DNA from: a virus
Length of the DNA stretch: 63,630 nucleotides
Virus record (IMG/VR): IMGVR_UViG_3300022074_000034
Location: 1-63,630 of that record
Reading direction: 5' to 3' (one strand)
Shown: positions 1 to 63,630 of the stretch, one piece after another
Numbering within the stretch: the stretch's first letter is position 1
Layout of the letters: each line of letters starts with the position of its first letter
Notes under the pieces: model-generated
The model's input: the letters and a program-made list of their open reading frames with translations, nothing else
What the model was told of the DNA's origin: nothing
The model's database searches: none
Translations under genes and position numbers: made by a program

Positions 1-2608
1 CATTTATACTATTTGCTATTTTATTTGCAGAGAATTGTTTACCAAATAGATTAAAGTTTTCTTTCAACTCTCTTTGTCCAAACATTATTGTATCAATAAA
101 TGCATCGACATGCTTATATGTGTAAGACTCCCCCGGTTTCTTTGCTGGTAGTTTAATACCTAGTTTGTTTGCTACACTACTTAAATATGCTACACCTGCA
201 GGATTAACCTTTAATGTATCTCTATTTTTCATTATATCTCTAAACAACATAACCTGACCTACTACTTCAGACTTAGCGGCATAGTTATGTGCCATGTCTC
301 TAAATGCATATATACTACTAGCTACATCTCTAGATACATCTGTTGCAGGTATATTATTTACATAGTATACAGGTACAGACTTTTCTAGTTCCCCGGTTCT
401 TTCATTATATCTACCAAACTGAGTATCTGTATCTTGTACACTAAATGATTCTTTTAGTATGTCTTTAGTAGACGAGATAATACCTTGCTCTCTCATTCTA
501 TCAAACTCATTCTTTCTAACAGATGGCATTATGTATGAAAAGTCTTCCCAAGAATTTTTAGTCATCCTCTTACTACCTACCATCTTCTGTCCTTTCACAA
601 ACTCTTTAACTATAAAGTCGTAGTATCTTTTCTTTTTAGCATCGTTCTGTATAGCTGTGTATTTTGGATTAGTATACTTAGATGTTTTTGGTTTAATGAA
701 TGATCCCCTTGGTTGTCCTGTTACTGGATTTATATTAAAACTTCTTTTTTGTTTTAGTTTTTCTATTTGTGTATTCGCATCAGCTTCAAGGTCTGATCTA
801 CCGGCTTCCTTTGCCGCTATCTTATCTTTCTCAGCTTTTACTATTTGTCTGTTTATTTTAGCTAACTCTTCTTTATATGTAGGTACGGCTTCTGTGTTTT
901 CTTTATGCCAAGCTGCTACCTCATTATAGTATTTTGTTTTATCTGCTGTCTTATTCCATTTTTTAACTGCTTCTTCAAACGAAGCTTTATCTTTATAATC
1001 TGCTCTTTGAGGTTTTTTATATTTTTTATTTAACTTTTTATACATAGCAGTTTCATCCTGTCTAAACTTATCTACTAGTAGTGGATTAACTAGTGATAAA
1101 ACTTCTATTGGATCTATTTGATTACCCTCACTGTCATACTGTGGGACCTGTGTAGTTTCTAATATAGAATCATTTAGTCCTGCTACATCTGATTCGCTTA
1201 AACCTTCACTGAATAGATCATATTCTCTAGCTAAATCATATTTAAAATCAAGAGTCATTTCGTTCTTTTTGAACGTTGCTTCTTTTACAGACTTAGCAAA
1301 CAATTGTATTGCAGGCTCTGATGAGTATATGATTGGATCAAACAGGTATGAGAATCCGCTCTTATCTCTGTGTGCTTGTGTTAAATCTTTTATTAATTTA
1401 TCTCTTCCAGGTATTTGTCTGTTCTTAAAACTTTCTATAACTAAAGCTTTTGCCTCTTTATTAAACTTTTTATTGCTGTATAAAACACCTGGAGAAGATA
1501 TATACTTCTTCAGTAAGTCTTGAAACTCATTTGTTTGTCTTACCTGACTAGAGAAACGACGCCAGTCTCCCGTCTGTTCTATGTTATCTATGATCTCTTG
1601 TATCTGCGGGTCAATTGCCTCATTGTGGAATCCAACAAGAACTTCTGCCATTACAGGTATAATCTCCTGCTCAAACTGTTGATCTAATCTTTTAGATTTA
1701 TCTATAGTTTCTTTTATATCAGAAAGCATAATCCCAAATCTATCTTTAGATGTTATATTTCCTAGAGCTAGTTGATCCAACGCTACTTGTTCTAACTTTT
1801 GTATGGTATCTAAACTATCTAAGGTTTGTTTTATCTCATACATTCTATTCATGTTAGCAGCTGTCGCTCTTTCTTCTACAGATAGTGTCATTAAAGAATT
1901 AAACTCTGCTATTGCATTATTTACATTATCCTTATTAGCTGCTACGAACATAAAGAAGTCTTCTACTTTATTAATGTTTGCTACTGCAATTTTTAATCTT
2001 CGTAATCTATTTTCTCTACGCTCTATTTGATCTTCAGGTAGATTCTGCACATCGCGCAGTTCTGACTCTACAATAACTTTAGCATTAACTGCTAACTCCA
2101 TCAATTCTTTTTGCGCATTTTCTTTTGTAGTATATGTGTTTGCACGGAGCTCTGTTTCTTCTGCTGGTGTTTCTTCTTTTATTACACCTTCTGATTTAGC
2201 TTGAGTCTTTCTAGTAAACTCATCTTTCTCAAAGTTATTTTTAAAGTTAAACTCAGAGTCTTGTGCTTTTACTTCTGATGCATTGTTTAGTATATTAGGG
2301 CTAATGGTTACTTTGTATATGTTTGTAGGCTGTCCAGTTTCAGGTCCATACTTTTGTGTTGTCTCAAATGAAAAGTTTAGAAGACCAGGGTATCTTTGGT
2401 TAACAAGTCTTAGTTCTTTCAGCTGTTCTTGTGTTGCAAACATCTCAGGCTTACCTTGGAACTGCGTTAAGACTTTACTATCTTTTAGTATGTCAACTAT
2501 CTTTTGAGCGTTTCTTGACCCTGTCGCAGAGTTATCAATATAGTCTGCAACTTTAGACATCATTACATGCTCTTTACCATTTACTATTATTATACAATTA
2601 TTCGCCAT
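1..2608 (-). CDS. Giant virion/cargo protein next to vRNAP, C-terminus beyond window
   Basis: The reading frame is open from an ATG at 2608 to the left edge, so at least 869 residues are present and the C-terminus is missing. The start overlaps the stop of the vRNAP gene by one base (TAATG), implying translational coupling. I translated it by eye: it is helical, highly charged and Gln/Lys/Glu-rich, with no signal peptide and no motif I recognise. A segment near the edge reads VPVYYVNNIPATDVSRDVAS. In crAss-like phages the genes flanking the DFDID polymerase encode other very large virion proteins, some regarded as polymerase-associated or ejected with DNA. I assign that role by position only. 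Confidence 0.8.
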   Translation of the reverse strand, partial: MANNCIIIVNGKEHVMMSKVADYIDNSATGSRNAQKIVDILKDSKVLTQFQGKPEMFATQEQLKELRLVNQRYPGLLNFSFETTQKYGPETGQPTNIYKVTISPNILNNASEVKAQDSEFNFKNNFEKDEFTRKTQAKSEGVIKEETPAEETELRANTYTTKENAQKELMELAVNAKVIVESELRDVQNLPEDQIERRENRLRRLKIAVANINKVEDFFMFVAANKDNVNNAIAEFNSLMTLSVEERATAANMNRMYEIKQTLDSLDTIQKLEQVALDQLALGNITSKDRFGIMLSDIKETIDKSKRLDQQFEQEIIPVMAEVLVGFHNEAIDPQIQEIIDNIEQTGDWRRFSSQVRQTNEFQDLLKKYISSPGVLYSNKKFNKEAKALVIESFKNRQIPGRDKLIKDLTQAHRDKSGFSYLFDPIIYSSEPAIQLFAKSVKEATFKKNEMTLDFKYDLAREYDLFSEGLSESDVAGLNDSILETTQVPQYDSEGNQIDPIEVLSLVNPLLVDKFRQDETAMYKKLNKKYKKPQRADYKDKASFEEAVKKWNKTADKTKYYNEVAAWHKENTEAVPTYKEELAKINRQIVKAEKDKIAAKEAGRSDLEADANTQIEKLKQKRSFNINPVTGQPRGSFIKPKTSKYTNPKYTAIQNDAKKKRYYDFIVKEFVKGQKMVGSKRMTKNSWEDFSYIMPSVRKNEFDRMREQGIISSTKDILKESFSVQDTDTQFGRYNERTGELEKSVPVYYVNNIPATDVSRDVASSIYAFRDMAHNYAAKSEVVGQVMLFRDIMKNRDTLKVNPAGVAYLSSVANKLGIKLPAKKPGESYTYKHVDAFIDTIMFGQRELKENFNLFGKQFSANKIANSIN

Positions 2609-5600
2609 TATATTCTACATATTTTTTGTATCTCTACAACATCCTCTTTAGCATCTGCTATTTTCTTTGTAAGCCTCTGCTCTATCACATTTGTAGATGG
2701 CAGGCCTGTTACTGTATTAGGCTCTCTTTTCATAGAACTATTTTCAGATGCGTTACCTACCTCATTTACTTTGCCCGGAACTCCTTTCTGCTGCAGTTTC
2801 ATATACTGCCCTTCTCCTACTCTTACATATATTTCAGACTTACCTTCAGGGCTAGATGTAAAATATGCAACCCATCCCTTATTCTTACCTTTATATGCAT
2901 TAGGCGCTGCTCCCTGAGCTAAAGTTATTACACCGTTGTTGTCAGGCTTTATTAGTTTTGGTCTAACTCTAGGTAGTAAAGATTTACCGCCCGGCCTAGA
3001 CGTTCCAAAGTTACGAATAAAATCGTGAACAAAGTCATTAAAGAACAATGCGTCGTGAGAATTGTTTTGTATTCTAGAGAAGAATTGTACAGGACTTTCT
3101 AGTGCAGGGTTTAACATACTAGTAGTAAATACCTCAGCTGGTATCATATCTATATATGTACCTCTACCCGGTTGGAATCCTTTTGTCATTAACTGATTAG
3201 CTATTAAATCTTTAGCAAATGCTGAAACTTCAAGATCAGAACTATCTAACATCTCTTTAAATCCTTGAGTCATTTTATTTTTCTCTAATGTTCCTGCATC
3301 AAAGCTAGTATCTAGCTGTACTGTAAACACTGGTATACCTTTGTCATTATTAGAGTCTGCTTGTTGCAAGTTTTCAAAGAATAGATTACCTTTTAGTTTA
3401 CCGCCTTCTTGAAGTCTTCTAAGTCTTATACCTATATTGTTTCCAGGATCTGTATACAACCTTTCAAAGTTACTTTTAGACATTAGTGGTGCTAGCGGAC
3501 TGTCCGTATGGGCCATCATCTTTAAGAACAACGTTTTGTCTACTAATTTATTTGTAGCTGCGTCAAAAGATGTTGCACCTATCTGTTGTTTTAATAATCT
3601 TTTAAATACATTGAATGCTAGATTATTATTTATAAAGCCTGCGTCTTGTGCTGCATTCATCACAGTATCAAATATACCACGGTATGCAACTTCCATAGGA
3701 GAAACTTCATTTATACTATTTTGCATTTCAGTAATGAACTCTTCTGCACCTTGTACTAGCTGTATGTCTTCATCACTCAAGTACTCAGCTTCTGTATCAA
3801 GCCAGCCTCGCAATGCTGACATCTCGTTAACGTTACTTAAGTTATCAGGTGTAATTACCTTGAATGCTTTTACTACAGATCTACCAGCTCTATGAAATAG
3901 TGCAAAGTTGTTTAGCATTTTTACTTGATTATCAACTTCCTTACTAGCTAACTCTTCTACAGACATATCAACAACACTGTCACTAGCCTTTCCTTTTATT
4001 ACTCCATACTTTGTAACCAACCCGTCATATTGTTCTCTAACTTCATTGATAGCCATGAACAGCTGGCCTGGATTGTATCCTTTATTTCTTGCTACTTGTA
4101 TAGCTTCTACTATAGCAGGTTGTGTTAGAAAGTCTATTACTTGTTCTACAGGTATACCAGTACTTAGCATCATTCCTGATACAGGTACAGTAAACTCATT
4201 ATCATTTATGTCTATTTGTATAGGCTTCTTAGCGGCGTCTACTGCAGCTGATAGATAGTTAGATATAGTAGAACTGTTAAACTTTTCAGAGTTGTATTCA
4301 TTCTTTTTACCTAGCTCTGCAAATACTACTCCATCTATGATTGGAGCAAAGTCTTCGTTTATTTTAAGACTTCCTTGTTGCGCAATATTGTGTCCTGCAA
4401 GTATGTTAGCCCAAGAACCTCTAAGCCTTATACCCGCTTTGTTACGCATCTCCATATCTATTTCTGCTAGTGGATCATTATAGTCTACCATAATAGTACT
4501 ATCACCACGCTTCTCCATAGCCTTATTAGTTAGCCTATTTCCGTCTAGTGGATCTAAGACTTGACTTAAGTGTTCAGGAGCTGTAAGTGCTTGGAACATT
4601 ATATCAAATATTCTCTGCTCTCTTTGCGATCTTTTATCTTGGCCATCTTCTTTTTGGATGACAATCATTTTATCAATATCAAAGTCACTACCCATCTGTG
4701 TTGTTACACCTCCAGGTACTATAATTCCTTTTGCATGTGACTCAGGTAAGAAGCGTACTACTTTTATTGGTAGCATAGAGTTTTTACCTTGGTTAGGTAT
4801 ACGGTATCCTATAACAGTTAATCTTGGATCGTTGTTTGTTATTAAGTCTTCTATGTTTTCATTTTCTGCTATACCTAAATCACTACGACGCATCATTACT
4901 TCTGCAGGCGATGTACCATCATACATCTTCAACTCACTGCTTTCTATATGACCACCTACTTCTGCTATCTGTACAAGCTCTTTACCTTTTTGCTGTTGTT
5001 TAAATATACCGTTATTAAATAAGCTAAAGTATATCTGTTCAAACTTAGCTTGGAAGTTAGGAAATGCTAGCGGTATAGCAAATCTATAATCAAACTGTCC
5101 GTTTGGTACAATGTTTAGTGCACCTAAATAAGAATCAGGCAATCCTTTTTCACGTATCTGTGATAGTAATCTTTCTTTTAGCTTTTGTAAGTGATCTAAC
5201 TTTGCATCCCTTTTAGCTTCTACACTCTTAGCATTACGTAAAGCGGTAAGACCTAACTCATCTTCTATCTTTTTTGTATCTTCTTTTACATTTTCAGCTA
5301 CTAGGTTTTGGAACTCTAGGTTTAGATTAGGATCTAACAACCAATCACCTATTATGTTTTTACGTATCTGCCTTGAAAATGTAATCTTATCTTTTTTAAC
5401 TACTGGTATTATTTGTGGCAGTCTTAGCTTTGTAGAGTCTAGTACAAATGTATTTAAGTTATCTAGGTTATCTATATATACATCTCTAACATCTTTACGA
5501 GCTCCCTTGTTTGCATTCTCTTCGTGTATTACATGAATCTCTTGCTTTTGCATGACTCTACGTAATTTTTCTAGTACCGGGTACTCTGCAGATAGTTCCT

Positions 5601-8600
5601 TAGTAACAGTTACATAGGAGTTTTTATCCATGTGTAGAACTGGTTTATTATCTCTAACTTTTAACTCTTCGTGATAAGGCTTTATTGGTTTGATAACTAC
5701 AGGAACTCCCGCATTGTCTACATACTTACCTGCATTTGGATTAGTTGGGTCTATGCTAGTTTCATTTAGATATGCTTGTTCATCTCTAGATCCCCACTCT
5801 CCTAATCCTTGTTGTATCCCACGGTACATATCTATAGATATAAATGACTGCGCATCTGTTTTTACTACATCTCTGTATTGTTCAGATATTCTTTCAGCCT
5901 CATCTCTTGATACACCAGCTTCCATCATGTTAGTAAACATTTTATCAGCGACTGTGTTTGCTACAGCTGAATCCTGAAATCCTAGTTCTTTTATAGTAGC
6001 TGTTTTGTATGTACGCATCATACCATATCCCGGATCACTTAATGTCCCTTGTAAGGCTAGCTTTCTACCAGGTGTATTTACTAACCCCATACGTTTGTAG
6101 AAGTCTGCACCATCTTTTGCAAAGGTCATACCGCCACGTAATAGTTTATTTACTTCTATTCTACCAAAGAAATCATTGAAGACAAAGTCTTTTACAAAGT
6201 TTTTATTATTTCTTATAGATATATGTAAATCAGCAGGGTTTATTTCTAGTCTCTCTATCTCACTTTTTACTCTTTCTTCATATCCTTCAAGTTTAGTTTC
6301 AACATCATCAACTAATCTTTCTAGTATTTCATCTACTTTCTGCATCTCAGCTGCTCCAGCATTTTGATCTAAGAAGACATCTGCTCTTTGTATTAGGTCT
6401 ACATTACCATCTACTGTTTGTGAATAGTCTAGTCCTGCAATCTGTGGCATAGTAAACACTGATCCAGTTTCACCGTTAGTAAAAGGATTAGTTCCTTTTG
6501 CAAAGTGATAACCTTCAATAAGTTGACTTATATCTCCGCCCGGTTTTGCAACTAGTGCTTTTGCTATGTCTCTTCTAGCCTGTAGCATAGTTACTATATC
6601 CTGTACTATGATACCTTTTATTGCTTCTCTTTTAGTTAGACTAACTCCTAGTCTGTTGTAGTACTCAAACCTTGGTATAGTAATAAAGTCCATACGTTTA
6701 CGGTCTGCTTGTGTAGGTAGTGTAAGTTTAAAATATGTAGGTGTATTTTTACTTTTTGCTCCATTGTTTGCAAACGCATTTAATCTAACTATTAAAGAAC
6801 CTTTTTCACTTTGTCCTTCGTAGTCTATACCAATTCCATAATCATTTACACCTTTAGAAGAATCTAATATTTGTGTATTTAAAGCTGCTCTTACATCTTC
6901 ATTTTTATCACCGGATAAAACAGTTAGTAAAGGTGATTGATGTTTAATATCAAACCCTGGAGATAATAATGGAGTTTGAACAAAGGTATCAAACATAGGT
7001 TGGAAGTTATTCTTTATCTGAACTACAGTCTCATCTAGTATAGTAGGCTGATTAATTGGGTAGTATACTTTACCCGCACCACTTAAGAATGATTCAGCTG
7101 GATTGTTTACAAAGAATGGAGTAATAGCTGCCCACTCTTTTACTACATCTAACGTTCCGCCTTCCTTATCTGATCCGTATATATATCTATCTTCTTTTAC
7201 TGCATTTACTAATCTACCTAATCCTTTCTTGGGTCTGAATACTTCTTTTCTAAACAGGTCCATACCAGCTGCGCCATCAACATCTCCTTTTACAAAGTAT
7301 TCGTTTAATTTATCTGTAGATTCTTGAAGTGTATTTCCATATTGTATGCCTAAGTTCCATAGCACTGTAGATAAATTTTCTACATCTACAGGCTGTAATT
7401 CTTTTGTAGATAGTTTAAGGTCTTTTATTTTATCATATGCAGATGATATAGCTTTACGTTTACTTTCTACTACTTCTAATGTACCGTCTTCATTAGTTTT
7501 ATATAAGGCTCTTGGATTAGGCATGTCTGATTCTATAGATTGTCTCTTCCAGAAGTTTAAAGCTTTTGCTTTTATACTGCCTTGGTCAGAGTCAAACATT
7601 TTTACATCTATAGCTTCTCCTATCTTTTGTCCGTCTGGTGATGGAATATCTCTTTTGTCTGTTCTAAACTGTAAAAACTTTTTGTAAGAGTTAGCAAAGT
7701 TTGCATAGAACGCCGCCTCTTCTTGAGCGCTTAAGCTTTCTAGTTTTTTTACTACTGGTATAAGTGTTGGATTGTATTTTGCTTTTGTTCTCAGCTGGGC
7801 CATCATGCTAGGGAAGTCTGACTGGTCTACAGTAGCTTCATTTATCTCTGAGTATATTTCATCTAATGGTATAGCTGTATTGTATCCCAATACATTAGGT
7901 TCATCTGCTCGTATATCTGTTAAGAATGCTTTTACACCACTTGATAGTTTATTTTTTGTAGATTCTTGTAATCTAGATATATCGTGTATACGAATAGGTG
8001 TATCATCTTCATCCACTATCTCTACGGTATCATCTTTTACTTTCATACCGTACGCTTCTAGCCCTTCTTGTACAGAACTTCTAAATCCTTTTATTGTAAC
8101 ATTCCCAAGCTTGTCCGTAACATCTTGCCAATTAAGATATACGTTTAGCATGATATAGCCTTTCTCATTAATTGTAATACCACTATCAGCTAATTCAGCA
8201 TCAACCCCAGCAGCATCTTGGATCTCTCTGCTTTTTATTTTCTTAGCTATAGCTATTACTTTGTCCCTATCTTCTTTAATAGGAACTCCTTTACTATTTC
8301 TTCTTAGACCATCAAAACCTTCAGCTAAAGCTCTTTCTGCTAGAAGGCCTTTTACTTTTCCCTTCTTATCTCCAAACCACTTTTTTACATTATTAATATT
8401 TTTAAAGTATGTAGGGTTATTATTACGAAAGTCATTAAAAAAACTAATCACAGTATCAACTAGTACTCTTTCCTTTTCATAGCTTAGGTTACTAGCTGTT
8501 TGTGTTGTAGCAAAAGTTAGAGGCTGTCCTTTAGAATTAGTAAGTATCTTTTCTGTACCATTAGGTCTTATCACATAGTAGTAGCCATTACCAAATCCAA

Positions 8601-8844
8601 GTTTAGGTTCACCATTTTCATCTGTTATAAGTGTTGCAGGATTCTTTGCTTTTGGGTCATTCTCAAAGTCCATGCCGTAGTCATCCTTAAATTCTTTTGT
8701 ATACATGTTTCTGTATACATACTCAGCAACTGCAGGATCTCCGGTAGCATTTAATAATCTGTCAAATAATAAAGAGGACTCTCCGCCTGGGGTTTCTATA
8801 CCTACAACATTATTATCATTATCTCTTTTAAGTTTACAAGCCAT
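2608..8844 (-). CDS. crAss-like virion RNA polymerase (DFDID protein), 2078 aa
   Basis: The key feature is DFDID at residues 1387-1391, in the context GSDFDIDKM after a Gly/Thr stretch. Established knowledge: in Cellulophaga phage phi14:2 a protein of about 2180 residues with the same motif is a single-chain, double-psi beta-barrel RNA polymerase related to eukaryotic RNAi polymerases. It is packaged in the virion, ejected with the DNA, and transcribes early genes; the three Asp residues hold catalytic Mg2+. Length and position (late in a row of giant genes) both fit. No signal peptide is seen. The gene lies 8 bp after the preceding giant gene and is coupled to the next by TAATG. The polymerase assignment is strong; promoter specificity is unknown. 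Confidence 0.88.
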   Translation of the reverse strand: MACKLKRDNDNNVVGIETPGGESSLLFDRLLNATGDPAVAEYVYRNMYTKEFKDDYGMDFENDPKAKNPATLITDENGEPKLGFGNGYYYVIRPNGTEKILTNSKGQPLTFATTQTASNLSYEKERVLVDTVISFFNDFRNNNPTYFKNINNVKKWFGDKKGKVKGLLAERALAEGFDGLRRNSKGVPIKEDRDKVIAIAKKIKSREIQDAAGVDAELADSGITINEKGYIMLNVYLNWQDVTDKLGNVTIKGFRSSVQEGLEAYGMKVKDDTVEIVDEDDTPIRIHDISRLQESTKNKLSSGVKAFLTDIRADEPNVLGYNTAIPLDEIYSEINEATVDQSDFPSMMAQLRTKAKYNPTLIPVVKKLESLSAQEEAAFYANFANSYKKFLQFRTDKRDIPSPDGQKIGEAIDVKMFDSDQGSIKAKALNFWKRQSIESDMPNPRALYKTNEDGTLEVVESKRKAISSAYDKIKDLKLSTKELQPVDVENLSTVLWNLGIQYGNTLQESTDKLNEYFVKGDVDGAAGMDLFRKEVFRPKKGLGRLVNAVKEDRYIYGSDKEGGTLDVVKEWAAITPFFVNNPAESFLSGAGKVYYPINQPTILDETVVQIKNNFQPMFDTFVQTPLLSPGFDIKHQSPLLTVLSGDKNEDVRAALNTQILDSSKGVNDYGIGIDYEGQSEKGSLIVRLNAFANNGAKSKNTPTYFKLTLPTQADRKRMDFITIPRFEYYNRLGVSLTKREAIKGIIVQDIVTMLQARRDIAKALVAKPGGDISQLIEGYHFAKGTNPFTNGETGSVFTMPQIAGLDYSQTVDGNVDLIQRADVFLDQNAGAAEMQKVDEILERLVDDVETKLEGYEERVKSEIERLEINPADLHISIRNNKNFVKDFVFNDFFGRIEVNKLLRGGMTFAKDGADFYKRMGLVNTPGRKLALQGTLSDPGYGMMRTYKTATIKELGFQDSAVANTVADKMFTNMMEAGVSRDEAERISEQYRDVVKTDAQSFISIDMYRGIQQGLGEWGSRDEQAYLNETSIDPTNPNAGKYVDNAGVPVVIKPIKPYHEELKVRDNKPVLHMDKNSYVTVTKELSAEYPVLEKLRRVMQKQEIHVIHEENANKGARKDVRDVYIDNLDNLNTFVLDSTKLRLPQIIPVVKKDKITFSRQIRKNIIGDWLLDPNLNLEFQNLVAENVKEDTKKIEDELGLTALRNAKSVEAKRDAKLDHLQKLKERLLSQIREKGLPDSYLGALNIVPNGQFDYRFAIPLAFPNFQAKFEQIYFSLFNNGIFKQQQKGKELVQIAEVGGHIESSELKMYDGTSPAEVMMRRSDLGIAENENIEDLITNNDPRLTVIGYRIPNQGKNSMLPIKVVRFLPESHAKGIIVPGGVTTQMGSDFDIDKMIVIQKEDGQDKRSQREQRIFDIMFQALTAPEHLSQVLDPLDGNRLTNKAMEKRGDSTIMVDYNDPLAEIDMEMRNKAGIRLRGSWANILAGHNIAQQGSLKINEDFAPIIDGVVFAELGKKNEYNSEKFNSSTISNYLSAAVDAAKKPIQIDINDNEFTVPVSGMMLSTGIPVEQVIDFLTQPAIVEAIQVARNKGYNPGQLFMAINEVREQYDGLVTKYGVIKGKASDSVVDMSVEELASKEVDNQVKMLNNFALFHRAGRSVVKAFKVITPDNLSNVNEMSALRGWLDTEAEYLSDEDIQLVQGAEEFITEMQNSINEVSPMEVAYRGIFDTVMNAAQDAGFINNNLAFNVFKRLLKQQIGATSFDAATNKLVDKTLFLKMMAHTDSPLAPLMSKSNFERLYTDPGNNIGIRLRRLQEGGKLKGNLFFENLQQADSNNDKGIPVFTVQLDTSFDAGTLEKNKMTQGFKEMLDSSDLEVSAFAKDLIANQLMTKGFQPGRGTYIDMIPAEVFTTSMLNPALESPVQFFSRIQNNSHDALFFNDFVHDFIRNFGTSRPGGKSLLPRVRPKLIKPDNNGVITLAQGAAPNAYKGKNKGWVAYFTSSPEGKSEIYVRVGEGQYMKLQQKGVPGKVNEVGNASENSSMKREPNTVTGLPSTNVIEQRLTKKIADAKEDVVEIQKICRI

Positions 8845-8852
8845 ATCTATTT

Positions 8853-11800
8853 TTATTTACAATCCTGATCAAAGTCGTTTCTGTTTAAATCTGCCGCAAA
8901 AGGACTGCCCATTTCGTTTGCGAAGTTTTTAAGGTCAGATAGACTCGGAGCTTTAGAAGAAGCAAAGGTAGTATTTTCTGAGATTTGCTCAACAGTTGTT
9001 CCTTTTAGATTTCCTTTACTAAATGTTATTACTGGGTTGTGGAAGTATCCTACAGAAGTTCTTACTACATCAGTTGTTAGTATAGAGTTGTATCCTAACC
9101 CTTCTGATCTACCTACATTTCCTAACTCTTGCGCAGAGAATAGATAGCCTGTGTAGCTATCATAAGTATTGTTTGGATTTACAGGACTAGTATATGCACC
9201 TTCTCTACTAGCTCTGTCTAAATCTACATTGTATTTTTTTCTATCTAAGAAATCTGCAAAGTCTTTCTTAAAATTATCTTTTATCTTATCGTAGTCCTTA
9301 CTTTCTGCTTTTGTAACTTGGAAGTCTCCATTTTGAACATCAACAAAGCTAAACTTAAATGGTTTATCTTGTAAAGCATTTTGTAATTGAACGTCATTAA
9401 GTCTTATTAAACGCCCTGCTTGTGGACTATTATATACCATATAGTTTTGACCACTACCAAATTGTCCAAACTCTAAGTAATTTGGATCTGAGTATGCAAC
9501 CGCTCTTCTACTTTCATCACTGTTAGCTACAATCTCTCTTGCAAGATCAAAGTTCTTTTGTTTTAATGCTTCACCTACAGCTGCTACTGCATCTCTAGTA
9601 AGATTAGCTGTGCTACCCATAGAAACATTGTCTGTTCCTTCAGGGTTTTGATTAGCTGGTATTAAGAAACCTACCTGTCCTGGCGCTGTTCTGCCTGGTG
9701 TACGCATAGTAAGGTCTGACCCGGATGGTCCAATGAATTCTACTACACCATCTGTTACAACTGTACCTACTAACTGTGGTGCGCCACCAAACGTTTCACG
9801 CGGGTCATAAAAATACTTTTGACCATCTGCAGTTCTTGCATTGTTAAAGTTTGGAGATGTGATACTAGCTACTTGTGTAGTAACTCTTTCTCCTGCCTGA
9901 AGTTTACGAACTATATCCGCTCTGTCTTGTCCTTCACCTCTTTGTAGTTTACCAACTATCTGATCTCCTACTTTAAAGTATACAGGCATATCAGCTACAC
10001 TACCATCAGGGAAGTTTTCTTTGTAATAATCATTCTCTATAATTTGGAACTCTACTTCTACGCCTGGCTGTATCTGTATTAGAGCTTCTCTATCCATCTT
10101 AATTATCTGTCCGTCTACAGTGTCAGGCGCATTTACTGCAGGACTACCTGCGGGACTTACCTCTATTTGCGATCTATTTGTTGCAGGATCTTTTATAGCT
10201 CTATCTGACATTGCAGCTTTTGTTTCTATATTATCTCCTTGCGTAGGTACTGCTGCAGGTGTTTGAGATGTTGTCAGACTAGTTTGTTGTGTTGGTTCAC
10301 CTAAAGAGGCTTTCAATAAAGAAACAATATCCTCATTACCTAAATATACTCCATCATTACCAAACTTAGCTTTGTTAAGCCTTTCCATAGTATCCATGTT
10401 GATATTCATGTTTGGAATACCAACTTGATTATTTCCTAAATCTAATAGTCTAGAAACTACACTTCCATCAGAAGCTGAAACTTTATCTATAACTCCATAC
10501 TGATAGGTAGTTCTTACAGCCTTTCCTTTTTCATAATAAACAATAGACTCGTTTATTTTTTTACCTAAATAATCTTCTATAACTTTTGGATCATCGCTTC
10601 TTAGTATTTTACTGATCTCTTCTCTGTCGTATTCTTTTAAAACATCTTTACTTTCTTCTATAGATTCATTTTCTCTAACTTGTAGTGGTACAGCTGTAGG
10701 TCTTTGTTGTTGTAAACTCTCACCAAATGTGGGCCCTTCTGCTGGAGGCATTGGAGGTGCTTCCATTCCAGGTCCTTCAAGTCCTAACTGTTCTGCTTCT
10801 TTCGCTGATATAAACCCAGTTCTAGGGCCACCTTGCTTACCGCTTGATGTAGGCTTAGCTGCTTCTTGAGATCTTTTGTTATTCTCTACAGATTTTTCTA
10901 TTGCCTTTTCACTCTTGCCTACAGGTTCTACAGTGTCTTCTTTTTTAACTTGCTTATCTCTAATTTGTTGCTGTCTTTCAGCCTTGGTTTCTAACTGTTT
11001 TTCAGATTTTTTAGTAACAACCTCACCCTCTCCAGTAACTATATTTTCAACTATTTGTTCATTAGTTAAAGTGTTGTCTTTTTTATAAGTTTCGGTTAAA
11101 TATCTGTTTTCAGGCTTAGTGTCAGTTCCTTTAAAATAAGAAACTTCTCTTGAGCCATCAGGATTAGTTCTTACCCTAATGCTTACAGATTCACCATCAT
11201 CGTCTTTAGTTTCATAAACCTCTTCTTTCCCTTGTTTTTCAGTGTTTACAACAGTCCCCTCTTCTCTAGCGCTTTCTGTATTATCTCCAACTTCTCTTGG
11301 AGTGTCTTGTTCCTGAGTTTCTCCCTCAGTGCTTTCGGTAGTTTGTCCTCCATACTCTGGAAGTCCAGTTTCGTTTTCATTTGTAATTCCTTTTAGTTTA
11401 TTTTCTTCTAGTGCTATCTGCGCTTCTGCATTTAGTAGGTCCTTACGCTTTTGTTTTAATTTTTGTTGCGCTTGATTACGTGCTGCAGATGCGGCCTTGA
11501 AAGAGTCAAAGTCATCATTGCTCTTATACTCTTGCATAGACTGGTCTAGAGTTTCAATAGCTCTCTCTAGCTCTGTTATTTCATTTTGTACTATAGCTTT
11601 ATACTCTTTAGACTCTTCTATAGCTTCCATAGCTTTACCTTCTATTCTAACACGCTCCATTTCAGATACGCCTATAGCTTGTCCTCTAAGTTTTAATACG
11701 CCTTTACGTGCACGGATCTTTGCTCTAAGAGAGTTTATTTCTCTTTTTCTTTCGCGCATCTCAGGCTCATTATTTATATCCTTTTTAGTAGCTCCTTCAG

Positions 11801-14800
11801 ATATAAAGAAGTACCTAAGATTATCATAGTCTGTTTCTAGTTGGTCTAATATTTTATCTAGTTCGTATATCTCTGAGCGTAAAGAGTCATTTGTTTTTTG
11901 TCCGTGTTTACCACCAAAAGCTAATCTTTTTATTCTTTCTTTTGCAGCCTTTTCTCTAGCTGCAGCTGCCTCTCTATCTAATGTTGGCTGGCCTTCCATC
12001 TTAAGAGCTTCAGACATGTAGATAGCATATGCTAGTGTATCAGCCTGCTGTCTAATAAAACGTCTTCTGTTACCATTTGCATCCTCTAGCTCTACGTACT
12101 TTATCTTCTTAGATCTTTCTGTACGCTTTACAGCATCATTTGGATTGGCCTCTTTATTGTAGTATGTAGTACCATCTATTTGGAATGTTCTACCATCTTC
12201 ACTTATAACTTGTATGCCGCCTAGATTGTCAGGGTCAAATGCTTCTTGTCCTTCTCCTGTAGCATCTTCTTGATCTGCGATCTTGTTCTCTTGTTGCTCA
12301 CCTTCCTTTACATCAAGTCTTCCTTGTTTCTTCAAGTCTAACTGTCTCTCTAACTCACTGATAGCCGAGCTTAGTCCTGCACGTTGTATTGGAGTAAGTT
12401 TAGTTTTATCTATCTTCTTAAGATTCTCAATCTTTTTTTCAATAGTTTCACCCGCAGTTGTTAGATACTTTTGATGCTCTCCTCTTTCTTTTGCTTTAAA
12501 CTCATTTTCTTTTGCTAAAGCTTTTTGTTTTAAGCTTGGAGGTAGATCCGGATCTTCTAGTATTTTCTTTATGTCTTCAGAGGATTCTGCTTTATCAAAG
12601 TTTTCATTAAATGCTTTTGTCTGCTCTCGTAATAGTGTAGCATCTTGTTCTACTTTAAGGTTTCTTTGGAATGTTGCTTGTGCGTATGGGTCAGATGCTA
12701 GTTTATTATATCTATCTAATGCTGTAAATGTGTCTTCAGAAAGAGCAACATAGTCTTGAGCTTGTTTTTTAAATTGTTCAGCTGCAATTGGATCTATTTT
12801 AGACAATTCATTATATGCTTTATCTAAATTTGAAACCATGTCTAAATAGTTTTTTCTAGCATTAAAATCTTTAGCATCAATTTCTCCGGGTTCTGTTTGG
12901 AATATAGAAAAGTCGTTAAGAATTTTATCTATATCTAAGACATCTCTACTTACAGCACTTATACCAGCTAAAGAGTTTGCAATGATCTCTGACATAGTAT
13001 CCTGTATACTTGCCATTCTATTGGTTCTATCTTTAACTTCTGCTCCTTTAAGTATTAATTGGTTTCTTAGATCTGCACGTTCTCTATAAGTTTGATCTTC
13101 TGCTTTACGAGCTTCTTCACTCATCAGTGATCTAGGCAATCCTCTAGTTTTATCAGGTAATGCAAACCTATCGTTTACATTTTTGTATACCTGCTCTAGA
13201 TTATCAATCTTATTATTTATATCAGATAGCATTTCTGATTTACTCTGACCAGTTATTTGCTCTAGTGTTTTTGTTTCTCCTTTCTCATTAACTAGGGATA
13301 TACCCATAGCCTCTGCAAACTCAGTATCACTTAAGTTACCAAAGTCATTCATTTTCTGTCTGTAAACATCATAACCTCCCATCTCTAAAGCTTGGAGTGC
13401 GTTGTATGATATTAGTTTGAACTGCTCATCTTTGTATGTTTTTATATCTCCTCTCTCTTTAGCAGCTTGCATACGTTTAAGAACTTCGCTACTAGCATTA
13501 GCGTATCCTAATCTTTCTGTAGTGCCATCAAAGAACCCGGTATTTATAGCATCAGCAAGTATTTGTGCATTCTTTTTTCTTTTTGAGTGGTCTTTACCTA
13601 CAATAGATTGTCCTCCACCCATGATACCTCCAGTTAGTAAACCAACAAACATTGATTCTAAACCTTCTTGTGTGCCAAATGTTTTAGATAAAGCATCATT
13701 TAGCGCTTTACCCATATCTCCATAGCCGTTATTCTTTAGTTTATCTGTGTGATAGCTGTGTGCAAATTCCCCAGACGCAAACTGAAAACCTTCTTGGAAT
13801 GCTTCTTCTACGCCATTCATTGCAATAGGCTTCATTCTATTCATCACCCCTTGCCACATAGTTTCATTAGCAAACTTAGATGCAGCTTTTCTTGAAGTAG
13901 CGTCTAACACTACATCACCAGTTGCTTTTGTAGCAGCATTAAATCCTGCTACTTGTTTACCAAACATCATTAAGTTAGTACCAGCAAGAACCGGTAGTTG
14001 TAATGCAAAGTTTGTATTTGCTGCAGCATAAGATACATCTTCAAATTGAGCTTTTATATCTGCAGGAATTTGACTCTCATTATCTAATAAGTTCTCTTGC
14101 ATGTATCCATCTAGCAGTGTTTGATATGTATTTTTTTGACTTTCTCTTGCTTCTACAGATGCTTCAGCTAATGACATCATTAAACCTGCCTCAAGGACCT
14201 GAGCAGCACGCACGGTTCTGTTTAATGTACTAGCACTTTTTGCTAGTTTAGTACCTAGCTTTGTACCATTGACTATAGCTTTAGTTGTATTATAAAGAGC
14301 TGTTCCTTTTGCTGCCCCTCCCACACCTTTTGTTAGCAGGCCTATAGGTCCTAGTCCACCTGTTAGGTACATAGTTGCTATAGAACCTAAAGAATATCCT
14401 AATCCATTTGCTACAGTATCAGCCCAGAAGTTTGCAGTTCCTAGCTTTTGGAACGTGCTCATCTTCTGCTCCTCTCTTGTAAGATAGTTAGGCATGTTCT
14501 CACGCATCCACTCATTAGTCTTATCTACGCTTCTACCTATAGCATTATCGTAATAAGCGCCTCCACTAAACAATTCTCCTATTCCAAATATAACTCCTAG
14601 TGTGTTCTCTGCAACAGCTCCTATAGTAGTAACACCTGCTTTAGCTAAACCTCTACCCCACTGCTCAGCTGTAGATTGATTACGAGCTCTTATCTCTTCC
14701 CAATCTAACTCTTGTCCTAGTGGTACATTATAGTCTGTAAACTTAGTTATACTATCCTTTTTACGATTAGCATACATACCAGATGTAATACCAGTACCAA

Positions 14801-14984
14801 TCATCTGTCTTCCTATTTCACCACCACCAAGTGTGACAGTTGGCCTTACAGCCTTTAAAGGCTCGTTAAGGAATGGGTGCATTTTTACAGGCTTGTCATC
14901 TGTAGATGTAGTAGTGTCCTGTGTAGGACCACTACCGTCTAAAGGCTCTCCTAAAAACGGATGTATTTTAACTTCTTCTGCCAT
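8853..14984 (-). CDS. Giant virion cargo/ejection protein with HPFL repeats, 2043 aa
   Basis: I do not recognise a catalytic domain. The N-terminus carries two copies of a short motif, VKIHPFLGEPL (residues 5-15) and VKMHPFLNEPL (about 33-43), separated by a Thr/Asp-rich linker. Residues of roughly 110-350 include several Gly-rich hydrophobic stretches that could insert in membrane. The centre (about 500-1250) is charged and coiled-coil-like, followed by a Thr/Glu/Gln-rich low-complexity region and a more globular C-terminal part. Hydrophobic segments plus long helices in a giant protein beside the vRNAP resemble proteins ejected to form a DNA/protein translocation path. Function is inferred from position and composition. 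Confidence 0.75.
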   Translation of the reverse strand: MAEEVKIHPFLGEPLDGSGPTQDTTTSTDDKPVKMHPFLNEPLKAVRPTVTLGGGEIGRQMIGTGITSGMYANRKKDSITKFTDYNVPLGQELDWEEIRARNQSTAEQWGRGLAKAGVTTIGAVAENTLGVIFGIGELFSGGAYYDNAIGRSVDKTNEWMRENMPNYLTREEQKMSTFQKLGTANFWADTVANGLGYSLGSIATMYLTGGLGPIGLLTKGVGGAAKGTALYNTTKAIVNGTKLGTKLAKSASTLNRTVRAAQVLEAGLMMSLAEASVEARESQKNTYQTLLDGYMQENLLDNESQIPADIKAQFEDVSYAAANTNFALQLPVLAGTNLMMFGKQVAGFNAATKATGDVVLDATSRKAASKFANETMWQGVMNRMKPIAMNGVEEAFQEGFQFASGEFAHSYHTDKLKNNGYGDMGKALNDALSKTFGTQEGLESMFVGLLTGGIMGGGQSIVGKDHSKRKKNAQILADAINTGFFDGTTERLGYANASSEVLKRMQAAKERGDIKTYKDEQFKLISYNALQALEMGGYDVYRQKMNDFGNLSDTEFAEAMGISLVNEKGETKTLEQITGQSKSEMLSDINNKIDNLEQVYKNVNDRFALPDKTRGLPRSLMSEEARKAEDQTYRERADLRNQLILKGAEVKDRTNRMASIQDTMSEIIANSLAGISAVSRDVLDIDKILNDFSIFQTEPGEIDAKDFNARKNYLDMVSNLDKAYNELSKIDPIAAEQFKKQAQDYVALSEDTFTALDRYNKLASDPYAQATFQRNLKVEQDATLLREQTKAFNENFDKAESSEDIKKILEDPDLPPSLKQKALAKENEFKAKERGEHQKYLTTAGETIEKKIENLKKIDKTKLTPIQRAGLSSAISELERQLDLKKQGRLDVKEGEQQENKIADQEDATGEGQEAFDPDNLGGIQVISEDGRTFQIDGTTYYNKEANPNDAVKRTERSKKIKYVELEDANGNRRRFIRQQADTLAYAIYMSEALKMEGQPTLDREAAAAREKAAKERIKRLAFGGKHGQKTNDSLRSEIYELDKILDQLETDYDNLRYFFISEGATKKDINNEPEMRERKREINSLRAKIRARKGVLKLRGQAIGVSEMERVRIEGKAMEAIEESKEYKAIVQNEITELERAIETLDQSMQEYKSNDDFDSFKAASAARNQAQQKLKQKRKDLLNAEAQIALEENKLKGITNENETGLPEYGGQTTESTEGETQEQDTPREVGDNTESAREEGTVVNTEKQGKEEVYETKDDDGESVSIRVRTNPDGSREVSYFKGTDTKPENRYLTETYKKDNTLTNEQIVENIVTGEGEVVTKKSEKQLETKAERQQQIRDKQVKKEDTVEPVGKSEKAIEKSVENNKRSQEAAKPTSSGKQGGPRTGFISAKEAEQLGLEGPGMEAPPMPPAEGPTFGESLQQQRPTAVPLQVRENESIEESKDVLKEYDREEISKILRSDDPKVIEDYLGKKINESIVYYEKGKAVRTTYQYGVIDKVSASDGSVVSRLLDLGNNQVGIPNMNINMDTMERLNKAKFGNDGVYLGNEDIVSLLKASLGEPTQQTSLTTSQTPAAVPTQGDNIETKAAMSDRAIKDPATNRSQIEVSPAGSPAVNAPDTVDGQIIKMDREALIQIQPGVEVEFQIIENDYYKENFPDGSVADMPVYFKVGDQIVGKLQRGEGQDRADIVRKLQAGERVTTQVASITSPNFNNARTADGQKYFYDPRETFGGAPQLVGTVVTDGVVEFIGPSGSDLTMRTPGRTAPGQVGFLIPANQNPEGTDNVSMGSTANLTRDAVAAVGEALKQKNFDLAREIVANSDESRRAVAYSDPNYLEFGQFGSGQNYMVYNSPQAGRLIRLNDVQLQNALQDKPFKFSFVDVQNGDFQVTKAESKDYDKIKDNFKKDFADFLDRKKYNVDLDRASREGAYTSPVNPNNTYDSYTGYLFSAQELGNVGRSEGLGYNSILTTDVVRTSVGYFHNPVITFSKGNLKGTTVEQISENTTFASSKAPSLSDLKNFANEMGSPFAADLNRNDFDQDCK

Positions 14985-14987
14985 ATA

Positions 14988-17345
14988 TTAATTTGTCATT
15001 AGTCTAAATGATTGACCTCTTTCGTTTGATAGTCTAATTATTTGTTCTAACTCAGGGTCGTTAGGAGTCATTGTGTTTATTAAACCTTTGTTAACATCGT
15101 ACAATCCTACACTTACAACATCTCCTCCGTCATTAAAGTTGTATTGTAAATGTCCTGCGTATTGACCATTAGAGTTGTAAAAACCTACATTAGCATCATC
15201 TAGTCCTGCAACAGCTGCTCTACCATATGTCATAGCTATCTTGTACATAGGATCATTAAAGTATTGATCCATACCACTAGCTTCAAAATTAGATGTAGGT
15301 ACTTTAACTATAATGTTTTCTCCCGTTTTTGGATCTACTGCATCTAGTTGCATTGATACTGTAGGTTCTCCTAAATAAGGCTGCTTATCAAAAGTAACTT
15401 GTGTAACTTTTAGCTGAGTGTTTGCAGGAAGATCATAATCTTCTATAAGACTAGCAACACTTCCTGTACCATCTTGTTTCAATCCTCCGTAGAATATTCT
15501 AAAGTTAGGATTAAGAGGTCGTTTTTCAAAAGTAGACTTAACTGCTTTTGTATTAGTTTGAGCCATTGCATCTGTCTCGCCTGGGAAGTTAGTAGAAGTA
15601 GTTCCTGCAACTAGTATCTTACTATTCTTTTCAAGATAAGCATTTACTTTATCTAAACTTGGATTCATATCTGAAGTAAATTTAGCAACAAGGTTTCCAC
15701 CTAACTGATTAATCTGCTGTTGAGCTAATCTTACGTCTCCTATTTTAGCTTCTAGTGCTGCAGAAGTTCCTCTACCTCCTTGAAGTTCTTTACTATAATT
15801 ACCTAAATCAGCAATTCTAGCTGCAACTTGCTCGTCAGTTGCATTAGGCATATTAAGTATATCTTTAGCATTACTAATAAATTCTTGGCCAGTTACATCA
15901 CCATATGTGTTTTTCTTAACATTTTCTACACCCTTAATATATCCAGTTTTTTCATATGCTTCTCTGAGCCTTTCTTCTTGTAAAAATATTTCTGCCCTTG
16001 CATTTTCTATTTTATTTTGGTAAGACTTTAACACTCCTTGCATTTGTTCAGGCACTCTACCATTCATTATATCTTCTGCACTTATTATAGCATCTGGTCC
16101 TATCAACTCATTTTTCCTAGCATACCTAGTAGCCTCGTCAGCTACTACTATCTCAGTTCCTTGATATGTTTCAATATAACCATTAACATCTTCAAGGCTT
16201 ACTCCGCCTGGATTTTGAAGTTCTGTTACTCCTGTGTCAAAAGCCACAGCAGGAACATACTTATCTAAGGCAGACTTAAGTCCTACTAAATATTTCTGAT
16301 CGTAGTCTTGTATGTACTCAGTAAATATATTTTCGTATGCAAACTTAGTAATTGCAGTTTGTTGTTGTTGACCTATTATACCTGAAAGAGTTTCATCTTT
16401 TAGATATTTTTGACGGGCTTGTATTTGTTCCGCCTCAGATTCTAACCCTGCTCCGCTAAGAAGCTTGGTTTCTTTCTGTATCTTTTCATCTATCTGCGCA
16501 GCTAGCTTATCATTACCATCTGCAATTGCTTTATCTCTTAAACCTACTAATCCATTACTATCAGGATCATTTTCATCTCCATATAAACTAGCAGTTAAAC
16601 GTTGTCTAATCTGTTCATCTGTAATATCAAAAGTTGTAAGATCTGTTTGCTGTGCTACTGATGCAGCTACACCCGGTCTAGACATTACTTCATTAAATAC
16701 AGTATTCACTTGATCAGCTGTAACTGTTTTATATGAATTTCCTACTTTAATAGTATACATTGCGTCAGGACCTTGTCCTACTGTTTGCACAATTTGACCT
16801 CCCTCTTTAGCTGCAAAGTCGTCCATAGCTTCAGACATTAGCGCTTGTATATCAACGTCTTTTACAAAGTTATAGCCACTGAAGTAGCTACCATCATCAA
16901 TACTACCGTCTTCACTTCTCTGTAATCCTGAGTATCCAAAGTTAGATTTAGCAATAGCTTTATTATAAGTCAATGCATTTATATCTCCTTTATCATATGC
17001 ATCTTTTACTCTTTTTTGATATGCTTGATACATCTCATAGTTCTGTTTTATAGGCTGATACCCTTTATCGAACTCTCTAGCACTTTTAGACACATCCATC
17101 ATCATAGTTTCATAATCACCACGTGCAGATCTGTCTTGCAGCTGCTGTCTAGTTTCCTGCTCAAGTTGCATCTTAAGAGCCTGATCTCCTTCAAAGTCTG
17201 CGGCTTGCATTTGATCTACTGCACCTGCTATAGCATCATCAGCATTGAATGCTTGTTGAAACTTTTGTCTCTGTAGTGTATTTATTTGTACAGATCCTGG
17301 ATCTTTATAAACACTAACATATGGTCTTAAGTTATATCTACTCAT
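14988..17345 (-). CDS. Large virion protein, probable cargo, 785 aa
   Basis: It starts MSRYNLRPYVSVYKDPGS and its ATG overlaps the stop of the upstream gene by 8 bases (ATGAGTAG). The protein is mostly helical and Gln/Asp/Ala-rich, with predicted coiled-coil character around residues 25-130 and 260-480 and a more beta-rich last third. There are no transmembrane segments, cysteine clusters or nuclease/protease motifs that I can see. It sits between the Ala/Gly-rich 1077-aa protein and the 2043-aa giant, so it is probably one of the set packaged with the RNA polymerase. The family is not identified. Confidence 0.72.
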   Translation of the reverse strand: MSRYNLRPYVSVYKDPGSVQINTLQRQKFQQAFNADDAIAGAVDQMQAADFEGDQALKMQLEQETRQQLQDRSARGDYETMMMDVSKSAREFDKGYQPIKQNYEMYQAYQKRVKDAYDKGDINALTYNKAIAKSNFGYSGLQRSEDGSIDDGSYFSGYNFVKDVDIQALMSEAMDDFAAKEGGQIVQTVGQGPDAMYTIKVGNSYKTVTADQVNTVFNEVMSRPGVAASVAQQTDLTTFDITDEQIRQRLTASLYGDENDPDSNGLVGLRDKAIADGNDKLAAQIDEKIQKETKLLSGAGLESEAEQIQARQKYLKDETLSGIIGQQQQTAITKFAYENIFTEYIQDYDQKYLVGLKSALDKYVPAVAFDTGVTELQNPGGVSLEDVNGYIETYQGTEIVVADEATRYARKNELIGPDAIISAEDIMNGRVPEQMQGVLKSYQNKIENARAEIFLQEERLREAYEKTGYIKGVENVKKNTYGDVTGQEFISNAKDILNMPNATDEQVAARIADLGNYSKELQGGRGTSAALEAKIGDVRLAQQQINQLGGNLVAKFTSDMNPSLDKVNAYLEKNSKILVAGTTSTNFPGETDAMAQTNTKAVKSTFEKRPLNPNFRIFYGGLKQDGTGSVASLIEDYDLPANTQLKVTQVTFDKQPYLGEPTVSMQLDAVDPKTGENIIVKVPTSNFEASGMDQYFNDPMYKIAMTYGRAAVAGLDDANVGFYNSNGQYAGHLQYNFNDGGDVVSVGLYDVNKGLINTMTPNDPELEQIIRLSNERGQSFRLMTN

Positions 17346-20300
17346 CTTTTTTATCTTCTTTAGTTACTTGAGCCTCACCAAAACGTTTGTTAAATAACTC
17401 AGCTATATCAGCATTTGTATATGGTTGACCTGTTCTAGGATTAACTTGATTCTTCAAGAAGTTTCTTAATCTATCTCTTTCATAAATACCCATATCACCA
17501 GTAGCTCTTGCTAATCTTTCAGTAGCTTTGTATGACAGTAGATCACCAGCTAATCCTGCAGTTCTTTCTGTGAATGCATCTATAGCTTCTAATCTTCTAT
17601 TCTCATTAGCAGCTAACTGTGCCTCTCTTAGCCCTGTATTAATTTGATCTGCCTGCATTGCATTAGCAACATTTCTAACATTAGTTTGTTGTGCCATCTG
17701 TGCTTCTTGATTTGCAATCTGAGTGTTTACTCTAGACTCTTGTGCAGCAATCTTTAGATCACCTTCTTGTTTACGTCTGTATGCAGACATCTTAGCAATG
17801 ATACCAGCTGGTCCAATACCGCTAGTTTCAATAAATCTATTCATAGCTCTGCTATCCGCAGCATTAGCAGCACGTTCAGTGTTGTAGCTTACTCTATCTA
17901 ATGTAGGAGCTTTAATTCTACCAGGCGCGCCCATCTGCTCTGCTACTCTATCTTTCTTAAAGAATGCATATGCAGGTGCAATAAGTTGTGCAACCCCCGC
18001 ACCTATAGCTAAACCAGGAACATCTCTACGTAATCTCTTTAAAGCTTTTTTCTCTAAGTCTGTTAAGTCCGCTCCTGAGTTTGCTTTGTCTACCACACTC
18101 TTGTCTTCTTCTGAAAGTGAGTTATAGTCAAACTCTTCTGGGCCCATTGTCATATTTGCATCTTCAATGCCCTCCATTCTAAACTCTTCATTGTTAGTTA
18201 CTATAGGAACATTAAATAAAGCGCTATCTGGATCTATAGCATCTGGAACACCATCACCATCAGCATCGGGATAACCTGTTTGTGTAGTATTCTTAGTAGT
18301 ATTAGCGGGTTGTTTTTTATTATTCTTTTCAGTGTTATTAGTAGCAGACTTAGACTTATTATTAGTAGTCTTTTCTACTGGAATAAAACTATTTGTAGCA
18401 GCATCAAAAACTAACTTTCCTGACATAATATCTTTACGTTGCTGTAACTGCTTATTAAGTTCATCCTCAGATATAAGCTGATTTTCAAAAGGAGCAGGTC
18501 CCCGCTGTATTAATGTATTATCTTGAGGAACTATAGAAGTCACGTCAAAAGTTGAATTATATGGTGCTGTTACAAAAGGAGATTGAGTTGCAATACCTCC
18601 ACCTTGATAGTAACCACCAGCGCCTAACTTAACAGTATTAGGATTTCTACCTGCTTTCTTTTCTTGTAGCTTGGCTAGAGCATCAACATCTTTTTGACTT
18701 CCACCATTCTTTAGTATCTCTTTATGTCTCTGTGCAAATGACTTACCTCCCATCTTTAAGTGTTGTGAGAAAAAGTAATCTCTTTTACCACCTTTCTTCA
18801 TAGTTACTTGATCCATCGTTTCGTTACCTTCTACTTCTGTCATAGGGTCTACCATGATACCGCCTTGTGCATGACTTTTACCTTTGAACTCTATAGCATC
18901 AGATCCTGGTATAGGTTTAGCTACACCACCTGGCAGTTTTACACCACCCATTTGTTTCTTATTAAGAAGAGATGCAAAACCTCCTGGAGGTAGTGGTTGA
19001 TATTGTTTAGTTGGAACGTTAGGCGTAACATTAGACATTAGTTGTGGAATTATTGGGGGTTGAACTCCAGTTGTTTCTGAAGCAAATGTTTGATTCATAT
19101 CTGCAGAAGGTTGGAAATTACCAGCAGGATTTACAATGTTTGCAGCTTGTAACATATTTGCTGTTGCTTTAACTTTCTTTCCTTTTACTATAGCCTTCTG
19201 AGCTAAATTTGCTCCTGCCTTTACTGCTTTAGGAGCTGATATTGTATCACCTATAACTGGTATAGCTGAAACTAAATTAAGTCCCGTGTTCAGTGCATGT
19301 TTTTTAGCCGCATCTGTATCTCCTGTTACACCAGAATAAATTCCTCTACCTGCAGAAATAACAGTATTAGCTATATCTGCAAAAGGTCCTACAGGTCCTG
19401 CTAATCCAGCTAGTGTTAATCCGTCTTGCAATGTATCTAACTTCTGACTAAATCCTCCACTCTGTCTTAGATCAGCACCAAAGTCAAAACCTGAATATTC
19501 TTTAGACTTGAGTGCTTCTAGTTTTTGTTTAGATGCAATCCTTTGTACTTCTTCTTTTTTCTTTTCCTCAGCTTTTGCTTCTTCTTTTCTAGCCTTACCT
19601 CTTGTTATAAGGCCTTTACCTAAACCATATATAGCTCCACCTATAACACCAGCCGCCGTACCTACAGGACCTAACGTAGATCCCATTAATGCTGCAGTTG
19701 ACATAGCTGCACCAATACCTGTACCTACACCTGATAGTCCAGATCCTATAGACTCTCCTACGTTCATTGTAGTAGCATCTTGGTCATCTGATGCCATCTT
19801 AAGACCTTCACCTGCAAGTGATGCAATAGCACCAACACCGCCCATACCTATACCACCGGCTGCTCCAGCACCTGCTCCAGCTCCAGCAGATGCGGCGCCA
19901 GATGCGGCACCACTTGAAACCTCAGCAGCTTTTTGAGCTCCCTTTGCAGCTAGCCCTTGAGTAAAAGATCCTGAAACAGGTTGCGCAAGAAGCTTGGCTC
20001 CTTGCTCAGGTAACACCGTACTTGTAACAAGTTCAGCTCCTTTTTGACCAGCTGTAGATCCAACAGTTTCAAGAGTTTTTTGTGCAGCTAAATCCTTTGC
20101 CTTAGCAGCAGCTTTTTCAATACCCTTTTGTTTAAGTTTATCAAATACTCCAAGTTTATCTGCAGCTTTTACACCTTGTGATAGTCCTTGTTCTATACCG
20201 CTAATGGTAGAAGCTTGCTTTTGAACTTCTGCTTCTGCTTCATCTTGAAACTTAGTTGACTCTTGAGCTTCTTCTAATTGTTCTTCTAATGCTTTTAGTC

Positions 20301-20571
20301 TAGCTTGATCTGCTTCTTGATATGTTATAGCTGCAGTCTCAGGAGCACCTGGCATAGTGTTAGCGCCATACATTGGAGGTGCAGCTAAACCACCTGCTTG
20401 GTAGTAACCCATACGTCTCATGAATTCTTTTTTACTGCTCTTAGGGTATCCACCATCTTTCATCATCTTAGCTAGTTTACCAATCTTTTTAGATTGACCT
20501 GCATGTAGTTTAGATGCCTTAGCTAGCTGCTTAGATACTTTATTAAGTGTTTTTCTTTTTAAATTTGCCAT
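17338..20571 (-). CDS. Ala/Gly-rich virion cargo protein with GG motifs and Ca-binding repeat, 1077 aa
   Basis: The N-terminus (1-50) is strongly basic, followed by a coiled coil (about 85-120) and an Ala/Gly-rich hydrophobic run (about 210-260) that could be membrane-active. Around residues 530-660 there is a KPIPGSDAIEFKGKSHAQGG-type segment, common in virion proteins of Bacteroidota phages. Short basic GG motifs recur (MMKDGG, YYQAGG, KQMGG, MKKGG, KMGG, KNGG). A DADGDGVPDAIDPD segment near residue 765 is a calcium-binding thrombospondin type 3-like repeat. The C-terminus is helical and Arg/Ala-rich. The start is 2 bp after the muzzle-like gene and follows AGATAATT. A cargo role is inferred from position. 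Confidence 0.75.
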   Translation of the reverse strand: MANLKRKTLNKVSKQLAKASKLHAGQSKKIGKLAKMMKDGGYPKSSKKEFMRRMGYYQAGGLAAPPMYGANTMPGAPETAAITYQEADQARLKALEEQLEEAQESTKFQDEAEAEVQKQASTISGIEQGLSQGVKAADKLGVFDKLKQKGIEKAAAKAKDLAAQKTLETVGSTAGQKGAELVTSTVLPEQGAKLLAQPVSGSFTQGLAAKGAQKAAEVSSGAASGAASAGAGAGAGAAGGIGMGGVGAIASLAGEGLKMASDDQDATTMNVGESIGSGLSGVGTGIGAAMSTAALMGSTLGPVGTAAGVIGGAIYGLGKGLITRGKARKEEAKAEEKKKEEVQRIASKQKLEALKSKEYSGFDFGADLRQSGGFSQKLDTLQDGLTLAGLAGPVGPFADIANTVISAGRGIYSGVTGDTDAAKKHALNTGLNLVSAIPVIGDTISAPKAVKAGANLAQKAIVKGKKVKATANMLQAANIVNPAGNFQPSADMNQTFASETTGVQPPIIPQLMSNVTPNVPTKQYQPLPPGGFASLLNKKQMGGVKLPGGVAKPIPGSDAIEFKGKSHAQGGIMVDPMTEVEGNETMDQVTMKKGGKRDYFFSQHLKMGGKSFAQRHKEILKNGGSQKDVDALAKLQEKKAGRNPNTVKLGAGGYYQGGGIATQSPFVTAPYNSTFDVTSIVPQDNTLIQRGPAPFENQLISEDELNKQLQQRKDIMSGKLVFDAATNSFIPVEKTTNNKSKSATNNTEKNNKKQPANTTKNTTQTGYPDADGDGVPDAIDPDSALFNVPIVTNNEEFRMEGIEDANMTMGPEEFDYNSLSEEDKSVVDKANSGADLTDLEKKALKRLRRDVPGLAIGAGVAQLIAPAYAFFKKDRVAEQMGAPGRIKAPTLDRVSYNTERAANAADSRAMNRFIETSGIGPAGIIAKMSAYRRKQEGDLKIAAQESRVNTQIANQEAQMAQQTNVRNVANAMQADQINTGLREAQLAANENRRLEAIDAFTERTAGLAGDLLSYKATERLARATGDMGIYERDRLRNFLKNQVNPRTGQPYTNADIAELFNKRFGEAQVTKEDKKDE

Positions 20572-20573
20572 AA

Positions 20574-23500
20574 TTATCTATAGAATTTTTTTGCAGCCAC
20601 GTTGGTGGAATACAAATTTATTAATTTTTTTGAAACATTATCGTATTTTAACCTAATACCTAACCACTTATCAGTAAACTTTCTCTGTCTGTCCCATGAT
20701 TTAACGGCATCTATAAAGGCTGCGTTTATAGTTTCAGTCATACCATCAGAAGTAAACATGGATGCTCCTGTTGAAGATGTTAGAGTACTAGCTATATTTG
20801 TACCTGCCACACTTGCACCTACCACACCAAAGTTAGATCCTGCTCCAGGAGCTACTGGGGTGTTTACCAGGGCTGCCATATCCCTAAACTTATTTATTTT
20901 CCAAGCGTTACCTATGCGTCTAGTGTTTATCATATACTCTATATCTAGTTCTCCAGATATTTGATGAGTATCGTATACATAGAAACTACTAAAGCCTTGG
21001 TCGTGTATCAAAACATTAGTAGTATTATATACATCTATCATGTATTCAAAACTGTAGAAGGTCTTATCTAAATTTTTACTTGAGTTATATATAAACTCAA
21101 ACTCTGATGAGTAATCTGTACCATAAAACTTTCCCCTGTTAAGTTCATCATTATGTACCCATATACCTGTAGACCCTTCAGTAAATGAAGCTAACTCATC
21201 TGCAGATCTGGTATACTTATAAGGAATATAATCGTGGAAAGATACCCATACATTTAGTTCTACATCGTATGATACAGTCCAACCTGACTCTTCAAAGAAT
21301 GTAAAATTCTCAAAGTCTAACTGAACTCCACCATAAATAAATCTATGGATGCTAGAATCATATGTAATATTGCCTGAATTATATTGATTTACAAAAATTT
21401 TAGTAGGTTTTAAATCTCTTTTAGTTAATATTATCCTGTCATACCTTTCATCGTACATTGAGTGAAAGCCTATACCTACTATTGGATTATCAAAGTAACT
21501 AGTATCTAAACCGTATTGCTCTAATGCAAATGGAATATTATCTTGGAACCATGACTCTAACCCGGTCTTACCTATGTCATACAGCTGATCTTTAAACATA
21601 AACACTCTACGATTTCTATAGTCCATAGTAAAGTATCCGTGCTTAGTCACCATACATACCCACTGTGATTGTGTACCTCCATAACCAAACTTTGTTTGTA
21701 TAACCTCATCCGGGTCTTGTGTAAATATATCACCACTACCTACAAAAGACTCTGTACCATCTGACATTTGTAGTGATTGTTTACCCTTAGTTCTAAATAA
21801 ACTATCTGTTGTATGTAAGTATAGTAAGTTATTAAGACTTATAAGCTTCCATAAATCACCTCTGTTACGTGGTAAGTCTTTGAATTGTAATGCTAAGTGT
21901 ACACGATAGTTATCTATAAGACTTGAGTTGTCAGCTTTTGCAGATCTTTGTACTCTTGTTTTAAATATGCTAGGATCAGACTCTCTTAATGGGTATGGTA
22001 TAGCAGGCTTTATATCTGCAATGCCCAAAGAGAATGATTCATCATATTTCATATTATCTTTTTTAGTAAGATCTATTTCAGCTTTTAGTGCTAATATTTT
22101 TCTTGCTGGAGATCCTGGAAAATATGAGCTATCTTTATCTGTTTCGTGTCTAAAATTTATGTTATCTGTAGATTCACATATTGTATAAAGTATAGATTTA
22201 TGATCTCTAGGTTGTGTACCAGCTACTTCAGGCCTGTGTGTTATACGATACCCATGTCTACATATAAAAGTATCTCCTCCAAATATATCTCCTGTATTGT
22301 GAGTAGCTCCTGGAGTAGATGTATTATCATCTTCAACAGTGTAGTTAACTAAATTATCAACGCCAAGTACTTCAAAACCTGTCCACACTAATTCTTGTGT
22401 ATCATAAGAAAGATACATATCTGTTTTAAATGCATTAAGATTATGCAATTCCAGTCTAGGCATAGTATGATTCTCATATGAAAATCCTTGACCAGACGCA
22501 GGAGTTTGGTGCCATACAGCTCCTCCACCTGCCGGAGTAAAATTATAAATAGGGGTTCTACTAGGATTATATGCTAACAGTATAGAACTCTCACCTCCTA
22601 TATTATATACCCTTTTACCAAAACCTACTCCTCTACCATCATATATAGAATCACCATTTAAGTATGTTTTACATTTTTCTCTCAATGGAAAGTGTTGGAA
22701 TGGTTGATTATTAGCTGTAAAATTAAAATAGTCTGTTCCTATATGCAGAGCAGGATAACTCATCCCTAATAGACATTCATCTCCCATATCATCAGTCACA
22801 TCTGCATATCTATCACCTGGACCTAAAAATGATCTTACATCTACAAAATATTCTTTACTAGTATGCGTTGCTGGAACTAGACTATTTCTTCTGTTTAATA
22901 AATAAAAATCATGAAAAGTAGCCGTATTAACAGTTCCGTCATATAAAGATCCTGCAGATAATATAAAATCTTCAGTAGATCCATTACCGCTTACAGAAGT
23001 AGTACCACTACCACATCCTGCAATATCCCAACCATCAGCATCATTAGCTCTTTTTATAAGATCTTGGCCTAGTACTCTTCTATTCTCATGCTTTCTTTCT
23101 GCATAATATATTCTAAATCCTTGTACTTTATCTGCTATAGTTTTTGGTATTTTTATATCTTGAAGTCTTATACCAAGTGCTTGTACTTCATGTGATATAA
23201 AACCGTTTTGTGTAACAGCCGGGTATGTAACCTGCCAAACAAATATTGCATAGTTTGTTTGTCCTGGGACTTCGTCCTCTCCATCACCTCCACTACCATA
23301 CTCATTATAAGGTTCACTAGGTGGAGTTTGATCTATCCTAACCTGATCTGTTCCAGGCAAGTACTCTGTAACAATTGCACTAGTTCCACCTGAAGTATTG
23401 ATACCACCATCAGGACCATCTGCAAACATGTAGTACCCTGTTACACCTACTAAACTTTGGTTAGGAGCTTGATATTGCCAATTACTATAGTTACCAAAAA

Positions 23501-25472
23501 CTGTTGATATATAATCAAAAGCATTATCATATCCTACAGGCCATCCAGATTCATTGTTTGCGCTATAATCATAGTTTGTTATACACGTTGTACTATGAGT
23601 GCCGTGATTCATTAGAAGATTATCATTAGACTGACCTCCCCCAGCCCCGTTCTCTACACCCCCTTGTGCACTCCCTCCTGGAGTATTAGGGTTACAATCA
23701 CCAACTGCAAAGTAATAAGTCTCAGTATAAGTGTCTGCAGAAGGTATAAAAGTTCCTGTATTATCAGCTATTACTTCTCTACCACTATTAGTATTACAAG
23801 GCATATGGTGGTGCCTAACATTACTACCTTTAAGATCTTCTACTATAACTCCAGGATTATTAGCGTCAATCATTTCATAGTCATCCGTACTAGGATAGAA
23901 CTCATTTCTGTTTTCCCAAAAATTTGTATTTGTAACACCAAATATAGAAAAGTCATAAAAGTGAAATAGCTTACCTTGTCCTTGTGTTAAGTCCGTTAAG
24001 TCTGGATCATTTACATCATCATCCTCATTTACAGTTAATCCATTCAAAAACGATGCGCCCGTGTTTGGGTCTTGATCTACTTTTCTAACTAGAGATCCTG
24101 TTTGATTTGTAAGTCTTGATCTGCCTGGTATGTGGTAAGCATATGACATGCTACCATCATTTAATACGAATGATATATAAAATGCATACACTTCATCTCT
24201 TGTATATCCTTTCTTGTTTTGATTTCTAGATGAAAGATTATTTATATCTCTAAAACCCATGTTTTTTACTATTGATGGGTCAGGCTCTGTATCTAAATAC
24301 CCATAGTCTAAGTTATCAGCCGTTAACTCATAAGAATCAAAAGGTTCTAGCGGGTCAGAAACTGTTGTCGTAAGCTTAATAAAGTTAGCATATTTCTGAT
24401 AGCCTATATCTTTAGTGCCTGTAAGGTTACCTAAATAGAGTATACTATCTAATTGTGTCAATGTCTTAGCAGTATCATAAGCCACAGTATCTATAATCGC
24501 TTCTTCTACTGATGAAGACTCGTAGCCCTCTAAGCCTGAAAATACTATAGTTCCTGAAGTGCCGCTTACATCTACATCATTAAGTTTAAAAGCAAACTCA
24601 GCGGGAGCGCCTTCTTTATCTAAAGTTCTATGTACTACTATAGGTCTAAGAAATTCATAGTCTGTGTTTAGATTAGATACACTCCAAACAATACTTTTTC
24701 CTGTTTGAGTATCTGGCTCACAACCGTCGTATCTTTCTATAGGTCTAACACTTTCATCATCTTCTACAATAGGCACAGCTAATGAATAAGATACAAAGTT
24801 TGTTTGTGTAAAGTTTTTATCTACATACGCTAAAAATAAAGTATATGTTCCTGACTTTAATGCGCCGCCATTAGCTATTCTGGTAAAAAATATACTAGGC
24901 ACAGGGCCTGCATGTGGAAACAAATTAAGCCTATCTATGTAATTTTTGTTAGGAGATGTAAAAGGATTTACATCATATATTCTAGCGGTAGTGCTTTCGT
25001 TTATTTGTCTTGTAACATTTAGTGATCTAGGAGGATTGTTATTATCTGTCCAGTATACTATAAGATTGTTATCTGGATCAAACTTATATGTTCCTTCTAT
25101 AGGGTGATCCCAACTAAACTTTAAATCAAAGTCTGCATCACTACCCCCAGCATTTATTGGGTGAGCAGGATTAATTACAGGCTCAGTTCTTAATACAAGA
25201 TTTACAGCATCTGTGCTAGCAGTATAGACATATATGTGATGGTCATCCTGATTATTTGTAGTAAATAAAACTACAGTATCATCTGTAACTTCAATACTAC
25301 CTATAACTCTGTGCCCAGTTGCTATAACTGAGTTAACACTTATATTGCCAGGCTCATTAGATAATGCACCTGCAGTTTCATTAGATAACATATTTTTAGC
25401 ATATCTATATGATCCTTCTGGTTGATCTACCGGAGCTGTATCTTTATTTAATCCTTTTATATATTTAGCCAT
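20574..25472 (-). CDS. Very large tail protein, muzzle-like candidate, 1632 aa
   Basis: The N-terminus (NKDTAPVDQPEGSYRYAKN, then SNEPGN) is a segment I associate with a conserved large tail protein of crAss-like and other Bacteroidota podoviruses. The rest is beta-rich, Asn/Asp/Gly/Tyr-rich and without signal peptide or transmembrane segments, as expected for a beta-propeller or tail-tube/nozzle protein. In phiCrAss001 the corresponding large protein closing the tail is called the muzzle; I assign it by size, composition and position between a ring/tail protein and the cargo genes. Its ATG overlaps the upstream stop (TAATG). Small exchanges with another tail protein (hub or stabilisation protein) are possible. 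Confidence 0.78.
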   Translation of the reverse strand: MAKYIKGLNKDTAPVDQPEGSYRYAKNMLSNETAGALSNEPGNISVNSVIATGHRVIGSIEVTDDTVVLFTTNNQDDHHIYVYTASTDAVNLVLRTEPVINPAHPINAGGSDADFDLKFSWDHPIEGTYKFDPDNNLIVYWTDNNNPPRSLNVTRQINESTTARIYDVNPFTSPNKNYIDRLNLFPHAGPVPSIFFTRIANGGALKSGTYTLFLAYVDKNFTQTNFVSYSLAVPIVEDDESVRPIERYDGCEPDTQTGKSIVWSVSNLNTDYEFLRPIVVHRTLDKEGAPAEFAFKLNDVDVSGTSGTIVFSGLEGYESSSVEEAIIDTVAYDTAKTLTQLDSILYLGNLTGTKDIGYQKYANFIKLTTTVSDPLEPFDSYELTADNLDYGYLDTEPDPSIVKNMGFRDINNLSSRNQNKKGYTRDEVYAFYISFVLNDGSMSYAYHIPGRSRLTNQTGSLVRKVDQDPNTGASFLNGLTVNEDDDVNDPDLTDLTQGQGKLFHFYDFSIFGVTNTNFWENRNEFYPSTDDYEMIDANNPGVIVEDLKGSNVRHHHMPCNTNSGREVIADNTGTFIPSADTYTETYYFAVGDCNPNTPGGSAQGGVENGAGGGQSNDNLLMNHGTHSTTCITNYDYSANNESGWPVGYDNAFDYISTVFGNYSNWQYQAPNQSLVGVTGYYMFADGPDGGINTSGGTSAIVTEYLPGTDQVRIDQTPPSEPYNEYGSGGDGEDEVPGQTNYAIFVWQVTYPAVTQNGFISHEVQALGIRLQDIKIPKTIADKVQGFRIYYAERKHENRRVLGQDLIKRANDADGWDIAGCGSGTTSVSGNGSTEDFILSAGSLYDGTVNTATFHDFYLLNRRNSLVPATHTSKEYFVDVRSFLGPGDRYADVTDDMGDECLLGMSYPALHIGTDYFNFTANNQPFQHFPLREKCKTYLNGDSIYDGRGVGFGKRVYNIGGESSILLAYNPSRTPIYNFTPAGGGAVWHQTPASGQGFSYENHTMPRLELHNLNAFKTDMYLSYDTQELVWTGFEVLGVDNLVNYTVEDDNTSTPGATHNTGDIFGGDTFICRHGYRITHRPEVAGTQPRDHKSILYTICESTDNINFRHETDKDSSYFPGSPARKILALKAEIDLTKKDNMKYDESFSLGIADIKPAIPYPLRESDPSIFKTRVQRSAKADNSSLIDNYRVHLALQFKDLPRNRGDLWKLISLNNLLYLHTTDSLFRTKGKQSLQMSDGTESFVGSGDIFTQDPDEVIQTKFGYGGTQSQWVCMVTKHGYFTMDYRNRRVFMFKDQLYDIGKTGLESWFQDNIPFALEQYGLDTSYFDNPIVGIGFHSMYDERYDRIILTKRDLKPTKIFVNQYNSGNITYDSSIHRFIYGGVQLDFENFTFFEESGWTVSYDVELNVWVSFHDYIPYKYTRSADELASFTEGSTGIWVHNDELNRGKFYGTDYSSEFEFIYNSSKNLDKTFYSFEYMIDVYNTTNVLIHDQGFSSFYVYDTHQISGELDIEYMINTRRIGNAWKINKFRDMAALVNTPVAPGAGSNFGVVGASVAGTNIASTLTSSTGASMFTSDGMTETINAAFIDAVKSWDRQRKFTDKWLGIRLKYDNVSKKLINLYSTNVAAKKFYR

Positions 25473-26425
25473 TAGCTTCTGTATAAACTTTCTCTATCGC
25501 CTAACTCTTCAAAGAAGGCTGCGTGTCTATTAATGTCTGGTACTAATCTAACCCATTGATTCATGTAAGATTCGTACTTCTCTATGTCTGGGTAGTTAGC
25601 AGCGTTTCTTGCTTGACCACAATAGTACTTCCATTTCTGATCTGCAAAGTTGTAATCTATTCTATTGTTAGGCTTGTCATATCCGCCTAACAACATTTGT
25701 TTGTATATGTACCAGAACATAGCTTCTTTATAGCTTATGTCATCTGGCACCATTGGAAAACAATCTTCATCTATTGGAAAAGCTGTATAGCTTATACAAA
25801 CTTTACCAGATGGAAAAGATGTTTTTATGTAGTCACAATCTATAATGTAACTCTCTTTATGGTTTGCGTATTCGTTTACGCAATCATCACAGTGCATAGA
25901 TTTATGGAAGGTGCTAGCACTATAGCACAATGGCTCTAGTCCTGCACCCCCACCTTTAGTATTAAAATAGATCCCCTCTAAAACTGTTATCCTACTAATT
26001 AATTCTCTAAGCTCTGCGACATTAGATTTATATTGTGTATCGTAAGTTGTTAAATCTGCATTAGTTATATTAGCCCCATTGTTTGCTACATCCTCTTCTA
26101 AGTTACTATTATACTCAGCTATAGTAGCTTTTAGTTCTCTGACTTGTTTTGTAAGAACATCAAGCTCGTCACTTGAAGATGTACCAACAGTTGCATTTAC
26201 CGCTACTTGATTTATAAAGTATAAGTCTCCAGGTAAGCATGCTTTATGATCTTCTATTGTAAGCACGCATTGCTTTTGACAAAGCTGTGATGCAGCTCCT
26301 ATATGTTCTAAGGCTTCACCTATCCACTCTACTGCATCATCTATCCATTCTGCATGATTAGGACGTAAGTCACGCATAACTTTACGTATAATCATTTTAC
26401 TTGATATGTTCTTATATACTGCCAT
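25472..26425 (-). CDS. Probable tail/ring protein of crAss-like type, 317 aa
   Basis: I place the start at MAVYKNISSK (26425), one base after the previous stop and preceded by GGAGATAAT. An in-frame upstream extension to 26512 would overlap the preceding gene. It has a conserved-looking N-terminal part (residues 1-75, VEWIGEALEHIGA), then a coiled coil (about 90-155), then a Cys-rich segment with CDDC. The C-terminal half is Tyr/Trp-rich. There is no signal peptide. Its position directly before the giant tail protein suggests a ring, hub or adaptor protein of the short tail. The exact subunit cannot be fixed from sequence alone. Confidence 0.72.
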   Translation of the reverse strand: MAVYKNISSKMIIRKVMRDLRPNHAEWIDDAVEWIGEALEHIGAASQLCQKQCVLTIEDHKACLPGDLYFINQVAVNATVGTSSSDELDVLTKQVRELKATIAEYNSNLEEDVANNGANITNADLTTYDTQYKSNVAELRELISRITVLEGIYFNTKGGGAGLEPLCYSASTFHKSMHCDDCVNEYANHKESYIIDCDYIKTSFPSGKVCISYTAFPIDEDCFPMVPDDISYKEAMFWYIYKQMLLGGYDKPNNRIDYNFADQKWKYYCGQARNAANYPDIEKYESYMNQWVRLVPDINRHAAFFEELGDRESLYRS

Positions 26426-26426
26426 A

Positions 26427-26687
26427 TTATCTCCAGTTACTACAGCTACCACAATTCCATGCACGTAGCGATTTGTTAATTCTTGATTGTGGATCTCTAG
26501 CTGTTTTAGCACTAGTACGTTTAGCTTTCATACCACACATTCGTTTGCAAAATTTACCTCTCCTAGGACCTTTCTTAGTAGGTGCTTTTATATCCTGACC
26601 TTGAGCTTTTAAAGATGCTCTACCTTTAGCATTAAGACCCCCGCTAGGGTTCTTACCTTCTTTTCTTGTCCACGCTGGTGTTGCCAT
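26427..26687 (-). CDS. Small basic protein, DUF6321-like, 86 aa
   Basis: The sequence PAWTRKEGKNPSGGLNAKGR at residues 4-23 followed by PRRGKFCKRMCGMK matches the pattern I remember for DUF6321, small phage-borne proteins of unknown function. It is very basic (many Lys/Arg) and has five cysteines: one in FCKRMC plus its partner, then CGSC and the preceding residues near the C-terminus, so metal binding is possible. It lies in a run of four basic small proteins and ends one base before the start of the tail/ring gene. A nucleic-acid-binding packaged role is an inference. Confidence 0.7.
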   Translation of the reverse strand: MATPAWTRKEGKNPSGGLNAKGRASLKAQGQDIKAPTKKGPRRGKFCKRMCGMKAKRTSAKTARDPQSRINKSLRAWNCGSCSNWR

Positions 26688-26689
26688 AG

Positions 26690-26980
26690 TTATATCATTG
26701 TTGGTCCAGGTAGTATAAATCCACCACCTTTCGCACGGTTAACTTTCTTTTTCTTTTTATACCTACTAACTCTTCCTTTAGTATTCTTTTCTTTCTGAGC
26801 TCTAGCTTTCTCTGATGCAGACAGTTCAGACCATGTGGATGGTGTATCCTCAGATATACGTCTAGTAGGTCTAAATGTATTCTCACCACCACTGTAGTCT
26901 TTCTTACCACGGGGCGTTCTCCACTTTTCTTTAAACCAACGCTTTAGTCTAGCGCCTGCAGCAGTCTTTCTTACAGCCAT
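26690..26980 (-). CDS. Small basic protein, DUF5872-like, 96 aa
   Basis: The features RLKRWFKEKWRTPRGKK (about residues 11-27), FRPTRRISEDTPSTW (about 36-50) and a very basic YKKKKK tail match the DUF5872 pattern as I remember it. The protein is strongly cationic and short, with no membrane segment. The ATG overlaps the upstream stop (TAATG), coupling it to the 66-aa gene. Members occur in viruses and phages with no proven function. The pattern of small basic proteins suggests condensation or packaging of DNA or RNA, but nothing in the sequence proves this. Confidence 0.72.
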   Translation of the reverse strand: MAVRKTAAGARLKRWFKEKWRTPRGKKDYSGGENTFRPTRRISEDTPSTWSELSASEKARAQKEKNTKGRVSRYKKKKKVNRAKGGGFILPGPTMI

Positions 26981-27180
26981 TACTTCTTCTTTAACTTGCG
27001 GCCACTGCCATATACATCTGACATTACACTAGCAGCTAGTCCACCTTTTTCTTTTTTACTTTTATTTCCCCAGTTAGCAGCTCCAACCTTACGACACTTA
27101 GCCATTGCACCACTTCTGTATGCAGATGTCTTAGGACCGTAACGGGATACAACTTTATGATAACACGCGTCTTTTGGCAT
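26980..27180 (-). CDS. Small basic protein, 66 aa
   Basis: It begins MPKDACYHKVVSRYGPKT and ends GSGRKLKKK; it is Lys/Arg/Gly/Ser-rich with three cysteines or fewer and no hydrophobic segment. The N-terminal pattern CYxKVxxRYGxxxSAYRSGA with AKCRKVGAANWG is, in my memory, a recurring small phage and virus protein, sometimes annotated with the DUF5872 group. It sits between the HU-like 154-aa gene (2-bp gap) and the DUF5872-like gene (TAATG overlap). Probably part of one basic virion-associated set. Confidence 0.7.
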   Translation of the reverse strand: MPKDACYHKVVSRYGPKTSAYRSGAMAKCRKVGAANWGNKSKKEKGGLAASVMSDVYGSGRKLKKK

Positions 27181-27182
27181 CT

Positions 27183-27647
27183 TTAATTCTTTTTAAATTT
27201 TAAATAATCTAGTTCATCTAACTCCTTCAGTTTACCTTTGTTACCTTTCACTCCTCGTGTAGCATCAAATCTGTAAACTGTTTTGTTTTTTACTTTGCAC
27301 TTACCTTTACGCCAGTAGTATTTAAGATACTCATTGTCCGTATAGTATATGTGCCATTTGACACCGTCTCCAGTGTCCTTGTTGTAAAGCTCAGTACCAT
27401 CTACTAGTAGCTCAGCTTTATACTTGTTTGATTCACCCCAGTCTATACCAGGGTTTCTAGGATCTCTCTCCATTCTTACGACGGAAAGAGTTGATAGGTT
27501 GTACCCCATGTTAAACTCTTTACCGTCTAGAATGTAATCTATAATCATCATGTTAAACTCACTGCATATATCTACAAAAGTTTGCTTTGATATACTGCTA
27601 TCAGTCTCTACATAATCATTGTATATGTGAGAGATGGTGTGTTGCAC
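27183..27647 (-). CDS. Unknown virion-module protein, weak HU/IHF-like resemblance, 154 aa
   Basis: Start is GTG at 27647, overlapping the previous TAG stop (TAGTG), so I accept the non-ATG start. Residues 20-60 (ISKQTFVDICSEFNMMIIDY, then LDGKEFNMGYNLSTLSVVR) resemble the helix-hairpin layout of HU/IHF proteins with an RDPRNPG turn after them, but the fit is weak. The C-terminus is Lys-rich. It lies within the cluster of basic proteins and before the tail/ring gene. crAss-like genomes often encode two IHF-like proteins, which makes the resemblance worth testing. Confidence 0.6.
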   Translation of the reverse strand: MQHTISHIYNDYVETDSSISKQTFVDICSEFNMMIIDYILDGKEFNMGYNLSTLSVVRMERDPRNPGIDWGESNKYKAELLVDGTELYNKDTGDGVKWHIYYTDNEYLKYYWRKGKCKVKNKTVYRFDATRGVKGNKGKLKELDELDYLKFKKN

Positions 27648-28246
27648 TAGTCTCTATCTAAGTCAAATACACCTGGCTCGATGAATCCACCCATTTGGTA
27701 CATCATCTTCTTACCGCCCATTCCCATCTTCTTTTTGCCGCCCATGCCCATCATTGCTGCACCAGCTTGACCAAGCTTCTTACCAACTTTTCTAGTTTTT
27801 CTAGCAGCCTTCTTTAACTTGCCTTGAGCAGTAGCTTGCTTACCAGCTAGCAACTTTCTTGAAGCAGCATCCATTTTTCTGTTTGCTTTTCTGCTAGCTC
27901 TTTTGTTCTGTCTGTCGTCTTTAGCCATGCCTCTTTCACCAGCACGTTTCACTCTTCTCTCAGCACGAGCCTGTAATCTTTCTTCTCTGTCCTGACCTCT
28001 TTGCTCTTTTCTAGCTCCTCTCATGCCTTTACGCATTTCTTTCTGATCTGCTTTAAGCTTTTTCATTTCAGGACTACCGCCCATCTGCATCTTACCTTTA
28101 CCATCAGCTGCATAGAAAGGAACCATCTTGCCATCTTTCATGACCATTTTGAGTCCACCCTTTTTCATCATCTTAGGTTTATTACCACCGTACATCATTT
28201 TCTTTTTCTTAGAACCTCCGTACATCATTTTTTTCTTAGTGTTCAT
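27647..28246 (-). CDS. Highly basic Met/Gly/Lys-rich repeat protein, 199 aa
   Basis: Low-complexity and extremely basic. The N-terminus repeats KKMMYGG twice, then KMMKKGG; the C-terminus has KKKMGMGGKKMMYQMGG. The middle (about 60-165) is Arg/Lys/Ala-rich and helical, like histone tails or linker histones. The same short (K/M)xGG motifs recur in the 1077-aa cargo protein, which suggests a shared packaging, processing or binding signal. There is no signal peptide. A condensing or packaged role is inferred. Real coding is supported by tight packing (TAGTG with the next gene). Confidence 0.65.
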   Translation of the reverse strand: MNTKKKMMYGGSKKKKMMYGGNKPKMMKKGGLKMVMKDGKMVPFYAADGKGKMQMGGSPEMKKLKADQKEMRKGMRGARKEQRGQDREERLQARAERRVKRAGERGMAKDDRQNKRASRKANRKMDAASRKLLAGKQATAQGKLKKAARKTRKVGKKLGQAGAAMMGMGGKKKMGMGGKKMMYQMGGFIEPGVFDLDRD

Positions 28247-28270
28247 TTTTAAAAATATTTATAATTATAA

Positions 28271-28954
28271 TTATTGTTTCGGTGCAGGTCTACCCTGATC
28301 CTGCATCGTATCATTAGTTGTGTCATTTACTGACGTTGATAGCATCATAAGCTCTCCACTCATGATACCTTGTGTAATTGTTTGTAACATATCCATAGGG
28401 ATAGGAAAGTCTGATTCGCTATCATAGCAATCATTTCCGTCACAATCATACTTAGAGAGATCTTCAGGGTCTTCAAATATGCCTCTCACATTTATAAACT
28501 TCAAACCATCTGCATTGTATACATACAGATAATCCTCAATCATATAAGCTTTCATTTTATTTTTAGTGTACTTATCATATGGTAACCATTGCACTGTGTG
28601 TGACTCTACTATTGGTATATTAGCTTTGCCGTCAATAGCACCTACGTAAGTAACTGCATCCTTAAAATTAAATCTAACTGTTCTTGGTATCTTTCTAATA
28701 GTTTTATACACTGCACACTCTGTAGGGAGATTGCAACACTTTGATGCGTCTACTTTAACTAGCTCTAAACATTTAAGGTCTTGTTCTAAGTGTCTAGTTA
28801 TAGTACCGTTTCTAGCAAAGTCTCTACGTATAAGCATAGCTCTGTAGTACTTCACATTAAATTTAACTTGGTCAAGAGATATATGTTCGTTGTTGCTAGA
28901 TCTACCTCCCCTAACTAAATTTAAAATATTGTATGCAATCTCATTTAATGTCAT
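28271..28954 (-). CDS. Probable ring/tail-connector protein, 227 aa
   Basis: The N-terminus MTLNEIAYNILNLVRGGRSS followed by SLDQVKFNVKYYRAMLIRRD is a pattern I associate with a small connector or ring protein of crAss-like and other Bacteroidota podoviruses. It has two cysteine pairs (CLELVKVDASKCC; DCDGNDCYDSES). There is no signal peptide or membrane segment. It starts 3 bp after the phosphoesterase gene and precedes the basic-protein cluster. The C-terminal 40 residues are Ser/Thr/Asn/Asp-rich and probably disordered. Specific subunit unknown. Confidence 0.65.
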   Translation of the reverse strand: MTLNEIAYNILNLVRGGRSSNNEHISLDQVKFNVKYYRAMLIRRDFARNGTITRHLEQDLKCLELVKVDASKCCNLPTECAVYKTIRKIPRTVRFNFKDAVTYVGAIDGKANIPIVESHTVQWLPYDKYTKNKMKAYMIEDYLYVYNADGLKFINVRGIFEDPEDLSKYDCDGNDCYDSESDFPIPMDMLQTITQGIMSGELMMLSTSVNDTTNDTMQDQGRPAPKQ

Positions 28955-28957
28955 GTG

Positions 28958-30088
28958 TTATATGTTAGTTTGTAAATAACCTTCGTATCCGCGTTCTTTA
29001 CTCCATATATGTGCTTGGCCTGTTCTCTTAGCTTCATACCCCATCATCTTGTGCCAGGCATCATTGCCGCATATAGAAGGTATAAATCTTACTTTTACTC
29101 CTCTATACTCATTAACCATTTCTTTATGCATATGCCCACAGTGAACCTCTCTAAACTTAGTCTGTGCAAACAACATAGGTTGTTCAGTTGCCATTATTAA
29201 CGGCATCTCAGCTGGTTTCTCTTTATCTCCGTGCGTAAACATAATTAAGTTAACTCCGTATTTATAATATTTTCTAGAGTCAAAATTATTATCAACCCCA
29301 ACTCTCTCATCATTCTTGAAGAATGCTCTTAGGTATTCACCTGCGTAGAACATTCTTTCGTAGTCATGGTTACCTTGTATAACAACCACATCTACAGGTG
29401 CAGATTGGGCTAAGTAGTTTATTGCTCTTACCATAAGATTACAATACCCTACGAATGTTTCTTGCCACTCTGCTGAATCTTGCTGAGGTGTACCTTTCGT
29501 GGTAGCACGGGAATATCCCTCAGAGTTCATACCGTCATTACCTATAGGCAATAAGATTCTTTCTATGTTTAGGCCTTGTGCCTTAGACAATAAATCTTTT
29601 ACGGTATTCATATACTCCTCCTCAGCTTGGTCAAGTGTCTGTCCAGTGTACTTACCATAGTGAATATCTGGTAAGGAAATTTCATATACTACTGGGTCTT
29701 GAACGGTGTCGTAATCCTTTTCAACCAATGGGCTGTAAGATTCTAGAAGTGCAATCATCTCTTCCTTTGCTTTCTTCATTAGATCATCTTCTCCTTTGAC
29801 TACGACAGAGAACCTATGGTCCCCCTGCATATTTTGCCAAAACTTTACAGACTTGACATCTGTTTCTTCTATTTCATTATCTTTTAAGAACTGTTTAAAC
29901 TCACTTATCTCTGAACTACTTACGTTATCCAGATCAAAGTCAGATCCTTTTGCATCTATTCGCGCTTCTGTTAATGCATGTCTACATGTTTCTACACTAC
30001 AGTTTAGCTTTTCCGATAGTCTGGCTGCACCTTCTTTCAGGTAACCAGGCTTATCTTTTAGAAAAGCTTTGATTTCATCTTTGGTCAT
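28958..30088 (-). CDS. Calcineurin-like metallophosphoesterase with N-terminal HTH-like domain, 376 aa
   Basis: Metal-ligand motifs of the calcineurin-like/Mre11-SbcD superfamily are present in order: DIHYG (141-145), GND (183-185), GNHDYE (239-244) and HCGHMH (about 317-322). Residues 1-48 resemble a helix-turn-helix (KPGYLKEGAARLSEKLNCSV). The combination is known to me from marine phages as a metallophosphoesterase of unknown substrate; DNA ends, nucleotides or peptidoglycan-linked phosphates are all possible. It lies in the late region, 15 bp after the holin gene, so it may act late (DNA processing or lysis) rather than in replication. Confidence 0.85.
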   Translation of the reverse strand: MTKDEIKAFLKDKPGYLKEGAARLSEKLNCSVETCRHALTEARIDAKGSDFDLDNVSSSEISEFKQFLKDNEIEETDVKSVKFWQNMQGDHRFSVVVKGEDDLMKKAKEEMIALLESYSPLVEKDYDTVQDPVVYEISLPDIHYGKYTGQTLDQAEEEYMNTVKDLLSKAQGLNIERILLPIGNDGMNSEGYSRATTKGTPQQDSAEWQETFVGYCNLMVRAINYLAQSAPVDVVVIQGNHDYERMFYAGEYLRAFFKNDERVGVDNNFDSRKYYKYGVNLIMFTHGDKEKPAEMPLIMATEQPMLFAQTKFREVHCGHMHKEMVNEYRGVKVRFIPSICGNDAWHKMMGYEAKRTGQAHIWSKERGYEGYLQTNI

Positions 30089-30103
30089 AATATTGGTTTT
30101 GGT

Positions 30104-30523
30104 TTACTTGGTTTCTTTACTATTTTTATTTGAACTGCCGCCAAAAAAGAAATCAACAATTGTGTTGACTTTTGCCGACATTGCTCCAAAGATAGTAGAA
30201 ATAAAGCTAATTTCAAACTCTCCCAAGTTTATATCTCCTAGGACAAAGTGATTAAACATCACAAAACTAATGCCAAAGTATGCAACTGTGAACAAAGTTG
30301 CTAACACTTTTTGGATGATAGCATCGTCTTTATACATGTCTCGTGCAGACTTTCTATCTTCTACTTCTTTAGCAAAAGCTTCACGTTCTGCTTCTAGCAT
30401 TATCTTTTGTAATTCTATCTTAGCCTGATCTCTTTCTTTATCAGTTGTAATTACTTTGTCTAGTATTCCTTCAGCGTTGTCTAGGACTTTTCCAAACAGT
30501 CCGCCCATTACTTTTTGTATCAT
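30104..30523 (-). CDS. Holin-like membrane protein (GTA holin 3TM type), 139 aa
   Basis: A charged helical N-terminal half (about 20-65, with DRKSARDMYKDDAI) is followed by two hydrophobic segments (about 70-95 and 100-128) and a short Lys-rich tail. This is the layout of the Holin-of-3TMs family known from gene-transfer agents and many phages. It would form inner-membrane lesions that time lysis. It lies after the fibre-like genes and before the phosphoesterase. No classical endolysin is next to it in the window; the DUF5675 protein at 33102-33569 is the closest candidate. Confidence 0.78.
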   Translation of the reverse strand: MIQKVMGGLFGKVLDNAEGILDKVITTDKERDQAKIELQKIMLEAEREAFAKEVEDRKSARDMYKDDAIIQKVLATLFTVAYFGISFVMFNHFVLGDINLGEFEISFISTIFGAMSAKVNTIVDFFFGGSSNKNSKETK

Positions 30524-30524
30524 A

Positions 30525-30959
30525 TTAATATTGATTTATATTTCTACTAACTCCCGTAGATCTTACACTAGATTGCTCATAATCTAGTATAACATCAACG
30601 TTTTGAGTTGATTCTATAACTAATTGAAACTCACTTCCGTGTCTACAAGCATGATCAGTAAATAAAGATAATGTAGTTCCTGTAGGTATGTTAACATTTT
30701 TTATTTGATAAAAAACTTGCCTATCTATCTTATTTAAGTAATTTCCTTCAGAATCAACATTACCGTTTTCTAATGAACCGTGTATTTCAACAGTTTTATT
30801 TAAATTGTATTTCTCTATATATATATCTACAGCTGCTGATGCACTATCTACATTTGCTATTTGACACTTGTGTATAGTAGTTATACCAGATTTACTTTGA
30901 CTCGAATTTATCAAAATTACTGGAGCTGTCGTTGTTATATTTTTATATACGTAATTCAC
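30525..30959 (-). CDS. Small beta-rich structural protein, 144 aa
   Basis: Start is GTG at 30959, overlapping the TAG stop of the previous gene (TAGTG). The sequence is Ser/Thr/Asn/Val-rich and alternates polar and hydrophobic residues as in a beta-sandwich; no motif, signal peptide or transmembrane segment is evident. It follows two fibre-like genes with overlapping starts and stops, so it may be a fibre cap, decoration or tail-tip protein. Family not recognised. Confidence 0.65.
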   Translation of the reverse strand: MNYVYKNITTTAPVILINSSQSKSGITTIHKCQIANVDSASAAVDIYIEKYNLNKTVEIHGSLENGNVDSEGNYLNKIDRQVFYQIKNVNIPTGTTLSLFTDHACRHGSEFQLVIESTQNVDVILDYEQSSVRSTGVSRNINQY

Positions 30960-31846
30960 TAGTCTAAATTTGATTGATCTAATTGAAACACTACTGTAAC
31001 ATAATAGTTTTTAACTCCTGCAGGCAGACGATTTGTTAATTGCAATGAAACTAATAGTTGTTCACCTTTACTAAAAGCAAGAGTACCACTTTTAGGTATT
31101 GCAACAAAATCACCGCTCATAAGATTGTTTCCGGCTACAGTAGTCATTGAAAGAAAAGCACAAGGTGTTAAAGTAGAACTACCATTAGCTCTTTTTGAAA
31201 ACGTAGCTACTAACGGTTGACCACTACCTTTTTCCAATAAACTATTTTGCGATACAATATTTATACTTTTTATACTTCCACTGCCTGGTGCTATAAAAAC
31301 ATTACGAGGATTTGTTGATGATGTACCTTCTGTTATACCGTCTGAAAAAGGAACATACTGAGCACTAGTACAGTCAGCATTTAACATGTTACATACTAAA
31401 GGCATGTATATCATCCTAGCATCACGCTTAGCTGTATTAGCAGTTATGGCGCTAGCTTGACTAGTTGATATACCTGTCTTAGCTGTATTAGCTACTATTG
31501 CATTAGCTTGTGATGTAGTTATACCTGTTTTAGCAGTATTAGCTGTTATAGCATTTGCTTGACTTGTAGTTATACCCGCGCCATCATCAGATGTGTTAAC
31601 AACATTTTTAGCTAGCATGTGTAAAAAAGCTCTTAAAGATTCGTTGTCTATTTGTGGATTTAACTCATTTGCGCCTCCGACATCTTTTTCAGATTCAAAC
31701 AACTCTTCTACCATGTCTAGTATTTCAGCTCTAGTTCTAAGCTCATCACTAGCAATAGTAACCTTGGTAGGTGTTGATGCTGGTTTTTTAACTAAAGTTC
31801 TATATCTTGCTTTAGTAGTATTATCTGTATAATCTCCTTTTGCCAT
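30959..31846 (-). CDS. Fibre-like structural protein with TSQANAI repeats, 295 aa
   Basis: After a Lys/Thr-rich N-terminal region and an acidic helical segment (about 35-75), the centre holds three near-identical repeats built on ITTSQANAITANTAK (about residues 95-140), a heptad-like linker found in trimeric tail or head fibres. The C-terminal half (about 145-295) is beta-rich and would form a distal domain. There is no signal peptide. It is coupled by TAATG to the 418-aa fibre-like gene upstream. Likely a receptor-binding or accessory fibre subunit; the receptor is unknown. Confidence 0.72.
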   Translation of the reverse strand: MAKGDYTDNTTKARYRTLVKKPASTPTKVTIASDELRTRAEILDMVEELFESEKDVGGANELNPQIDNESLRAFLHMLAKNVVNTSDDGAGITTSQANAITANTAKTGITTSQANAIVANTAKTGISTSQASAITANTAKRDARMIYMPLVCNMLNADCTSAQYVPFSDGITEGTSSTNPRNVFIAPGSGSIKSINIVSQNSLLEKGSGQPLVATFSKRANGSSTLTPCAFLSMTTVAGNNLMSGDFVAIPKSGTLAFSKGEQLLVSLQLTNRLPAGVKNYYVTVVFQLDQSNLD

Positions 31847-33102
31847 TAGTATTGAAATTTAATTGTCATTTCGCCGAATATATTACCCGACCAAGCGCTA
31901 GTTGTTTTTCTTATGACAGGTAATAATCCTGCTCCTGCAGCAAGAGAATAGCCTGTAGTATCCGTTGCTGTTATTATAAAGTCATTACTAGAGTTTCCTG
32001 ATATAGAATATTGTTTTATTAAATTGGTAGTATTGTTAGACGAGCCGCTACCAGGAACTATTTCCCAAAGCTCAAACACAAAATCATTACCACTACCGCC
32101 TGTTGTAGTAAAGTTGTACATAACCGTGTGTATTGTAGCTGCTGTTATAGCTTGATAATGACTCCACTTTGTACTATTCTTATTGTTTACGCTGCCTCCA
32201 TCTGAATATAAGTTAGCTCCAATATTAAAATTGTAATGACCCCCATAACCCATGTATTGATTTGTGCTAGCTGCAGTCATTTGACAGTTTAGGTGAAGAT
32301 AATCATAGTGAGGAACATTTGAGTTTAACAATGTAGATATACTTGTTAAACCTGTACCTCCATTAGCTACTGGTAAAGTTCCTGTAACTTCTAAACCATC
32401 TAACTCTATACCACCATCTTTTATACCTACTTCACCACTACTTACTGTAAAAAAATCATTATCAAAACTAGCTATACCTTTGTTAGATGTAGTAGCGTCT
32501 TCACCTGATATAGTAAGAGTACTACTACCATCAGAAGTAGTATCTATACCCTCTCCTCCAACAAGAATAAGACTAATAGCCCCTGAAGCAGCGCCAGAAC
32601 TGTTACCGTCATCAGCTCTAATAGCTAAATTTGTTATGTCTCCTGTATTAGTTGTATAACCAGCGCCATTTGTTATAGCATTGTTGTTTAATGATATGTT
32701 CGCTGTTCCGTCAAATGATACTCCTGCAATAGTTCTTGCCGTTTCTAACGCTGTTGCAGTACCTGCGTTACCAGAAACAGAAGTGACGTTTGAGTTTAGT
32801 AATGTAGATATGCTAGAAAGTCCTGTTCCGCCTTTACTAGCGGCTAAAGTTCCAGTTACGTCTTGCGCTAAGTCAATAGCATTTCTAGTTATTTCTTGTC
32901 CTGATAATGTTATATAGTCAGGTGTGCCAGCTAAAGTTACCGCATCATGTGATGTAGGTTCGTTTGCCTTTACTATCTTGTTGTTTGAGTCTAGGCCTAA
33001 GTTGCTACCACTAGCAATAGTACCGCTGCTTATATCTTCTAAATAAACATCGCTTCTAAATCTAGCAATAAAATCTTGTATGTACTGACCTATAAACTTC
33101 AT
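31846..33102 (-). CDS. Tail or head fibre protein with GGTGL hinge repeats, 418 aa
   Basis: Two copies of a module, GTLAASKGGTGLSSIST and GTLPVANGGTGLTSIST, each followed by LLNSNV, lie near residues 85-110 and 240-260. GGTGL modules are typical of phage fibre shafts. The N-terminus (KFIGQYIQDFIARFRSDVYL) would be the virion-attachment part. The C-terminal 150 residues are beta-rich, Ser/Asn/Tyr-rich and form the probable tip. The ATG overlaps the upstream stop (TAATG). It shares the GGTGL hinge with the 508-aa protein at 38002-39528. Confidence 0.78.
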   Translation of the reverse strand: MKFIGQYIQDFIARFRSDVYLEDISSGTIASGSNLGLDSNNKIVKANEPTSHDAVTLAGTPDYITLSGQEITRNAIDLAQDVTGTLAASKGGTGLSSISTLLNSNVTSVSGNAGTATALETARTIAGVSFDGTANISLNNNAITNGAGYTTNTGDITNLAIRADDGNSSGAASGAISLILVGGEGIDTTSDGSSTLTISGEDATTSNKGIASFDNDFFTVSSGEVGIKDGGIELDGLEVTGTLPVANGGTGLTSISTLLNSNVPHYDYLHLNCQMTAASTNQYMGYGGHYNFNIGANLYSDGGSVNNKNSTKWSHYQAITAATIHTVMYNFTTTGGSGNDFVFELWEIVPGSGSSNNTTNLIKQYSISGNSSNDFIITATDTTGYSLAAGAGLLPVIRKTTSAWSGNIFGEMTIKFQY

Positions 33103-33569
33103 TAATCAAAATCAATATATTCTATTGTTACCTCTTCTCCTTGCTCTATGGCCTTAGCAATACTCGGATAAATCCTTTTATACGCATTAACGCTTTTACC
33201 AACGAACCCATCACGCAGAATAAGATTGTTTTCTTGACTGTCTCCAACGATAAGACAACCAGCAGTATGCTCGTCAGTGTTTCCAGTATGAATAAGAATA
33301 TATTCAAAACCAGGGACATCAGTAACATGAAGCATACCACGGTGTATACCAGGATATTTTTTATCATAACGAGCATGAAAGCCTCCTTCTTTTCTTAGTT
33401 CTATTTTATATGTTCCAGCAGGTATCCTAGTCTCTCCTTTTACCTTCAAAGCTCTTTGCTCATCTTCTAGAGTATAGCAAAGAAACTGTCTACCTATATC
33501 TGTAATCTCAAAAAGTATACCATGTGTACAGTCTACTTGTGAGCTAAATCTTAATACTTCTAATTTCAT
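33102..33569 (-). CDS. DUF5675 protein, possible peptidoglycan-acting lysis enzyme, 155 aa
   Basis: Recognisable DUF5675 features: CYTLEDEQR (31-39), KGETRIPAGTYKI (44-56), and ILIHTGNTDEHTAGC (91-105). The His94 plus Gly104-Cys105 layout recalls the His...GC active site of YkuD-type L,D-transpeptidases, although the family has no proven activity that I know of. No signal peptide is present, so export would need the holin. The gene overlaps the T9SS-tagged gene (ATGA) and leads into fibre and holin genes. A role in lysis or cell-wall penetration is inference; it could also be a structural protein. Confidence 0.8.
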   Translation of the reverse strand: MKLEVLRFSSQVDCTHGILFEITDIGRQFLCYTLEDEQRALKVKGETRIPAGTYKIELRKEGGFHARYDKKYPGIHRGMLHVTDVPGFEYILIHTGNTDEHTAGCLIVGDSQENNLILRDGFVGKSVNAYKRIYPSIAKAIEQGEEVTIEYIDFD

Positions 33570-35548
33570 TCTATAATTAGTTTTGTTGTTACATTTAAGT
33601 TTTCCTTAGAAATCTTAATTAAGTATATACCCTTGTCAAGTTTTACTGTATTTGTTTTATCTTGTAATACTAACTTGCCAAGCATATTGTATACTTTTAT
33701 ATCTACCTCAGCTGTAAAGTTTACTATACCTGTTGATGGATTTGGATAAGGTAACATACCAAGTCTCTCAAACATTGCTACATCAGTTGGTCCTGACCAT
33801 CCATCTACACAATAAGCATATAAATTATCACAGCCTCCATCCCACACGGTATTGCAACAATATGGATCTATTGCAATGACCCACTCAAAACATTCATTAG
33901 GAATATAGTATACATCACCAGAGTTACAACCAGCACTATAATAACACGAGCTGTCTGCCACGTTAACAAGCGGATTGTAATTAACAGCGGACGGATCATT
34001 GCAGCCAGGCACAGGATAGATACAGCTACCATTATCAGTATTTGCATTATCATCATAATTAATTGCTGTACTGTCTGTACATCCATAGTAAAAAGGTATG
34101 CAGCTTCCGTTATCTGTATTTGCATTAGCATCGTAATTAAACATTGTATTATCTGTACACCCAAAAATTACAGGTAAACAGCTTCCATCATCACTATTTG
34201 CTAATGGATTATAGTTAAAGGCTGTACCATCGGTACAACCCCAGACTACCGGTATGCATGTGCCATCGTCTGTATTCGCTAAACTGTCATAGTTAAATGC
34301 TGTTACATCTGTGCACCCATACATAAAAGGAATACAGTTTCCATCATCAACATTTGCATTGACATTATAATTAAACATTGTGCTATCTGTGCACCCTTCT
34401 ACGATAGCAATACAAGAGTTAGGTAACTCAACGTTAGCCAATGAATCGTAATTAAGTGCAGTTGAGTCCATGCATCCGTATGCAACCAACGTAGCACATG
34501 AACCATCATTGTAGTCGTAAAGCGCGTCATATTCCAAATAAAGTGGATTAGTACACCCTGGGTTATAATAACAAGTTCCATCATCTGTATTTACTGTATC
34601 GTTATAATTTACTGCTAGACTATCTATGCAGCCATATGTTCTTTCTATACATTCATCACCACAGTAAGGCATTCCGTTAACTATTACAAAAGGCACTAAA
34701 GGACTAGCAAACCCTCCTGGAGCATCTATAGCTACGTGTTCATCAGAATATACACTATAACCGCATTGTACTGATGTAAACTGTGATTGTTGTGTTATAT
34801 TAAACTTAACACTAATAGGCTCTGATATACTTAAATCAAAAGTAAACGTAGTATCAAAACCATCATCAAGAGTAAATATACCTAAAAAGTTGTTACCCTG
34901 AAACACTTGTAAATACGCTCCAGCCCAGCCGTTACCAGCTAAATCTGTAAGCTCTAGTGTGTGAGTACAACTATCTATTAGTATATCTGTATTGGCTGAG
35001 TCTATATAATTATAAGCTAAAGAGTCAGTACAGCCAAACACCTTCTCTGTAAAACACATTCCTGTGTCTACTGTTGCTATTGGCAAAAACTCCAAAAAGC
35101 TATCATCCATACAGCCATATATAGGTGGAGGTGGTGCGCAATCTTCTACTGTAAATCCATGATAAGAAACAAAACCAAAGTTAGCTGAATCTATTTCAAC
35201 TATTGTGTCGTTACATCTTACTAAGTAGTACGAGCCATCCTGTCCACCCCATAAACTACCTTGAATACCATCTCCATATCCATCACTTATTACAAATTCG
35301 TAATCACCATTAGGTACACATAGTTGTGTAACTTGAGGTGAGTAGTCGACTATATTATCATAAGGACCGCCAGTAACTATAGTATCTAAATTAGCATCTA
35401 ATACAGCCCAAGATGTTTCTTCTGGATATTGATCTGGATTGATAATAATATCTAGATACGTTCCGTTAGGACATTGTCCAAATGCTGTAGATGCAGTAAA
35501 TACTACAACCATTATAAAAGCGTATAGAAATTTTGTAAAGTTGTTCAT
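33566..35548 (-). CDS. Exported Cys-rich repeat protein with T9SS C-terminal sorting domain, 660 aa
   Basis: Residues 1-24 form a clear signal peptide (hydrophobic FLYAFIMVVVFTASTAFG). Next is a Cys-flanked beta domain (25-140; YLDIIINPDQYPEETSW, DGYGDGIQ). About eleven Cys-rich repeats follow (roughly 145-520), built on GCTDxxAxNYNxxAN and DDGSC. Residues about 597-660 match a type IX secretion type A sorting domain: YPNPSTGIVNF, IKVYNMLGKLV, KGIYLIKI, and a basic end TTKLIIE. The repeats also occur in the 1456-aa tail protein. The T9SS domain implies transport through the host outer membrane, either onto the surface or into the medium. It is coupled to the thioredoxin-like gene by TAATG. 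Probably acquired from a host cell-surface protein. Confidence 0.87.
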   Translation of the reverse strand: MNNFTKFLYAFIMVVVFTASTAFGQCPNGTYLDIIINPDQYPEETSWAVLDANLDTIVTGGPYDNIVDYSPQVTQLCVPNGDYEFVISDGYGDGIQGSLWGGQDGSYYLVRCNDTIVEIDSANFGFVSYHGFTVEDCAPPPPIYGCMDDSFLEFLPIATVDTGMCFTEKVFGCTDSLAYNYIDSANTDILIDSCTHTLELTDLAGNGWAGAYLQVFQGNNFLGIFTLDDGFDTTFTFDLSISEPISVKFNITQQSQFTSVQCGYSVYSDEHVAIDAPGGFASPLVPFVIVNGMPYCGDECIERTYGCIDSLAVNYNDTVNTDDGTCYYNPGCTNPLYLEYDALYDYNDGSCATLVAYGCMDSTALNYDSLANVELPNSCIAIVEGCTDSTMFNYNVNANVDDGNCIPFMYGCTDVTAFNYDSLANTDDGTCIPVVWGCTDGTAFNYNPLANSDDGSCLPVIFGCTDNTMFNYDANANTDNGSCIPFYYGCTDSTAINYDDNANTDNGSCIYPVPGCNDPSAVNYNPLVNVADSSCYYSAGCNSGDVYYIPNECFEWVIAIDPYCCNTVWDGGCDNLYAYCVDGWSGPTDVAMFERLGMLPYPNPSTGIVNFTAEVDIKVYNMLGKLVLQDKTNTVKLDKGIYLIKISKENLNVTTKLIIE

Positions 35549-35901
35549 TAGAATTTGCTTATTATAAGTTCTTCAATATATTCTTGTACCTCTTCTCTAG
35601 TAGCAACCATTTTAAAACTAATGTCTGCTTGAAAACGTTTTACTTCTTCACCATCATCAAATATTACAATAGTAGGTACAATTGCTATTTCATACTTGGT
35701 TTGGTTATTACCCTCTTCTATTAAAAGAGTTTTCTTATCGCATTCTTTTAATTTAGAAAACCATTCAACATTATTAGCTGAGTTAAAATCAGCGTTAAAA
35801 TGAATCGCGGTTACTTGACAAAAAGCAGTATGCGAGACCACCAAGAAAAACAATACTAATAAGTACATGCAAAGTAGTTTCCATTCTGTTCTCTTTTCCA
35901 T
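35548..35901 (-). CDS. Exported thioredoxin-fold protein lacking CxxC, 117 aa
   Basis: A signal peptide (about 1-28, LLVLFFLVVSHTAFC) precedes a thioredoxin-like core: beta strand and FNADFNS at the position of the usual WCxxC loop, then KYEIAIVPTIVIFDDGEEV with the cis-proline (P76). The CxxC pair is missing, so redox activity is unlikely; a binding or chaperone role is more plausible. Only C54 remains in the mature part. It is coupled on both sides by TAATG. The envelope location fits the neighbouring exported proteins. Fold assignment is moderately secure; function unknown. Confidence 0.75.
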   Translation of the reverse strand: MEKRTEWKLLCMYLLVLFFLVVSHTAFCQVTAIHFNADFNSANNVEWFSKLKECDKKTLLIEEGNNQTKYEIAIVPTIVIFDDGEEVKRFQADISFKMVATREEVQEYIEELIISKF

Positions 35902-36176
35902 TATTTTAATGCGTCAATTTTATCTTCCATGCGGATCATACGTTCTTCTAACTTTTCCACATTACGCTCTGTATTCTTAATGGATTGACGAATATTAACA
36001 TCCTTCATATCAAATTCCATTTTAGAAATCTCTGGTTTAGGAAGCTCTTTTGCTTCTGCTATGTCTGCTTGTAGCGTAAACCACATGCCTATTAAGGTTG
36101 CCATTGCAAAACCTATACCTATTAATGTCTTTACACTTATGTTGAACCCTGTTTCTTCGTTAAGTTCTTTTGCCAT
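35901..36176 (-). CDS. Membrane-anchored coiled-coil protein, 91 aa
   Basis: One transmembrane segment (about 16-35, VKTLIGIGFAMATLIGMW) is followed by a charged coiled coil (about 50-91). With the N-terminus inside, the coiled coil would lie in the periplasm, which is the topology of an inner-membrane spanin subunit. It could equally be a tether or a holin antagonist. It has no lipobox. It lies between the outer-membrane protein and the exported thioredoxin-like gene. The spanin idea is inference from topology and gene context. Confidence 0.68.
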   Translation of the reverse strand: MAKELNEETGFNISVKTLIGIGFAMATLIGMWFTLQADIAEAKELPKPEISKMEFDMKDVNIRQSIKNTERNVEKLEERMIRMEDKIDALK

Positions 36177-36178
36177 TT

Positions 36179-37213
36179 TTAAAATATTCTATAATTTACA
36201 CCAAATTTAAAGTCGTACCATTCTCTATTCCAGTACTTGTTATATTTACCTTCAATAAAACAACCTACATTTCTATTTAAGTTGTAACCAAAGATTAATC
36301 CTCCTGAGTAATCATACCACTGCTCACCATCGTTAAAGTTGTGATATGAATATTCTCCTTCACCATCATAGTGATAAGGCATCAGGTTACCCCAAGAATG
36401 TAACCAAAAATCTTTTTTGTAGTGGTAAAAATCAAACCCTACTACTAACGAATGTTGCCACTGGTTAGGTAACTCGTTCTTTTTCTTTTCTACATAGTTA
36501 CTAAGTACTTCAGGAATTACCACCTGATTCCAAACAGTTGCATTTTCTGCTACTAAATTACCATCCGGATCTCTATACTCAGACTCGTATACATCTACGC
36601 TATATCCTTCTTCAATAGCTAAGCAGGTGTAATGCAGTTGTCCTGAAGCTATTAACCACTCTTCTAGTGGATCATACCCATAAGGCTCTGCAAGTCTTTG
36701 CACTGTACCTAGATTAAATGATAACTTTTTGTTACCAAGTAATCGTAATCTTTGTGTGCTTTCAAAATACTCAATGTCTGCAAAACCTTCTTTAATATAT
36801 GCAACCTTTGCCATCCATACTGGCTTTACATATCTTATAAAATGTTGCTGGTCTAAATACTCTATACCTTCTTGTCTTCTGTAATCTACTTCAAATAGAT
36901 ACTCGAATGGAGATAAGCCAATAGTAGCAGCATCACCATAAGCGGCTTCTGTACCATCTTTAAATGTTCTTCTATCTTCATATCCAAACCTTTTGATTTT
37001 ACGTATACCCATTGTAAGAGAATAATCATAAGGGGTTAGAACTGTATCTACCCCTAAGTAACTATTATCTACTGAATATATATTTTCATCAGCCAAAGAT
37101 GTGCCACCATTTACTGCTACATAAAATGTAGAAAACTTAAATGGTTTCTTAAACTGTGCATTTACTGTAGTTGTAAGAAATGCTAAAAATAAAAATATAA
37201 CTACTCTTGTCAT
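36179..37213 (-). CDS. Predicted phage-encoded outer-membrane beta-barrel protein, 344 aa
   Basis: I start at MTRVVIFLFL (37213), where the ATG overlaps the upstream stop (TAATG); an in-frame extension to 37249 would lie inside the preceding gene. Residues 1-19 are a signal peptide cleaved before QFKKPFK. The mature part is Tyr/Trp/Phe-rich with alternating beta pattern and ends in WYDFKFGVNYRIF, the aromatic-terminal beta-signal used for outer-membrane assembly. The family is not recognised. Possible roles are receptor masking, superinfection exclusion, disruption at lysis or partnership with the secreted proteins downstream. No virion-type feature is seen. Confidence 0.75.
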   Translation of the reverse strand: MTRVVIFLFLAFLTTTVNAQFKKPFKFSTFYVAVNGGTSLADENIYSVDNSYLGVDTVLTPYDYSLTMGIRKIKRFGYEDRRTFKDGTEAAYGDAATIGLSPFEYLFEVDYRRQEGIEYLDQQHFIRYVKPVWMAKVAYIKEGFADIEYFESTQRLRLLGNKKLSFNLGTVQRLAEPYGYDPLEEWLIASGQLHYTCLAIEEGYSVDVYESEYRDPDGNLVAENATVWNQVVIPEVLSNYVEKKKNELPNQWQHSLVVGFDFYHYKKDFWLHSWGNLMPYHYDGEGEYSYHNFNDGEQWYDYSGGLIFGYNLNRNVGCFIEGKYNKYWNREWYDFKFGVNYRIF

Positions 37214-37575
37214 TATGCTTTTTTCCAGTATGCGTACTCTAGAATACAACTAGCTGTATCAGCTCTTGCTTCTAAACCAGCCCCATCATTTATAGGGAAA
37301 AATGCAAACTCACCAGGATTCAATCTAGCGTACTGTACACTTGCTGTAGTTTGAAGTATAACAAAGTTTGTTGCATCTGTATTTTTAGCATAGAAGTAAA
37401 ATACTCCACTAGTTCCTTCGTCCACTAACTCCTGGTTATCAGCTGTTGTTATAGTCTGTCTTGATATAGCTACTATAGGTTCTCCGACTACTGCTGTTTT
37501 TGAAACGCTAAGATTTAATGCATCGCTTGTAGCGTTGTTACTTGTTAATGTTAATTTTGCTGTTAATGTTGCCAT
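37213..37575 (-). CDS. Small beta-rich structural/decoration protein, 120 aa
   Basis: The sequence is Thr/Ala/Ser/Val-rich with alternating pattern and no signal peptide, typical of head or tail decoration proteins. It reads from MATLTAKLTLTSNNATSDA to EYAYWKKA. It is coupled upstream to the coiled-coil 133-aa gene and downstream to the outer-membrane gene by TAATG on both sides. The family is unrecognised; a fibre-associated or capsid-decorating role is likely from composition. Confidence 0.68.
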   Translation of the reverse strand: MATLTAKLTLTSNNATSDALNLSVSKTAVVGEPIVAISRQTITTADNQELVDEGTSGVFYFYAKNTDATNFVILQTTASVQYARLNPGEFAFFPINDGAGLEARADTASCILEYAYWKKA

Positions 37576-37976
37576 TATTCAATAATTTTATCAATGTTAA
37601 TAATTTGTTCTCCAGTAATATCTGCCGGTAAACAGTCTTCTGGTATAGCATGCAGCTCAATTTCAGTTTCTTCTAATAGTAGTTTATCTACTTCAGCCAA
37701 CTGTTCTTTTCTTGCATCCACAAGTTCTTTATTCTCTTCTTCTAACTTAGTTATCGCTTCGTCATCTTTCTGATTCATAAGAACCTGCATTTTTTGTGAT
37801 AGTCCTAAAAACTCTTCACTAGGCTTGCTAGCTTCTTCGATGTCCTTAAGTTCTTCTTGTATTACTCTAATATTCTTAGATACTAATAATCCAAACTTAA
37901 CTCCTTTCAAGGAATTCACTGCACTTAGTCCGTTAAATAATTCAACAAACTCACCATTTTTCATTTTTACTTTCAT
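37575..37976 (-). CDS. Coiled-coil protein, 133 aa
   Basis: The N-terminus MKVKMKNGEFVELFNGLSAVN precedes a long charged helical region (about 40-115) with heptads, then an acidic end. Proteins of this shape lie near tail-fibre genes in many phages (some annotated DUF1617), and could act as fibre chaperone or assembly factor. No membrane segment. It lies downstream of the 508-aa fibre and is coupled by TAATG to the 120-aa gene. Confidence 0.65.
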   Translation of the reverse strand: MKVKMKNGEFVELFNGLSAVNSLKGVKFGLLVSKNIRVIQEELKDIEEASKPSEEFLGLSQKMQVLMNQKDDEAITKLEEENKELVDARKEQLAEVDKLLLEETEIELHAIPEDCLPADITGEQIINIDKIIE

Positions 37977-38001
37977 TGTCTATATAATTAATTGGTTAAT
38001 A

Positions 38002-39528
38002 TTATCCGATTCTGTACATAGTTACTGCACTAGCACCGGTTCTTCTTATTCTAAATCTTCCTACACCTATAGATACTGCATCATCTGCTGCATCCTGTGC
38101 GTGTATTACCATATTACCTACAAGTGTTACACCTGTTCCTCCTGTAAGCGTTACGTTATCTTGTCCGTCAGTTGTTAAATTAATAAAACTAAAGTCAAAG
38201 CTATCATTGTCTGCTGTTAAAGATAATCCTGATATTAAGTTAGATGCTGTATCAGTAGCTTTACTTCTATCAGCTGTAGGTGTACACTGCACAATACCTG
38301 TTAGTATGTTAGCAGCTGATACTGCTGTAGTACCGTCATCTGTAGTAGCTGGTGCACCTTGATATTGTATAAACGCTGCTGTACTAGATGCTCTTGCATA
38401 AATAGGTTTTGCTTTTACAAACAGATTACCTGTTTCTACTGACACATCCTGTAAACTATCTACAGTTACTGCTGTGGTTAGTGATCCTCCAGTTGTATAA
38501 GTTCTTAATAATACGTCTCCTGGATCTCCTGAGGCTGCATCACCTGCAGCAATTGTAGCATTTCCTCCTCTACCAGATCCTGTACCAGTTCCTGCAAATA
38601 ATCTTAAATCTCCACCAACTTGATCACCTCCTCCAGAAGTACCTGCATATATATTTAATATAGCACCGTTAGTTCCTGATCCTGATGTTGTAGTTTTAAT
38701 ATCATAATTTCCTTGGTATGCCCCAGAGTTACCTATAGTAATAGCTGTAGTAGTTGTACCTTGTATGTTTAACTGACCTGTAGCATCTCCTGTCGTTAAA
38801 CTAGATCCTGAGTCGTTAAGTATTACTTTACCATTAGTGTGTACATATAAACCTCTATCAGATCCATCATCACTAATATAGTTAGTATTCAAGTCAATGT
38901 TATAACTACCTGTATCTAGGTTAGCTGATAAGCTTGATAAGTTAGCGTCAAGAGTAATTGTACCTGGGCCATTAACAATAGTTAGATTACCTGATCCTGC
39001 TGCAAGTGTTGCTACTGATGGATAACCATTAGTTGCATTACCTATAAGCAATTGCCCATTTGTAGACATTGCCGATGTAGCTGAAATAGCATCATCTGCG
39101 CTAGCATATAATATTGCCCCTTTAACTATAGTAGATAATCCTGTGCCTCCATTTGTAACCGCACATGTACCAGTAACTGTACCTGAAAAATCTACACCAG
39201 TCAAAAAGCCTGATGTTGCATTGTTACACAAACTAAGGTCTATACCTGCTTCTAATACCGTTAATACTATGTTACTTGAAGTAGTTGCTACTGTTAACAA
39301 ACCTGTATCTCCAGAAGCAATACCCTTAAATACTATCTGGTTTTTATTTGTTAATGTTGCACTAGTATATAATGTTTCTGAACTTGTACCTGCTGTAGAT
39401 ACTGCTGGAAACAACGTTTGTAGTTGTAACTTTTTAGCAGCTTTTGTACTAGAGTTGGCTACTAATAAAAATTCATTAGCATCTACGCTAGTTTTTGCAA
39501 GGGTACTTAGTGATGTTATTTCTGCCAT
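38002..39528 (-). CDS. Fibre-like structural protein with GGTGL hinge, 508 aa
   Basis: The N-terminus (MAEITSLSTLAKTSVDANEF) has the pattern of phage baseplate or fibre attachment domains. The centre contains CAVTNGGTGLSTIVKGAILYA (about 125-140), a hinge module shared with the 418-aa protein. Gly/Ser/Thr/Asp-rich beta repeats fill about 200-370 (GNSGAYQGNYD, GGDLRLFAGTGTGSGRGG) and suggest a beta-helix-like shaft. The C-terminal 120 residues form a probable tip. No signal peptide is present. Confidence 0.75.
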   Translation of the reverse strand: MAEITSLSTLAKTSVDANEFLLVANSSTKAAKKLQLQTLFPAVSTAGTSSETLYTSATLTNKNQIVFKGIASGDTGLLTVATTSSNIVLTVLEAGIDLSLCNNATSGFLTGVDFSGTVTGTCAVTNGGTGLSTIVKGAILYASADDAISATSAMSTNGQLLIGNATNGYPSVATLAAGSGNLTIVNGPGTITLDANLSSLSANLDTGSYNIDLNTNYISDDGSDRGLYVHTNGKVILNDSGSSLTTGDATGQLNIQGTTTTAITIGNSGAYQGNYDIKTTTSGSGTNGAILNIYAGTSGGGDQVGGDLRLFAGTGTGSGRGGNATIAAGDAASGDPGDVLLRTYTTGGSLTTAVTVDSLQDVSVETGNLFVKAKPIYARASSTAAFIQYQGAPATTDDGTTAVSAANILTGIVQCTPTADRSKATDTASNLISGLSLTADNDSFDFSFINLTTDGQDNVTLTGGTGVTLVGNMVIHAQDAADDAVSIGVGRFRIRRTGASAVTMYRIG

Positions 39529-39553
39529 TTTATTTTATTTTATTATTGTTATG

Positions 39554-42500
39554 TTAGCTTAAACCTGCAAAATCGTCTTCACCTGCAATTTCATCGCTAT
39601 CGTCTGTTGATCCTAAAGGACCAGTTAAATCTGATTGGTCTGCTACATCATCAAACGTAGCTCCGTTTACTGTCACACTAGTTCCTCCAACATTAAATCC
39701 ACCTATAACACTAGAGTTGCTTGATGTTCTCTGTCTATAAGCTGGTATGCCGCAGTCTTTACAATACTCTTTTGCAAAACTAAGAAAATTTTGTAAATAA
39801 TCTTCCGTCTCATCTAGTATCTGATAAGTTATACACTTTTTCCAACCGCTTTCAGGATCGTTAGCAAATGGATCTACATCCAAACCTGTATTAGATATTG
39901 CTACATAATAAGGAGCTGGTAAATTATTTGGGTTTGGCGTATAAGGTCTTCTTACATATGACCCTATAGTAAATGTACTTGCAGTTGAAGGACTCCAGAA
40001 CTGACTTCCTCCACTAATCCAGTTATCTTTACAAGATGTTTGTGCAAATTCTAAACTAGGAGTTGAAGGATCTGCACAGTTGTATATACAAGGCAATCCT
40101 TGTCTAGACATTAGGTCTTGTATAATAATCATTTTCCATGTCTCCATGTTAGAACAATCACTGCCTAGACCAGTTATATGTTTAGTATAAAATCTATTAC
40201 CAGATCGTGCAATGCATTCAGCATTATAATCTAATAATTTCTTAATACCTTTTGGAACGCATCCTGGCATAGTTGTGGTTACTCCATCGCAATCCTCTAT
40301 ACATCCGTTATACTCATATTCACAAGGGCATGTACCATCTTGATAATTAGCGTTTGGATTATAGTTCAAAGCATTTGGGTCCATGCAACCGCAGCTTGGA
40401 TTATCTGGACAGCAGCTAGGATCATAAGTAAGTCCTCCTACTATATCTGAACATAAGCATCCATCTGGGGGTGGATCATTTACAAACTCACAACATCCGT
40501 CATCTACATTTGCATTTGGAACAGAAACTCCTGCACAATTTACAAGATAGTTTGTAGCAGTTGGATCTAAACAGCCGTGAATATTAGTAGGACCACCTCC
40601 ACCATCATCACAATTTTCTAACGCTACAGTACCTGTACCAGATAATTGTGCGCATTGTCCTAGAATACTATTTGCTTGTGTAGTAGGAAGATCTATCTCT
40701 CCATTAGCATTTAGAAATGCACTGTCATAGAATGAAACAGATATAATATATGCACCACTAGGCACATTAGGTAAAACTATTTGAGTGTTTGCTGTAAGTG
40801 TGTCATATGGGGGGTTACCTCCGTAGGATGGTATAGAACCAACGTTAAGCTGTCCTGTAAACCAACTACCATACATAAATTGACCAACATTATGTTGTAC
40901 TAGCCATATGTATGCTATCCCATTTGGATTTGTAATATTTGACAATAAGGATGTTGCATCAGGAAGGTTAAAAGTTAAAGTGCCTGTAGAGTCATCTTCA
41001 CATAACTCTGTATCACTATTATATGTTGAAGTAGATCCTGAACTACTAAATGTTATATTGCCCGTACTTTGATACTCTTCTAGCAAACAGCAATCAGATT
41101 CATTTGCTGCTGCAAGTAAACACTCAGCCTCTGTTGCATAGCCATTAGGTTCATTTAGATCAAAATCACAAACGTTGCATATTTTAACAACCCAAGAACC
41201 TGCATTTCCATACTCACAAGAGCCATCGTCAATTGTAGCTAATGGGTTATAGTTGTTAGCAGTTACATCAGTACACCCTAATATATCATCTGGCTCTGGA
41301 TATTCACAAGTCCCATCGTCTATTGTTGCAGCCGGGTTATAATTATCAGCTTGTGGATCTGTACATCCTGGAGTTTCAGGCTCTTCTGTAAGACAGCAAG
41401 TATCCATTGAAGCTTGTTGGGCTGGAGTAAAAGGAATAAATTCAGTAACATTCTCACTGTAAACATTTAATTCTCCATAGTTGTATGAAACTTGAACTCC
41501 TTGAGGAACCCCATGAGCAGTTATTGCATCACAAATCCAGTTAGTAGAAATGGTGATATTAGGGTTTATAAAAAAATCTCTAAGACTATCATTTCCTGAA
41601 CTAAACAGAGTACCATCTCCCATTACAACAGCATGTTCTATTATAAGAGCATGTGGATAGCCTTGTCCGTATCCTGGAATAACGCCTCCCATTGAGCCGC
41701 CTGCTGTATTAAAATCTCCCTGAGCGCCAGAAGGAAGCCCCATACTTCCATTTGTATATACTCCATCATTCTCATTAGGATTAAATATACCATAGCATAG
41801 CATATTAAACCAAACGTATTTTGCAGCTACGTGTCTACCGATTACATCAAGACTAGTAGGTGAAGTTGACGACCCTCCATTAACAAACTGTGCATTATAA
41901 TATCCCCCATCGACAGTAAATCCATTAACTCCAGCGTCAAATACACCAGGGTTCATGGTAAAGAAATTTGTAAATTTTATATCTACAATTCCGTATTGTG
42001 GATTACAACTTGCTTCAAGTCCAAATCTAATACCTGGCTCACAATCTTCTGTCTCTCCTTCAACAAAACATGATCCATCGTCAATCTCAGCATCAGAATT
42101 GTAGTTTGGAGCATTTTCTTCTGTACAACCTGCTTGTTTTAAGTTTATGTAGGAACTAATTGTATAACACTGTTCTACCTCATCATCTCCATCTTGTGTT
42201 CCATCATTATCATAAACAGCTACAACATAATAATCACCTGCTGCAAGACTTGTAAATGTATAAGCTCCCCCAGTAGTTGCTACTGTAGTAACTAAGGTAG
42301 AGTTATTAGCAATGAAGGTGAGCCCGCTTTGCCCTCCATCTATATAGGTTTGTACAGTTGCAGGACTTATAAATATATGTGTTTTATATAACCTATAGTC
42401 AATTGGGCTAGCTTGATTACTAGTAGTAAACGCTGATGCAGGACTAAAATCTAAATTATTTGGAGCAGGTAAAACATTATACGATCCAGCAAAATCAAAT

Positions 42501-43924
42501 CCTGCAAAAGTAATTGCACCATCACTAAGAGATGTACCTGCAGGGTCTGATGTTGCAGCTGTATTTGAAGATCCTCCAGGCAATTCTACAAAAGCTGGTC
42601 CTAGTGTTTGTAAAAATCTACCAGCACCTGACTCTAAAAGACCTGTTGTAGCGTTACAAAATACACAAGCGTCCCCATAATCAATGCTAACACTATTATC
42701 GTAGTTAAGTGCACTTACGTTAGTCTTACAACCATAACTTCCATCTACATCAGATATATCTTCTCTAATTGTAAAAGACGATTCAGCTGTACAAGCTGTT
42801 CCTGATGTAGAATCTGTTACTGAAATGGAATATGTTCCTGGAAATAAACTACTAATAGTAAATGTATCTGTAGATATACCGGTAACAGTATTTGTAGTAT
42901 ATGTTAATGTAGCATTATCTAAGCTTATAGCTTGTATAGTAGCTGAATAGTTTGTAGTACCATTTGTAACTGTAACATCAATAGTACCATTAGCTGTATC
43001 TGTATCTGCTGGAGTTTGTGCTCCTATAGATACTGCATATCCATCACAACCAGCAGTATATTCACAACATCCTCCATTTACATTAACATAGGCATTAAGT
43101 CTATGCGATGTAAGAGCAATACCATCACAGTCATTTGCATGAGTAACCCCAGAATCTGTACAAGGAAGCTGTTCATTAACACATCCTGTTAAATAGTAGT
43201 TTGAAGCTGTAGGATCTAAACACACAGAGTTCATGATAAGATCTCTAGGCTGCATTGCTACAGACACGATACCACCTCTTACTTTTGGCTGGCTTGTGCC
43301 TGTTATCTCTGGAGTACAAGTAAATAATAATGAACTATTGTCATCAAAGCCTCCCCTAACTTTACCTAAGTTTCCTGATTCAGATCCTCTGTTTGTATAT
43401 TTAATACTATTTAAAAACTGATTCTGTAAATCACTAGAAGCTATATAAGCTGTATTCCCTGAAGATAAATAGTAAAAATCTGTTCTTGAGCTTGTATCTA
43501 AATGTGGGTTTCTAGATTCTGGAAATATTACAAGTTGTTTATGAACGCCCTTGTCATAATACAGAGCGTCAGAAATATCATATCCAGTATCACTACCAGA
43601 TGCAACATCAAATGAAAAAGATCTTTGTAAGCTTCCAAAAGGAACTGATAAAGCTTCTGCAGATGATGGCTCTACTATAGATATTTGTGTAGTAGCCTTA
43701 TTATTAAAAAGAGCTGTTACGTCTCCTGAACCAGTATAAGTTTGTACTATCTCGTTAGTACCATCTCTTAAAACCTGTCTAGTCTCTGAACTAACTCTAA
43801 TACTACCTGAAGGCGTTAAAGATATAACAGGGTTTTCTCCAGAAGAATTAACTATAAGATAGTTTACTCCTGCCGCATCTTGAAAGTATTTAAAAGATAA
43901 AAAAGTCTGTAGTACCTTTGCCAT
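39554..43924 (-). CDS. Large Cys-rich repeat tail or surface protein, 1456 aa
   Basis: The N-terminal 220 residues are beta-rich and non-cysteine. From there to about residue 1270 are Cys-rich modules of the GCTDxxAxNYNPxAT/DDGSC type (at least five, for example at about 900-950) mixed with Ig-like stretches; the last 150 residues end in a Gly/Asp-rich tail. There is no signal peptide or T9SS domain, unlike the 660-aa protein that shares its repeats. It is the largest gene of the tail/fibre region and is likely displayed on the virion. The repeats are common in surface proteins of marine Bacteroidota and may bind polysaccharide or Ca2+. Receptor binding is inferred. Confidence 0.78.
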   Translation of the reverse strand: MAKVLQTFLSFKYFQDAAGVNYLIVNSSGENPVISLTPSGSIRVSSETRQVLRDGTNEIVQTYTGSGDVTALFNNKATTQISIVEPSSAEALSVPFGSLQRSFSFDVASGSDTGYDISDALYYDKGVHKQLVIFPESRNPHLDTSSRTDFYYLSSGNTAYIASSDLQNQFLNSIKYTNRGSESGNLGKVRGGFDDNSSLLFTCTPEITGTSQPKVRGGIVSVAMQPRDLIMNSVCLDPTASNYYLTGCVNEQLPCTDSGVTHANDCDGIALTSHRLNAYVNVNGGCCEYTAGCDGYAVSIGAQTPADTDTANGTIDVTVTNGTTNYSATIQAISLDNATLTYTTNTVTGISTDTFTISSLFPGTYSISVTDSTSGTACTAESSFTIREDISDVDGSYGCKTNVSALNYDNSVSIDYGDACVFCNATTGLLESGAGRFLQTLGPAFVELPGGSSNTAATSDPAGTSLSDGAITFAGFDFAGSYNVLPAPNNLDFSPASAFTTSNQASPIDYRLYKTHIFISPATVQTYIDGGQSGLTFIANNSTLVTTVATTGGAYTFTSLAAGDYYVVAVYDNDGTQDGDDEVEQCYTISSYINLKQAGCTEENAPNYNSDAEIDDGSCFVEGETEDCEPGIRFGLEASCNPQYGIVDIKFTNFFTMNPGVFDAGVNGFTVDGGYYNAQFVNGGSSTSPTSLDVIGRHVAAKYVWFNMLCYGIFNPNENDGVYTNGSMGLPSGAQGDFNTAGGSMGGVIPGYGQGYPHALIIEHAVVMGDGTLFSSGNDSLRDFFINPNITISTNWICDAITAHGVPQGVQVSYNYGELNVYSENVTEFIPFTPAQQASMDTCCLTEEPETPGCTDPQADNYNPAATIDDGTCEYPEPDDILGCTDVTANNYNPLATIDDGSCEYGNAGSWVVKICNVCDFDLNEPNGYATEAECLLAAANESDCCLLEEYQSTGNITFSSSGSTSTYNSDTELCEDDSTGTLTFNLPDATSLLSNITNPNGIAYIWLVQHNVGQFMYGSWFTGQLNVGSIPSYGGNPPYDTLTANTQIVLPNVPSGAYIISVSFYDSAFLNANGEIDLPTTQANSILGQCAQLSGTGTVALENCDDGGGGPTNIHGCLDPTATNYLVNCAGVSVPNANVDDGCCEFVNDPPPDGCLCSDIVGGLTYDPSCCPDNPSCGCMDPNALNYNPNANYQDGTCPCEYEYNGCIEDCDGVTTTMPGCVPKGIKKLLDYNAECIARSGNRFYTKHITGLGSDCSNMETWKMIIIQDLMSRQGLPCIYNCADPSTPSLEFAQTSCKDNWISGGSQFWSPSTASTFTIGSYVRRPYTPNPNNLPAPYYVAISNTGLDVDPFANDPESGWKKCITYQILDETEDYLQNFLSFAKEYCKDCGIPAYRQRTSSNSSVIGGFNVGGTSVTVNGATFDDVADQSDLTGPLGSTDDSDEIAGEDDFAGLS

Positions 43925-43926
43925 AA

Positions 43927-44427
43927 TTAACAGTTACATCCACAATGCCCAGCACACATGTCTTGGGCTGTTAGATATTTTCTTTTTGCATTGTCGATAA
44001 CAGCTTGTATTTGATCTATAGTACCTTCTGTATCTACAGTAGCGAGTTCTGACTCTGCTACTTTTAGTAATAAAAATATTTTTTGTGCTTCAACAAAATG
44101 CGGAGAGCATTTGTTGCAGTCACAGTCGCAGTCTAATAGTTCTTCTATTTTGTGAGCAATACAGCATAAAACATCGCAAGCCATTAGCACTGCTGTTTTT
44201 GCATATATTTCTCCATCAACAAGATGATCAATAACAAATACGCCATTGCCTCCACCAGCTTCTTCTATTGTTACAATTCTTATATTGTCTAGTCCTCCTG
44301 GAAATGTATAGTTAACAGATCCGTTAGGACCAGTCACCACTACTTCATGAGAAGCTGCAGATTGTGGATTTGTAACAGTGATTATAACTTTGTTACAATC
44401 TGCTGTTTGAGATGTATTTATTGCCAT
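43927..44427 (-). CDS. Cys-rich small structural protein, 166 aa
   Basis: A beta-rich N-terminal half (about 5-85, VTGPNGSVNYTFPGG) is followed by a Cys-rich helical half with CDVLCCIAHK, CDCDCNKC and a CAGHCGCNC terminus. Eleven or more cysteines suggest metal clusters or disulphides. It lies after a strong terminator and before the 1456-aa protein. No signal peptide. Family not recognised; possibly an adaptor between head/neck and the repeat protein. Confidence 0.7.
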   Translation of the reverse strand: MAINTSQTADCNKVIITVTNPQSAASHEVVVTGPNGSVNYTFPGGLDNIRIVTIEEAGGGNGVFVIDHLVDGEIYAKTAVLMACDVLCCIAHKIEELLDCDCDCNKCSPHFVEAQKIFLLLKVAESELATVDTEGTIDQIQAVIDNAKRKYLTAQDMCAGHCGCNC

Positions 44428-44444
44428 ATTGTTTTAAATTTTTG

Positions 44445-44483
44445 TAAAAAAGACCTACAGGGGAAACTAGTCCCCTGTGAGTC
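44445..44483 (-). terminator. Intrinsic terminator after 132-aa gene
   Basis: Stem ACAGGGGA (44457-44464)/TCCCCTGT (44471-44478), 6-nt loop, with an outer GAC/GTC pair. On the minus strand a run of T follows (44446-44452). Separates the 132-aa gene from the 166-aa and 1456-aa genes. Confidence 0.82.
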
Positions 44484-44500
44484 TTATGTTAAATTACTAA

Positions 44501-44899
44501 TTAAGCTCCTTGCTCAGTAGCTAAATAGTATTCTGTAATGATTTCAATAACGCCTGCATTAATAGCTTGATCTGCTATAACAACAGTTATATCACCAGCT
44601 GAAGTAGTTTTATCAGCTACCTCATTAATAGTTACTTTCTCATCTGCTAAAGACGCATGCCCTACACAGTTTTGAGTACCTACTAAGGTAATACCTCCAC
44701 AAGTTATTGTAAAAGTTGGAGTACCACCCACTGCAACCATTGCTACAGACGTATATGTAGTACATCGCATAACAATTGCATTATCTGGTATCTTAGTACC
44801 AGCGTTTGAAGGGACGTGAGATGCCGCTGTACCTAAATCTGCTCCATTAGTAACATCATATGTACATTTGTGCGTAAATAATTTTGGATTACTTGCCAT
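44501..44899 (-). CDS. Small structural/decoration protein, 132 aa
   Basis: A beta-rich Thr/Ala/Val-rich protein beginning MASNPKLFTHKCTYDVTNGA and ending ITEYYLATEQGA, without signal peptide or transmembrane segments. It follows the 315-aa structural gene and ends just before a strong intrinsic terminator (44445-44483), so it is the last gene of its segment. Such proteins commonly decorate the capsid or line the tail. Family not recognised. Confidence 0.7.
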   Translation of the reverse strand: MASNPKLFTHKCTYDVTNGADLGTAASHVPSNAGTKIPDNAIVMRCTTYTSVAMVAVGGTPTFTITCGGITLVGTQNCVGHASLADEKVTINEVADKTTSAGDITVVIADQAINAGVIEIITEYYLATEQGA

Positions 44900-44928
44900 T
44901 TTTTTAATTCTTAAAAGTTAATAATTTA

Positions 44929-45876
44929 TTATAAAGTTACAGTTGGAAATATCCCAGCAAAATAACCATTAAGCATATTCTCAAAAGTTATTCCACCTGA
45001 TTGTCCATTCTTAATGGCAAATGTAATATCTATTAAGTTATCTACTCCATGTACTTGTGAGTGTGAACTTCCATCTTTAGTTGCTACAATTGAATACATA
45101 TCGTATCCTGTAGGTGTAGAAATATCAGCATAAGAATCTGGTGCAATTGGCTGGTGAATTCTGTTGTAGAATCCAAATCCAACTCCTTGTAAACTTTCTT
45201 CTATAGATTTTACTTCATACGCCATTCCTACTCCTGGAGAATAACTTCCAACTACTGCTGCTGAAATAGTTCTTGCTGCATCTGTAGGGTTAACATCTTC
45301 AAAAACAACTTTAAAGTCTGTAGGTAATCCTAAAACGATATTACCAGCATTATCTGTTGCTCCTGTAGCAAAACCAGAAAAATCTAATGTAGCATCACTA
45401 TCACCAGTATTATCGCAATTAGCGAATGTTGGTTGATCTGCTGCAATTAAAGCTTTTAAAGCATCTGCAATAGTAGTTGCTGTTGCGCCTATAGCGTAAG
45501 CTGTAGTATAAGATTTAAAAGCAAAAGGCTCTTCACCATTTGTAATATTTAAAAGTTTAATACTAGCTTCACCCGATGCAGTAGCAGTAAGTGCTGAAAT
45601 AGTATAAGTTTCATCTCTAACAGACGCTGCTGCATAAGACTTACCAGACCAGTTAATAACATCTTTACCATAAACCCATGGGCTTACAACATTAGCTTTA
45701 CCTGAAGCTGTTCCTTGTACAAATCTAATCTGATCAGAGTCAACAAGAGTATCTCCTAATACCAACTCAGTTGGTCCAGCCGAACTTACTTTTTGAATCA
45801 TAATAGCTCCGTTACCTACTTCGCCGTTTGAAAGGCTAACGTCTGCTCCGGTTCCAATCAATATGTGTCTTGACAT
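44929..45876 (-). CDS. Structural protein (decoration/tail candidate), 315 aa
   Basis: A beta-rich, Gly/Ala/Thr/Ser-rich protein (MSRHILIGTGADVSLSNGEV), with low charge and no cysteine clusters, as for a capsid-decoration or tail-tube-like subunit. It follows the 387-aa connector gene, with a GCGGC/GCCGC hairpin in the 37-bp gap just before its start. It precedes a small decoration-like protein. The function is inferred from composition and position in the virion module. Confidence 0.7.
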   Translation of the reverse strand: MSRHILIGTGADVSLSNGEVGNGAIMIQKVSSAGPTELVLGDTLVDSDQIRFVQGTASGKANVVSPWVYGKDVINWSGKSYAAASVRDETYTISALTATASGEASIKLLNITNGEEPFAFKSYTTAYAIGATATTIADALKALIAADQPTFANCDNTGDSDATLDFSGFATGATDNAGNIVLGLPTDFKVVFEDVNPTDAARTISAAVVGSYSPGVGMAYEVKSIEESLQGVGFGFYNRIHQPIAPDSYADISTPTGYDMYSIVATKDGSSHSQVHGVDNLIDITFAIKNGQSGGITFENMLNGYFAGIFPTVTL

Positions 45877-45891
45877 TTTTCTAAAATTTAT

Positions 45892-45904
45892 GCGGCTATG
45901 CCGC
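45892..45904 (-). promoter_or_regulatory. Short hairpin before 315-aa structural gene
   Basis: GCGGC/GCCGC stem with TAT loop in the 37-bp gap, with AAATTTTAG after it on the minus strand. Could be a weak terminator or a 5' stabiliser for the downstream message. Confidence 0.45.
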
Positions 45905-45913
45905 TATTAATAA

Positions 45914-47077
45914 TTATTCATTCTTTGTAACTTCCCCAAGCGCTGTTTTGTATCGCGGATCAGAGATAGCTTCTAATATACTACTAACTGTCATGCTCAC
46001 AATCTCTTGATGAGTGTGCTCAGGAAGTTCGCAGTTTACCCCCAAAGGTAAGGATATTTCTTGTGGCTTTCTGATGTACGTTATTTTTAACGTATCTATT
46101 ATAAATATATCACTAGTGTATATATCTATTGACCTACCTCTAAACGTTGTTAGTGGAGAGGTATGTTTAGTTGTATTAAACGGGTCACTCAGAAGCGCAA
46201 ATATGTCGTCTTGTTGAGAGAATCTGTTTCCCTCTTGTATTCTCGCAGAATATGATATTGGTTCTCTTCTTTCAGAATATGTTGTATCCATAACTTGCCC
46301 TGCTTGTTGTGCTGGTTGTGTAGCTCCTGTTGCAGGATTACCTACAGCATGACTAACATTACCTGCAGATGCATCATAGTTAAACCAGTCATGCTGGTCT
46401 GTATCTACTATAACTATAAACTGTCCTGGATAGTTTAGTGTTTCATACTCTTCCCAATATATATCAAACCCAGCTCCTGGATTATCTAATATATCTTGTT
46501 TTGTTGCTTCTATATTTGCAGGATAACTCTCAGGTGTCCAACCTCCAGCTAGAAAAGATGCCGATGGATTCCATATTACAGCAGATGTAGCATCAGTTCC
46601 TGTAATATCTGCTACCATTTCTATACCTTGTATAAATGCTGTAGAATCTCCAAGCTGGTTATTCAGTACAAAATTATTTAAGTCTAATGTAAAGAACGAT
46701 ATTGCTGGAGGATTAACTAAGTTATAGCCTATAGGTTTACAATTGTTAATCCAAAGCTTTGACATTTGATTTACCAAATACATATAATCATTTGGTAATT
46801 GAAATGTATCTACAAATATGTTTGTTTTTAGTTGCTCCTTAAATGATACAGGAGCTTCATACTCGCGTACAAGCGTACGTAAGTCGTCTATTCTTTTTTG
46901 TGATTCTTCAAATCCTTTTCTGTATAGGTTATTTCTACCGTACTTGGTGTTGATAAACCTAAACATGTTTTTGTTTAATTCAATATCTATCTCTTCAGAT
47001 AGCAAACTGTCAGCTTGGAGTGAATTAATCTTATCCACTCCTTGCTGTACAGCTATATGCATTTCAGTTACATTCAT
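45914..47077 (-). CDS. Probable ring/connector structural protein, 387 aa
   Basis: The N-terminal MNVTEMHIAVQQGVDKINSL with a helical region (to about 60) containing ELNKNMFRFINTKYGRNNLY recalls proteins that follow the capsid gene in crAss-like phages and form neck or ring complexes. The middle is beta-rich (VIVDTDQHDWFNYD), and the end is helical with an EIVSMTVSSILEAISDPRY segment. It is coupled by TAATG to the 269-aa gene. Assignment to a particular ring protein is not possible from sequence alone. Confidence 0.68.
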   Translation of the reverse strand: MNVTEMHIAVQQGVDKINSLQADSLLSEEIDIELNKNMFRFINTKYGRNNLYRKGFEESQKRIDDLRTLVREYEAPVSFKEQLKTNIFVDTFQLPNDYMYLVNQMSKLWINNCKPIGYNLVNPPAISFFTLDLNNFVLNNQLGDSTAFIQGIEMVADITGTDATSAVIWNPSASFLAGGWTPESYPANIEATKQDILDNPGAGFDIYWEEYETLNYPGQFIVIVDTDQHDWFNYDASAGNVSHAVGNPATGATQPAQQAGQVMDTTYSERREPISYSARIQEGNRFSQQDDIFALLSDPFNTTKHTSPLTTFRGRSIDIYTSDIFIIDTLKITYIRKPQEISLPLGVNCELPEHTHQEIVSMTVSSILEAISDPRYKTALGEVTKNE

Positions 47078-47886
47078 TAAGATGCTAGTGTTTTAAGTTT
47101 TGCTCTTAAAGTAGTTAATTTGCCTGAGTTCTTTTTGTCATTCAGGTGTATAACAGTGTCATCCATTGTTTCTCCTAATACCTCATCGATAAAGATAACT
47201 TGGTTACCTATCTTTCTTAGTACTCCTGCAGATACCATTGTTTCGATTTCTGCTTTTAGTTCTAAGTGTTTATCTTGAGATACTTTGATAAACTTCTTAG
47301 GCTCTTTCTCCTTAATATCATAGAGTAAGTTTTCTACTTGTTCTCTAGTCAATGTATCAGGATTAATATTACCTAATAGTCTGAACACTCTTCTCATTTG
47401 TTTCTCATCCGTGCTTACTTTAATAAATGCTTTATCAGCATCTTTCTTCACTTGAATATCATTATTACGTTTTATATCCTTCTTAGCTAAATCTTGAATA
47501 AAAAATCTTTTCTCTGAACTTGAGTTCATTTCTTCTTCTGTCAATGCTACGTGTGGATGTTTCAATGCAAAATTATATTTGATGAAATCATTAATATTAA
47601 TAGGATAATCGTTTTCAGCTTTACCTACTTCTAGTTCTACACCTTCAAAACCTACTGGGATAGTAAACTCAGCCCAAAATTTCTTAGTGTGCTTAGGCCA
47701 CTCCATGTGAGCGGGATCTACATCTAACATGCCTTCTAAATACTTCTTTTCATCCTGGGGATCAAAAGGTTTTAGTGGTTGTCGGTTTACATATACGCTA
47801 CTTAGTTTTCTAATAGCGCTAGCGTTAATTTCCTTGGGTAAGTGATTATTAATCTGCTTAGCCCGTAAGTACACTTTCTTACTCAT
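47077..47886 (-). CDS. Capsid-module protein downstream of MCP, 269 aa
   Basis: Unrecognised family. It is charged (Lys/Glu-rich), helical in its centre, with EEEMNSSSEKRFFIQDLAKK and a C-terminal beta segment (VLRKIGNQVIFIDEVLGE). No signal peptide or membrane segment. It is the first gene after the MCP terminator and is coupled by TAATG to the connector gene. It may be a head-completion or auxiliary capsid protein. Confidence 0.65.
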   Translation of the reverse strand: MSKKVYLRAKQINNHLPKEINASAIRKLSSVYVNRQPLKPFDPQDEKKYLEGMLDVDPAHMEWPKHTKKFWAEFTIPVGFEGVELEVGKAENDYPININDFIKYNFALKHPHVALTEEEMNSSSEKRFFIQDLAKKDIKRNNDIQVKKDADKAFIKVSTDEKQMRRVFRLLGNINPDTLTREQVENLLYDIKEKEPKKFIKVSQDKHLELKAEIETMVSAGVLRKIGNQVIFIDEVLGETMDDTVIHLNDKKNSGKLTTLRAKLKTLAS

Positions 47887-47944
47887 AATATAGTTCTTTT
47901 AAAGTTTTAATTAGTGGATGCAAAGAATAACTCCCCAATATCTT

Positions 47945-47980
47945 AAATAGAAGAAGCGGGGGCACTAAGCCCCCACGACT
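47945..47980 (-). terminator. Hairpin after MCP gene, terminator-like
   Basis: Stem GGGGGC (47958-47963)/GCCCCC (47969-47974) with 5-nt loop; on the minus strand followed by GCTTCTTCTATTT. The T-rich tail is weak, so it may act as a 3' stabiliser or partial terminator for the scaffold-MCP transcript. Confidence 0.65.
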
Positions 47981-48036
47981 TCAACCAAAAACCAATATAT
48001 AGACTTGCGAATGCACGCCTCTTTTAACTCCCTAAA

Positions 48037-49482
48037 TTAGGAAGCTACACATTGAATATCCAACGAAGTATCAAATCTACGTAAGCAGATACCCGCTGTC
48101 TTCAACATGTGTACACTTGCACCATCAACATCTGATGCTCTAGTATCTGTAGCTGCAAATCCTCTTGGAACTACAGAACCAGCAACACACCAACGCATCA
48201 TCTCACGACCTTTCTTAGAGATCATTGAAAGATTAGCTTGTCCGTCGTAGTTAGACTGGTCAACAAATACCATACGGTAAGACTCTAATGAGTAACCAGT
48301 GACTGGGTGCTTTTGACGAGCTTGTGCAACTGGACCATGATCAAATAATGGAATTTTAACCACATTGATTACGTGTCCGTCCACGTGCTCATAAGTAGTG
48401 AAGTAACCAGTTAAACCTAAGTTACGTCCGCTACCTGTAATAAATCTATTTTCGCCACCTACCTTGAAGGAGTTACCTGCAAAGTGTGACTTAAGAGCTT
48501 CATCAAACTCTCTTGCTCCACCAGTACCAGTAAATAATGTTACTTGCTTCTGGTTAGCGTCTGTCATTTGGTAGAACAAATCACCAATAATATTCTTTAA
48601 CTTAGACTCAGTCATAGTTGAATAAGTATCAGTGTTTACAATTTGCTCAAATAAACCTGGACCTACGATTACAGGCTGTCCATTCTCATCTTTCATGAAT
48701 GTATTACCGTTTGCATCATAAGTTTTTTGTCCGTACCAGTAGTACATCTCACACTCTTCTTTAAAGTCAAGCATGTGGTTGTACTCTTCATAATCCATCC
48801 AAAGGTTAGTAGAACCACCACCTTTAGTTGGTAAAGAAAACTCAGCTACAAAATCTTTAGCATGTCCTGACATGTGATAAGATTTACGTACTGTAGTAAT
48901 TTTGTTACGAACTTTACCTGGTGCTTGCCAGTTAGAAGCGTTACCTCTTGAGAAGTCAACACCTACTGGTGCATATAATTGCGCCCAAAGATCACCTGCA
49001 GTAAATCCTGAAGATAGTACTGTAGCTGCTGCTGGGTTTACTAATTGTAAAGTGTATTCAAAGTTAGAACTTCCTGCATAAGGAGTTGGTTCTTTCATAA
49101 TACGAGCTAGTTCACCTTTATTGTTTACTAATACGTATGGGAATACAAATCGTTTGTCAGGAAAAACCAATGTAAATGTTGATCCTCCCTGTCCTAAGTT
49201 GCTTCCTGCATTTGTCACAGCCACTGGACGAGTTCTCAATTTATGAGTAGCTACACGATATTCGTATTCTAGACGGTCAATTGATTGAACATTACCAGCT
49301 CCTTCTGTTAAGAAAGATAGTGGGAATCGTTTATCATCTTTACCCGCTAGGTGCGTAATAATCGGAGATAGTTCAGTTGGCTTAGACAATAATGCATTTG
49401 CTAGACTGTTCATGTCTGTCATTTGCGAATCATTATAAAACGTCTTTTGTACGCTAATGTTCGTTCCTTGTAATTGTGGCAT
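48037..49482 (-). CDS. Major capsid protein, crAss-like HK97-fold candidate, 481 aa
   Basis: The N-terminus (MPQLQGTNISVQKTFYND, LSKPTELSPIITHLAGKDDK) and the body (GFYTFEHV-like region GYFTTYEHVDGHVI, PVTGYSLESYRMVFVDQS, ISKKGREMMRWCVAGS) agree with major capsid proteins of crAss-like phages as I remember them. Length and position after an acidic scaffold-like gene and portal support this. There is no cleavable prodomain that I can define. The gene is preceded by AGATAATT and followed by a GC-rich hairpin. I expect it to be the most abundant late product. Confidence 0.85.
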   Translation of the reverse strand: MPQLQGTNISVQKTFYNDSQMTDMNSLANALLSKPTELSPIITHLAGKDDKRFPLSFLTEGAGNVQSIDRLEYEYRVATHKLRTRPVAVTNAGSNLGQGGSTFTLVFPDKRFVFPYVLVNNKGELARIMKEPTPYAGSSNFEYTLQLVNPAAATVLSSGFTAGDLWAQLYAPVGVDFSRGNASNWQAPGKVRNKITTVRKSYHMSGHAKDFVAEFSLPTKGGGSTNLWMDYEEYNHMLDFKEECEMYYWYGQKTYDANGNTFMKDENGQPVIVGPGLFEQIVNTDTYSTMTESKLKNIIGDLFYQMTDANQKQVTLFTGTGGAREFDEALKSHFAGNSFKVGGENRFITGSGRNLGLTGYFTTYEHVDGHVINVVKIPLFDHGPVAQARQKHPVTGYSLESYRMVFVDQSNYDGQANLSMISKKGREMMRWCVAGSVVPRGFAATDTRASDVDGASVHMLKTAGICLRRFDTSLDIQCVAS

Positions 49483-49529
49483 AATTATCTAATTTTTTAT
49501 AAAGTTAAGTTGCATTTTAAAATTGCCAT

Positions 49530-50657
49530 TTATATGTTAAGATCCAAATCATCTAAGTCTACTTGCTTACTCTTACGTCTTTGACGTCCTCGTGCGCTTT
49601 TAACTCTTTCCTCATTTCTGGATATTCTATCTCGTAATGACTTAGCATTTGATGTTCTAGCTTTTGTTTCTACCAATTTTGATAAATCAAAACCTTTGAA
49701 CATTAAATAATCAATAGCGAGTTTAGTATCCATCTCTGCTTCAGAGTGATCTAAATCCCTTTGTGTGCGACCATCTCTAGTCACAGGATTTGAGATATAG
49801 TCAAAAAACTTTGACTTCTCTCTCTTCGGAATAGATATACCTGCAAAATCATCAGTACTATCGATGGCTTCATACACACCATTCCAAAACTCTTCTTGCT
49901 GTTCTTCCTGCTGAGCTCTTTGTTGTTTCTGCTGTTCAACCAGTTGACTTCTGGATTGTTCTTGCATCTTACCTAGAGCTGATCTAGCAGCTTCAGCTTT
50001 CTGGTATAATTTACCAGTATCTTCGTAATCAGTCAGCAGCTCTTTTATAAAATCCTGATCGTGTCCTTTTGTTGCAAAGTAATCAGATAAAATAGCTTTT
50101 TGACTTCTTGTATCTTCTTCATCAAAACTTACCTGGTTGTAGTCTAACTGTGGATCATACGCTTGCATAAAATCTCTAGACTCACCACCATTAAGAACGT
50201 ATTCTAGATGTCTTTGTACTAATGGGAAGTTCTCAAACAAATTGTTTAATTGATCTTCCGCTATCTGTTGTCCAACATCTTGTGTCATTGCTAAGAGACC
50301 TTCTTCAGTATCATCATACTCATCCTCGGTATCAAAGCCTAACTTATCTAGTATTGAAGCAACTACTGTAGATGAAGTAGACTTTTCGTCATCTTCTTCG
50401 TCATCATCTTCATACTCTTCGTCTTCCTCGTAGTCCTCATCTTCCTCGTCTTCATATTCCTCTTCCTCTTCTTCAACTTCTTCTACGCTTTCAGACTCTT
50501 CTAACTCTTCTGCATCCGCGTCAAGCTCTTCAGCTTCTGCGCTCGGTGCGTCTATTGCAAGATCTTCTGCTACCTCTGAGCTTTCTGATCCGCCACCTAT
50601 CACATCGTCAAATGAAATGTCATCTAAACCGATGCCTTCTTCTCCTGGTTCTATCAT
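49530..50657 (-). CDS. Acidic scaffold-like protein, 375 aa
   Basis: Residues about 30-95 are almost pure Glu/Asp/Tyr (a run of acidic residues such as EEVEEEEEEYEDEEDEDYEE). The rest is helical and Gln/Glu-rich with coiled-coil character and a very basic end (SARGRQRRKSKQVD). A highly acidic helical protein immediately upstream of the MCP gene is the usual position for an assembly scaffold, with the basic C-terminus binding capsid protein. The homologue in crAss-like genomes occupies the same place. It is transcribed from its own host-type promoter. Confidence 0.75.
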   Translation of the reverse strand: MIEPGEEGIGLDDISFDDVIGGGSESSEVAEDLAIDAPSAEAEELDADAEELEESESVEEVEEEEEEYEDEEDEDYEEDEEYEDDDEEDDEKSTSSTVVASILDKLGFDTEDEYDDTEEGLLAMTQDVGQQIAEDQLNNLFENFPLVQRHLEYVLNGGESRDFMQAYDPQLDYNQVSFDEEDTRSQKAILSDYFATKGHDQDFIKELLTDYEDTGKLYQKAEAARSALGKMQEQSRSQLVEQQKQQRAQQEEQQEEFWNGVYEAIDSTDDFAGISIPKREKSKFFDYISNPVTRDGRTQRDLDHSEAEMDTKLAIDYLMFKGFDLSKLVETKARTSNAKSLRDRISRNEERVKSARGRQRRKSKQVDLDDLDLNI

Positions 50658-50678
50658 AATCTATATATTAATTTTTTA

Positions 50679-50717
50679 CAAAAATAGTTAAATATGTTTG
50701 TATTGGGACAAACATAT
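50679..50717 (-). promoter_or_regulatory. Host-type promoter with inverted-repeat operator before scaffold gene
   Basis: On the minus strand TTTG-N22-TATTTTTG matches the Bacteroidota promoter pattern. The -33 TTTG sits inside a perfect inverted repeat, ATGTTTGT/ACAAACAT (10-bp stem including flanks, 50692-50717, 6-nt loop). The repeat could be an operator or an attenuator-type hairpin. Start would be about 15-20 nt before the scaffold ATG at 50657. Confidence 0.6.
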
Positions 50718-50749
50718 ATGTTTTTGGATATGTCTTTATTATATATCAC

Positions 50750-51469
50750 TTATGTCCTTTTTCTACCGCGTCTTAGTGCTTCTTTAGCCCTGGTAAATAT
50801 GCTTGATACTTGTGTTTTACCCATTACTTTGGCTCTTTGCTCGCCTACAGTAAGGATTTGTATCTTTCTAGCAAATGGTTTATTAACTTTTTTAACCTTA
50901 GCTACTGTAGCTCTAGCATCAGCTGGAGTAGCAAATTTAATACCTACAGTATCTTTTGGATTTTCATCTGTGTATAATCTTCTACCACTGCCTTTTGGCT
51001 TTTTACCTGTACCTGTTACTGGGTCTTTACCATGCTTAGATCTATAACCACCCTTTTTGTAAGCTGGTGTTTCTATAACTGTACCACGCTTTGGTCCTGT
51101 AGGTAAATCTTTAATACCTGGTGGTACATTCTCATACGATTGTACTAGGTGTCCTTGCTCATCTACCTTAGAAATATTGATAGGCACTCTCATGCCTTCA
51201 GTATTGAATGATGTATTAGCTGGTACGTCTGGAAAAACCATGCTAGCATCTGTGTTACCCATAGCTTGCTGCTCACGTAAACCTACTTGTTGTTCTTGTG
51301 GAGTTTGCGCAACTAGCATATTCTGTTGCTTAGCCTGTGCTTCTGCTTGTAACATCTCTGGTACATTAGCACCTTGGTTAGCCATTTGATACAAGTCTAG
51401 TATACTACCTTCAAATCCAGTAGACCTAGCCGTGTCCAATATTTCTCTACGCAGTTGATTATTCAGCAT
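50750..51469 (-). CDS. Portal-adjacent basic protein, 239 aa
   Basis: A helical Gln/Ala-rich N-terminus (to about 75) is followed by a linker and a Lys/Gly/Arg-rich basic region (about 140-239; YKKGGYRSKHGKD, KKPKGSGRR, RRGRKRT end). The start overlaps the portal stop by 11 bp. Its KKGG motif resembles those in the cargo and basic repeat proteins. It may be a packaged or portal-associated protein. No enzymatic motif is seen. Confidence 0.7.
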   Translation of the reverse strand: MLNNQLRREILDTARSTGFEGSILDLYQMANQGANVPEMLQAEAQAKQQNMLVAQTPQEQQVGLREQQAMGNTDASMVFPDVPANTSFNTEGMRVPINISKVDEQGHLVQSYENVPPGIKDLPTGPKRGTVIETPAYKKGGYRSKHGKDPVTGTGKKPKGSGRRLYTDENPKDTVGIKFATPADARATVAKVKKVNKPFARKIQILTVGEQRAKVMGKTQVSSIFTRAKEALRRGRKRT

Positions 51470-53714
51470 TGCCCTCTCTTGCTATCTGATTTTTCTCGTT
51501 GTCATTGTTTGTTTTAGCACCAAGTTCTCTTTCTCTAATATCTAACTCGCGCTGTTTATTTTCAAAGTCTTGCATTAACTTCTGCATATTAAAACTGTCT
51601 AGCTCTGGATTCTTTCTAGCCTCTGCATTTATCAACGCTACTTCAATGTCTAACTGTCTATCCTTCTCTTTATCAATAGAAGCTCTTTCCATTTCTTGCT
51701 GTTGCATTTGCATCTGCTGTTGAGCTTGTTGTTGCTGTGCTTGTTGTTGTGCTTGCTCTAATTCTTCTGCAGCCTTCTCTGCTGCTTTAAGTTTACCTTT
51801 TATCTGACTAAAGTTTTCTGATTCAAACATCTCAGCAACCATAGATGCCTTAGTACCATTCTGTATCATAGCTTGTGCCAAGCCTTTGATCTGATCTAAT
51901 CGTTGTTGATCTTTACCAGCATCAGATACAAAGATACCATAGTTAGATTCCATGTGTTGCAGTGTATCAAGATCTAAAAAGTCCATAGTGCCATCAGGCA
52001 TTACAAACATACCCTGCTTACCAGTAAGCCATGCTTCTTTAGAATAGTCAAGTAGTGCTTGTAAGTCTCTTTGTTCTAGCCTAGCAAACTTACGGAATAA
52101 ATCTTCTGTAATGTGCGACGATTGTAGAATAGCTTGTTGTGAACTAGCCTTACCTTCATATGCACCAATTGTACCTTGTCTTTGCCTAGACACACCAGAT
52201 ATTTTTTCCCATTCATTTAGTATAGATTCTAATAGTGTGATGTATTGTGATATAGTCTTTATTGACATATCTAATACTGATTGATGCTGTGGATTAAGCT
52301 GTATACCTTCTTTGTTATAGTCTACCCATGCAATACCTGTACCTTCTACATAGTACATAAACTTGTCCATATCCCACTTCTTAGGTATCATATTAATGTC
52401 AAACTGTGAAATAATGTCTTTACTTCTAGCTATTGCTAACTCCATTCTATATTTAAATATATTGTAGTTCAACTGATAAGGTATACCAAGTGATACTAGT
52501 GATATGTTGTCAGCATTTATATCAGAGTATTTTCTACCATTAATAGGCAACTTACATGTTGATGCATTGTCAATAGATATTCTTTGGTTAGCTACAGGAT
52601 TAATATTTATATAGAATCTACCATCAATACGTGTGCCTTCCCATACTTCGTTTACCCATAGATAGGTTACCTTAGCACCCATATCTTTCATCTCCTTAGG
52701 CAGTCTAAAGGTTTCATCAACCTCCATCTCTTCCATAGACCCAGTCTCTGGGTCCATGTATTCTAAAAAGCCTATTCTTTTTCTTGACTTCCAATATACA
52801 GTAACTACTTCTAATAATCTATTTCTGTACGTATTTGGATCAGAACCAGCTCTTGCTCGTCTGTATAGTAAGTATGACTCAGGATCTGATTGTCTTGGCT
52901 CTTCTAGCTCTAATACTTGTTCTTCTGTTAATGATTCGTAGAATGAATCAATAACTGATGATGCATGTACATACTTTCTAACTAATGCCCAGTCACCATC
53001 TTCTACAAACTCTATATCTGGATCTTTATCGTAATCAATGTCAATAGGATTAAGAACTTCATAGAAAGGTTCTTTATTTCTTACACCTCTATGTGTGTAT
53101 ACCTCACCAGATACTAGGAAGTGAAACCATGCCTTTTGTAATTTATCATACACCTCTTGTGACTGCATAATATATGTTATAGCATGCTGCCCTTTAATAG
53201 CTCTGTTATCTACATAAGTATTTTCAAACTGATCAACTATATGTTTAGGCATAGGAATATCATCTGGAGATTCTATGTTCTGTAATATCTCTGGATTACT
53301 TTGTCCCAAAGCTTGTATAAATCTTTGCTGTAAGTTCTGATATATGGCTTGTTGTTTTGCGTTTTCTTTCTCACTTACTGCATCTCCATTCTGTACGGTA
53401 ACGGTGTAATTCAGAGGTCGTTTAGACTTTTCACCCAAGAGAAGATCAATAATAGGTTTGATAATAGGATAGTTACGCATTTTAGAGGGGAAATTTGTAC
53501 GGGACTTGCCGTAGGGTTGTGTAACGTAACGATAGTCATCCTCATAAATTACACCGTTGTAATAGTCATATAAGCGTTTAAGGTCATCTTTTCTTTCATT
53601 GACCCCATATTGAGATAGCTCTATGTAGGCTTCTACACAGCTTTCTCTCCACTTTTTATTTTTCTTTGATAAAGGCAGCTTTTGCTGCGGTATTTTGTCT
53701 CCCCCTAGATACAT
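51459..53714 (-). CDS. Portal protein, 751 aa
   Basis: I start at the ATG at 53714 (MYLGGDKIPQQKLPL); the frame opens three codons earlier with a TTG. Portal-like features are the size, NFPSKMRNYPIIKPIIDLLL near the N-terminus, a helical stretch around SIKTISQYITLLESILNEWEK, and a long helical C-terminus. That end is a Gln-rich barrel-type helix (EQAQQQAQQQQAQQQM) followed by a charged coiled coil. The gene lies between TerL and the basic protein as in crAss-like phages. It forms the dodecameric DNA channel at one capsid vertex. Confidence 0.85.
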   Translation of the reverse strand: MYLGGDKIPQQKLPLSKKNKKWRESCVEAYIELSQYGVNERKDDLKRLYDYYNGVIYEDDYRYVTQPYGKSRTNFPSKMRNYPIIKPIIDLLLGEKSKRPLNYTVTVQNGDAVSEKENAKQQAIYQNLQQRFIQALGQSNPEILQNIESPDDIPMPKHIVDQFENTYVDNRAIKGQHAITYIMQSQEVYDKLQKAWFHFLVSGEVYTHRGVRNKEPFYEVLNPIDIDYDKDPDIEFVEDGDWALVRKYVHASSVIDSFYESLTEEQVLELEEPRQSDPESYLLYRRARAGSDPNTYRNRLLEVVTVYWKSRKRIGFLEYMDPETGSMEEMEVDETFRLPKEMKDMGAKVTYLWVNEVWEGTRIDGRFYININPVANQRISIDNASTCKLPINGRKYSDINADNISLVSLGIPYQLNYNIFKYRMELAIARSKDIISQFDINMIPKKWDMDKFMYYVEGTGIAWVDYNKEGIQLNPQHQSVLDMSIKTISQYITLLESILNEWEKISGVSRQRQGTIGAYEGKASSQQAILQSSHITEDLFRKFARLEQRDLQALLDYSKEAWLTGKQGMFVMPDGTMDFLDLDTLQHMESNYGIFVSDAGKDQQRLDQIKGLAQAMIQNGTKASMVAEMFESENFSQIKGKLKAAEKAAEELEQAQQQAQQQQAQQQMQMQQQEMERASIDKEKDRQLDIEVALINAEARKNPELDSFNMQKLMQDFENKQRELDIRERELGAKTNNDNEKNQIAREGNAE

Positions 53715-53791
53715 ATCTTGCAAAATTAATTAAATTAATACCTTGTTCTACCCTGTATACATCTTTTATATATACTATTATAAATATAACA

Positions 53792-55786
53792 CTAGTAGTA
53801 ATTCTTATCAAACCATTCGTTTGATGAATTATCTTCTATTATCTCTTTTACTTCAGCATTGTAAAGTTCCCTAGTGTGGTACATACCTATCATTAGTGCC
53901 ATCACGCGGTCAAAGTTACCCCTATGGTTAAACTTTATAAGCTCTTGTAATAAAGCTAGATCATATATTTTATGCATGTTAAGTAAAGTCGTTCCGTCTT
54001 CTTCTACAGATCTTACTGCATTCAACCAATCTCGTATATACAACTCACCTTGTCTTTTCCTAGCCTCTGTAGTGTGCATACCATAATTACGTTTTACTTT
54101 TTTAGATCTCAGCTCTTTCTTATCTAACATCTCAAACTCTTCTTGTAATCTATGCAACTTTCTATGCTGCCTGGCGTATTGTATTACAGCACCACGATCA
54201 TTCTCAAAGCCAATCTTAGCATTAAAATAATCAGCTAGCATGAATAAATTTTTGTTATATTCGTCCTGCGTGTGTGGCCTACCTACATAGCTAGCAACAA
54301 TTAAATCATCAGGCTTTGATATATTATTTATTCTCTTTATCACATACGCAGCACCAAGAGAGCTGGAGTCTGCTGATTGGTTTTGTCCATACGGGTCATG
54401 GCACACTACATATAGGTTATGCGGAGTTTGTCCCTCCTGGTTCCTATAAGGACCTTCGTAGAGAACAATGGCTCCTACCAGATTATCTTCTTTACGATGT
54501 GGAAATCGAAGGATGGGCCTAGCATCACCATCAGGTTCAAACTTTATCTTGTTATCTTTACTATAATACAATCTACCAGCTGTACCTATAGCATGTAGCT
54601 TGTTAGCTTTTACTTTATTGTATTGTTCTTGTAGTGATGATATGTCAAATAAATTTGATGATACTTGTAATGTAGCTTCACTAGGGCATAGTGGGTGTTC
54701 AGCTATATACTGATCGTATGCTTTTGGGTCATTAGTGCCTTTCTTTTTATTTCTATTACCTTGCTCAAAATCTGTGGCCTCTTCTATCATAGAGTTACCA
54801 TCATCATCAATAAATCCCTCTAAGTTCTCAAAGATGGGTACAAAGTATCCACACTCCGTACCCATAGCCCCATCATCCCATTCGTTTTTAAAAGATAAAC
54901 AGTCATATGACTCTGGATTGTAGAATAGTTCTTCCATACCTGCAAAGTCTACACCCTGTGTACCACCTGTACCAAAAGCAATCATAGTACCTAGTGTCTT
55001 ACTACCCTGACGCATAGTTGGCATAGCTACTTCCCAAGCTTTTAGTAGTCCTGGGAATGATCCTGCCTCTTCAAAAAATATAAGTTCACCTGCTTTACCA
55101 CGGACTTTATCTGGGTCATCTTTCAATGACACGCCTATGATCTGTGACTTCATACCCATCTCTACAAGTGCACCATTTACATTCTTTTTGTACCCAGATT
55201 GCTTGTGCATCTCTCTATCTCGCAGTCTTGGCTGTGTCCATGCTGTATTATCGTCTACAAATGACATAATATCCCAAGCTTTGGACAGTAAACCATCCCC
55301 AATTAGGTATTCTTTCTGTCCTGCAAAGACATAGTTCTTACTATTACGCACATGAAAGTAGTTACGTACAAGCATAGCAGCAGCTTTGTAAGAAAATCCT
55401 TTACGACGCGCTTTTAACACTGTCATATGCTTGTTTTCTTTCCTACATCTGTCTACTGCAGTAAAATATTTCCAATCTCCGTCGTAAAATGCTGGGAATG
55501 TACGCTCTCTTCGCGCTATAATTGTACCATCTGGTAGTTCTTCATCAACAGATCTGTCGATAGGGCAATAATTTAGATAGAAATAGTGATTGCCTGTAAT
55601 AGTTATACCATTGTGTGTATATCCATACAGACATCGCTGTCTTTCTTCGTCCCAATATTCAAAGTAAGGCTTAGTGCCAGGTAATGCATCTGTGTAATAA
55701 CCGTTCTTTAGGTACCTACTAGCTGCTGGAGCTAGTCCTGTGGTTCCTTTGAAAACTTTACTTTTATGTTCTGTAACTCCTGACAT
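53792..55786 (-). CDS. terL: Terminase large subunit (TerL), 664 aa
   Basis: Motifs in order: Walker A-like KARRKGFSYK (125-134), Walker B LIFFEEAG (235-242), then a C-terminal RNase H-fold nuclease with VVCHDPYG (first Asp), GFENDRGAV (second) and NFDRVMALMIGM (third). TerL packages DNA into the prohead through the portal and cuts the concatemer. The start overlaps the upstream 92-aa gene by 55 bp. A crAss-like arrangement (IHF, small genes, TerL, portal) surrounds it. Confidence 0.93.
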   Translation of the reverse strand: MSGVTEHKSKVFKGTTGLAPAASRYLKNGYYTDALPGTKPYFEYWDEERQRCLYGYTHNGITITGNHYFYLNYCPIDRSVDEELPDGTIIARRERTFPAFYDGDWKYFTAVDRCRKENKHMTVLKARRKGFSYKAAAMLVRNYFHVRNSKNYVFAGQKEYLIGDGLLSKAWDIMSFVDDNTAWTQPRLRDREMHKQSGYKKNVNGALVEMGMKSQIIGVSLKDDPDKVRGKAGELIFFEEAGSFPGLLKAWEVAMPTMRQGSKTLGTMIAFGTGGTQGVDFAGMEELFYNPESYDCLSFKNEWDDGAMGTECGYFVPIFENLEGFIDDDGNSMIEEATDFEQGNRNKKKGTNDPKAYDQYIAEHPLCPSEATLQVSSNLFDISSLQEQYNKVKANKLHAIGTAGRLYYSKDNKIKFEPDGDARPILRFPHRKEDNLVGAIVLYEGPYRNQEGQTPHNLYVVCHDPYGQNQSADSSSLGAAYVIKRINNISKPDDLIVASYVGRPHTQDEYNKNLFMLADYFNAKIGFENDRGAVIQYARQHRKLHRLQEEFEMLDKKELRSKKVKRNYGMHTTEARKRQGELYIRDWLNAVRSVEEDGTTLLNMHKIYDLALLQELIKFNHRGNFDRVMALMIGMYHTRELYNAEVKEIIEDNSSNEWFDKNYY

Positions 55787-56010
55787 TTTTCGTATTCTTC
55801 TATGCTTATAAAATGATCTATTAGTAAATCTAGTGTAGCTTCATCTCTACCATCGCCTTGTACTGGATCAAATGGTAAATAAAACTCATTAACACTACCA
55901 GTTAAATCAGCTTCTTCAAATATATCATCAAGAGTTATTCTTTTTGTGACGAACTTATACGCATTGTCCATTGCTGCGTTATAATCTTCTATGTCATCTA
56001 AAAAATCCAT
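55732..56010 (-). CDS. Small acidic protein preceding TerL, 92 aa
   Basis: It is acidic and helical (MDFLDDIEDYNAAMDNAYKF ... HFISIEEYEKCQELQ) with no motif I know. It overlaps TerL by 55 bp, a conspicuously long overlap for this genome. Together with the 167-aa protein upstream it is positioned where a small terminase subunit or terminase accessory protein would be. Family not recognised. Confidence 0.7.
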   Translation of the reverse strand: MDFLDDIEDYNAAMDNAYKFVTKRITLDDIFEEADLTGSVNEFYLPFDPVQGDGRDEATLDLLIDHFISIEEYEKCQELQNIKVKFSKEPQD

Positions 56011-56019
56011 CTCTCAAAT

Positions 56020-56523
56020 CTACGAACTATATTTGTTAACTACAACCCCACCTCGTGTATTTGTATTTATTTGTTCTTGCTTGGCTACTTGCTCTTCTAG
56101 TTTTGATAATCCATCAACTACATCACCCATCTTAGATAAGTTAGCAACTAAGTCTTTTGCATGGAATATAGGTCTACCATTATCATCCATAAGCGTAAGA
56201 TCTACAGTTTCAAAATACTTCTGTAGTTTTATAACAGATGATCTAGCTGCATTTAGCAATTTTACTGCTGATGTTTCTTTGAGCTTTCTATATGTGCTAC
56301 AAGCTGATTGTACTTTTGTAGATACTTTGTGATCTTTACCATATACTCCTAATGTAACTTCATCATGCCTAGCTTCTAAGTCATATACTGCATATGGTGA
56401 TCTGTGATCGCACATAAAGTAAACATATGCAAGCTCTTTAGCGTTTAAGTCCTTAAACTCCAAAATACTTTTAGCATATGGAGAAGGCACTGCTACATTA
56501 TCAACTATCTCTAGTAATTCCAT
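56020..56523 (-). CDS. Small-terminase candidate, 167 aa
   Basis: The sequence has a conserved-looking N-terminal part (ELAYVYFMCDHRSPYAVYDL, about residues 31-50), a helical middle (KVSTKVQSACSTYRKLKETS) and a coiled-coil end (KLEEQVAKQEQIN). It lies two genes before TerL and right after the IHF gene, consistent with a DNA-recognition subunit of the terminase. No helix-turn-helix is evident by eye. Assignment is inference from position. Confidence 0.65.
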   Translation of the reverse strand: MELLEIVDNVAVPSPYAKSILEFKDLNAKELAYVYFMCDHRSPYAVYDLEARHDEVTLGVYGKDHKVSTKVQSACSTYRKLKETSAVKLLNAARSSVIKLQKYFETVDLTLMDDNGRPIFHAKDLVANLSKMGDVVDGLSKLEEQVAKQEQINTNTRGGVVVNKYSS

Positions 56524-56716
56524 TTATTATATCTCTTCTTTCTTTCTTTGAGTAGAATCTACCAAAGTATGGCAGTCTTACACTATCAAACTTACCGTTT
56601 GACATAATCTTTGTCACATACTTAAACTGACTGTTTACAATCTTCTCTACTTTTTCCAAAGGTAAGTTATACTTTGTTGCCAGAGTTTGTATTATCTCCT
56701 TTTTTGACTTCGCCAT
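56501..56716 (-). CDS. IHF/HU-family DNA-bending protein, 71 aa
   Basis: MAKSKKEIIQTLATKYNLPL followed by KVEKIVNSQFKYVTKIMSNG and VRLPYFGRFYSKKER is the N-terminal helix-turn-helix and beta part of an HU/IHF monomer; the DNA-binding arms appear short. IHF-like genes are a hallmark of crAss-like phages. The ATG lies 50 bp inside the end of the Zn-ribbon gene, the overlap being in another frame. It probably bends DNA for packaging or transcription. A second weak HU-like candidate is the 154-aa protein at 27183-27647. Confidence 0.82.
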   Translation of the reverse strand: MAKSKKEIIQTLATKYNLPLEKVEKIVNSQFKYVTKIMSNGKFDSVRLPYFGRFYSKKERRDIINGITRDS

Positions 56717-56966
56717 TGTCTTGTGCCTTCCATTTGTTTATAGGACATGTGGTTGTTTTCCACTTTGCTTTGTGTTCTATCAAACACCCACACTTACCAC
56801 ATCTCATTTTATCTCTTATTATATACTCACAACTATTACAGTCAGATAATCTAGCTGTATAGTCTTCAGAACTTACGTTTGGAGCCCCTTCAGAAATATA
56901 TTTAGTAAGATCTTTACTAAAACTCTTAGTCATTTGCCAAATACTAGGCAGTTTGTTTTCACTCAT
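56667..56966 (-). CDS. Zn-ribbon protein, 99 aa
   Basis: Six cysteines are spaced C43xxC46 ... C57xxC60xC62 ... C75 (SDCNSCEY, RCGKCGC, TTCPINKW), typical of a small zinc ribbon as found in phage replication or packaging regions. The N-terminal part (SIWQMTKSFSKDLTKYISEG) is helical. It overlaps the next gene by 50 bp and the upstream regulator by 8 bp (ATGAGTGA). A nucleic-acid-binding or protein-bridging role is likely; the partner is unknown. Confidence 0.78.
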   Translation of the reverse strand: MSENKLPSIWQMTKSFSKDLTKYISEGAPNVSSEDYTARLSDCNSCEYIIRDKMRCGKCGCLIEHKAKWKTTTCPINKWKAQDNGEVKKGDNTNSGNKV

Positions 56967-57291
56967 TCCAATTAATATTTACTTCTACCTTTTTAGTGTT
57001 CAAGTCTAATAATCTATTTAACATATAGTTTTTGCCGTCTTTACGTATAGCTCTTTTATCCTTCATCTTCTTTACGTAGTTGTTTAGTGTGTTAAAGTCT
57101 ACTAATCCTAAAGACTTTGCAGCTGCCTTCTTAACTTTAGCAGAGCATATATTAGGATCTTCAAGTATATTAGCAGAATCTACAAGTGTTGCTAAAACTC
57201 GTACTTCTGTAGTAGTAAGATTAAACACACCGTTCCAAAATTGTAAATATTTTAGTGTAGAGTTTACGTTAATCGTTATCTTTTGTTCCAT
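56959..57291 (-). CDS. Small winged-helix-like protein, 110 aa
   Basis: I choose MEQKITINV (57291) with AAGAACAAGAGA upstream; the frame extends to 57324 but that would overlap the preceding gene more. Residues about 50-90 (KVKKAAAKSLGLVDFNTLNN, YVKKMKDKRAIRK) look like a winged helix with a C-terminal strand, so DNA binding is plausible. It overlaps the preceding gene by about 23 bp. It could be a regulator of late genes; nothing more specific is visible. Confidence 0.62.
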   Translation of the reverse strand: MEQKITINVNSTLKYLQFWNGVFNLTTTEVRVLATLVDSANILEDPNICSAKVKKAAAKSLGLVDFNTLNNYVKKMKDKRAIRKDGKNYMLNRLLDLNTKKVEVNINWNE

Positions 57292-57451
57292 TCTCTTGTT
57301 CTTTTTCCTGTAGATAGGCAGCAAGGATGGCTTCGTACTGCTCTATCTTTAGTTTTTGGTTTTCTAGTAATTCATATACAGCATACTCTACTTTTAGAGG
57401 TTGACCATCTATGTATATTCTCCTTTTATTTTTCTTCTTTTCCGCTTTCAT
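57269..57451 (-). CDS. Small charged coiled-coil protein, 60 aa
   Basis: A very basic N-terminus (MKAEKKKNKRRIYIDGQPLK) precedes a helical Glu/Gln-rich segment (ENQKLKIEQYEAILAAYLQE). It overlaps the preceding gene by 26 bp and the next by about 23 bp. Overlaps of this length recur through three consecutive small genes, so they look real rather than misplaced starts. Function unknown. Confidence 0.6.
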   Translation of the reverse strand: MKAEKKKNKRRIYIDGQPLKVEYAVYELLENQKLKIEQYEAILAAYLQEKEQENGTKDND

Positions 57452-57617
57452 CCTGTACTGTAATTATCAAAGTATATTCATGATCCCCTATTAGAACCTG
57501 TATATCCCATGTACAATTAATATTCTTCTCTGACCACATTTCTAATTTTTTTTCAAATTCATCGTATAGTGCAAACAACTCTTCCCAACTACTTGTCTGA
57601 AACTTTGTCCTGATCAT
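57426..57617 (-). CDS. Small unknown protein, 63 aa
   Basis: Reads MIRTKFQTSSWEELFALYDE and ends VQDESGKEEK; mixed alpha/beta with conserved-looking Trp residues. It overlaps the stop of the 88-aa gene by 29 bp and has no earlier in-frame ATG alternative outside it. No motif recognised. Support comes from tight packing in the operon. Confidence 0.58.
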   Translation of the reverse strand: MIRTKFQTSSWEELFALYDEFEKKLEMWSEKNINCTWDIQVLIGDHEYTLIITVQDESGKEEK

Positions 57618-57855
57618 CCTTAAACTGTATTGTTGCTCTATCGTTTTCTACCACAATAGTAGCAGTTTTAGATTGTCTGTTAAACTCGTCTATATATTTA
57701 GATATATCTTCTCTTGTACACAAGAATGACAAGAACACAGACATTTCTTTGGCTGCTCTGGACGTATTATTCTTTAGATCGTTAGTTTTGTGGGTATGTT
57801 CTATAAGTTCTAAGTAGTCATCCAGGTTGATTGTAACTGTTCCTGGCACTTTCAT
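57589..57855 (-). CDS. Small unknown protein, 88 aa
   Basis: MKVPGTVTINLDDYLELIEH, then a helical region and a C-terminal beta segment (KTATIVVENDRATIQFKD). The ATG overlaps the GroES-like gene's stop (TAATG). No family recognised. It and the following three small genes lie between the co-chaperonin and the Zn-ribbon gene and are probably part of one transcript. Confidence 0.65.
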   Translation of the reverse strand: MKVPGTVTINLDDYLELIEHTHKTNDLKNNTSRAAKEMSVFLSFLCTREDISKYIDEFNRQSKTATIVVENDRATIQFKDDQDKVSDK

Positions 57856-58130
57856 TAGAATTTACCTAATACTTGGAATTCATTAACAAACAAGTACTGT
57901 ACTTCATCAATATGAATTAGCATTGCCTCTGTATTTGGATCTACCATGATCTTGTCACCTACAGTACATTGCGTAACTTGCGGTCCTACCGCCAATACTT
58001 CTACTATGTTTGTTTGTAATTGTCTTGCAGTCTCGTCATCTAGAATGATGCCTGCGTCTGTCTTCTTTTTGTCAGGTCTTGGTACTACTATCCATGCACC
58101 AAATGGTTGAAATGTGAATTTTTTTGCCAT
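57855..58130 (-). CDS. Phage GroES-like co-chaperonin, 91 aa
   Basis: The fold pattern of Cpn10: PFGAWIVVPRPDKKKTDAGI, AGIILDD as mobile-loop region (compare the GGIVL loop of bacterial GroES), EVLAVGP, VGDKIMVDPN, and VQYLFVNEFQVLGKF. Phage co-chaperonins such as T4 gp31 pair with host GroEL to fold the capsid protein, which is the probable job here. No GroEL is encoded in the window. It is first in the minus-strand transcript, about 18 nt after a host-type promoter (TTTG-N21-TACCTTTG). Confidence 0.88.
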   Translation of the reverse strand: MAKKFTFQPFGAWIVVPRPDKKKTDAGIILDDETARQLQTNIVEVLAVGPQVTQCTVGDKIMVDPNTEAMLIHIDEVQYLFVNEFQVLGKF

Positions 58131-58152
58131 TGCTATCTATAATTAGTTATAA

Positions 58153-58347
58153 ATGCAAAGGTATAATAAAATAATTTACAAATCCAAACGTTTTGTAAAG
58201 AACTTCACATATGGATATAGGAAGACCCTAGGAGATTTGCTGATTTCAGTTGGAATTTTACCGCTGGCAGTGCTGTCTTTTGGACTACCTAAGGACACTA
58301 ATACTGGTGTTTATTCACCGCACCTACCTGTGTGCAATGTGCCCTAA
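58153..58347 (+). CDS. Possible small membrane protein, 64 aa (doubtful)
   Basis: An open frame with a basic N-terminus (YKSKRFVKNFTYGYRKT) and one hydrophobic segment (about 29-44, LLISVGILPLAVLSF). Its start codon lies within the GroES promoter (between the -7 element and the transcript start), which makes it less likely to be a real gene. No upstream leader like those of the other plus-strand genes is present. I include it as uncertain because composition is protein-like. Confidence 0.3.
   Translation: MQRYNKIIYKSKRFVKNFTYGYRKTLGDLLISVGILPLAVLSFGLPKDTNTGVYSPHLPVCNVP
58156..58188 (-). promoter_or_regulatory. Host-type promoter of the GroES/late minus-strand transcript
   Basis: On the minus strand: TTTG, a 21-nt spacer, then TACCTTTG, which matches the Bacteroidota consensus TTTG/TAnnTTTG. 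Transcription would begin near 58149, about 20 nt before the GroES start codon. No competing strong site is seen between it and the gene. Confidence 0.7.
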
Positions 58348-58349
58348 CC

Positions 58350-58604
58350 GTTGGCTATATCCGCCCTTTTAGAAGCTATTGGAGAAAACTCTAATCTATA
58401 TTTAAGATCTACAATCCAACGTCTGACCCCATAACTACCTCTCGGCCCTCTGGGGTGATACACATATTGTGTGCTTCTGAATGCAAAACTACTAAAAAAA
58501 ATTTAACTACCAAAATCTTTGAGAGCGTAGACCAACTATTGCAAAGACCCCCACTAGCTTTCGGGTTTGGGATAGTCCCGCCTATAATTAATAACAATTG
58601 TGAT
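58350..58604. other. Hairpin-rich noncoding region at strand switch
   Basis: Together with 58189-58349 this is the largest gap between opposite-facing genes. It contains ACACA/TGTGT (58460-58472), a CCCC...GGGG pairing (about 58426-58455) and GGGA/TCCC (about 58570-58580). No confident gene is seen. It is a candidate control region for the plus-strand arm. Confidence 0.5.
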
Positions 58605-58820
58605 ATGAATAAAATGGTAGAGATTGCTTGGGTTAGTCCTAAGCTAATGAACAGTAACGGCGTGCCAATGCGCTTCGCTATGGGTAATGATGGACATCAG
58701 GCTTGGGATGAAGCCACAGAGTGTCTCATCACTATTGAACCTTCTAGGTTCTATACTGAAGACGAAACCTTGTTTGACAAGGTTATCGTAGGTAATAAAT
58801 TTATGAAGAAAGAGTCTTAG
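58605..58820 (+). CDS. Small unknown protein, 71 aa
   Basis: I start at ATG 58605 (MNKMVEIAWVSPKLMNSNG) following TATAATTAATAACAATTGTG, an AT-rich leader like those before other plus-strand genes; a GTG at 58455 would add 50 residues. The protein has no transmembrane segment or motif I know. It ends inside an intrinsic terminator whose stem contains its stop codon. It is the first confident plus-strand gene and so a candidate early gene. Confidence 0.62.
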   Translation: MNKMVEIAWVSPKLMNSNGVPMRFAMGNDGHQAWDEATECLITIEPSRFYTEDETLFDKVIVGNKFMKKES

Positions 58821-58834
58821 GACTCTTTTTTTTA
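58809..58834 (+). terminator. Intrinsic terminator after first plus-strand gene
   Basis: Stem AAAGAGTC (58809-58816)/GACTCTTT (58821-58828) with TTAG loop, followed by a T-tract. It contains the stop codon of the 71-aa gene. Confidence 0.85.
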
Positions 58835-59023
58835 TTTTACCTACCTACCTTACAACAATACGACACGGTTAAGAGTGTGTATACTAGACTGTATTCACCA
58901 CTTTTTCCCACTTTTACTAACCCAATAGGTTTATCCCTATTACATTATATAACATTATAGCCTCACTCATAAGACGGAAGGGAATACCTGATGACTAAGT
59001 ACGACGCAGAGTCTGGGCTTGTT
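58835..59023 (+). other. Structured intergenic region B before membrane-protein gene
   Basis: A 190-bp gap between a terminator and the 15-mer leader motif. Contains CGGAAGGGAATACCTGATGA and paired GACT/AGTC. No gene longer than a few codons and no host-type promoter with a full match (nearest TAGGTTTA). Confidence 0.5.
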
Positions 59024-59038
59024 TTTATTAACCTTTTA
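59024..59038 (+). promoter_or_regulatory. 15-mer leader motif upstream of membrane-protein gene
   Basis: TTTATTAACCTTTTA 26 nt before the ATG at 59050. An identical copy lies before the gene at 60738. No Shine-Dalgarno is present. Candidate vRNAP promoter or translation leader; see findings. Confidence 0.5.
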
Positions 59039-59049
59039 ATACTTACATT

Positions 59050-59283
59050 ATGTCTTATTATTCTTACGGCAGACTCAAGTTCTGTTATCAATTATTTTCT
59101 TTCTTCGCCTTCATAGGTGTTATTGCATTTATGGTTATGGCAGTTCATAATCTTTCAATACTATACGGCTGTGCATCAGGCATATTCGCACTACTATGTG
59201 CAGGCTGTGTCAAAAGGTCTGAAATGTATCAGACTAAGATGGATAACTGGAGTTACAAACATTATCTAGATAAAGATGAATAG
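59050..59283 (+). CDS. Small membrane protein with two TM segments, 77 aa
   Basis: Two hydrophobic segments (about 14-33 and 36-53) follow a short polar N-terminus; the C-terminus is charged (YKHYLDKDE). It overlaps the lipoprotein gene by 8 bp, so the two are probably translated together. The leader carries the 15-mer TTTATTAACCTTTTA 26 nt before its ATG. A membrane protein plus lipoprotein pair early in the phage genome suggests superinfection exclusion or envelope modification, which is inference. Confidence 0.72.
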   Translation: MSYYSYGRLKFCYQLFSFFAFIGVIAFMVMAVHNLSILYGCASGIFALLCAGCVKRSEMYQTKMDNWSYKHYLDKDE

Positions 59284-59779
59284 TAACTATACACTTAAGG
59301 ACTTTGGAGTACTGATCGTACTCTTTGTCCTTGCGGTGTGGTTAACATCGTGCGATAAAAGAGAAGATGAGTATAATGATATGATGTCAACAGCTACTGT
59401 TGCTGTCATGGAAGATAACTCTTACACTTCGTTTGTTACATATAGCTGCGATGATACAGTAAACACATACATTGTAGAAGATGTACAGTTTGGTGTAGCA
59501 TACGTAGTTAACCTAGCTCGTATACCATTTATCAATGATATAAATGACGAGTTTGAGTTTTATGCTATGAAAGATGGCATAAAGTATACAGGAGATGACG
59601 TACTACAACGTTTAGTACCACCACCTGGTCTTAGTCTTATCAATGTTCTTGTTGATGAACAAATACCATACAACAAAAAGATTAGTGTGTATGTATTAAA
59701 AGAGCATATTCAAGACTACGAATACTATATACAAAAAGGATCTAATGTAGTTAAACTACAGATAGATTGGATATACTAA
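59276..59779 (+). CDS. Phage lipoprotein, 167 aa
   Basis: Residues 10-25 form a hydrophobic signal (FGVLIVLFVLAVWLTS) ending in lipobox LTSC with C26. After it comes DKREDEY, acidic with a Lys at +3, similar to the lipoprotein export signal reported for flavobacterial surface lipoproteins, so surface exposure is possible. The mature domain (about 45-165) is a small beta-rich globule with one further cysteine pair candidate. It overlaps the membrane gene by 8 bp. A role in blocking superinfection is plausible by analogy with other phage lipoproteins. Confidence 0.76.
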   Translation: MNSNYTLKDFGVLIVLFVLAVWLTSCDKREDEYNDMMSTATVAVMEDNSYTSFVTYSCDDTVNTYIVEDVQFGVAYVVNLARIPFINDINDEFEFYAMKDGIKYTGDDVLQRLVPPPGLSLINVLVDEQIPYNKKISVYVLKEHIQDYEYYIQKGSNVVKLQIDWIY

Positions 59780-60111
59780 ATCTCGTCGGGGTTTCCCTAA
59801 CCAACTGACTATGCTTTACGCTAAAGGTTGGACGAGATATAAATTTGCGGACAATTCTAAGGGGTTACAAGCCGACCCGAATCGCGTGTGAAGTTTCTTC
59901 ACGGTACCAAAGGCTAGATATAAGATATGAGATAGAACATAAATGCATTTATTCCGCAGTTTCCTCTACTTATATTGCAGACATAAAGAGAGTTGGCTAG
60001 TGCACATAGTCACCACACACTGAAAACTAAATGTAAAATACAGAGATAATTGAAGGGACTCTGTACTCTCTTTTATATTAACATTATTAACATTACTTAT
60101 ATTTAAACGAC
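59780..60111 (+). other. Structured intergenic region C (332 bp) before 152-aa gene
   Basis: Begins right after the lipoprotein stop. A closing stem TCTCGTC/GACGAGA (about 59781-59836) encloses GGG/CCC and AACC/GGTT pairings; then a GTGAAG-TTT-CTTCAC hairpin (about 59888-59902) and TACAGAG/CTCTGTA (about 60038-60066). The longest internal frames are under 30 codons. Looks like one or more structured RNAs or a leader. Confidence 0.55.
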
Positions 60112-60570
60112 ATGGAAAACACATTAGAATTTAGAGATGAACAATTTGATATATTAAATCATCACAACACATTACCTCTTGGTGGTAATATGCCTGGAGA
60201 AGGCAAACCGATACCAAAACTTAATAATAACACATTAAAGTTTAAGGATATTCTATGGCTTAGAGACTATAACTATTATAATACACGTGCAAGTCTCAAA
60301 TACAGAGCATTTATAGACTTTGATAACGGATGGTATGTATCTATTATAAATGGAGACCATGCTTTTGCAGACTTCGATGAATATGAGATGGCAATATTTA
60401 ATTCAAAAGGACAGATGATAAATCCTTTTGGATGTTTAACTTACATGAGCGATACGGATGAATGGTATGGAGAAGTTCTAGAACGACTTGACCCAGAAGG
60501 TGTAGAAGAGTATCTTTTGAAAGCTTCTAAAGCAGATTTTGAAGATACTGGTGAGTGTATTATCGTCTAA
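60112..60570 (+). CDS. Unknown protein, 152 aa
   Basis: Starts MENTLEFRDEQFDILNHHNT; it has many aromatic residues, a central beta-rich region (WYVSIINGDHAFADFDEYEM) and an acidic end. No motif, signal peptide or transmembrane segment. The AT-rich leader before it contains two ATTAACATT repeats. It is flanked on both sides by hairpin-rich noncoding DNA, like the neighbouring small genes. Confidence 0.7.
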   Translation: MENTLEFRDEQFDILNHHNTLPLGGNMPGEGKPIPKLNNNTLKFKDILWLRDYNYYNTRASLKYRAFIDFDNGWYVSIINGDHAFADFDEYEMAIFNSKGQMINPFGCLTYMSDTDEWYGEVLERLDPEGVEEYLLKASKADFEDTGECIIV

Positions 60571-60710
60571 TAAAATATTCACCCTGAAGGTTGACTACGG
60601 TCATTTAGAAGCCTTTCACTTCTGCAGGAGTAACGGGGATGCCTGAGCAAGCATTAGTAACTGCTCTAATAAACAGAGGACACTGCTGAAAGTGTGTCAA
60701 GCTAACCACA
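60571..60710 (+). other. Structured intergenic region D before 79-aa gene
   Basis: Contains AGAAG/CTTCT (about 60607-60623), GAGCA/TGCTC (about 60644-60665) and GACAC/GTGTC (about 60679-60698) hairpins in 140 bp, followed by the 15-mer leader. No coding frame is convincing. Confidence 0.5.
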
Positions 60711-60725
60711 TTTATTAACCTTTTA
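60711..60725 (+). promoter_or_regulatory. 15-mer leader motif upstream of 79-aa gene
   Basis: TTTATTAACCTTTTA 27 nt before the ATG at 60738, identical to the copy before 59050. Related AT-rich ATTAAC leaders precede the genes at 60112 and 60998. Confidence 0.5.
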
Positions 60726-60737
60726 TACATTATTAAC

Positions 60738-60977
60738 ATGCGCTACGTAGTTACTTACACTGCAAACAGTTGTGATGAACACGATTGTGACCCAATCTAT
60801 CACACACACAAATTTTCTAGAACTTTTAGGGATGAGATAGATGCCTTACATTTTCTAGGTGAATGCACAAGCAATCACAAAGACCTTCACGCAATAGAAG
60901 AACCAGTTGAAACTGAAGAAACAGAGACACTGAAAACATTTGTTGACCACGAAGGAACAATTATCTATTATTATTAA
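60738..60977 (+). CDS. Small acidic protein, 79 aa
   Basis: Starts MRYVVTYTANSCDEHDCDPI and ends EGTIIYYY. Cysteines in CDEHDCD with the following His residues could bind metal. It is preceded by the same 15-mer leader motif (27 nt before the ATG) as the gene at 59050 and by several hairpins. Function unknown. Confidence 0.68.
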   Translation: MRYVVTYTANSCDEHDCDPIYHTHKFSRTFRDEIDALHFLGECTSNHKDLHAIEEPVETEETETLKTFVDHEGTIIYYY

Positions 60978-60997
60978 TCATTATTAACATTATTATC

Positions 60998-61588
60998 ATG
61001 GCAAATTTATTGCACAGTGGTGACCTTAACACTTTAAAACTAGGTCAAACTTTACTTACAAGATTCAGAAAGATTGAAGGTGGCTTTGTCCAAATGGAAT
61101 TGGCAGAAGTCAAAGAAGGATCTCGCGGCTTGTCAGCTGCGTTTGTATTTAATCAATCTGATAACAGATTTAGTAGAAACTCTGCACGAAGAGCGTGGCA
61201 ACCAGCTACACCTTCTGATGTAGAGACTGCACTTGGTGTCTCAGTTGGAGATGCTGAAGGATGGGAGATGGATGACATGGGTAATGAGATACTTACCGTG
61301 AATGTTCTTAATCCGGTTGCTTCTTTTGAAGGACAAGAGTTCCCATTACGAGTTCAAATTGTAGAAACTACTGAGCCAACAGAATGGCAAAGAGCTAATG
61401 TTCAAACCACTGCAAAACGTAAGGGTAAGGACGGAGAGTTTATTCTACACAACGGTGAATACATATTCACTCGTTCCTCTATTGTATTCAACGAGCCAGT
61501 AGATGTGTATTTAGAGGCTGATACAGCACCTGTACAGAAGGCTACTATCGAGAAAGTTGATATTGCAACAGGAGAGATAGTAAACTAG
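60998..61588 (+). CDS. Unknown protein, possible replication accessory, 196 aa
   Basis: Starts MANLLHSGDLNTLKLGQTLL with basic and aromatic residues, a beta-rich middle (VNVLNPVASFEGQEFPLRVQ) and an acidic end. No OB-fold signature can be asserted by eye, but size, position ahead of DNA polymerase, and residue mix allow a single-stranded DNA-binding or other replication role. It is followed by a terminator. It is transcribed in the same direction as PolA. Confidence in function is low. Confidence 0.65.
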   Translation: MANLLHSGDLNTLKLGQTLLTRFRKIEGGFVQMELAEVKEGSRGLSAAFVFNQSDNRFSRNSARRAWQPATPSDVETALGVSVGDAEGWEMDDMGNEILTVNVLNPVASFEGQEFPLRVQIVETTEPTEWQRANVQTTAKRKGKDGEFILHNGEYIFTRSSIVFNEPVDVYLEADTAPVQKATIEKVDIATGEIVN

Positions 61589-61598
61589 TATAAATAAA

Positions 61599-61633
61599 AT
61601 GGGTATATCACTTGCGTGGTATATCCATTTTTA
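61599..61633 (+). terminator. Intrinsic terminator after 196-aa gene
   Basis: A 13-bp stem ATGGGTATATCAC/GTGGTATATCCAT with two G-T pairs, TTGC loop and a trailing T-tract. Overlaps the promoter of the AT-hook gene. Confidence 0.8.
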
Positions 61634-61642
61634 CTATATTTG
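61612..61642 (+). promoter_or_regulatory. Host-type promoter of AT-hook gene, on terminator
   Basis: TTG, 20-nt spacer, TATATTTG on the plus strand, close to the Bacteroidota consensus. The -33 box lies in the loop of the preceding terminator and the -7 box just after its T-tract. Start would be near 61649, some 40 nt before the ATG at 61691. Confidence 0.55.
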
Positions 61643-61690
61643 CTAAGTTTTATAAAGAATATTTATACATAATTATCTAAATCATTGAAA

Positions 61691-61873
61691 ATGAATACAT
61701 TAATTAAAAGCGCAGGTAAGGTAGTAGCTACAGTATCTGCATCACACAATGTCACAGTAACTGAAAAAATGATTACTATTGACTTGTTCAACACCACGAC
61801 TAAAACCAAAACCAAAAGACGTGGCAGACCTACAGGGTCTACAAAGAAAACTACTAAGTCTAAGACTAAGTAG
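61691..61873 (+). CDS. AT-hook-like small DNA-binding protein, 60 aa
   Basis: I use the ATG at 61691 (MNTLIKSAGKVVATVSASHN); the frame is open two codons further to a TTG. The C-terminal third is basic and holds KRRGRPTGSTKK, with the RGRP core of an AT-hook (minor-groove binding). It follows its own host-type promoter (TTG-N20-TATATTTG at 61612-61642) placed on top of the previous terminator. Acts presumably as DNA-binding or transcription factor; unproven. Confidence 0.68.
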   Translation: MNTLIKSAGKVVATVSASHNVTVTEKMITIDLFNTTTKTKTKRRGRPTGSTKKTTKSKTK

Positions 61874-61908
61874 TAATAATTTCACACAATTGTTTTTTAT
61901 TGATGATG

Positions 61909-61935
61909 AAGGGGCCTTGTGCCCCTTTGTTGTCT
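61909..61935 (+). terminator. Probable terminator after AT-hook gene
   Basis: Stem AAGGGGC (61909-61915)/GCCCCTT (61921-61927), loop CTTGT, then a T-rich tail (TGTTGTCT). The tail is less regular than at the other sites. Confidence 0.6.
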
Positions 61936-61949
61936 CAATACTTTTAACT

Positions 61950-62147
61950 ATGAATAATACAATTTTAACCAGAGATGAAGTATCGTTACTTATACACAGT
62001 GTACAGCGTACTCTTATAAACCTTGAAAAATACGATGAAGCTAGTGAAATAGTCCGTAAGCATAGAGTGTTGCTTGAAACATTGTTAGGTATAGAGCAAG
62101 ATCTTCATATAAATAGAGAAAAAGAACCAATAAATGTTTACAAATAA
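61950..62147 (+). CDS. Small helical protein, 65 aa
   Basis: I start at MNNTILTRDEVSLLIHSVQR (61950) after an ACTTTTAACT leader; the frame extends upstream to 61779 but that part overlaps the AT-hook gene and includes a terminator hairpin. It is helical and charged, without a known motif. Its stop overlaps the next start (TAATG at 62145-62149). Confidence 0.62.
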   Translation: MNNTILTRDEVSLLIHSVQRTLINLEKYDEASEIVRKHRVLLETLLGIEQDLHINREKEPINVYK

Positions 62148-62365
62148 TGGGAAAGATGAAAGAAATATACATGGACTTGCAACAAGGCTATGATCAAGAA
62201 TTAAAAGCTGCATATATGACAGCTGTAAAAGATAACAGAGATACTGTTTTTGTTCACGGTAGGGAAGTATCACTAGCTTATGCTGAATACTTACTACAGT
62301 TTGATGAAACTTTCTTAAAACAGTTTAGAGATGATTACATTAATAACAAAGACAACGAGTCTTAG
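62147..62365 (+). CDS. Small helical protein before PolA, 72 aa
   Basis: MGKMKEIYMDLQQGYDQELK with an acidic/aromatic helical body; no motif recognised. The ATG is coupled to the preceding gene by TAATG. Its 3' end overlaps the start of the DNA polymerase gene by 35 bp and contains one arm of a hairpin (62354-62372). A polymerase-associated or regulatory small protein is possible from position only. Confidence 0.65.
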   Translation: MGKMKEIYMDLQQGYDQELKAAYMTAVKDNRDTVFVHGREVSLAYAEYLLQFDETFLKQFRDDYINNKDNES

Positions 62366-63630
62366 TGACTCGTATAAACTAGGTACTATTGAAGACGTGG
62401 TCAAGTACTGCCACAACAAAAAAGTTCTAGGTGTTGATACAGAAACTGAAGGCTTTGACTTCACATGTAAGAAGATGATTATGTTTCAGATTGGTGATGA
62501 ACATCAACAGTTTGTCATTGATACTAGATTCATAGACATCAGTCCTTTGAAGAACATACTAGAATCACCAGCTATAACAAAGATATTTCACAATGCTAAG
62601 TTTGACTACAAGTTTATTAAGAAGTGGTCAGGCATAGAGTGTGATGGAGTTTACGATACGTTTTTGGTTGAGCGAATACTATCTTGTGGTCGTCACATAG
62701 GTTATGGACTGAAAGACCTCTGTAAACGCTACTTAAATGTAGAATTAAATAAGGAAATCAGAAACCAATTTATAGGGTTATCCGGTGAAGCCTATCGTGA
62801 TGACCAGATAGTGTATGGTGCCAAAGATGTAGAGTATCTATGTAAACTACGTAAGCTACAGCTCCCAAAAATACAAGAGTTTAAACTACAACGTGTGGTA
62901 GAACTTGAAAATCGTGCGGTGTTAGCATTCGCTGATATTGAATACAATGGTATTGATATTGATAAGGATGCTTGGGAGGTCATTGCACGGACAAGCGAGC
63001 AAGAAGCCTTGGACATGAGGGATGAGTTAGATGATTTGGTTATGGTTACCACTGAGTTATCAAGCTTCGTGCTATCTCATGTTCAAGGTGACTTGTTTAC
63101 ACCACAAGAAGAACTACGTAAAGTAGGGATCAAATGGACTAGCCCTACACAAGTTCTCAAGGTATTTCAAAAACTAGTCCCTGAACTAGAAGACGTTAAC
63201 GGTAAGAAGATGTACAAGTACAGACGTCAGCATAAGGTTATTGATTTGTATGTTAAGTACAAAGAAAAGATGAAGCTGGCTACTTCTTATGGTAATGACT
63301 TTTTTAAATTTGTATCAAGCGATGGTAAAATACATACACAATTTAATCAAATACTTGACACTGGACGCGTCGCATCCAAGAAACCAAACATGCAACAGAT
63401 ACCTGCGGACAATAAGTTCCGCAATTGTTTTCTGGCTCCTGACAATTGGTGCTTTGTATCTAGTGATTATTCTTCTCAAGAACTTAATGTAATTGCATTT
63501 GGTAGCAAAGATCCTGTATGGATAAAAGCTCTTAAACAAGGACAAGACTTGCACAGTGTATGTGCTGACTTAGTTTATGGTAGAGAGTGGTATGAGGCAG
63601 CTGAAGAAGACTGTGCCTATTTTGTAAACG
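62331..63630 (+). CDS. Family A DNA polymerase, C-terminus beyond window
   Basis: I start at ATG 62331 (MITLITKTTSLSDSYKLGTI), inside the end of the previous gene; 433 codons are visible. The 3'-5' exonuclease motifs are present: DTET (36-39), NAKFDY (88-93) and YGAKD (162-166). Then the thumb region and polymerase motifs: TGRVASKKPNMQQIP and SSDYSSQELN (motif A, D379). Motifs B and C lie beyond the edge. This replicative enzyme marks the start of the replication module on the plus strand. A host-type Pol I carry-over is unlikely because of context and size. Confidence 0.93.
   Translation, partial: MITLITKTTSLSDSYKLGTIEDVVKYCHNKKVLGVDTETEGFDFTCKKMIMFQIGDEHQQFVIDTRFIDISPLKNILESPAITKIFHNAKFDYKFIKKWSGIECDGVYDTFLVERILSCGRHIGYGLKDLCKRYLNVELNKEIRNQFIGLSGEAYRDDQIVYGAKDVEYLCKLRKLQLPKIQEFKLQRVVELENRAVLAFADIEYNGIDIDKDAWEVIARTSEQEALDMRDELDDLVMVTTELSSFVLSHVQGDLFTPQEELRKVGIKWTSPTQVLKVFQKLVPELEDVNGKKMYKYRRQHKVIDLYVKYKEKMKLATSYGNDFFKFVSSDGKIHTQFNQILDTGRVASKKPNMQQIPADNKFRNCFLAPDNWCFVSSDYSSQELNVIAFGSKDPVWIKALKQGQDLHSVCADLVYGREWYEAAEEDCAYFVN
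62354..62372 (+). other. Hairpin at start of PolA gene
   Basis: ACGAGTC/GACTCGT stem with TTAGT loop, lying over the stop of the 72-aa gene and codons 8-14 of PolA. No T-tract. Possible translational coupling or attenuation element. Confidence 0.4.

What the first reader, a model, noticed from the sequence alone, without database searches (positions are those of the whole stretch)
2608..8844. DFDID virion RNA polymerase and its giant neighbours
The DFDID at 1387-1391 ties this phage to the crAss-like polymerase lineage. The adjacent 2043-aa and at least 869-aa proteins are as large and probably ejected with it, but their roles are unknown.
Basis: partly seen in the sequence, partly recalled or inferred. 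Interest (0 to 1): 0.65.

Follow-up and report, generated by a model that had tools for sequence, protein, structure and literature searches.

The report
Cysteine-linked chain of injected phage proteins
This crAss-like phage carries a known type of giant RNA polymerase between two giant partner proteins, and all three are almost free of cysteine except for one at each end where they meet, a pattern kept across crAss-like phages and lost where the genes are fused, which suggests the proteins are joined head-to-tail by disulfide bonds into one chain that is injected into the host.

Summary
ORF 2608-8844 (-) has DFDID at residues 1387-1391 and is a crAss-like virion RNA polymerase: 6VR4 is the only solid match by sequence (E 1e-28; profile 3e-250) and the best by fold (E 2e-38), so the double-psi barrel test is passed. 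The neighbours are orthologues of the virion 'RNAP-associated' proteins crAss001 gp47 and gp49.

What is new is the cysteine pattern. The 2043-aa protein has one Cys (residue 2042), the polymerase two (3 and 2076 of 2078), the partial third protein one (5): only at the two internal gene junctions. In 80 IMG/VR loci, 168/168 distinct internal termini carry a Cys within 12 residues, against 2/115 outer termini (both explicable). Interior Cys is 0.015%, against 1.45% in neighbouring genes. Where genes are fused, junction Cys are absent; most fully fused 4,600-5,600-aa forms have none. Fusion state changed at least 12 and 7 times on the tree, and Cys followed. Extra chain members have Cys at both ends.

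Best explanation: separately made cargo proteins are joined C-terminus to N-terminus by disulfides, replacing the peptide bond of fused forms, so they are packaged and ejected as one string. The bond itself is inferred, not shown.

The parts
2608..8844 (-). Virion RNA polymerase, 2078 aa; Cys only at residues 3 and 2076
4672..4686 (-). Catalytic DFDID motif (residues 1387-1391)
3475..6927 (-). Catalytic core (residues 640-1790) with the fold of 6VR4
8836..8838 (-). Junction Cys at polymerase N-terminus (residue 3, TGT)
2617..2619 (-). Junction Cys at polymerase C-terminus (residue 2076, TGT)
8853..14984 (-). gp47/gp67-like cargo protein, 2043 aa; single Cys at residue 2042
8859..8861 (-). Junction Cys at the C-terminus of the 2043-aa protein (TGT)
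2..2608 (-). gp49/gp65-like cargo protein, first 869 aa, cut by the window end; single Cys at residue 5
2594..2596 (-). Junction Cys at the N-terminus of the gp49-like protein (TGT)
14988..17345 (-). 785-aa protein in the position of cargo protein C2 (crAss001 gp46); no Cys; assigned by position only
17338..20571 (-). 1077-aa protein in the position of cargo protein C1 (crAss001 gp45); no Cys; assigned by position only
20574..25472 (-). Muzzle protein (crAss001 gp44-like); 10 Cys; context, not part of the chain

Best explanation
The polymerase and its two giant neighbours are the three links of one chain. In this phage, and in most crassviruses with separate genes, the C-terminal Cys of the gp47-like protein forms a disulfide with the N-terminal Cys of the polymerase, and the C-terminal Cys of the polymerase forms one with the N-terminal Cys of the gp49-like protein. 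The result is a single N-to-C string of about 5,000-6,000 residues, equivalent to the fused polyprotein of other crassviruses. Cysteine is avoided elsewhere in the chain so that only these bonds form. The string is packaged together and threaded, partly unfolded, through portal and tail in N-to-C order; reduction in the host cytoplasm then frees the polymerase to transcribe early genes. Shown: the protein identities, the Cys pattern, its loss on fusion, its independence of gene order and of where the break falls. Inferred: that the thiols are bonded to each other, co-packaging and co-ejection as the purpose, and reductive release.
For: (1) Window: Cys only at 2042/2043; 3 and 2076/2078; 5. (2) 80 IMG/VR loci fetched by polymerase motifs alone: at split junctions polymerase N-term 37/37, partner C-term 34/36 (both exceptions explained in the report), polymerase C-term 60/60, gp49 N-term 60/60; outer ends of fused ORFs 0/26 and 0/16, outer ends of split chains 1/29 and 1/56. 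Distinct sequences: 168/168 internal (L073 and L080 partner termini left out) against 2/115 outer, Fisher 3e-78, not corrected for relatedness. (3) Interior Cys 56/362,989 against 960/66,169 in opposite-strand ORFs, about 94-fold lower. (4) Seven fully fused proteins of 4,627-5,639 aa (L021, L040, L043, L044, L045, L048, L084) have no Cys at all. (5) Split/fused state changed at least 12 (junction 1) and 7 (junction 2) times; independent pairs about 8:0 and 6:0, p 0.008 and 0.03. (6) Extra members have Cys at both ends: 169-172 aa ORFs in L065/67/69/74/77 and phi4:1 gp37; intruding ORFs do not. (7) The Cys follows the break, not a fold position: the zincin motif lies on either side of junction 1; in crAss001 and cr85_1 the gp47 gene is inverted yet keeps its terminal Cys. 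(8) Named gut crassviruses and a cyanophage fit. (9) Both Cys codons are used, so selection is on protein. (10) The crAss001 virion contains inter-subunit disulfides in tail and portal vertex (PMC10172136).
Against: No disulfide between these proteins has been observed; cargo density is unresolved in the crAss001 map. Cys avoidance is looser in gut Intestiviridae (15 Cys in the polymerase fusion of cr271_1, 17 in ctcc615), in L083 (11 Cys in the polymerase) and L082 (fully fused, 2 Cys), though their termini fit. Other ejected proteins (T7 gp15/16, P22 gp7/16/20, N4 gp50-52) are Cys-free without any chain, so ejection as such does not need linkage. Bacteroides is anaerobic, so where and when the bonds form is unclear. 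The loci are related, and contig ends and start codons add noise.
Confidence: 0.8

Rival explanations
1. The terminal Cys do form head-to-tail disulfides, but the purpose is assembly: fixing a 1:1:1 ratio and bringing the proteins into the procapsid together, with no role in threading out.
For: The same pattern and the same equivalence to gene fusion; about six copies of each RNAP-block protein were proposed to fit in crAss001 (PMC10172136).
Against: Chains always join C-terminus to N-terminus in the polarity suited to threading, and other ejected proteins also avoid Cys, which points to the ejection route; neither is decisive.
Confidence: 0.25
2. Each terminal Cys makes a homodimer or binds a capsid or portal partner, rather than the neighbouring chain member.
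For: Terminal Cys are single and exposed positions; disulfide dimers exist in this virion (gp57, PMC10172136).
Against: Does not explain why both sides of every break and no outer end carry Cys, why short extra members carry two, or why the fused forms dispense with Cys altogether.
Confidence: 0.07
3. The terminal Cys hold a metal or take part in another ligation chemistry (zinc hook, thioester ligation) between neighbours.
For: Would also link neighbours and be lost on fusion.
Against: One Cys per terminus gives two ligands per junction with no conserved His or second Cys; the N-terminal Cys is at position 3-8, not 1 or 2, so native chemical ligation is unlikely.
Confidence: 0.06
4. The codons serve a DNA or RNA signal at the gene junction (ribosome binding, coupling), and the Cys is incidental.
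For: Adjacent genes are close or overlap by one base.
Against: TGT and TGC are both used; the Cys position varies from 3 to 11 and from 0 to 8 from the end; it persists when gp47 is inverted and when other genes intrude.
Confidence: 0.01
5. Ordinary case: a divergent crassvirus RNAP block with nothing special beyond known cargo proteins.
For: Polymerase, gp47 and gp49 orthologues are all known.
Against: The Cys pattern is far beyond chance and not described in the papers found.
Confidence: 0.03

Closest known systems
[quoted passage not shown]
   Same: Same gene order, DFDID motif, fold and virion location; its three proteins also carry Cys only at the internal junctions (gp67 1797/1797; gp66 3 and 2179/2180; gp65 3)
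   Different: Window proteins are only about 20-25% identical; no linkage is described in the literature held here (the 2021 paper itself could not be read)
PhicrAss001 cargo proteins gp45, gp46, gp47, gp49, gp50 (PMC10172136)
   Same: Orthologous RNAP-block cargo in the virion; ejection in partly unfolded form proposed there; inter-subunit disulfides seen elsewhere in the same virion
   Different: gp47 gene inverted; gp47 carries a zincin motif that the window protein lacks; the paper does not report cargo disulfides
p-crAssphage (Carjivirus communis) gp44/gp45
   Same: Same block; gp45 ends in Cys and gp44 begins with Cys
   Different: gp44 is a polymerase-gp49 fusion and has no C-terminal Cys, as the chain model predicts; six interior Cys
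N4 virion RNA polymerase gp50 with gp51/gp52; T7 gp15/gp16; P22 gp7/gp16/gp20
   Same: Ejected virion proteins, all without a single Cys
   Different: No terminal Cys and so no possible disulfide chain; the N4 enzyme belongs to another polymerase family (general knowledge)

Membership tests
crAss-like virion RNA polymerase (phi14:2 gp66 type) | DFDID catalytic motif in a GSDFDIDKM context | tested here: met
crAss-like virion RNA polymerase (phi14:2 gp66 type) | Two double-psi beta-barrels in one chain, fold of 6VR4 | tested here: met
   AlphaFold2 pTM 0.84; Foldseek to 6VR4 E 2.2e-38, QDE-1 next; barrels not traced strand by strand
crAss-like virion RNA polymerase (phi14:2 gp66 type) | Packaged in the virion and active on early genes | not testable with these tools
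   orthologues found in virions by MS
Crassvirales | Crass-type TerL, portal, MCP, muzzle and RNAP block in conserved order | tested here: met
   PHROG terminase 9e-131, portal 4e-123, MCP 2e-84; TerL at most about 42% identical to named crassviruses
gp47/gp67 family (RNAP-associated cargo) | Conserved N-terminal region and position before the polymerase | tested here: met
   BLASTP to crAss001 gp47 E 1e-23, phi4:1 gp38 E 2e-26
gp49/gp65 family (RNAP-associated cargo) | Sequence match and position after the polymerase | tested here: met
   L004 1504-aa E 2e-77; phi14:2 gp65 E 4e-5; only the first 869 aa are in the window
Head-to-tail cysteine chain (proposed here) | Cys at every internal terminus, none at outer termini, interior almost Cys-free | tested here: met
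   for the window the C-terminus of the third protein lies outside
Head-to-tail cysteine chain (proposed here) | Disulfide bonds between neighbours in the virion | not testable with these tools
   needs non-reducing gels or linked-peptide MS

The most novel reading that the evidence does not exclude
Crassviruses carry their polymerase and partners as a single disulfide-joined string of 5,000-6,000 residues that is threaded N-to-C into the host and separated by reduction in the cytoplasm: a redox-cleavable polyprotein made from separate genes, interchangeable in evolution with gene fusion.
Probability: 0.6. Interest if true: 0.92.

Novelty: categorically new. Interest (0 to 1): 0.86.

Why it matters
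How phages push megadalton amounts of protein through a channel under 50 Angstrom wide, in the right order and ratio, is open; [quoted passage not shown] A disulfide-joined string gives a concrete answer for a very abundant group of gut viruses, explains why the same block is one gene in some crassviruses and three in others, explains why ejected proteins avoid cysteine, and can be tested with one non-reducing gel of an existing laboratory phage. It also gives a rule for correcting gene starts and recognising chain members (for example crAss002).

Tried and rejected
Second polymerase motif in the neighbours: a scan for D[FYG]DxD in this and six other giant window proteins found only DFDQD at the end of the 2043-aa protein, not conserved in homologues. 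Pfam and PHROGs: no useful hit for the polymerase or the 869-aa protein; an unknown-function PHROG for the 2043-aa protein. Fold of the N-terminal 700 aa of the 2043-aa protein: all-helical, pLDDT 67, pTM 0.45, no significant PDB match. PDB profile search with the gp49 family: nothing. Transmembrane segments by hydropathy in the window chain proteins: none. Near DNA match to named phages: none. Papers on cargo or polymerase disulfides: none found; the phi14:2 structure paper is not held. The control for adjacent gene pairs (19/206 with Cys on both sides) is contaminated with gp47 genes missed by the HMM, so it was not used as a chance rate. Considered and rejected: N-to-C cyclisation of the polymerase alone (first and last members have one Cys each), lipidation (no lipobox), intein or ligation remnants (no splice motifs looked likely; not searched systematically).
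Full report
WHAT WAS CLAIMED AND WHAT IS THERE. The window is a 63,630-base IMG/VR record classed as linear and possibly a fragment. The rest of the window is a crassvirus structural module: terminase (PHROG E 9e-131), portal (4e-123), major capsid protein (2e-84), muzzle (2e-49) and a tail ring protein. TerL is at most about 42% identical to any named crassvirus, so this is a divergent member.

POLYMERASE. phmmer finds phi14:2 gp66 (6VR4) at E 1e-28; a 34-sequence profile without phi14:2 finds 6VR4 at 3e-250 and nothing else. AlphaFold2 of residues 640-1790 gives pLDDT 85.7 and pTM 0.84; Foldseek puts 6VR4 first (E 2.2e-38, TM 0.76) and the single-chain two-barrel polymerase QDE-1 next. I did not trace the barrels strand by strand.

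NEIGHBOURS. The order in phi14:2 is gp67, gp66, gp65, matching 2043 aa, polymerase, 869+ aa here. BLASTP links the 2043-aa protein to crAss001 gp47 (E 1e-23), phi4:1 gp38 (2e-26) and phi14:2 gp67 (6e-6), and the 869-aa fragment to phi14:2 gp65 (4e-5), crAss001 gp49 (6e-4) and, strongly, to a 1504-aa IMG/VR protein (2e-77). In crAss001 virions gp47, gp49 and gp50 were detected by mass spectrometry and called RNA polymerase-associated cargo (PMC10172136).

THE CYSTEINE PATTERN. Aligning the families showed conserved Cys at the extreme termini. Counting showed that these are nearly the only Cys. Window: 2043-aa, one Cys at 2042; polymerase, two at 3 and 2076; gp49-like, one at 5; the two proteins in the C1 and C2 positions, none. 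The window's other listed ORFs have 1.56% Cys. phi14:2 and crAss001 show the same, with one extra interior Cys in crAss001 gp50; phi4:1 has a four-member version.

TEST ON UNSELECTED LOCI. A scan of IMG/VR with two polymerase peptide motifs returned 80 loci. I assigned gp47, polymerase and gp49 domains by HMM, called each junction split or fused, and looked for Cys in the 12 terminal residues. Split junction 1: polymerase N-terminus 37/37, upstream C-terminus 34/36. The two exceptions are L073, where an unrelated ORF sits between and the 114-aa ORF before it ends in KKC, and L080, which is crAss001, where gp47 is inverted and itself ends RCNS. Split junction 2: 60/60 and 60/60. Fused: outer N-termini 0/26, outer C-termini 0/16. 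Outer ends of split chains: 1/29 (L074, which appears to be a wrong TTG start) and 1/56 (L069, where the ORF taken is the extra 169-aa chain member). In distinct sequences, with the L073 and L080 partner termini left out, 168/168 against 2/115. The result is stable for windows of 10 to 15 residues. Interior Cys in chain proteins is 56 in 362,989 residues, against 960 in 66,169 for non-overlapping opposite-strand ORFs. The protein directly upstream of gp47 has no Cys in 30/30 loci, 21,667 aa.

FUSION AS A NATURAL EXPERIMENT. Seven fully fused proteins of 4,627 to 5,639 aa have no Cys at all; an eighth, L082, has two interior ones. gp47-polymerase fusions keep only the C-terminal Cys and its partner; polymerase-gp49 fusions (L047, L059, L071, p-crAss gp44, cr3_1) keep only the N-terminal one. 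The regions that replace the junction are Cys-free in 23/26 (junction 1) and 15/15 (junction 2). A tree of 81 polymerase cores needs at least 12 changes of state at junction 1 (10 forced by well-supported branches) and 7 at junction 2. Independent pairs go the same way about 8:0 (p 0.008) and 6:0 (p 0.03). These last are the statistics that allow for relatedness; the Fisher value does not.

EXTRA MEMBERS AND MOVING BREAKS. Five loci have a 169-172 aa ORF between polymerase and gp49, and each has Cys at position 4 and third from the end. phi4:1 gp37 (517 aa) likewise has Cys at 4 and 516. Unrelated ORFs that sit in junctions (L041, L056, L075, L073, phi4:1 gp36) do not follow the rule. The break itself is not at one homologous place: a zincin motif HExxH lies near residue 100 of the polymerase in L014-L017, L027, L029, L034, L047 and L052 (at 298 and 647 in L014 and L015) but near the C-terminus of gp47 in crAss001, Dulem virus 41 and p-crAss. 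The Cys marks the break wherever it falls.

INDEPENDENT SETS. Named crassviruses cr118_1, cr3_1, cr271_1, ctcc615, cr52_1 and cr85_1 fit; cr108_1 fits at junction 2 (its polymerase ORF is broken in the record); crAss002 fits if the polymerase starts at MSC (residues 33-35 of the annotated protein). A cyanophage, Lbo-JY46, also fits. Both Cys codons are used.

WHY DISULFIDES. Two single Cys, one on each side of each break, dispensable when a peptide bond replaces the break, are what a disulfide link needs. The crAss001 virion has inter-subunit disulfides in its tail barrel, fibre hubs and portal vertex (PMC10172136), so virion conditions allow them. Cys avoidance in the chain leaves no wrong partner. 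Ejected proteins of N4, T7 and P22 that must cross the envelope are also Cys-free (gp50/51/52; gp15/16; gp7/16/20), so avoidance may be general and the crassvirus junction Cys are deliberate exceptions. Thioredoxin-family genes occur in p-crAss, ctcc615 and cr108_1; a link to the chain is speculation.

WHAT IS NOT SHOWN. No bond has been seen. Whether the chain serves packaging, ejection or both is open. Whether bonds form in the cell or after lysis is unknown. Intestiviridae tolerate interior Cys. Novelty rests on a library of open papers; the phi14:2 structure paper could not be read.

VERDICT. The finding as written is right but describes a known kind of polymerase. The surrounding pattern points to a new device, a head-to-tail chain of injected proteins held by terminal cysteines. 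I rate the pattern as near certain, disulfide linkage of neighbours at 0.8, and threading as one string at 0.6.

Noticed in passing
L100 (Leptolyngbya phage Lbo-JY46) 9143-22049: Cyanobacterial phage with a gp49 homologue inside a 2748-aa ORF (starts MSNC) preceded by a 1552-aa ORF ending in Cys, but no DxDxD motif in the polymerase position: a chain apparently without a recognisable polymerase.
   Followed up: partly
window 33566-35548, 39554-43924, 43927-44427: Unassigned structural-module ORFs very rich in Cys (35, 56 and 12 Cys; 5.3%, 3.9%, 7.2%), the opposite of the cargo proteins.
   Followed up: no
L090 (T7) gp14; L088 (N4) gp50-52; L091 (P22) gp7, gp16, gp20: Ejected proteins of three unrelated podoviruses have no Cys, except T7 gp14 with a single Cys at position 2.
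   Followed up: partly
L089 (p-crAssphage) 30141-32714: The protein annotated gp47 (857 aa, probably cargo protein C1) has a single Cys, at 856; a possible further link.
   Followed up: no
L094 (crAss002) 10028: Annotated polymerase start is probably 32 codons too early; MSCTPSNPK at residue 33 fits the family.
   Followed up: yes
window 2-2608; L004 6283-10797; L014-L017, L027, L034: Zincin HExxH motifs occur in gp49, in gp47 or at the polymerase N-terminus in different crassviruses and are missing in the window's chain proteins.
   Followed up: partly
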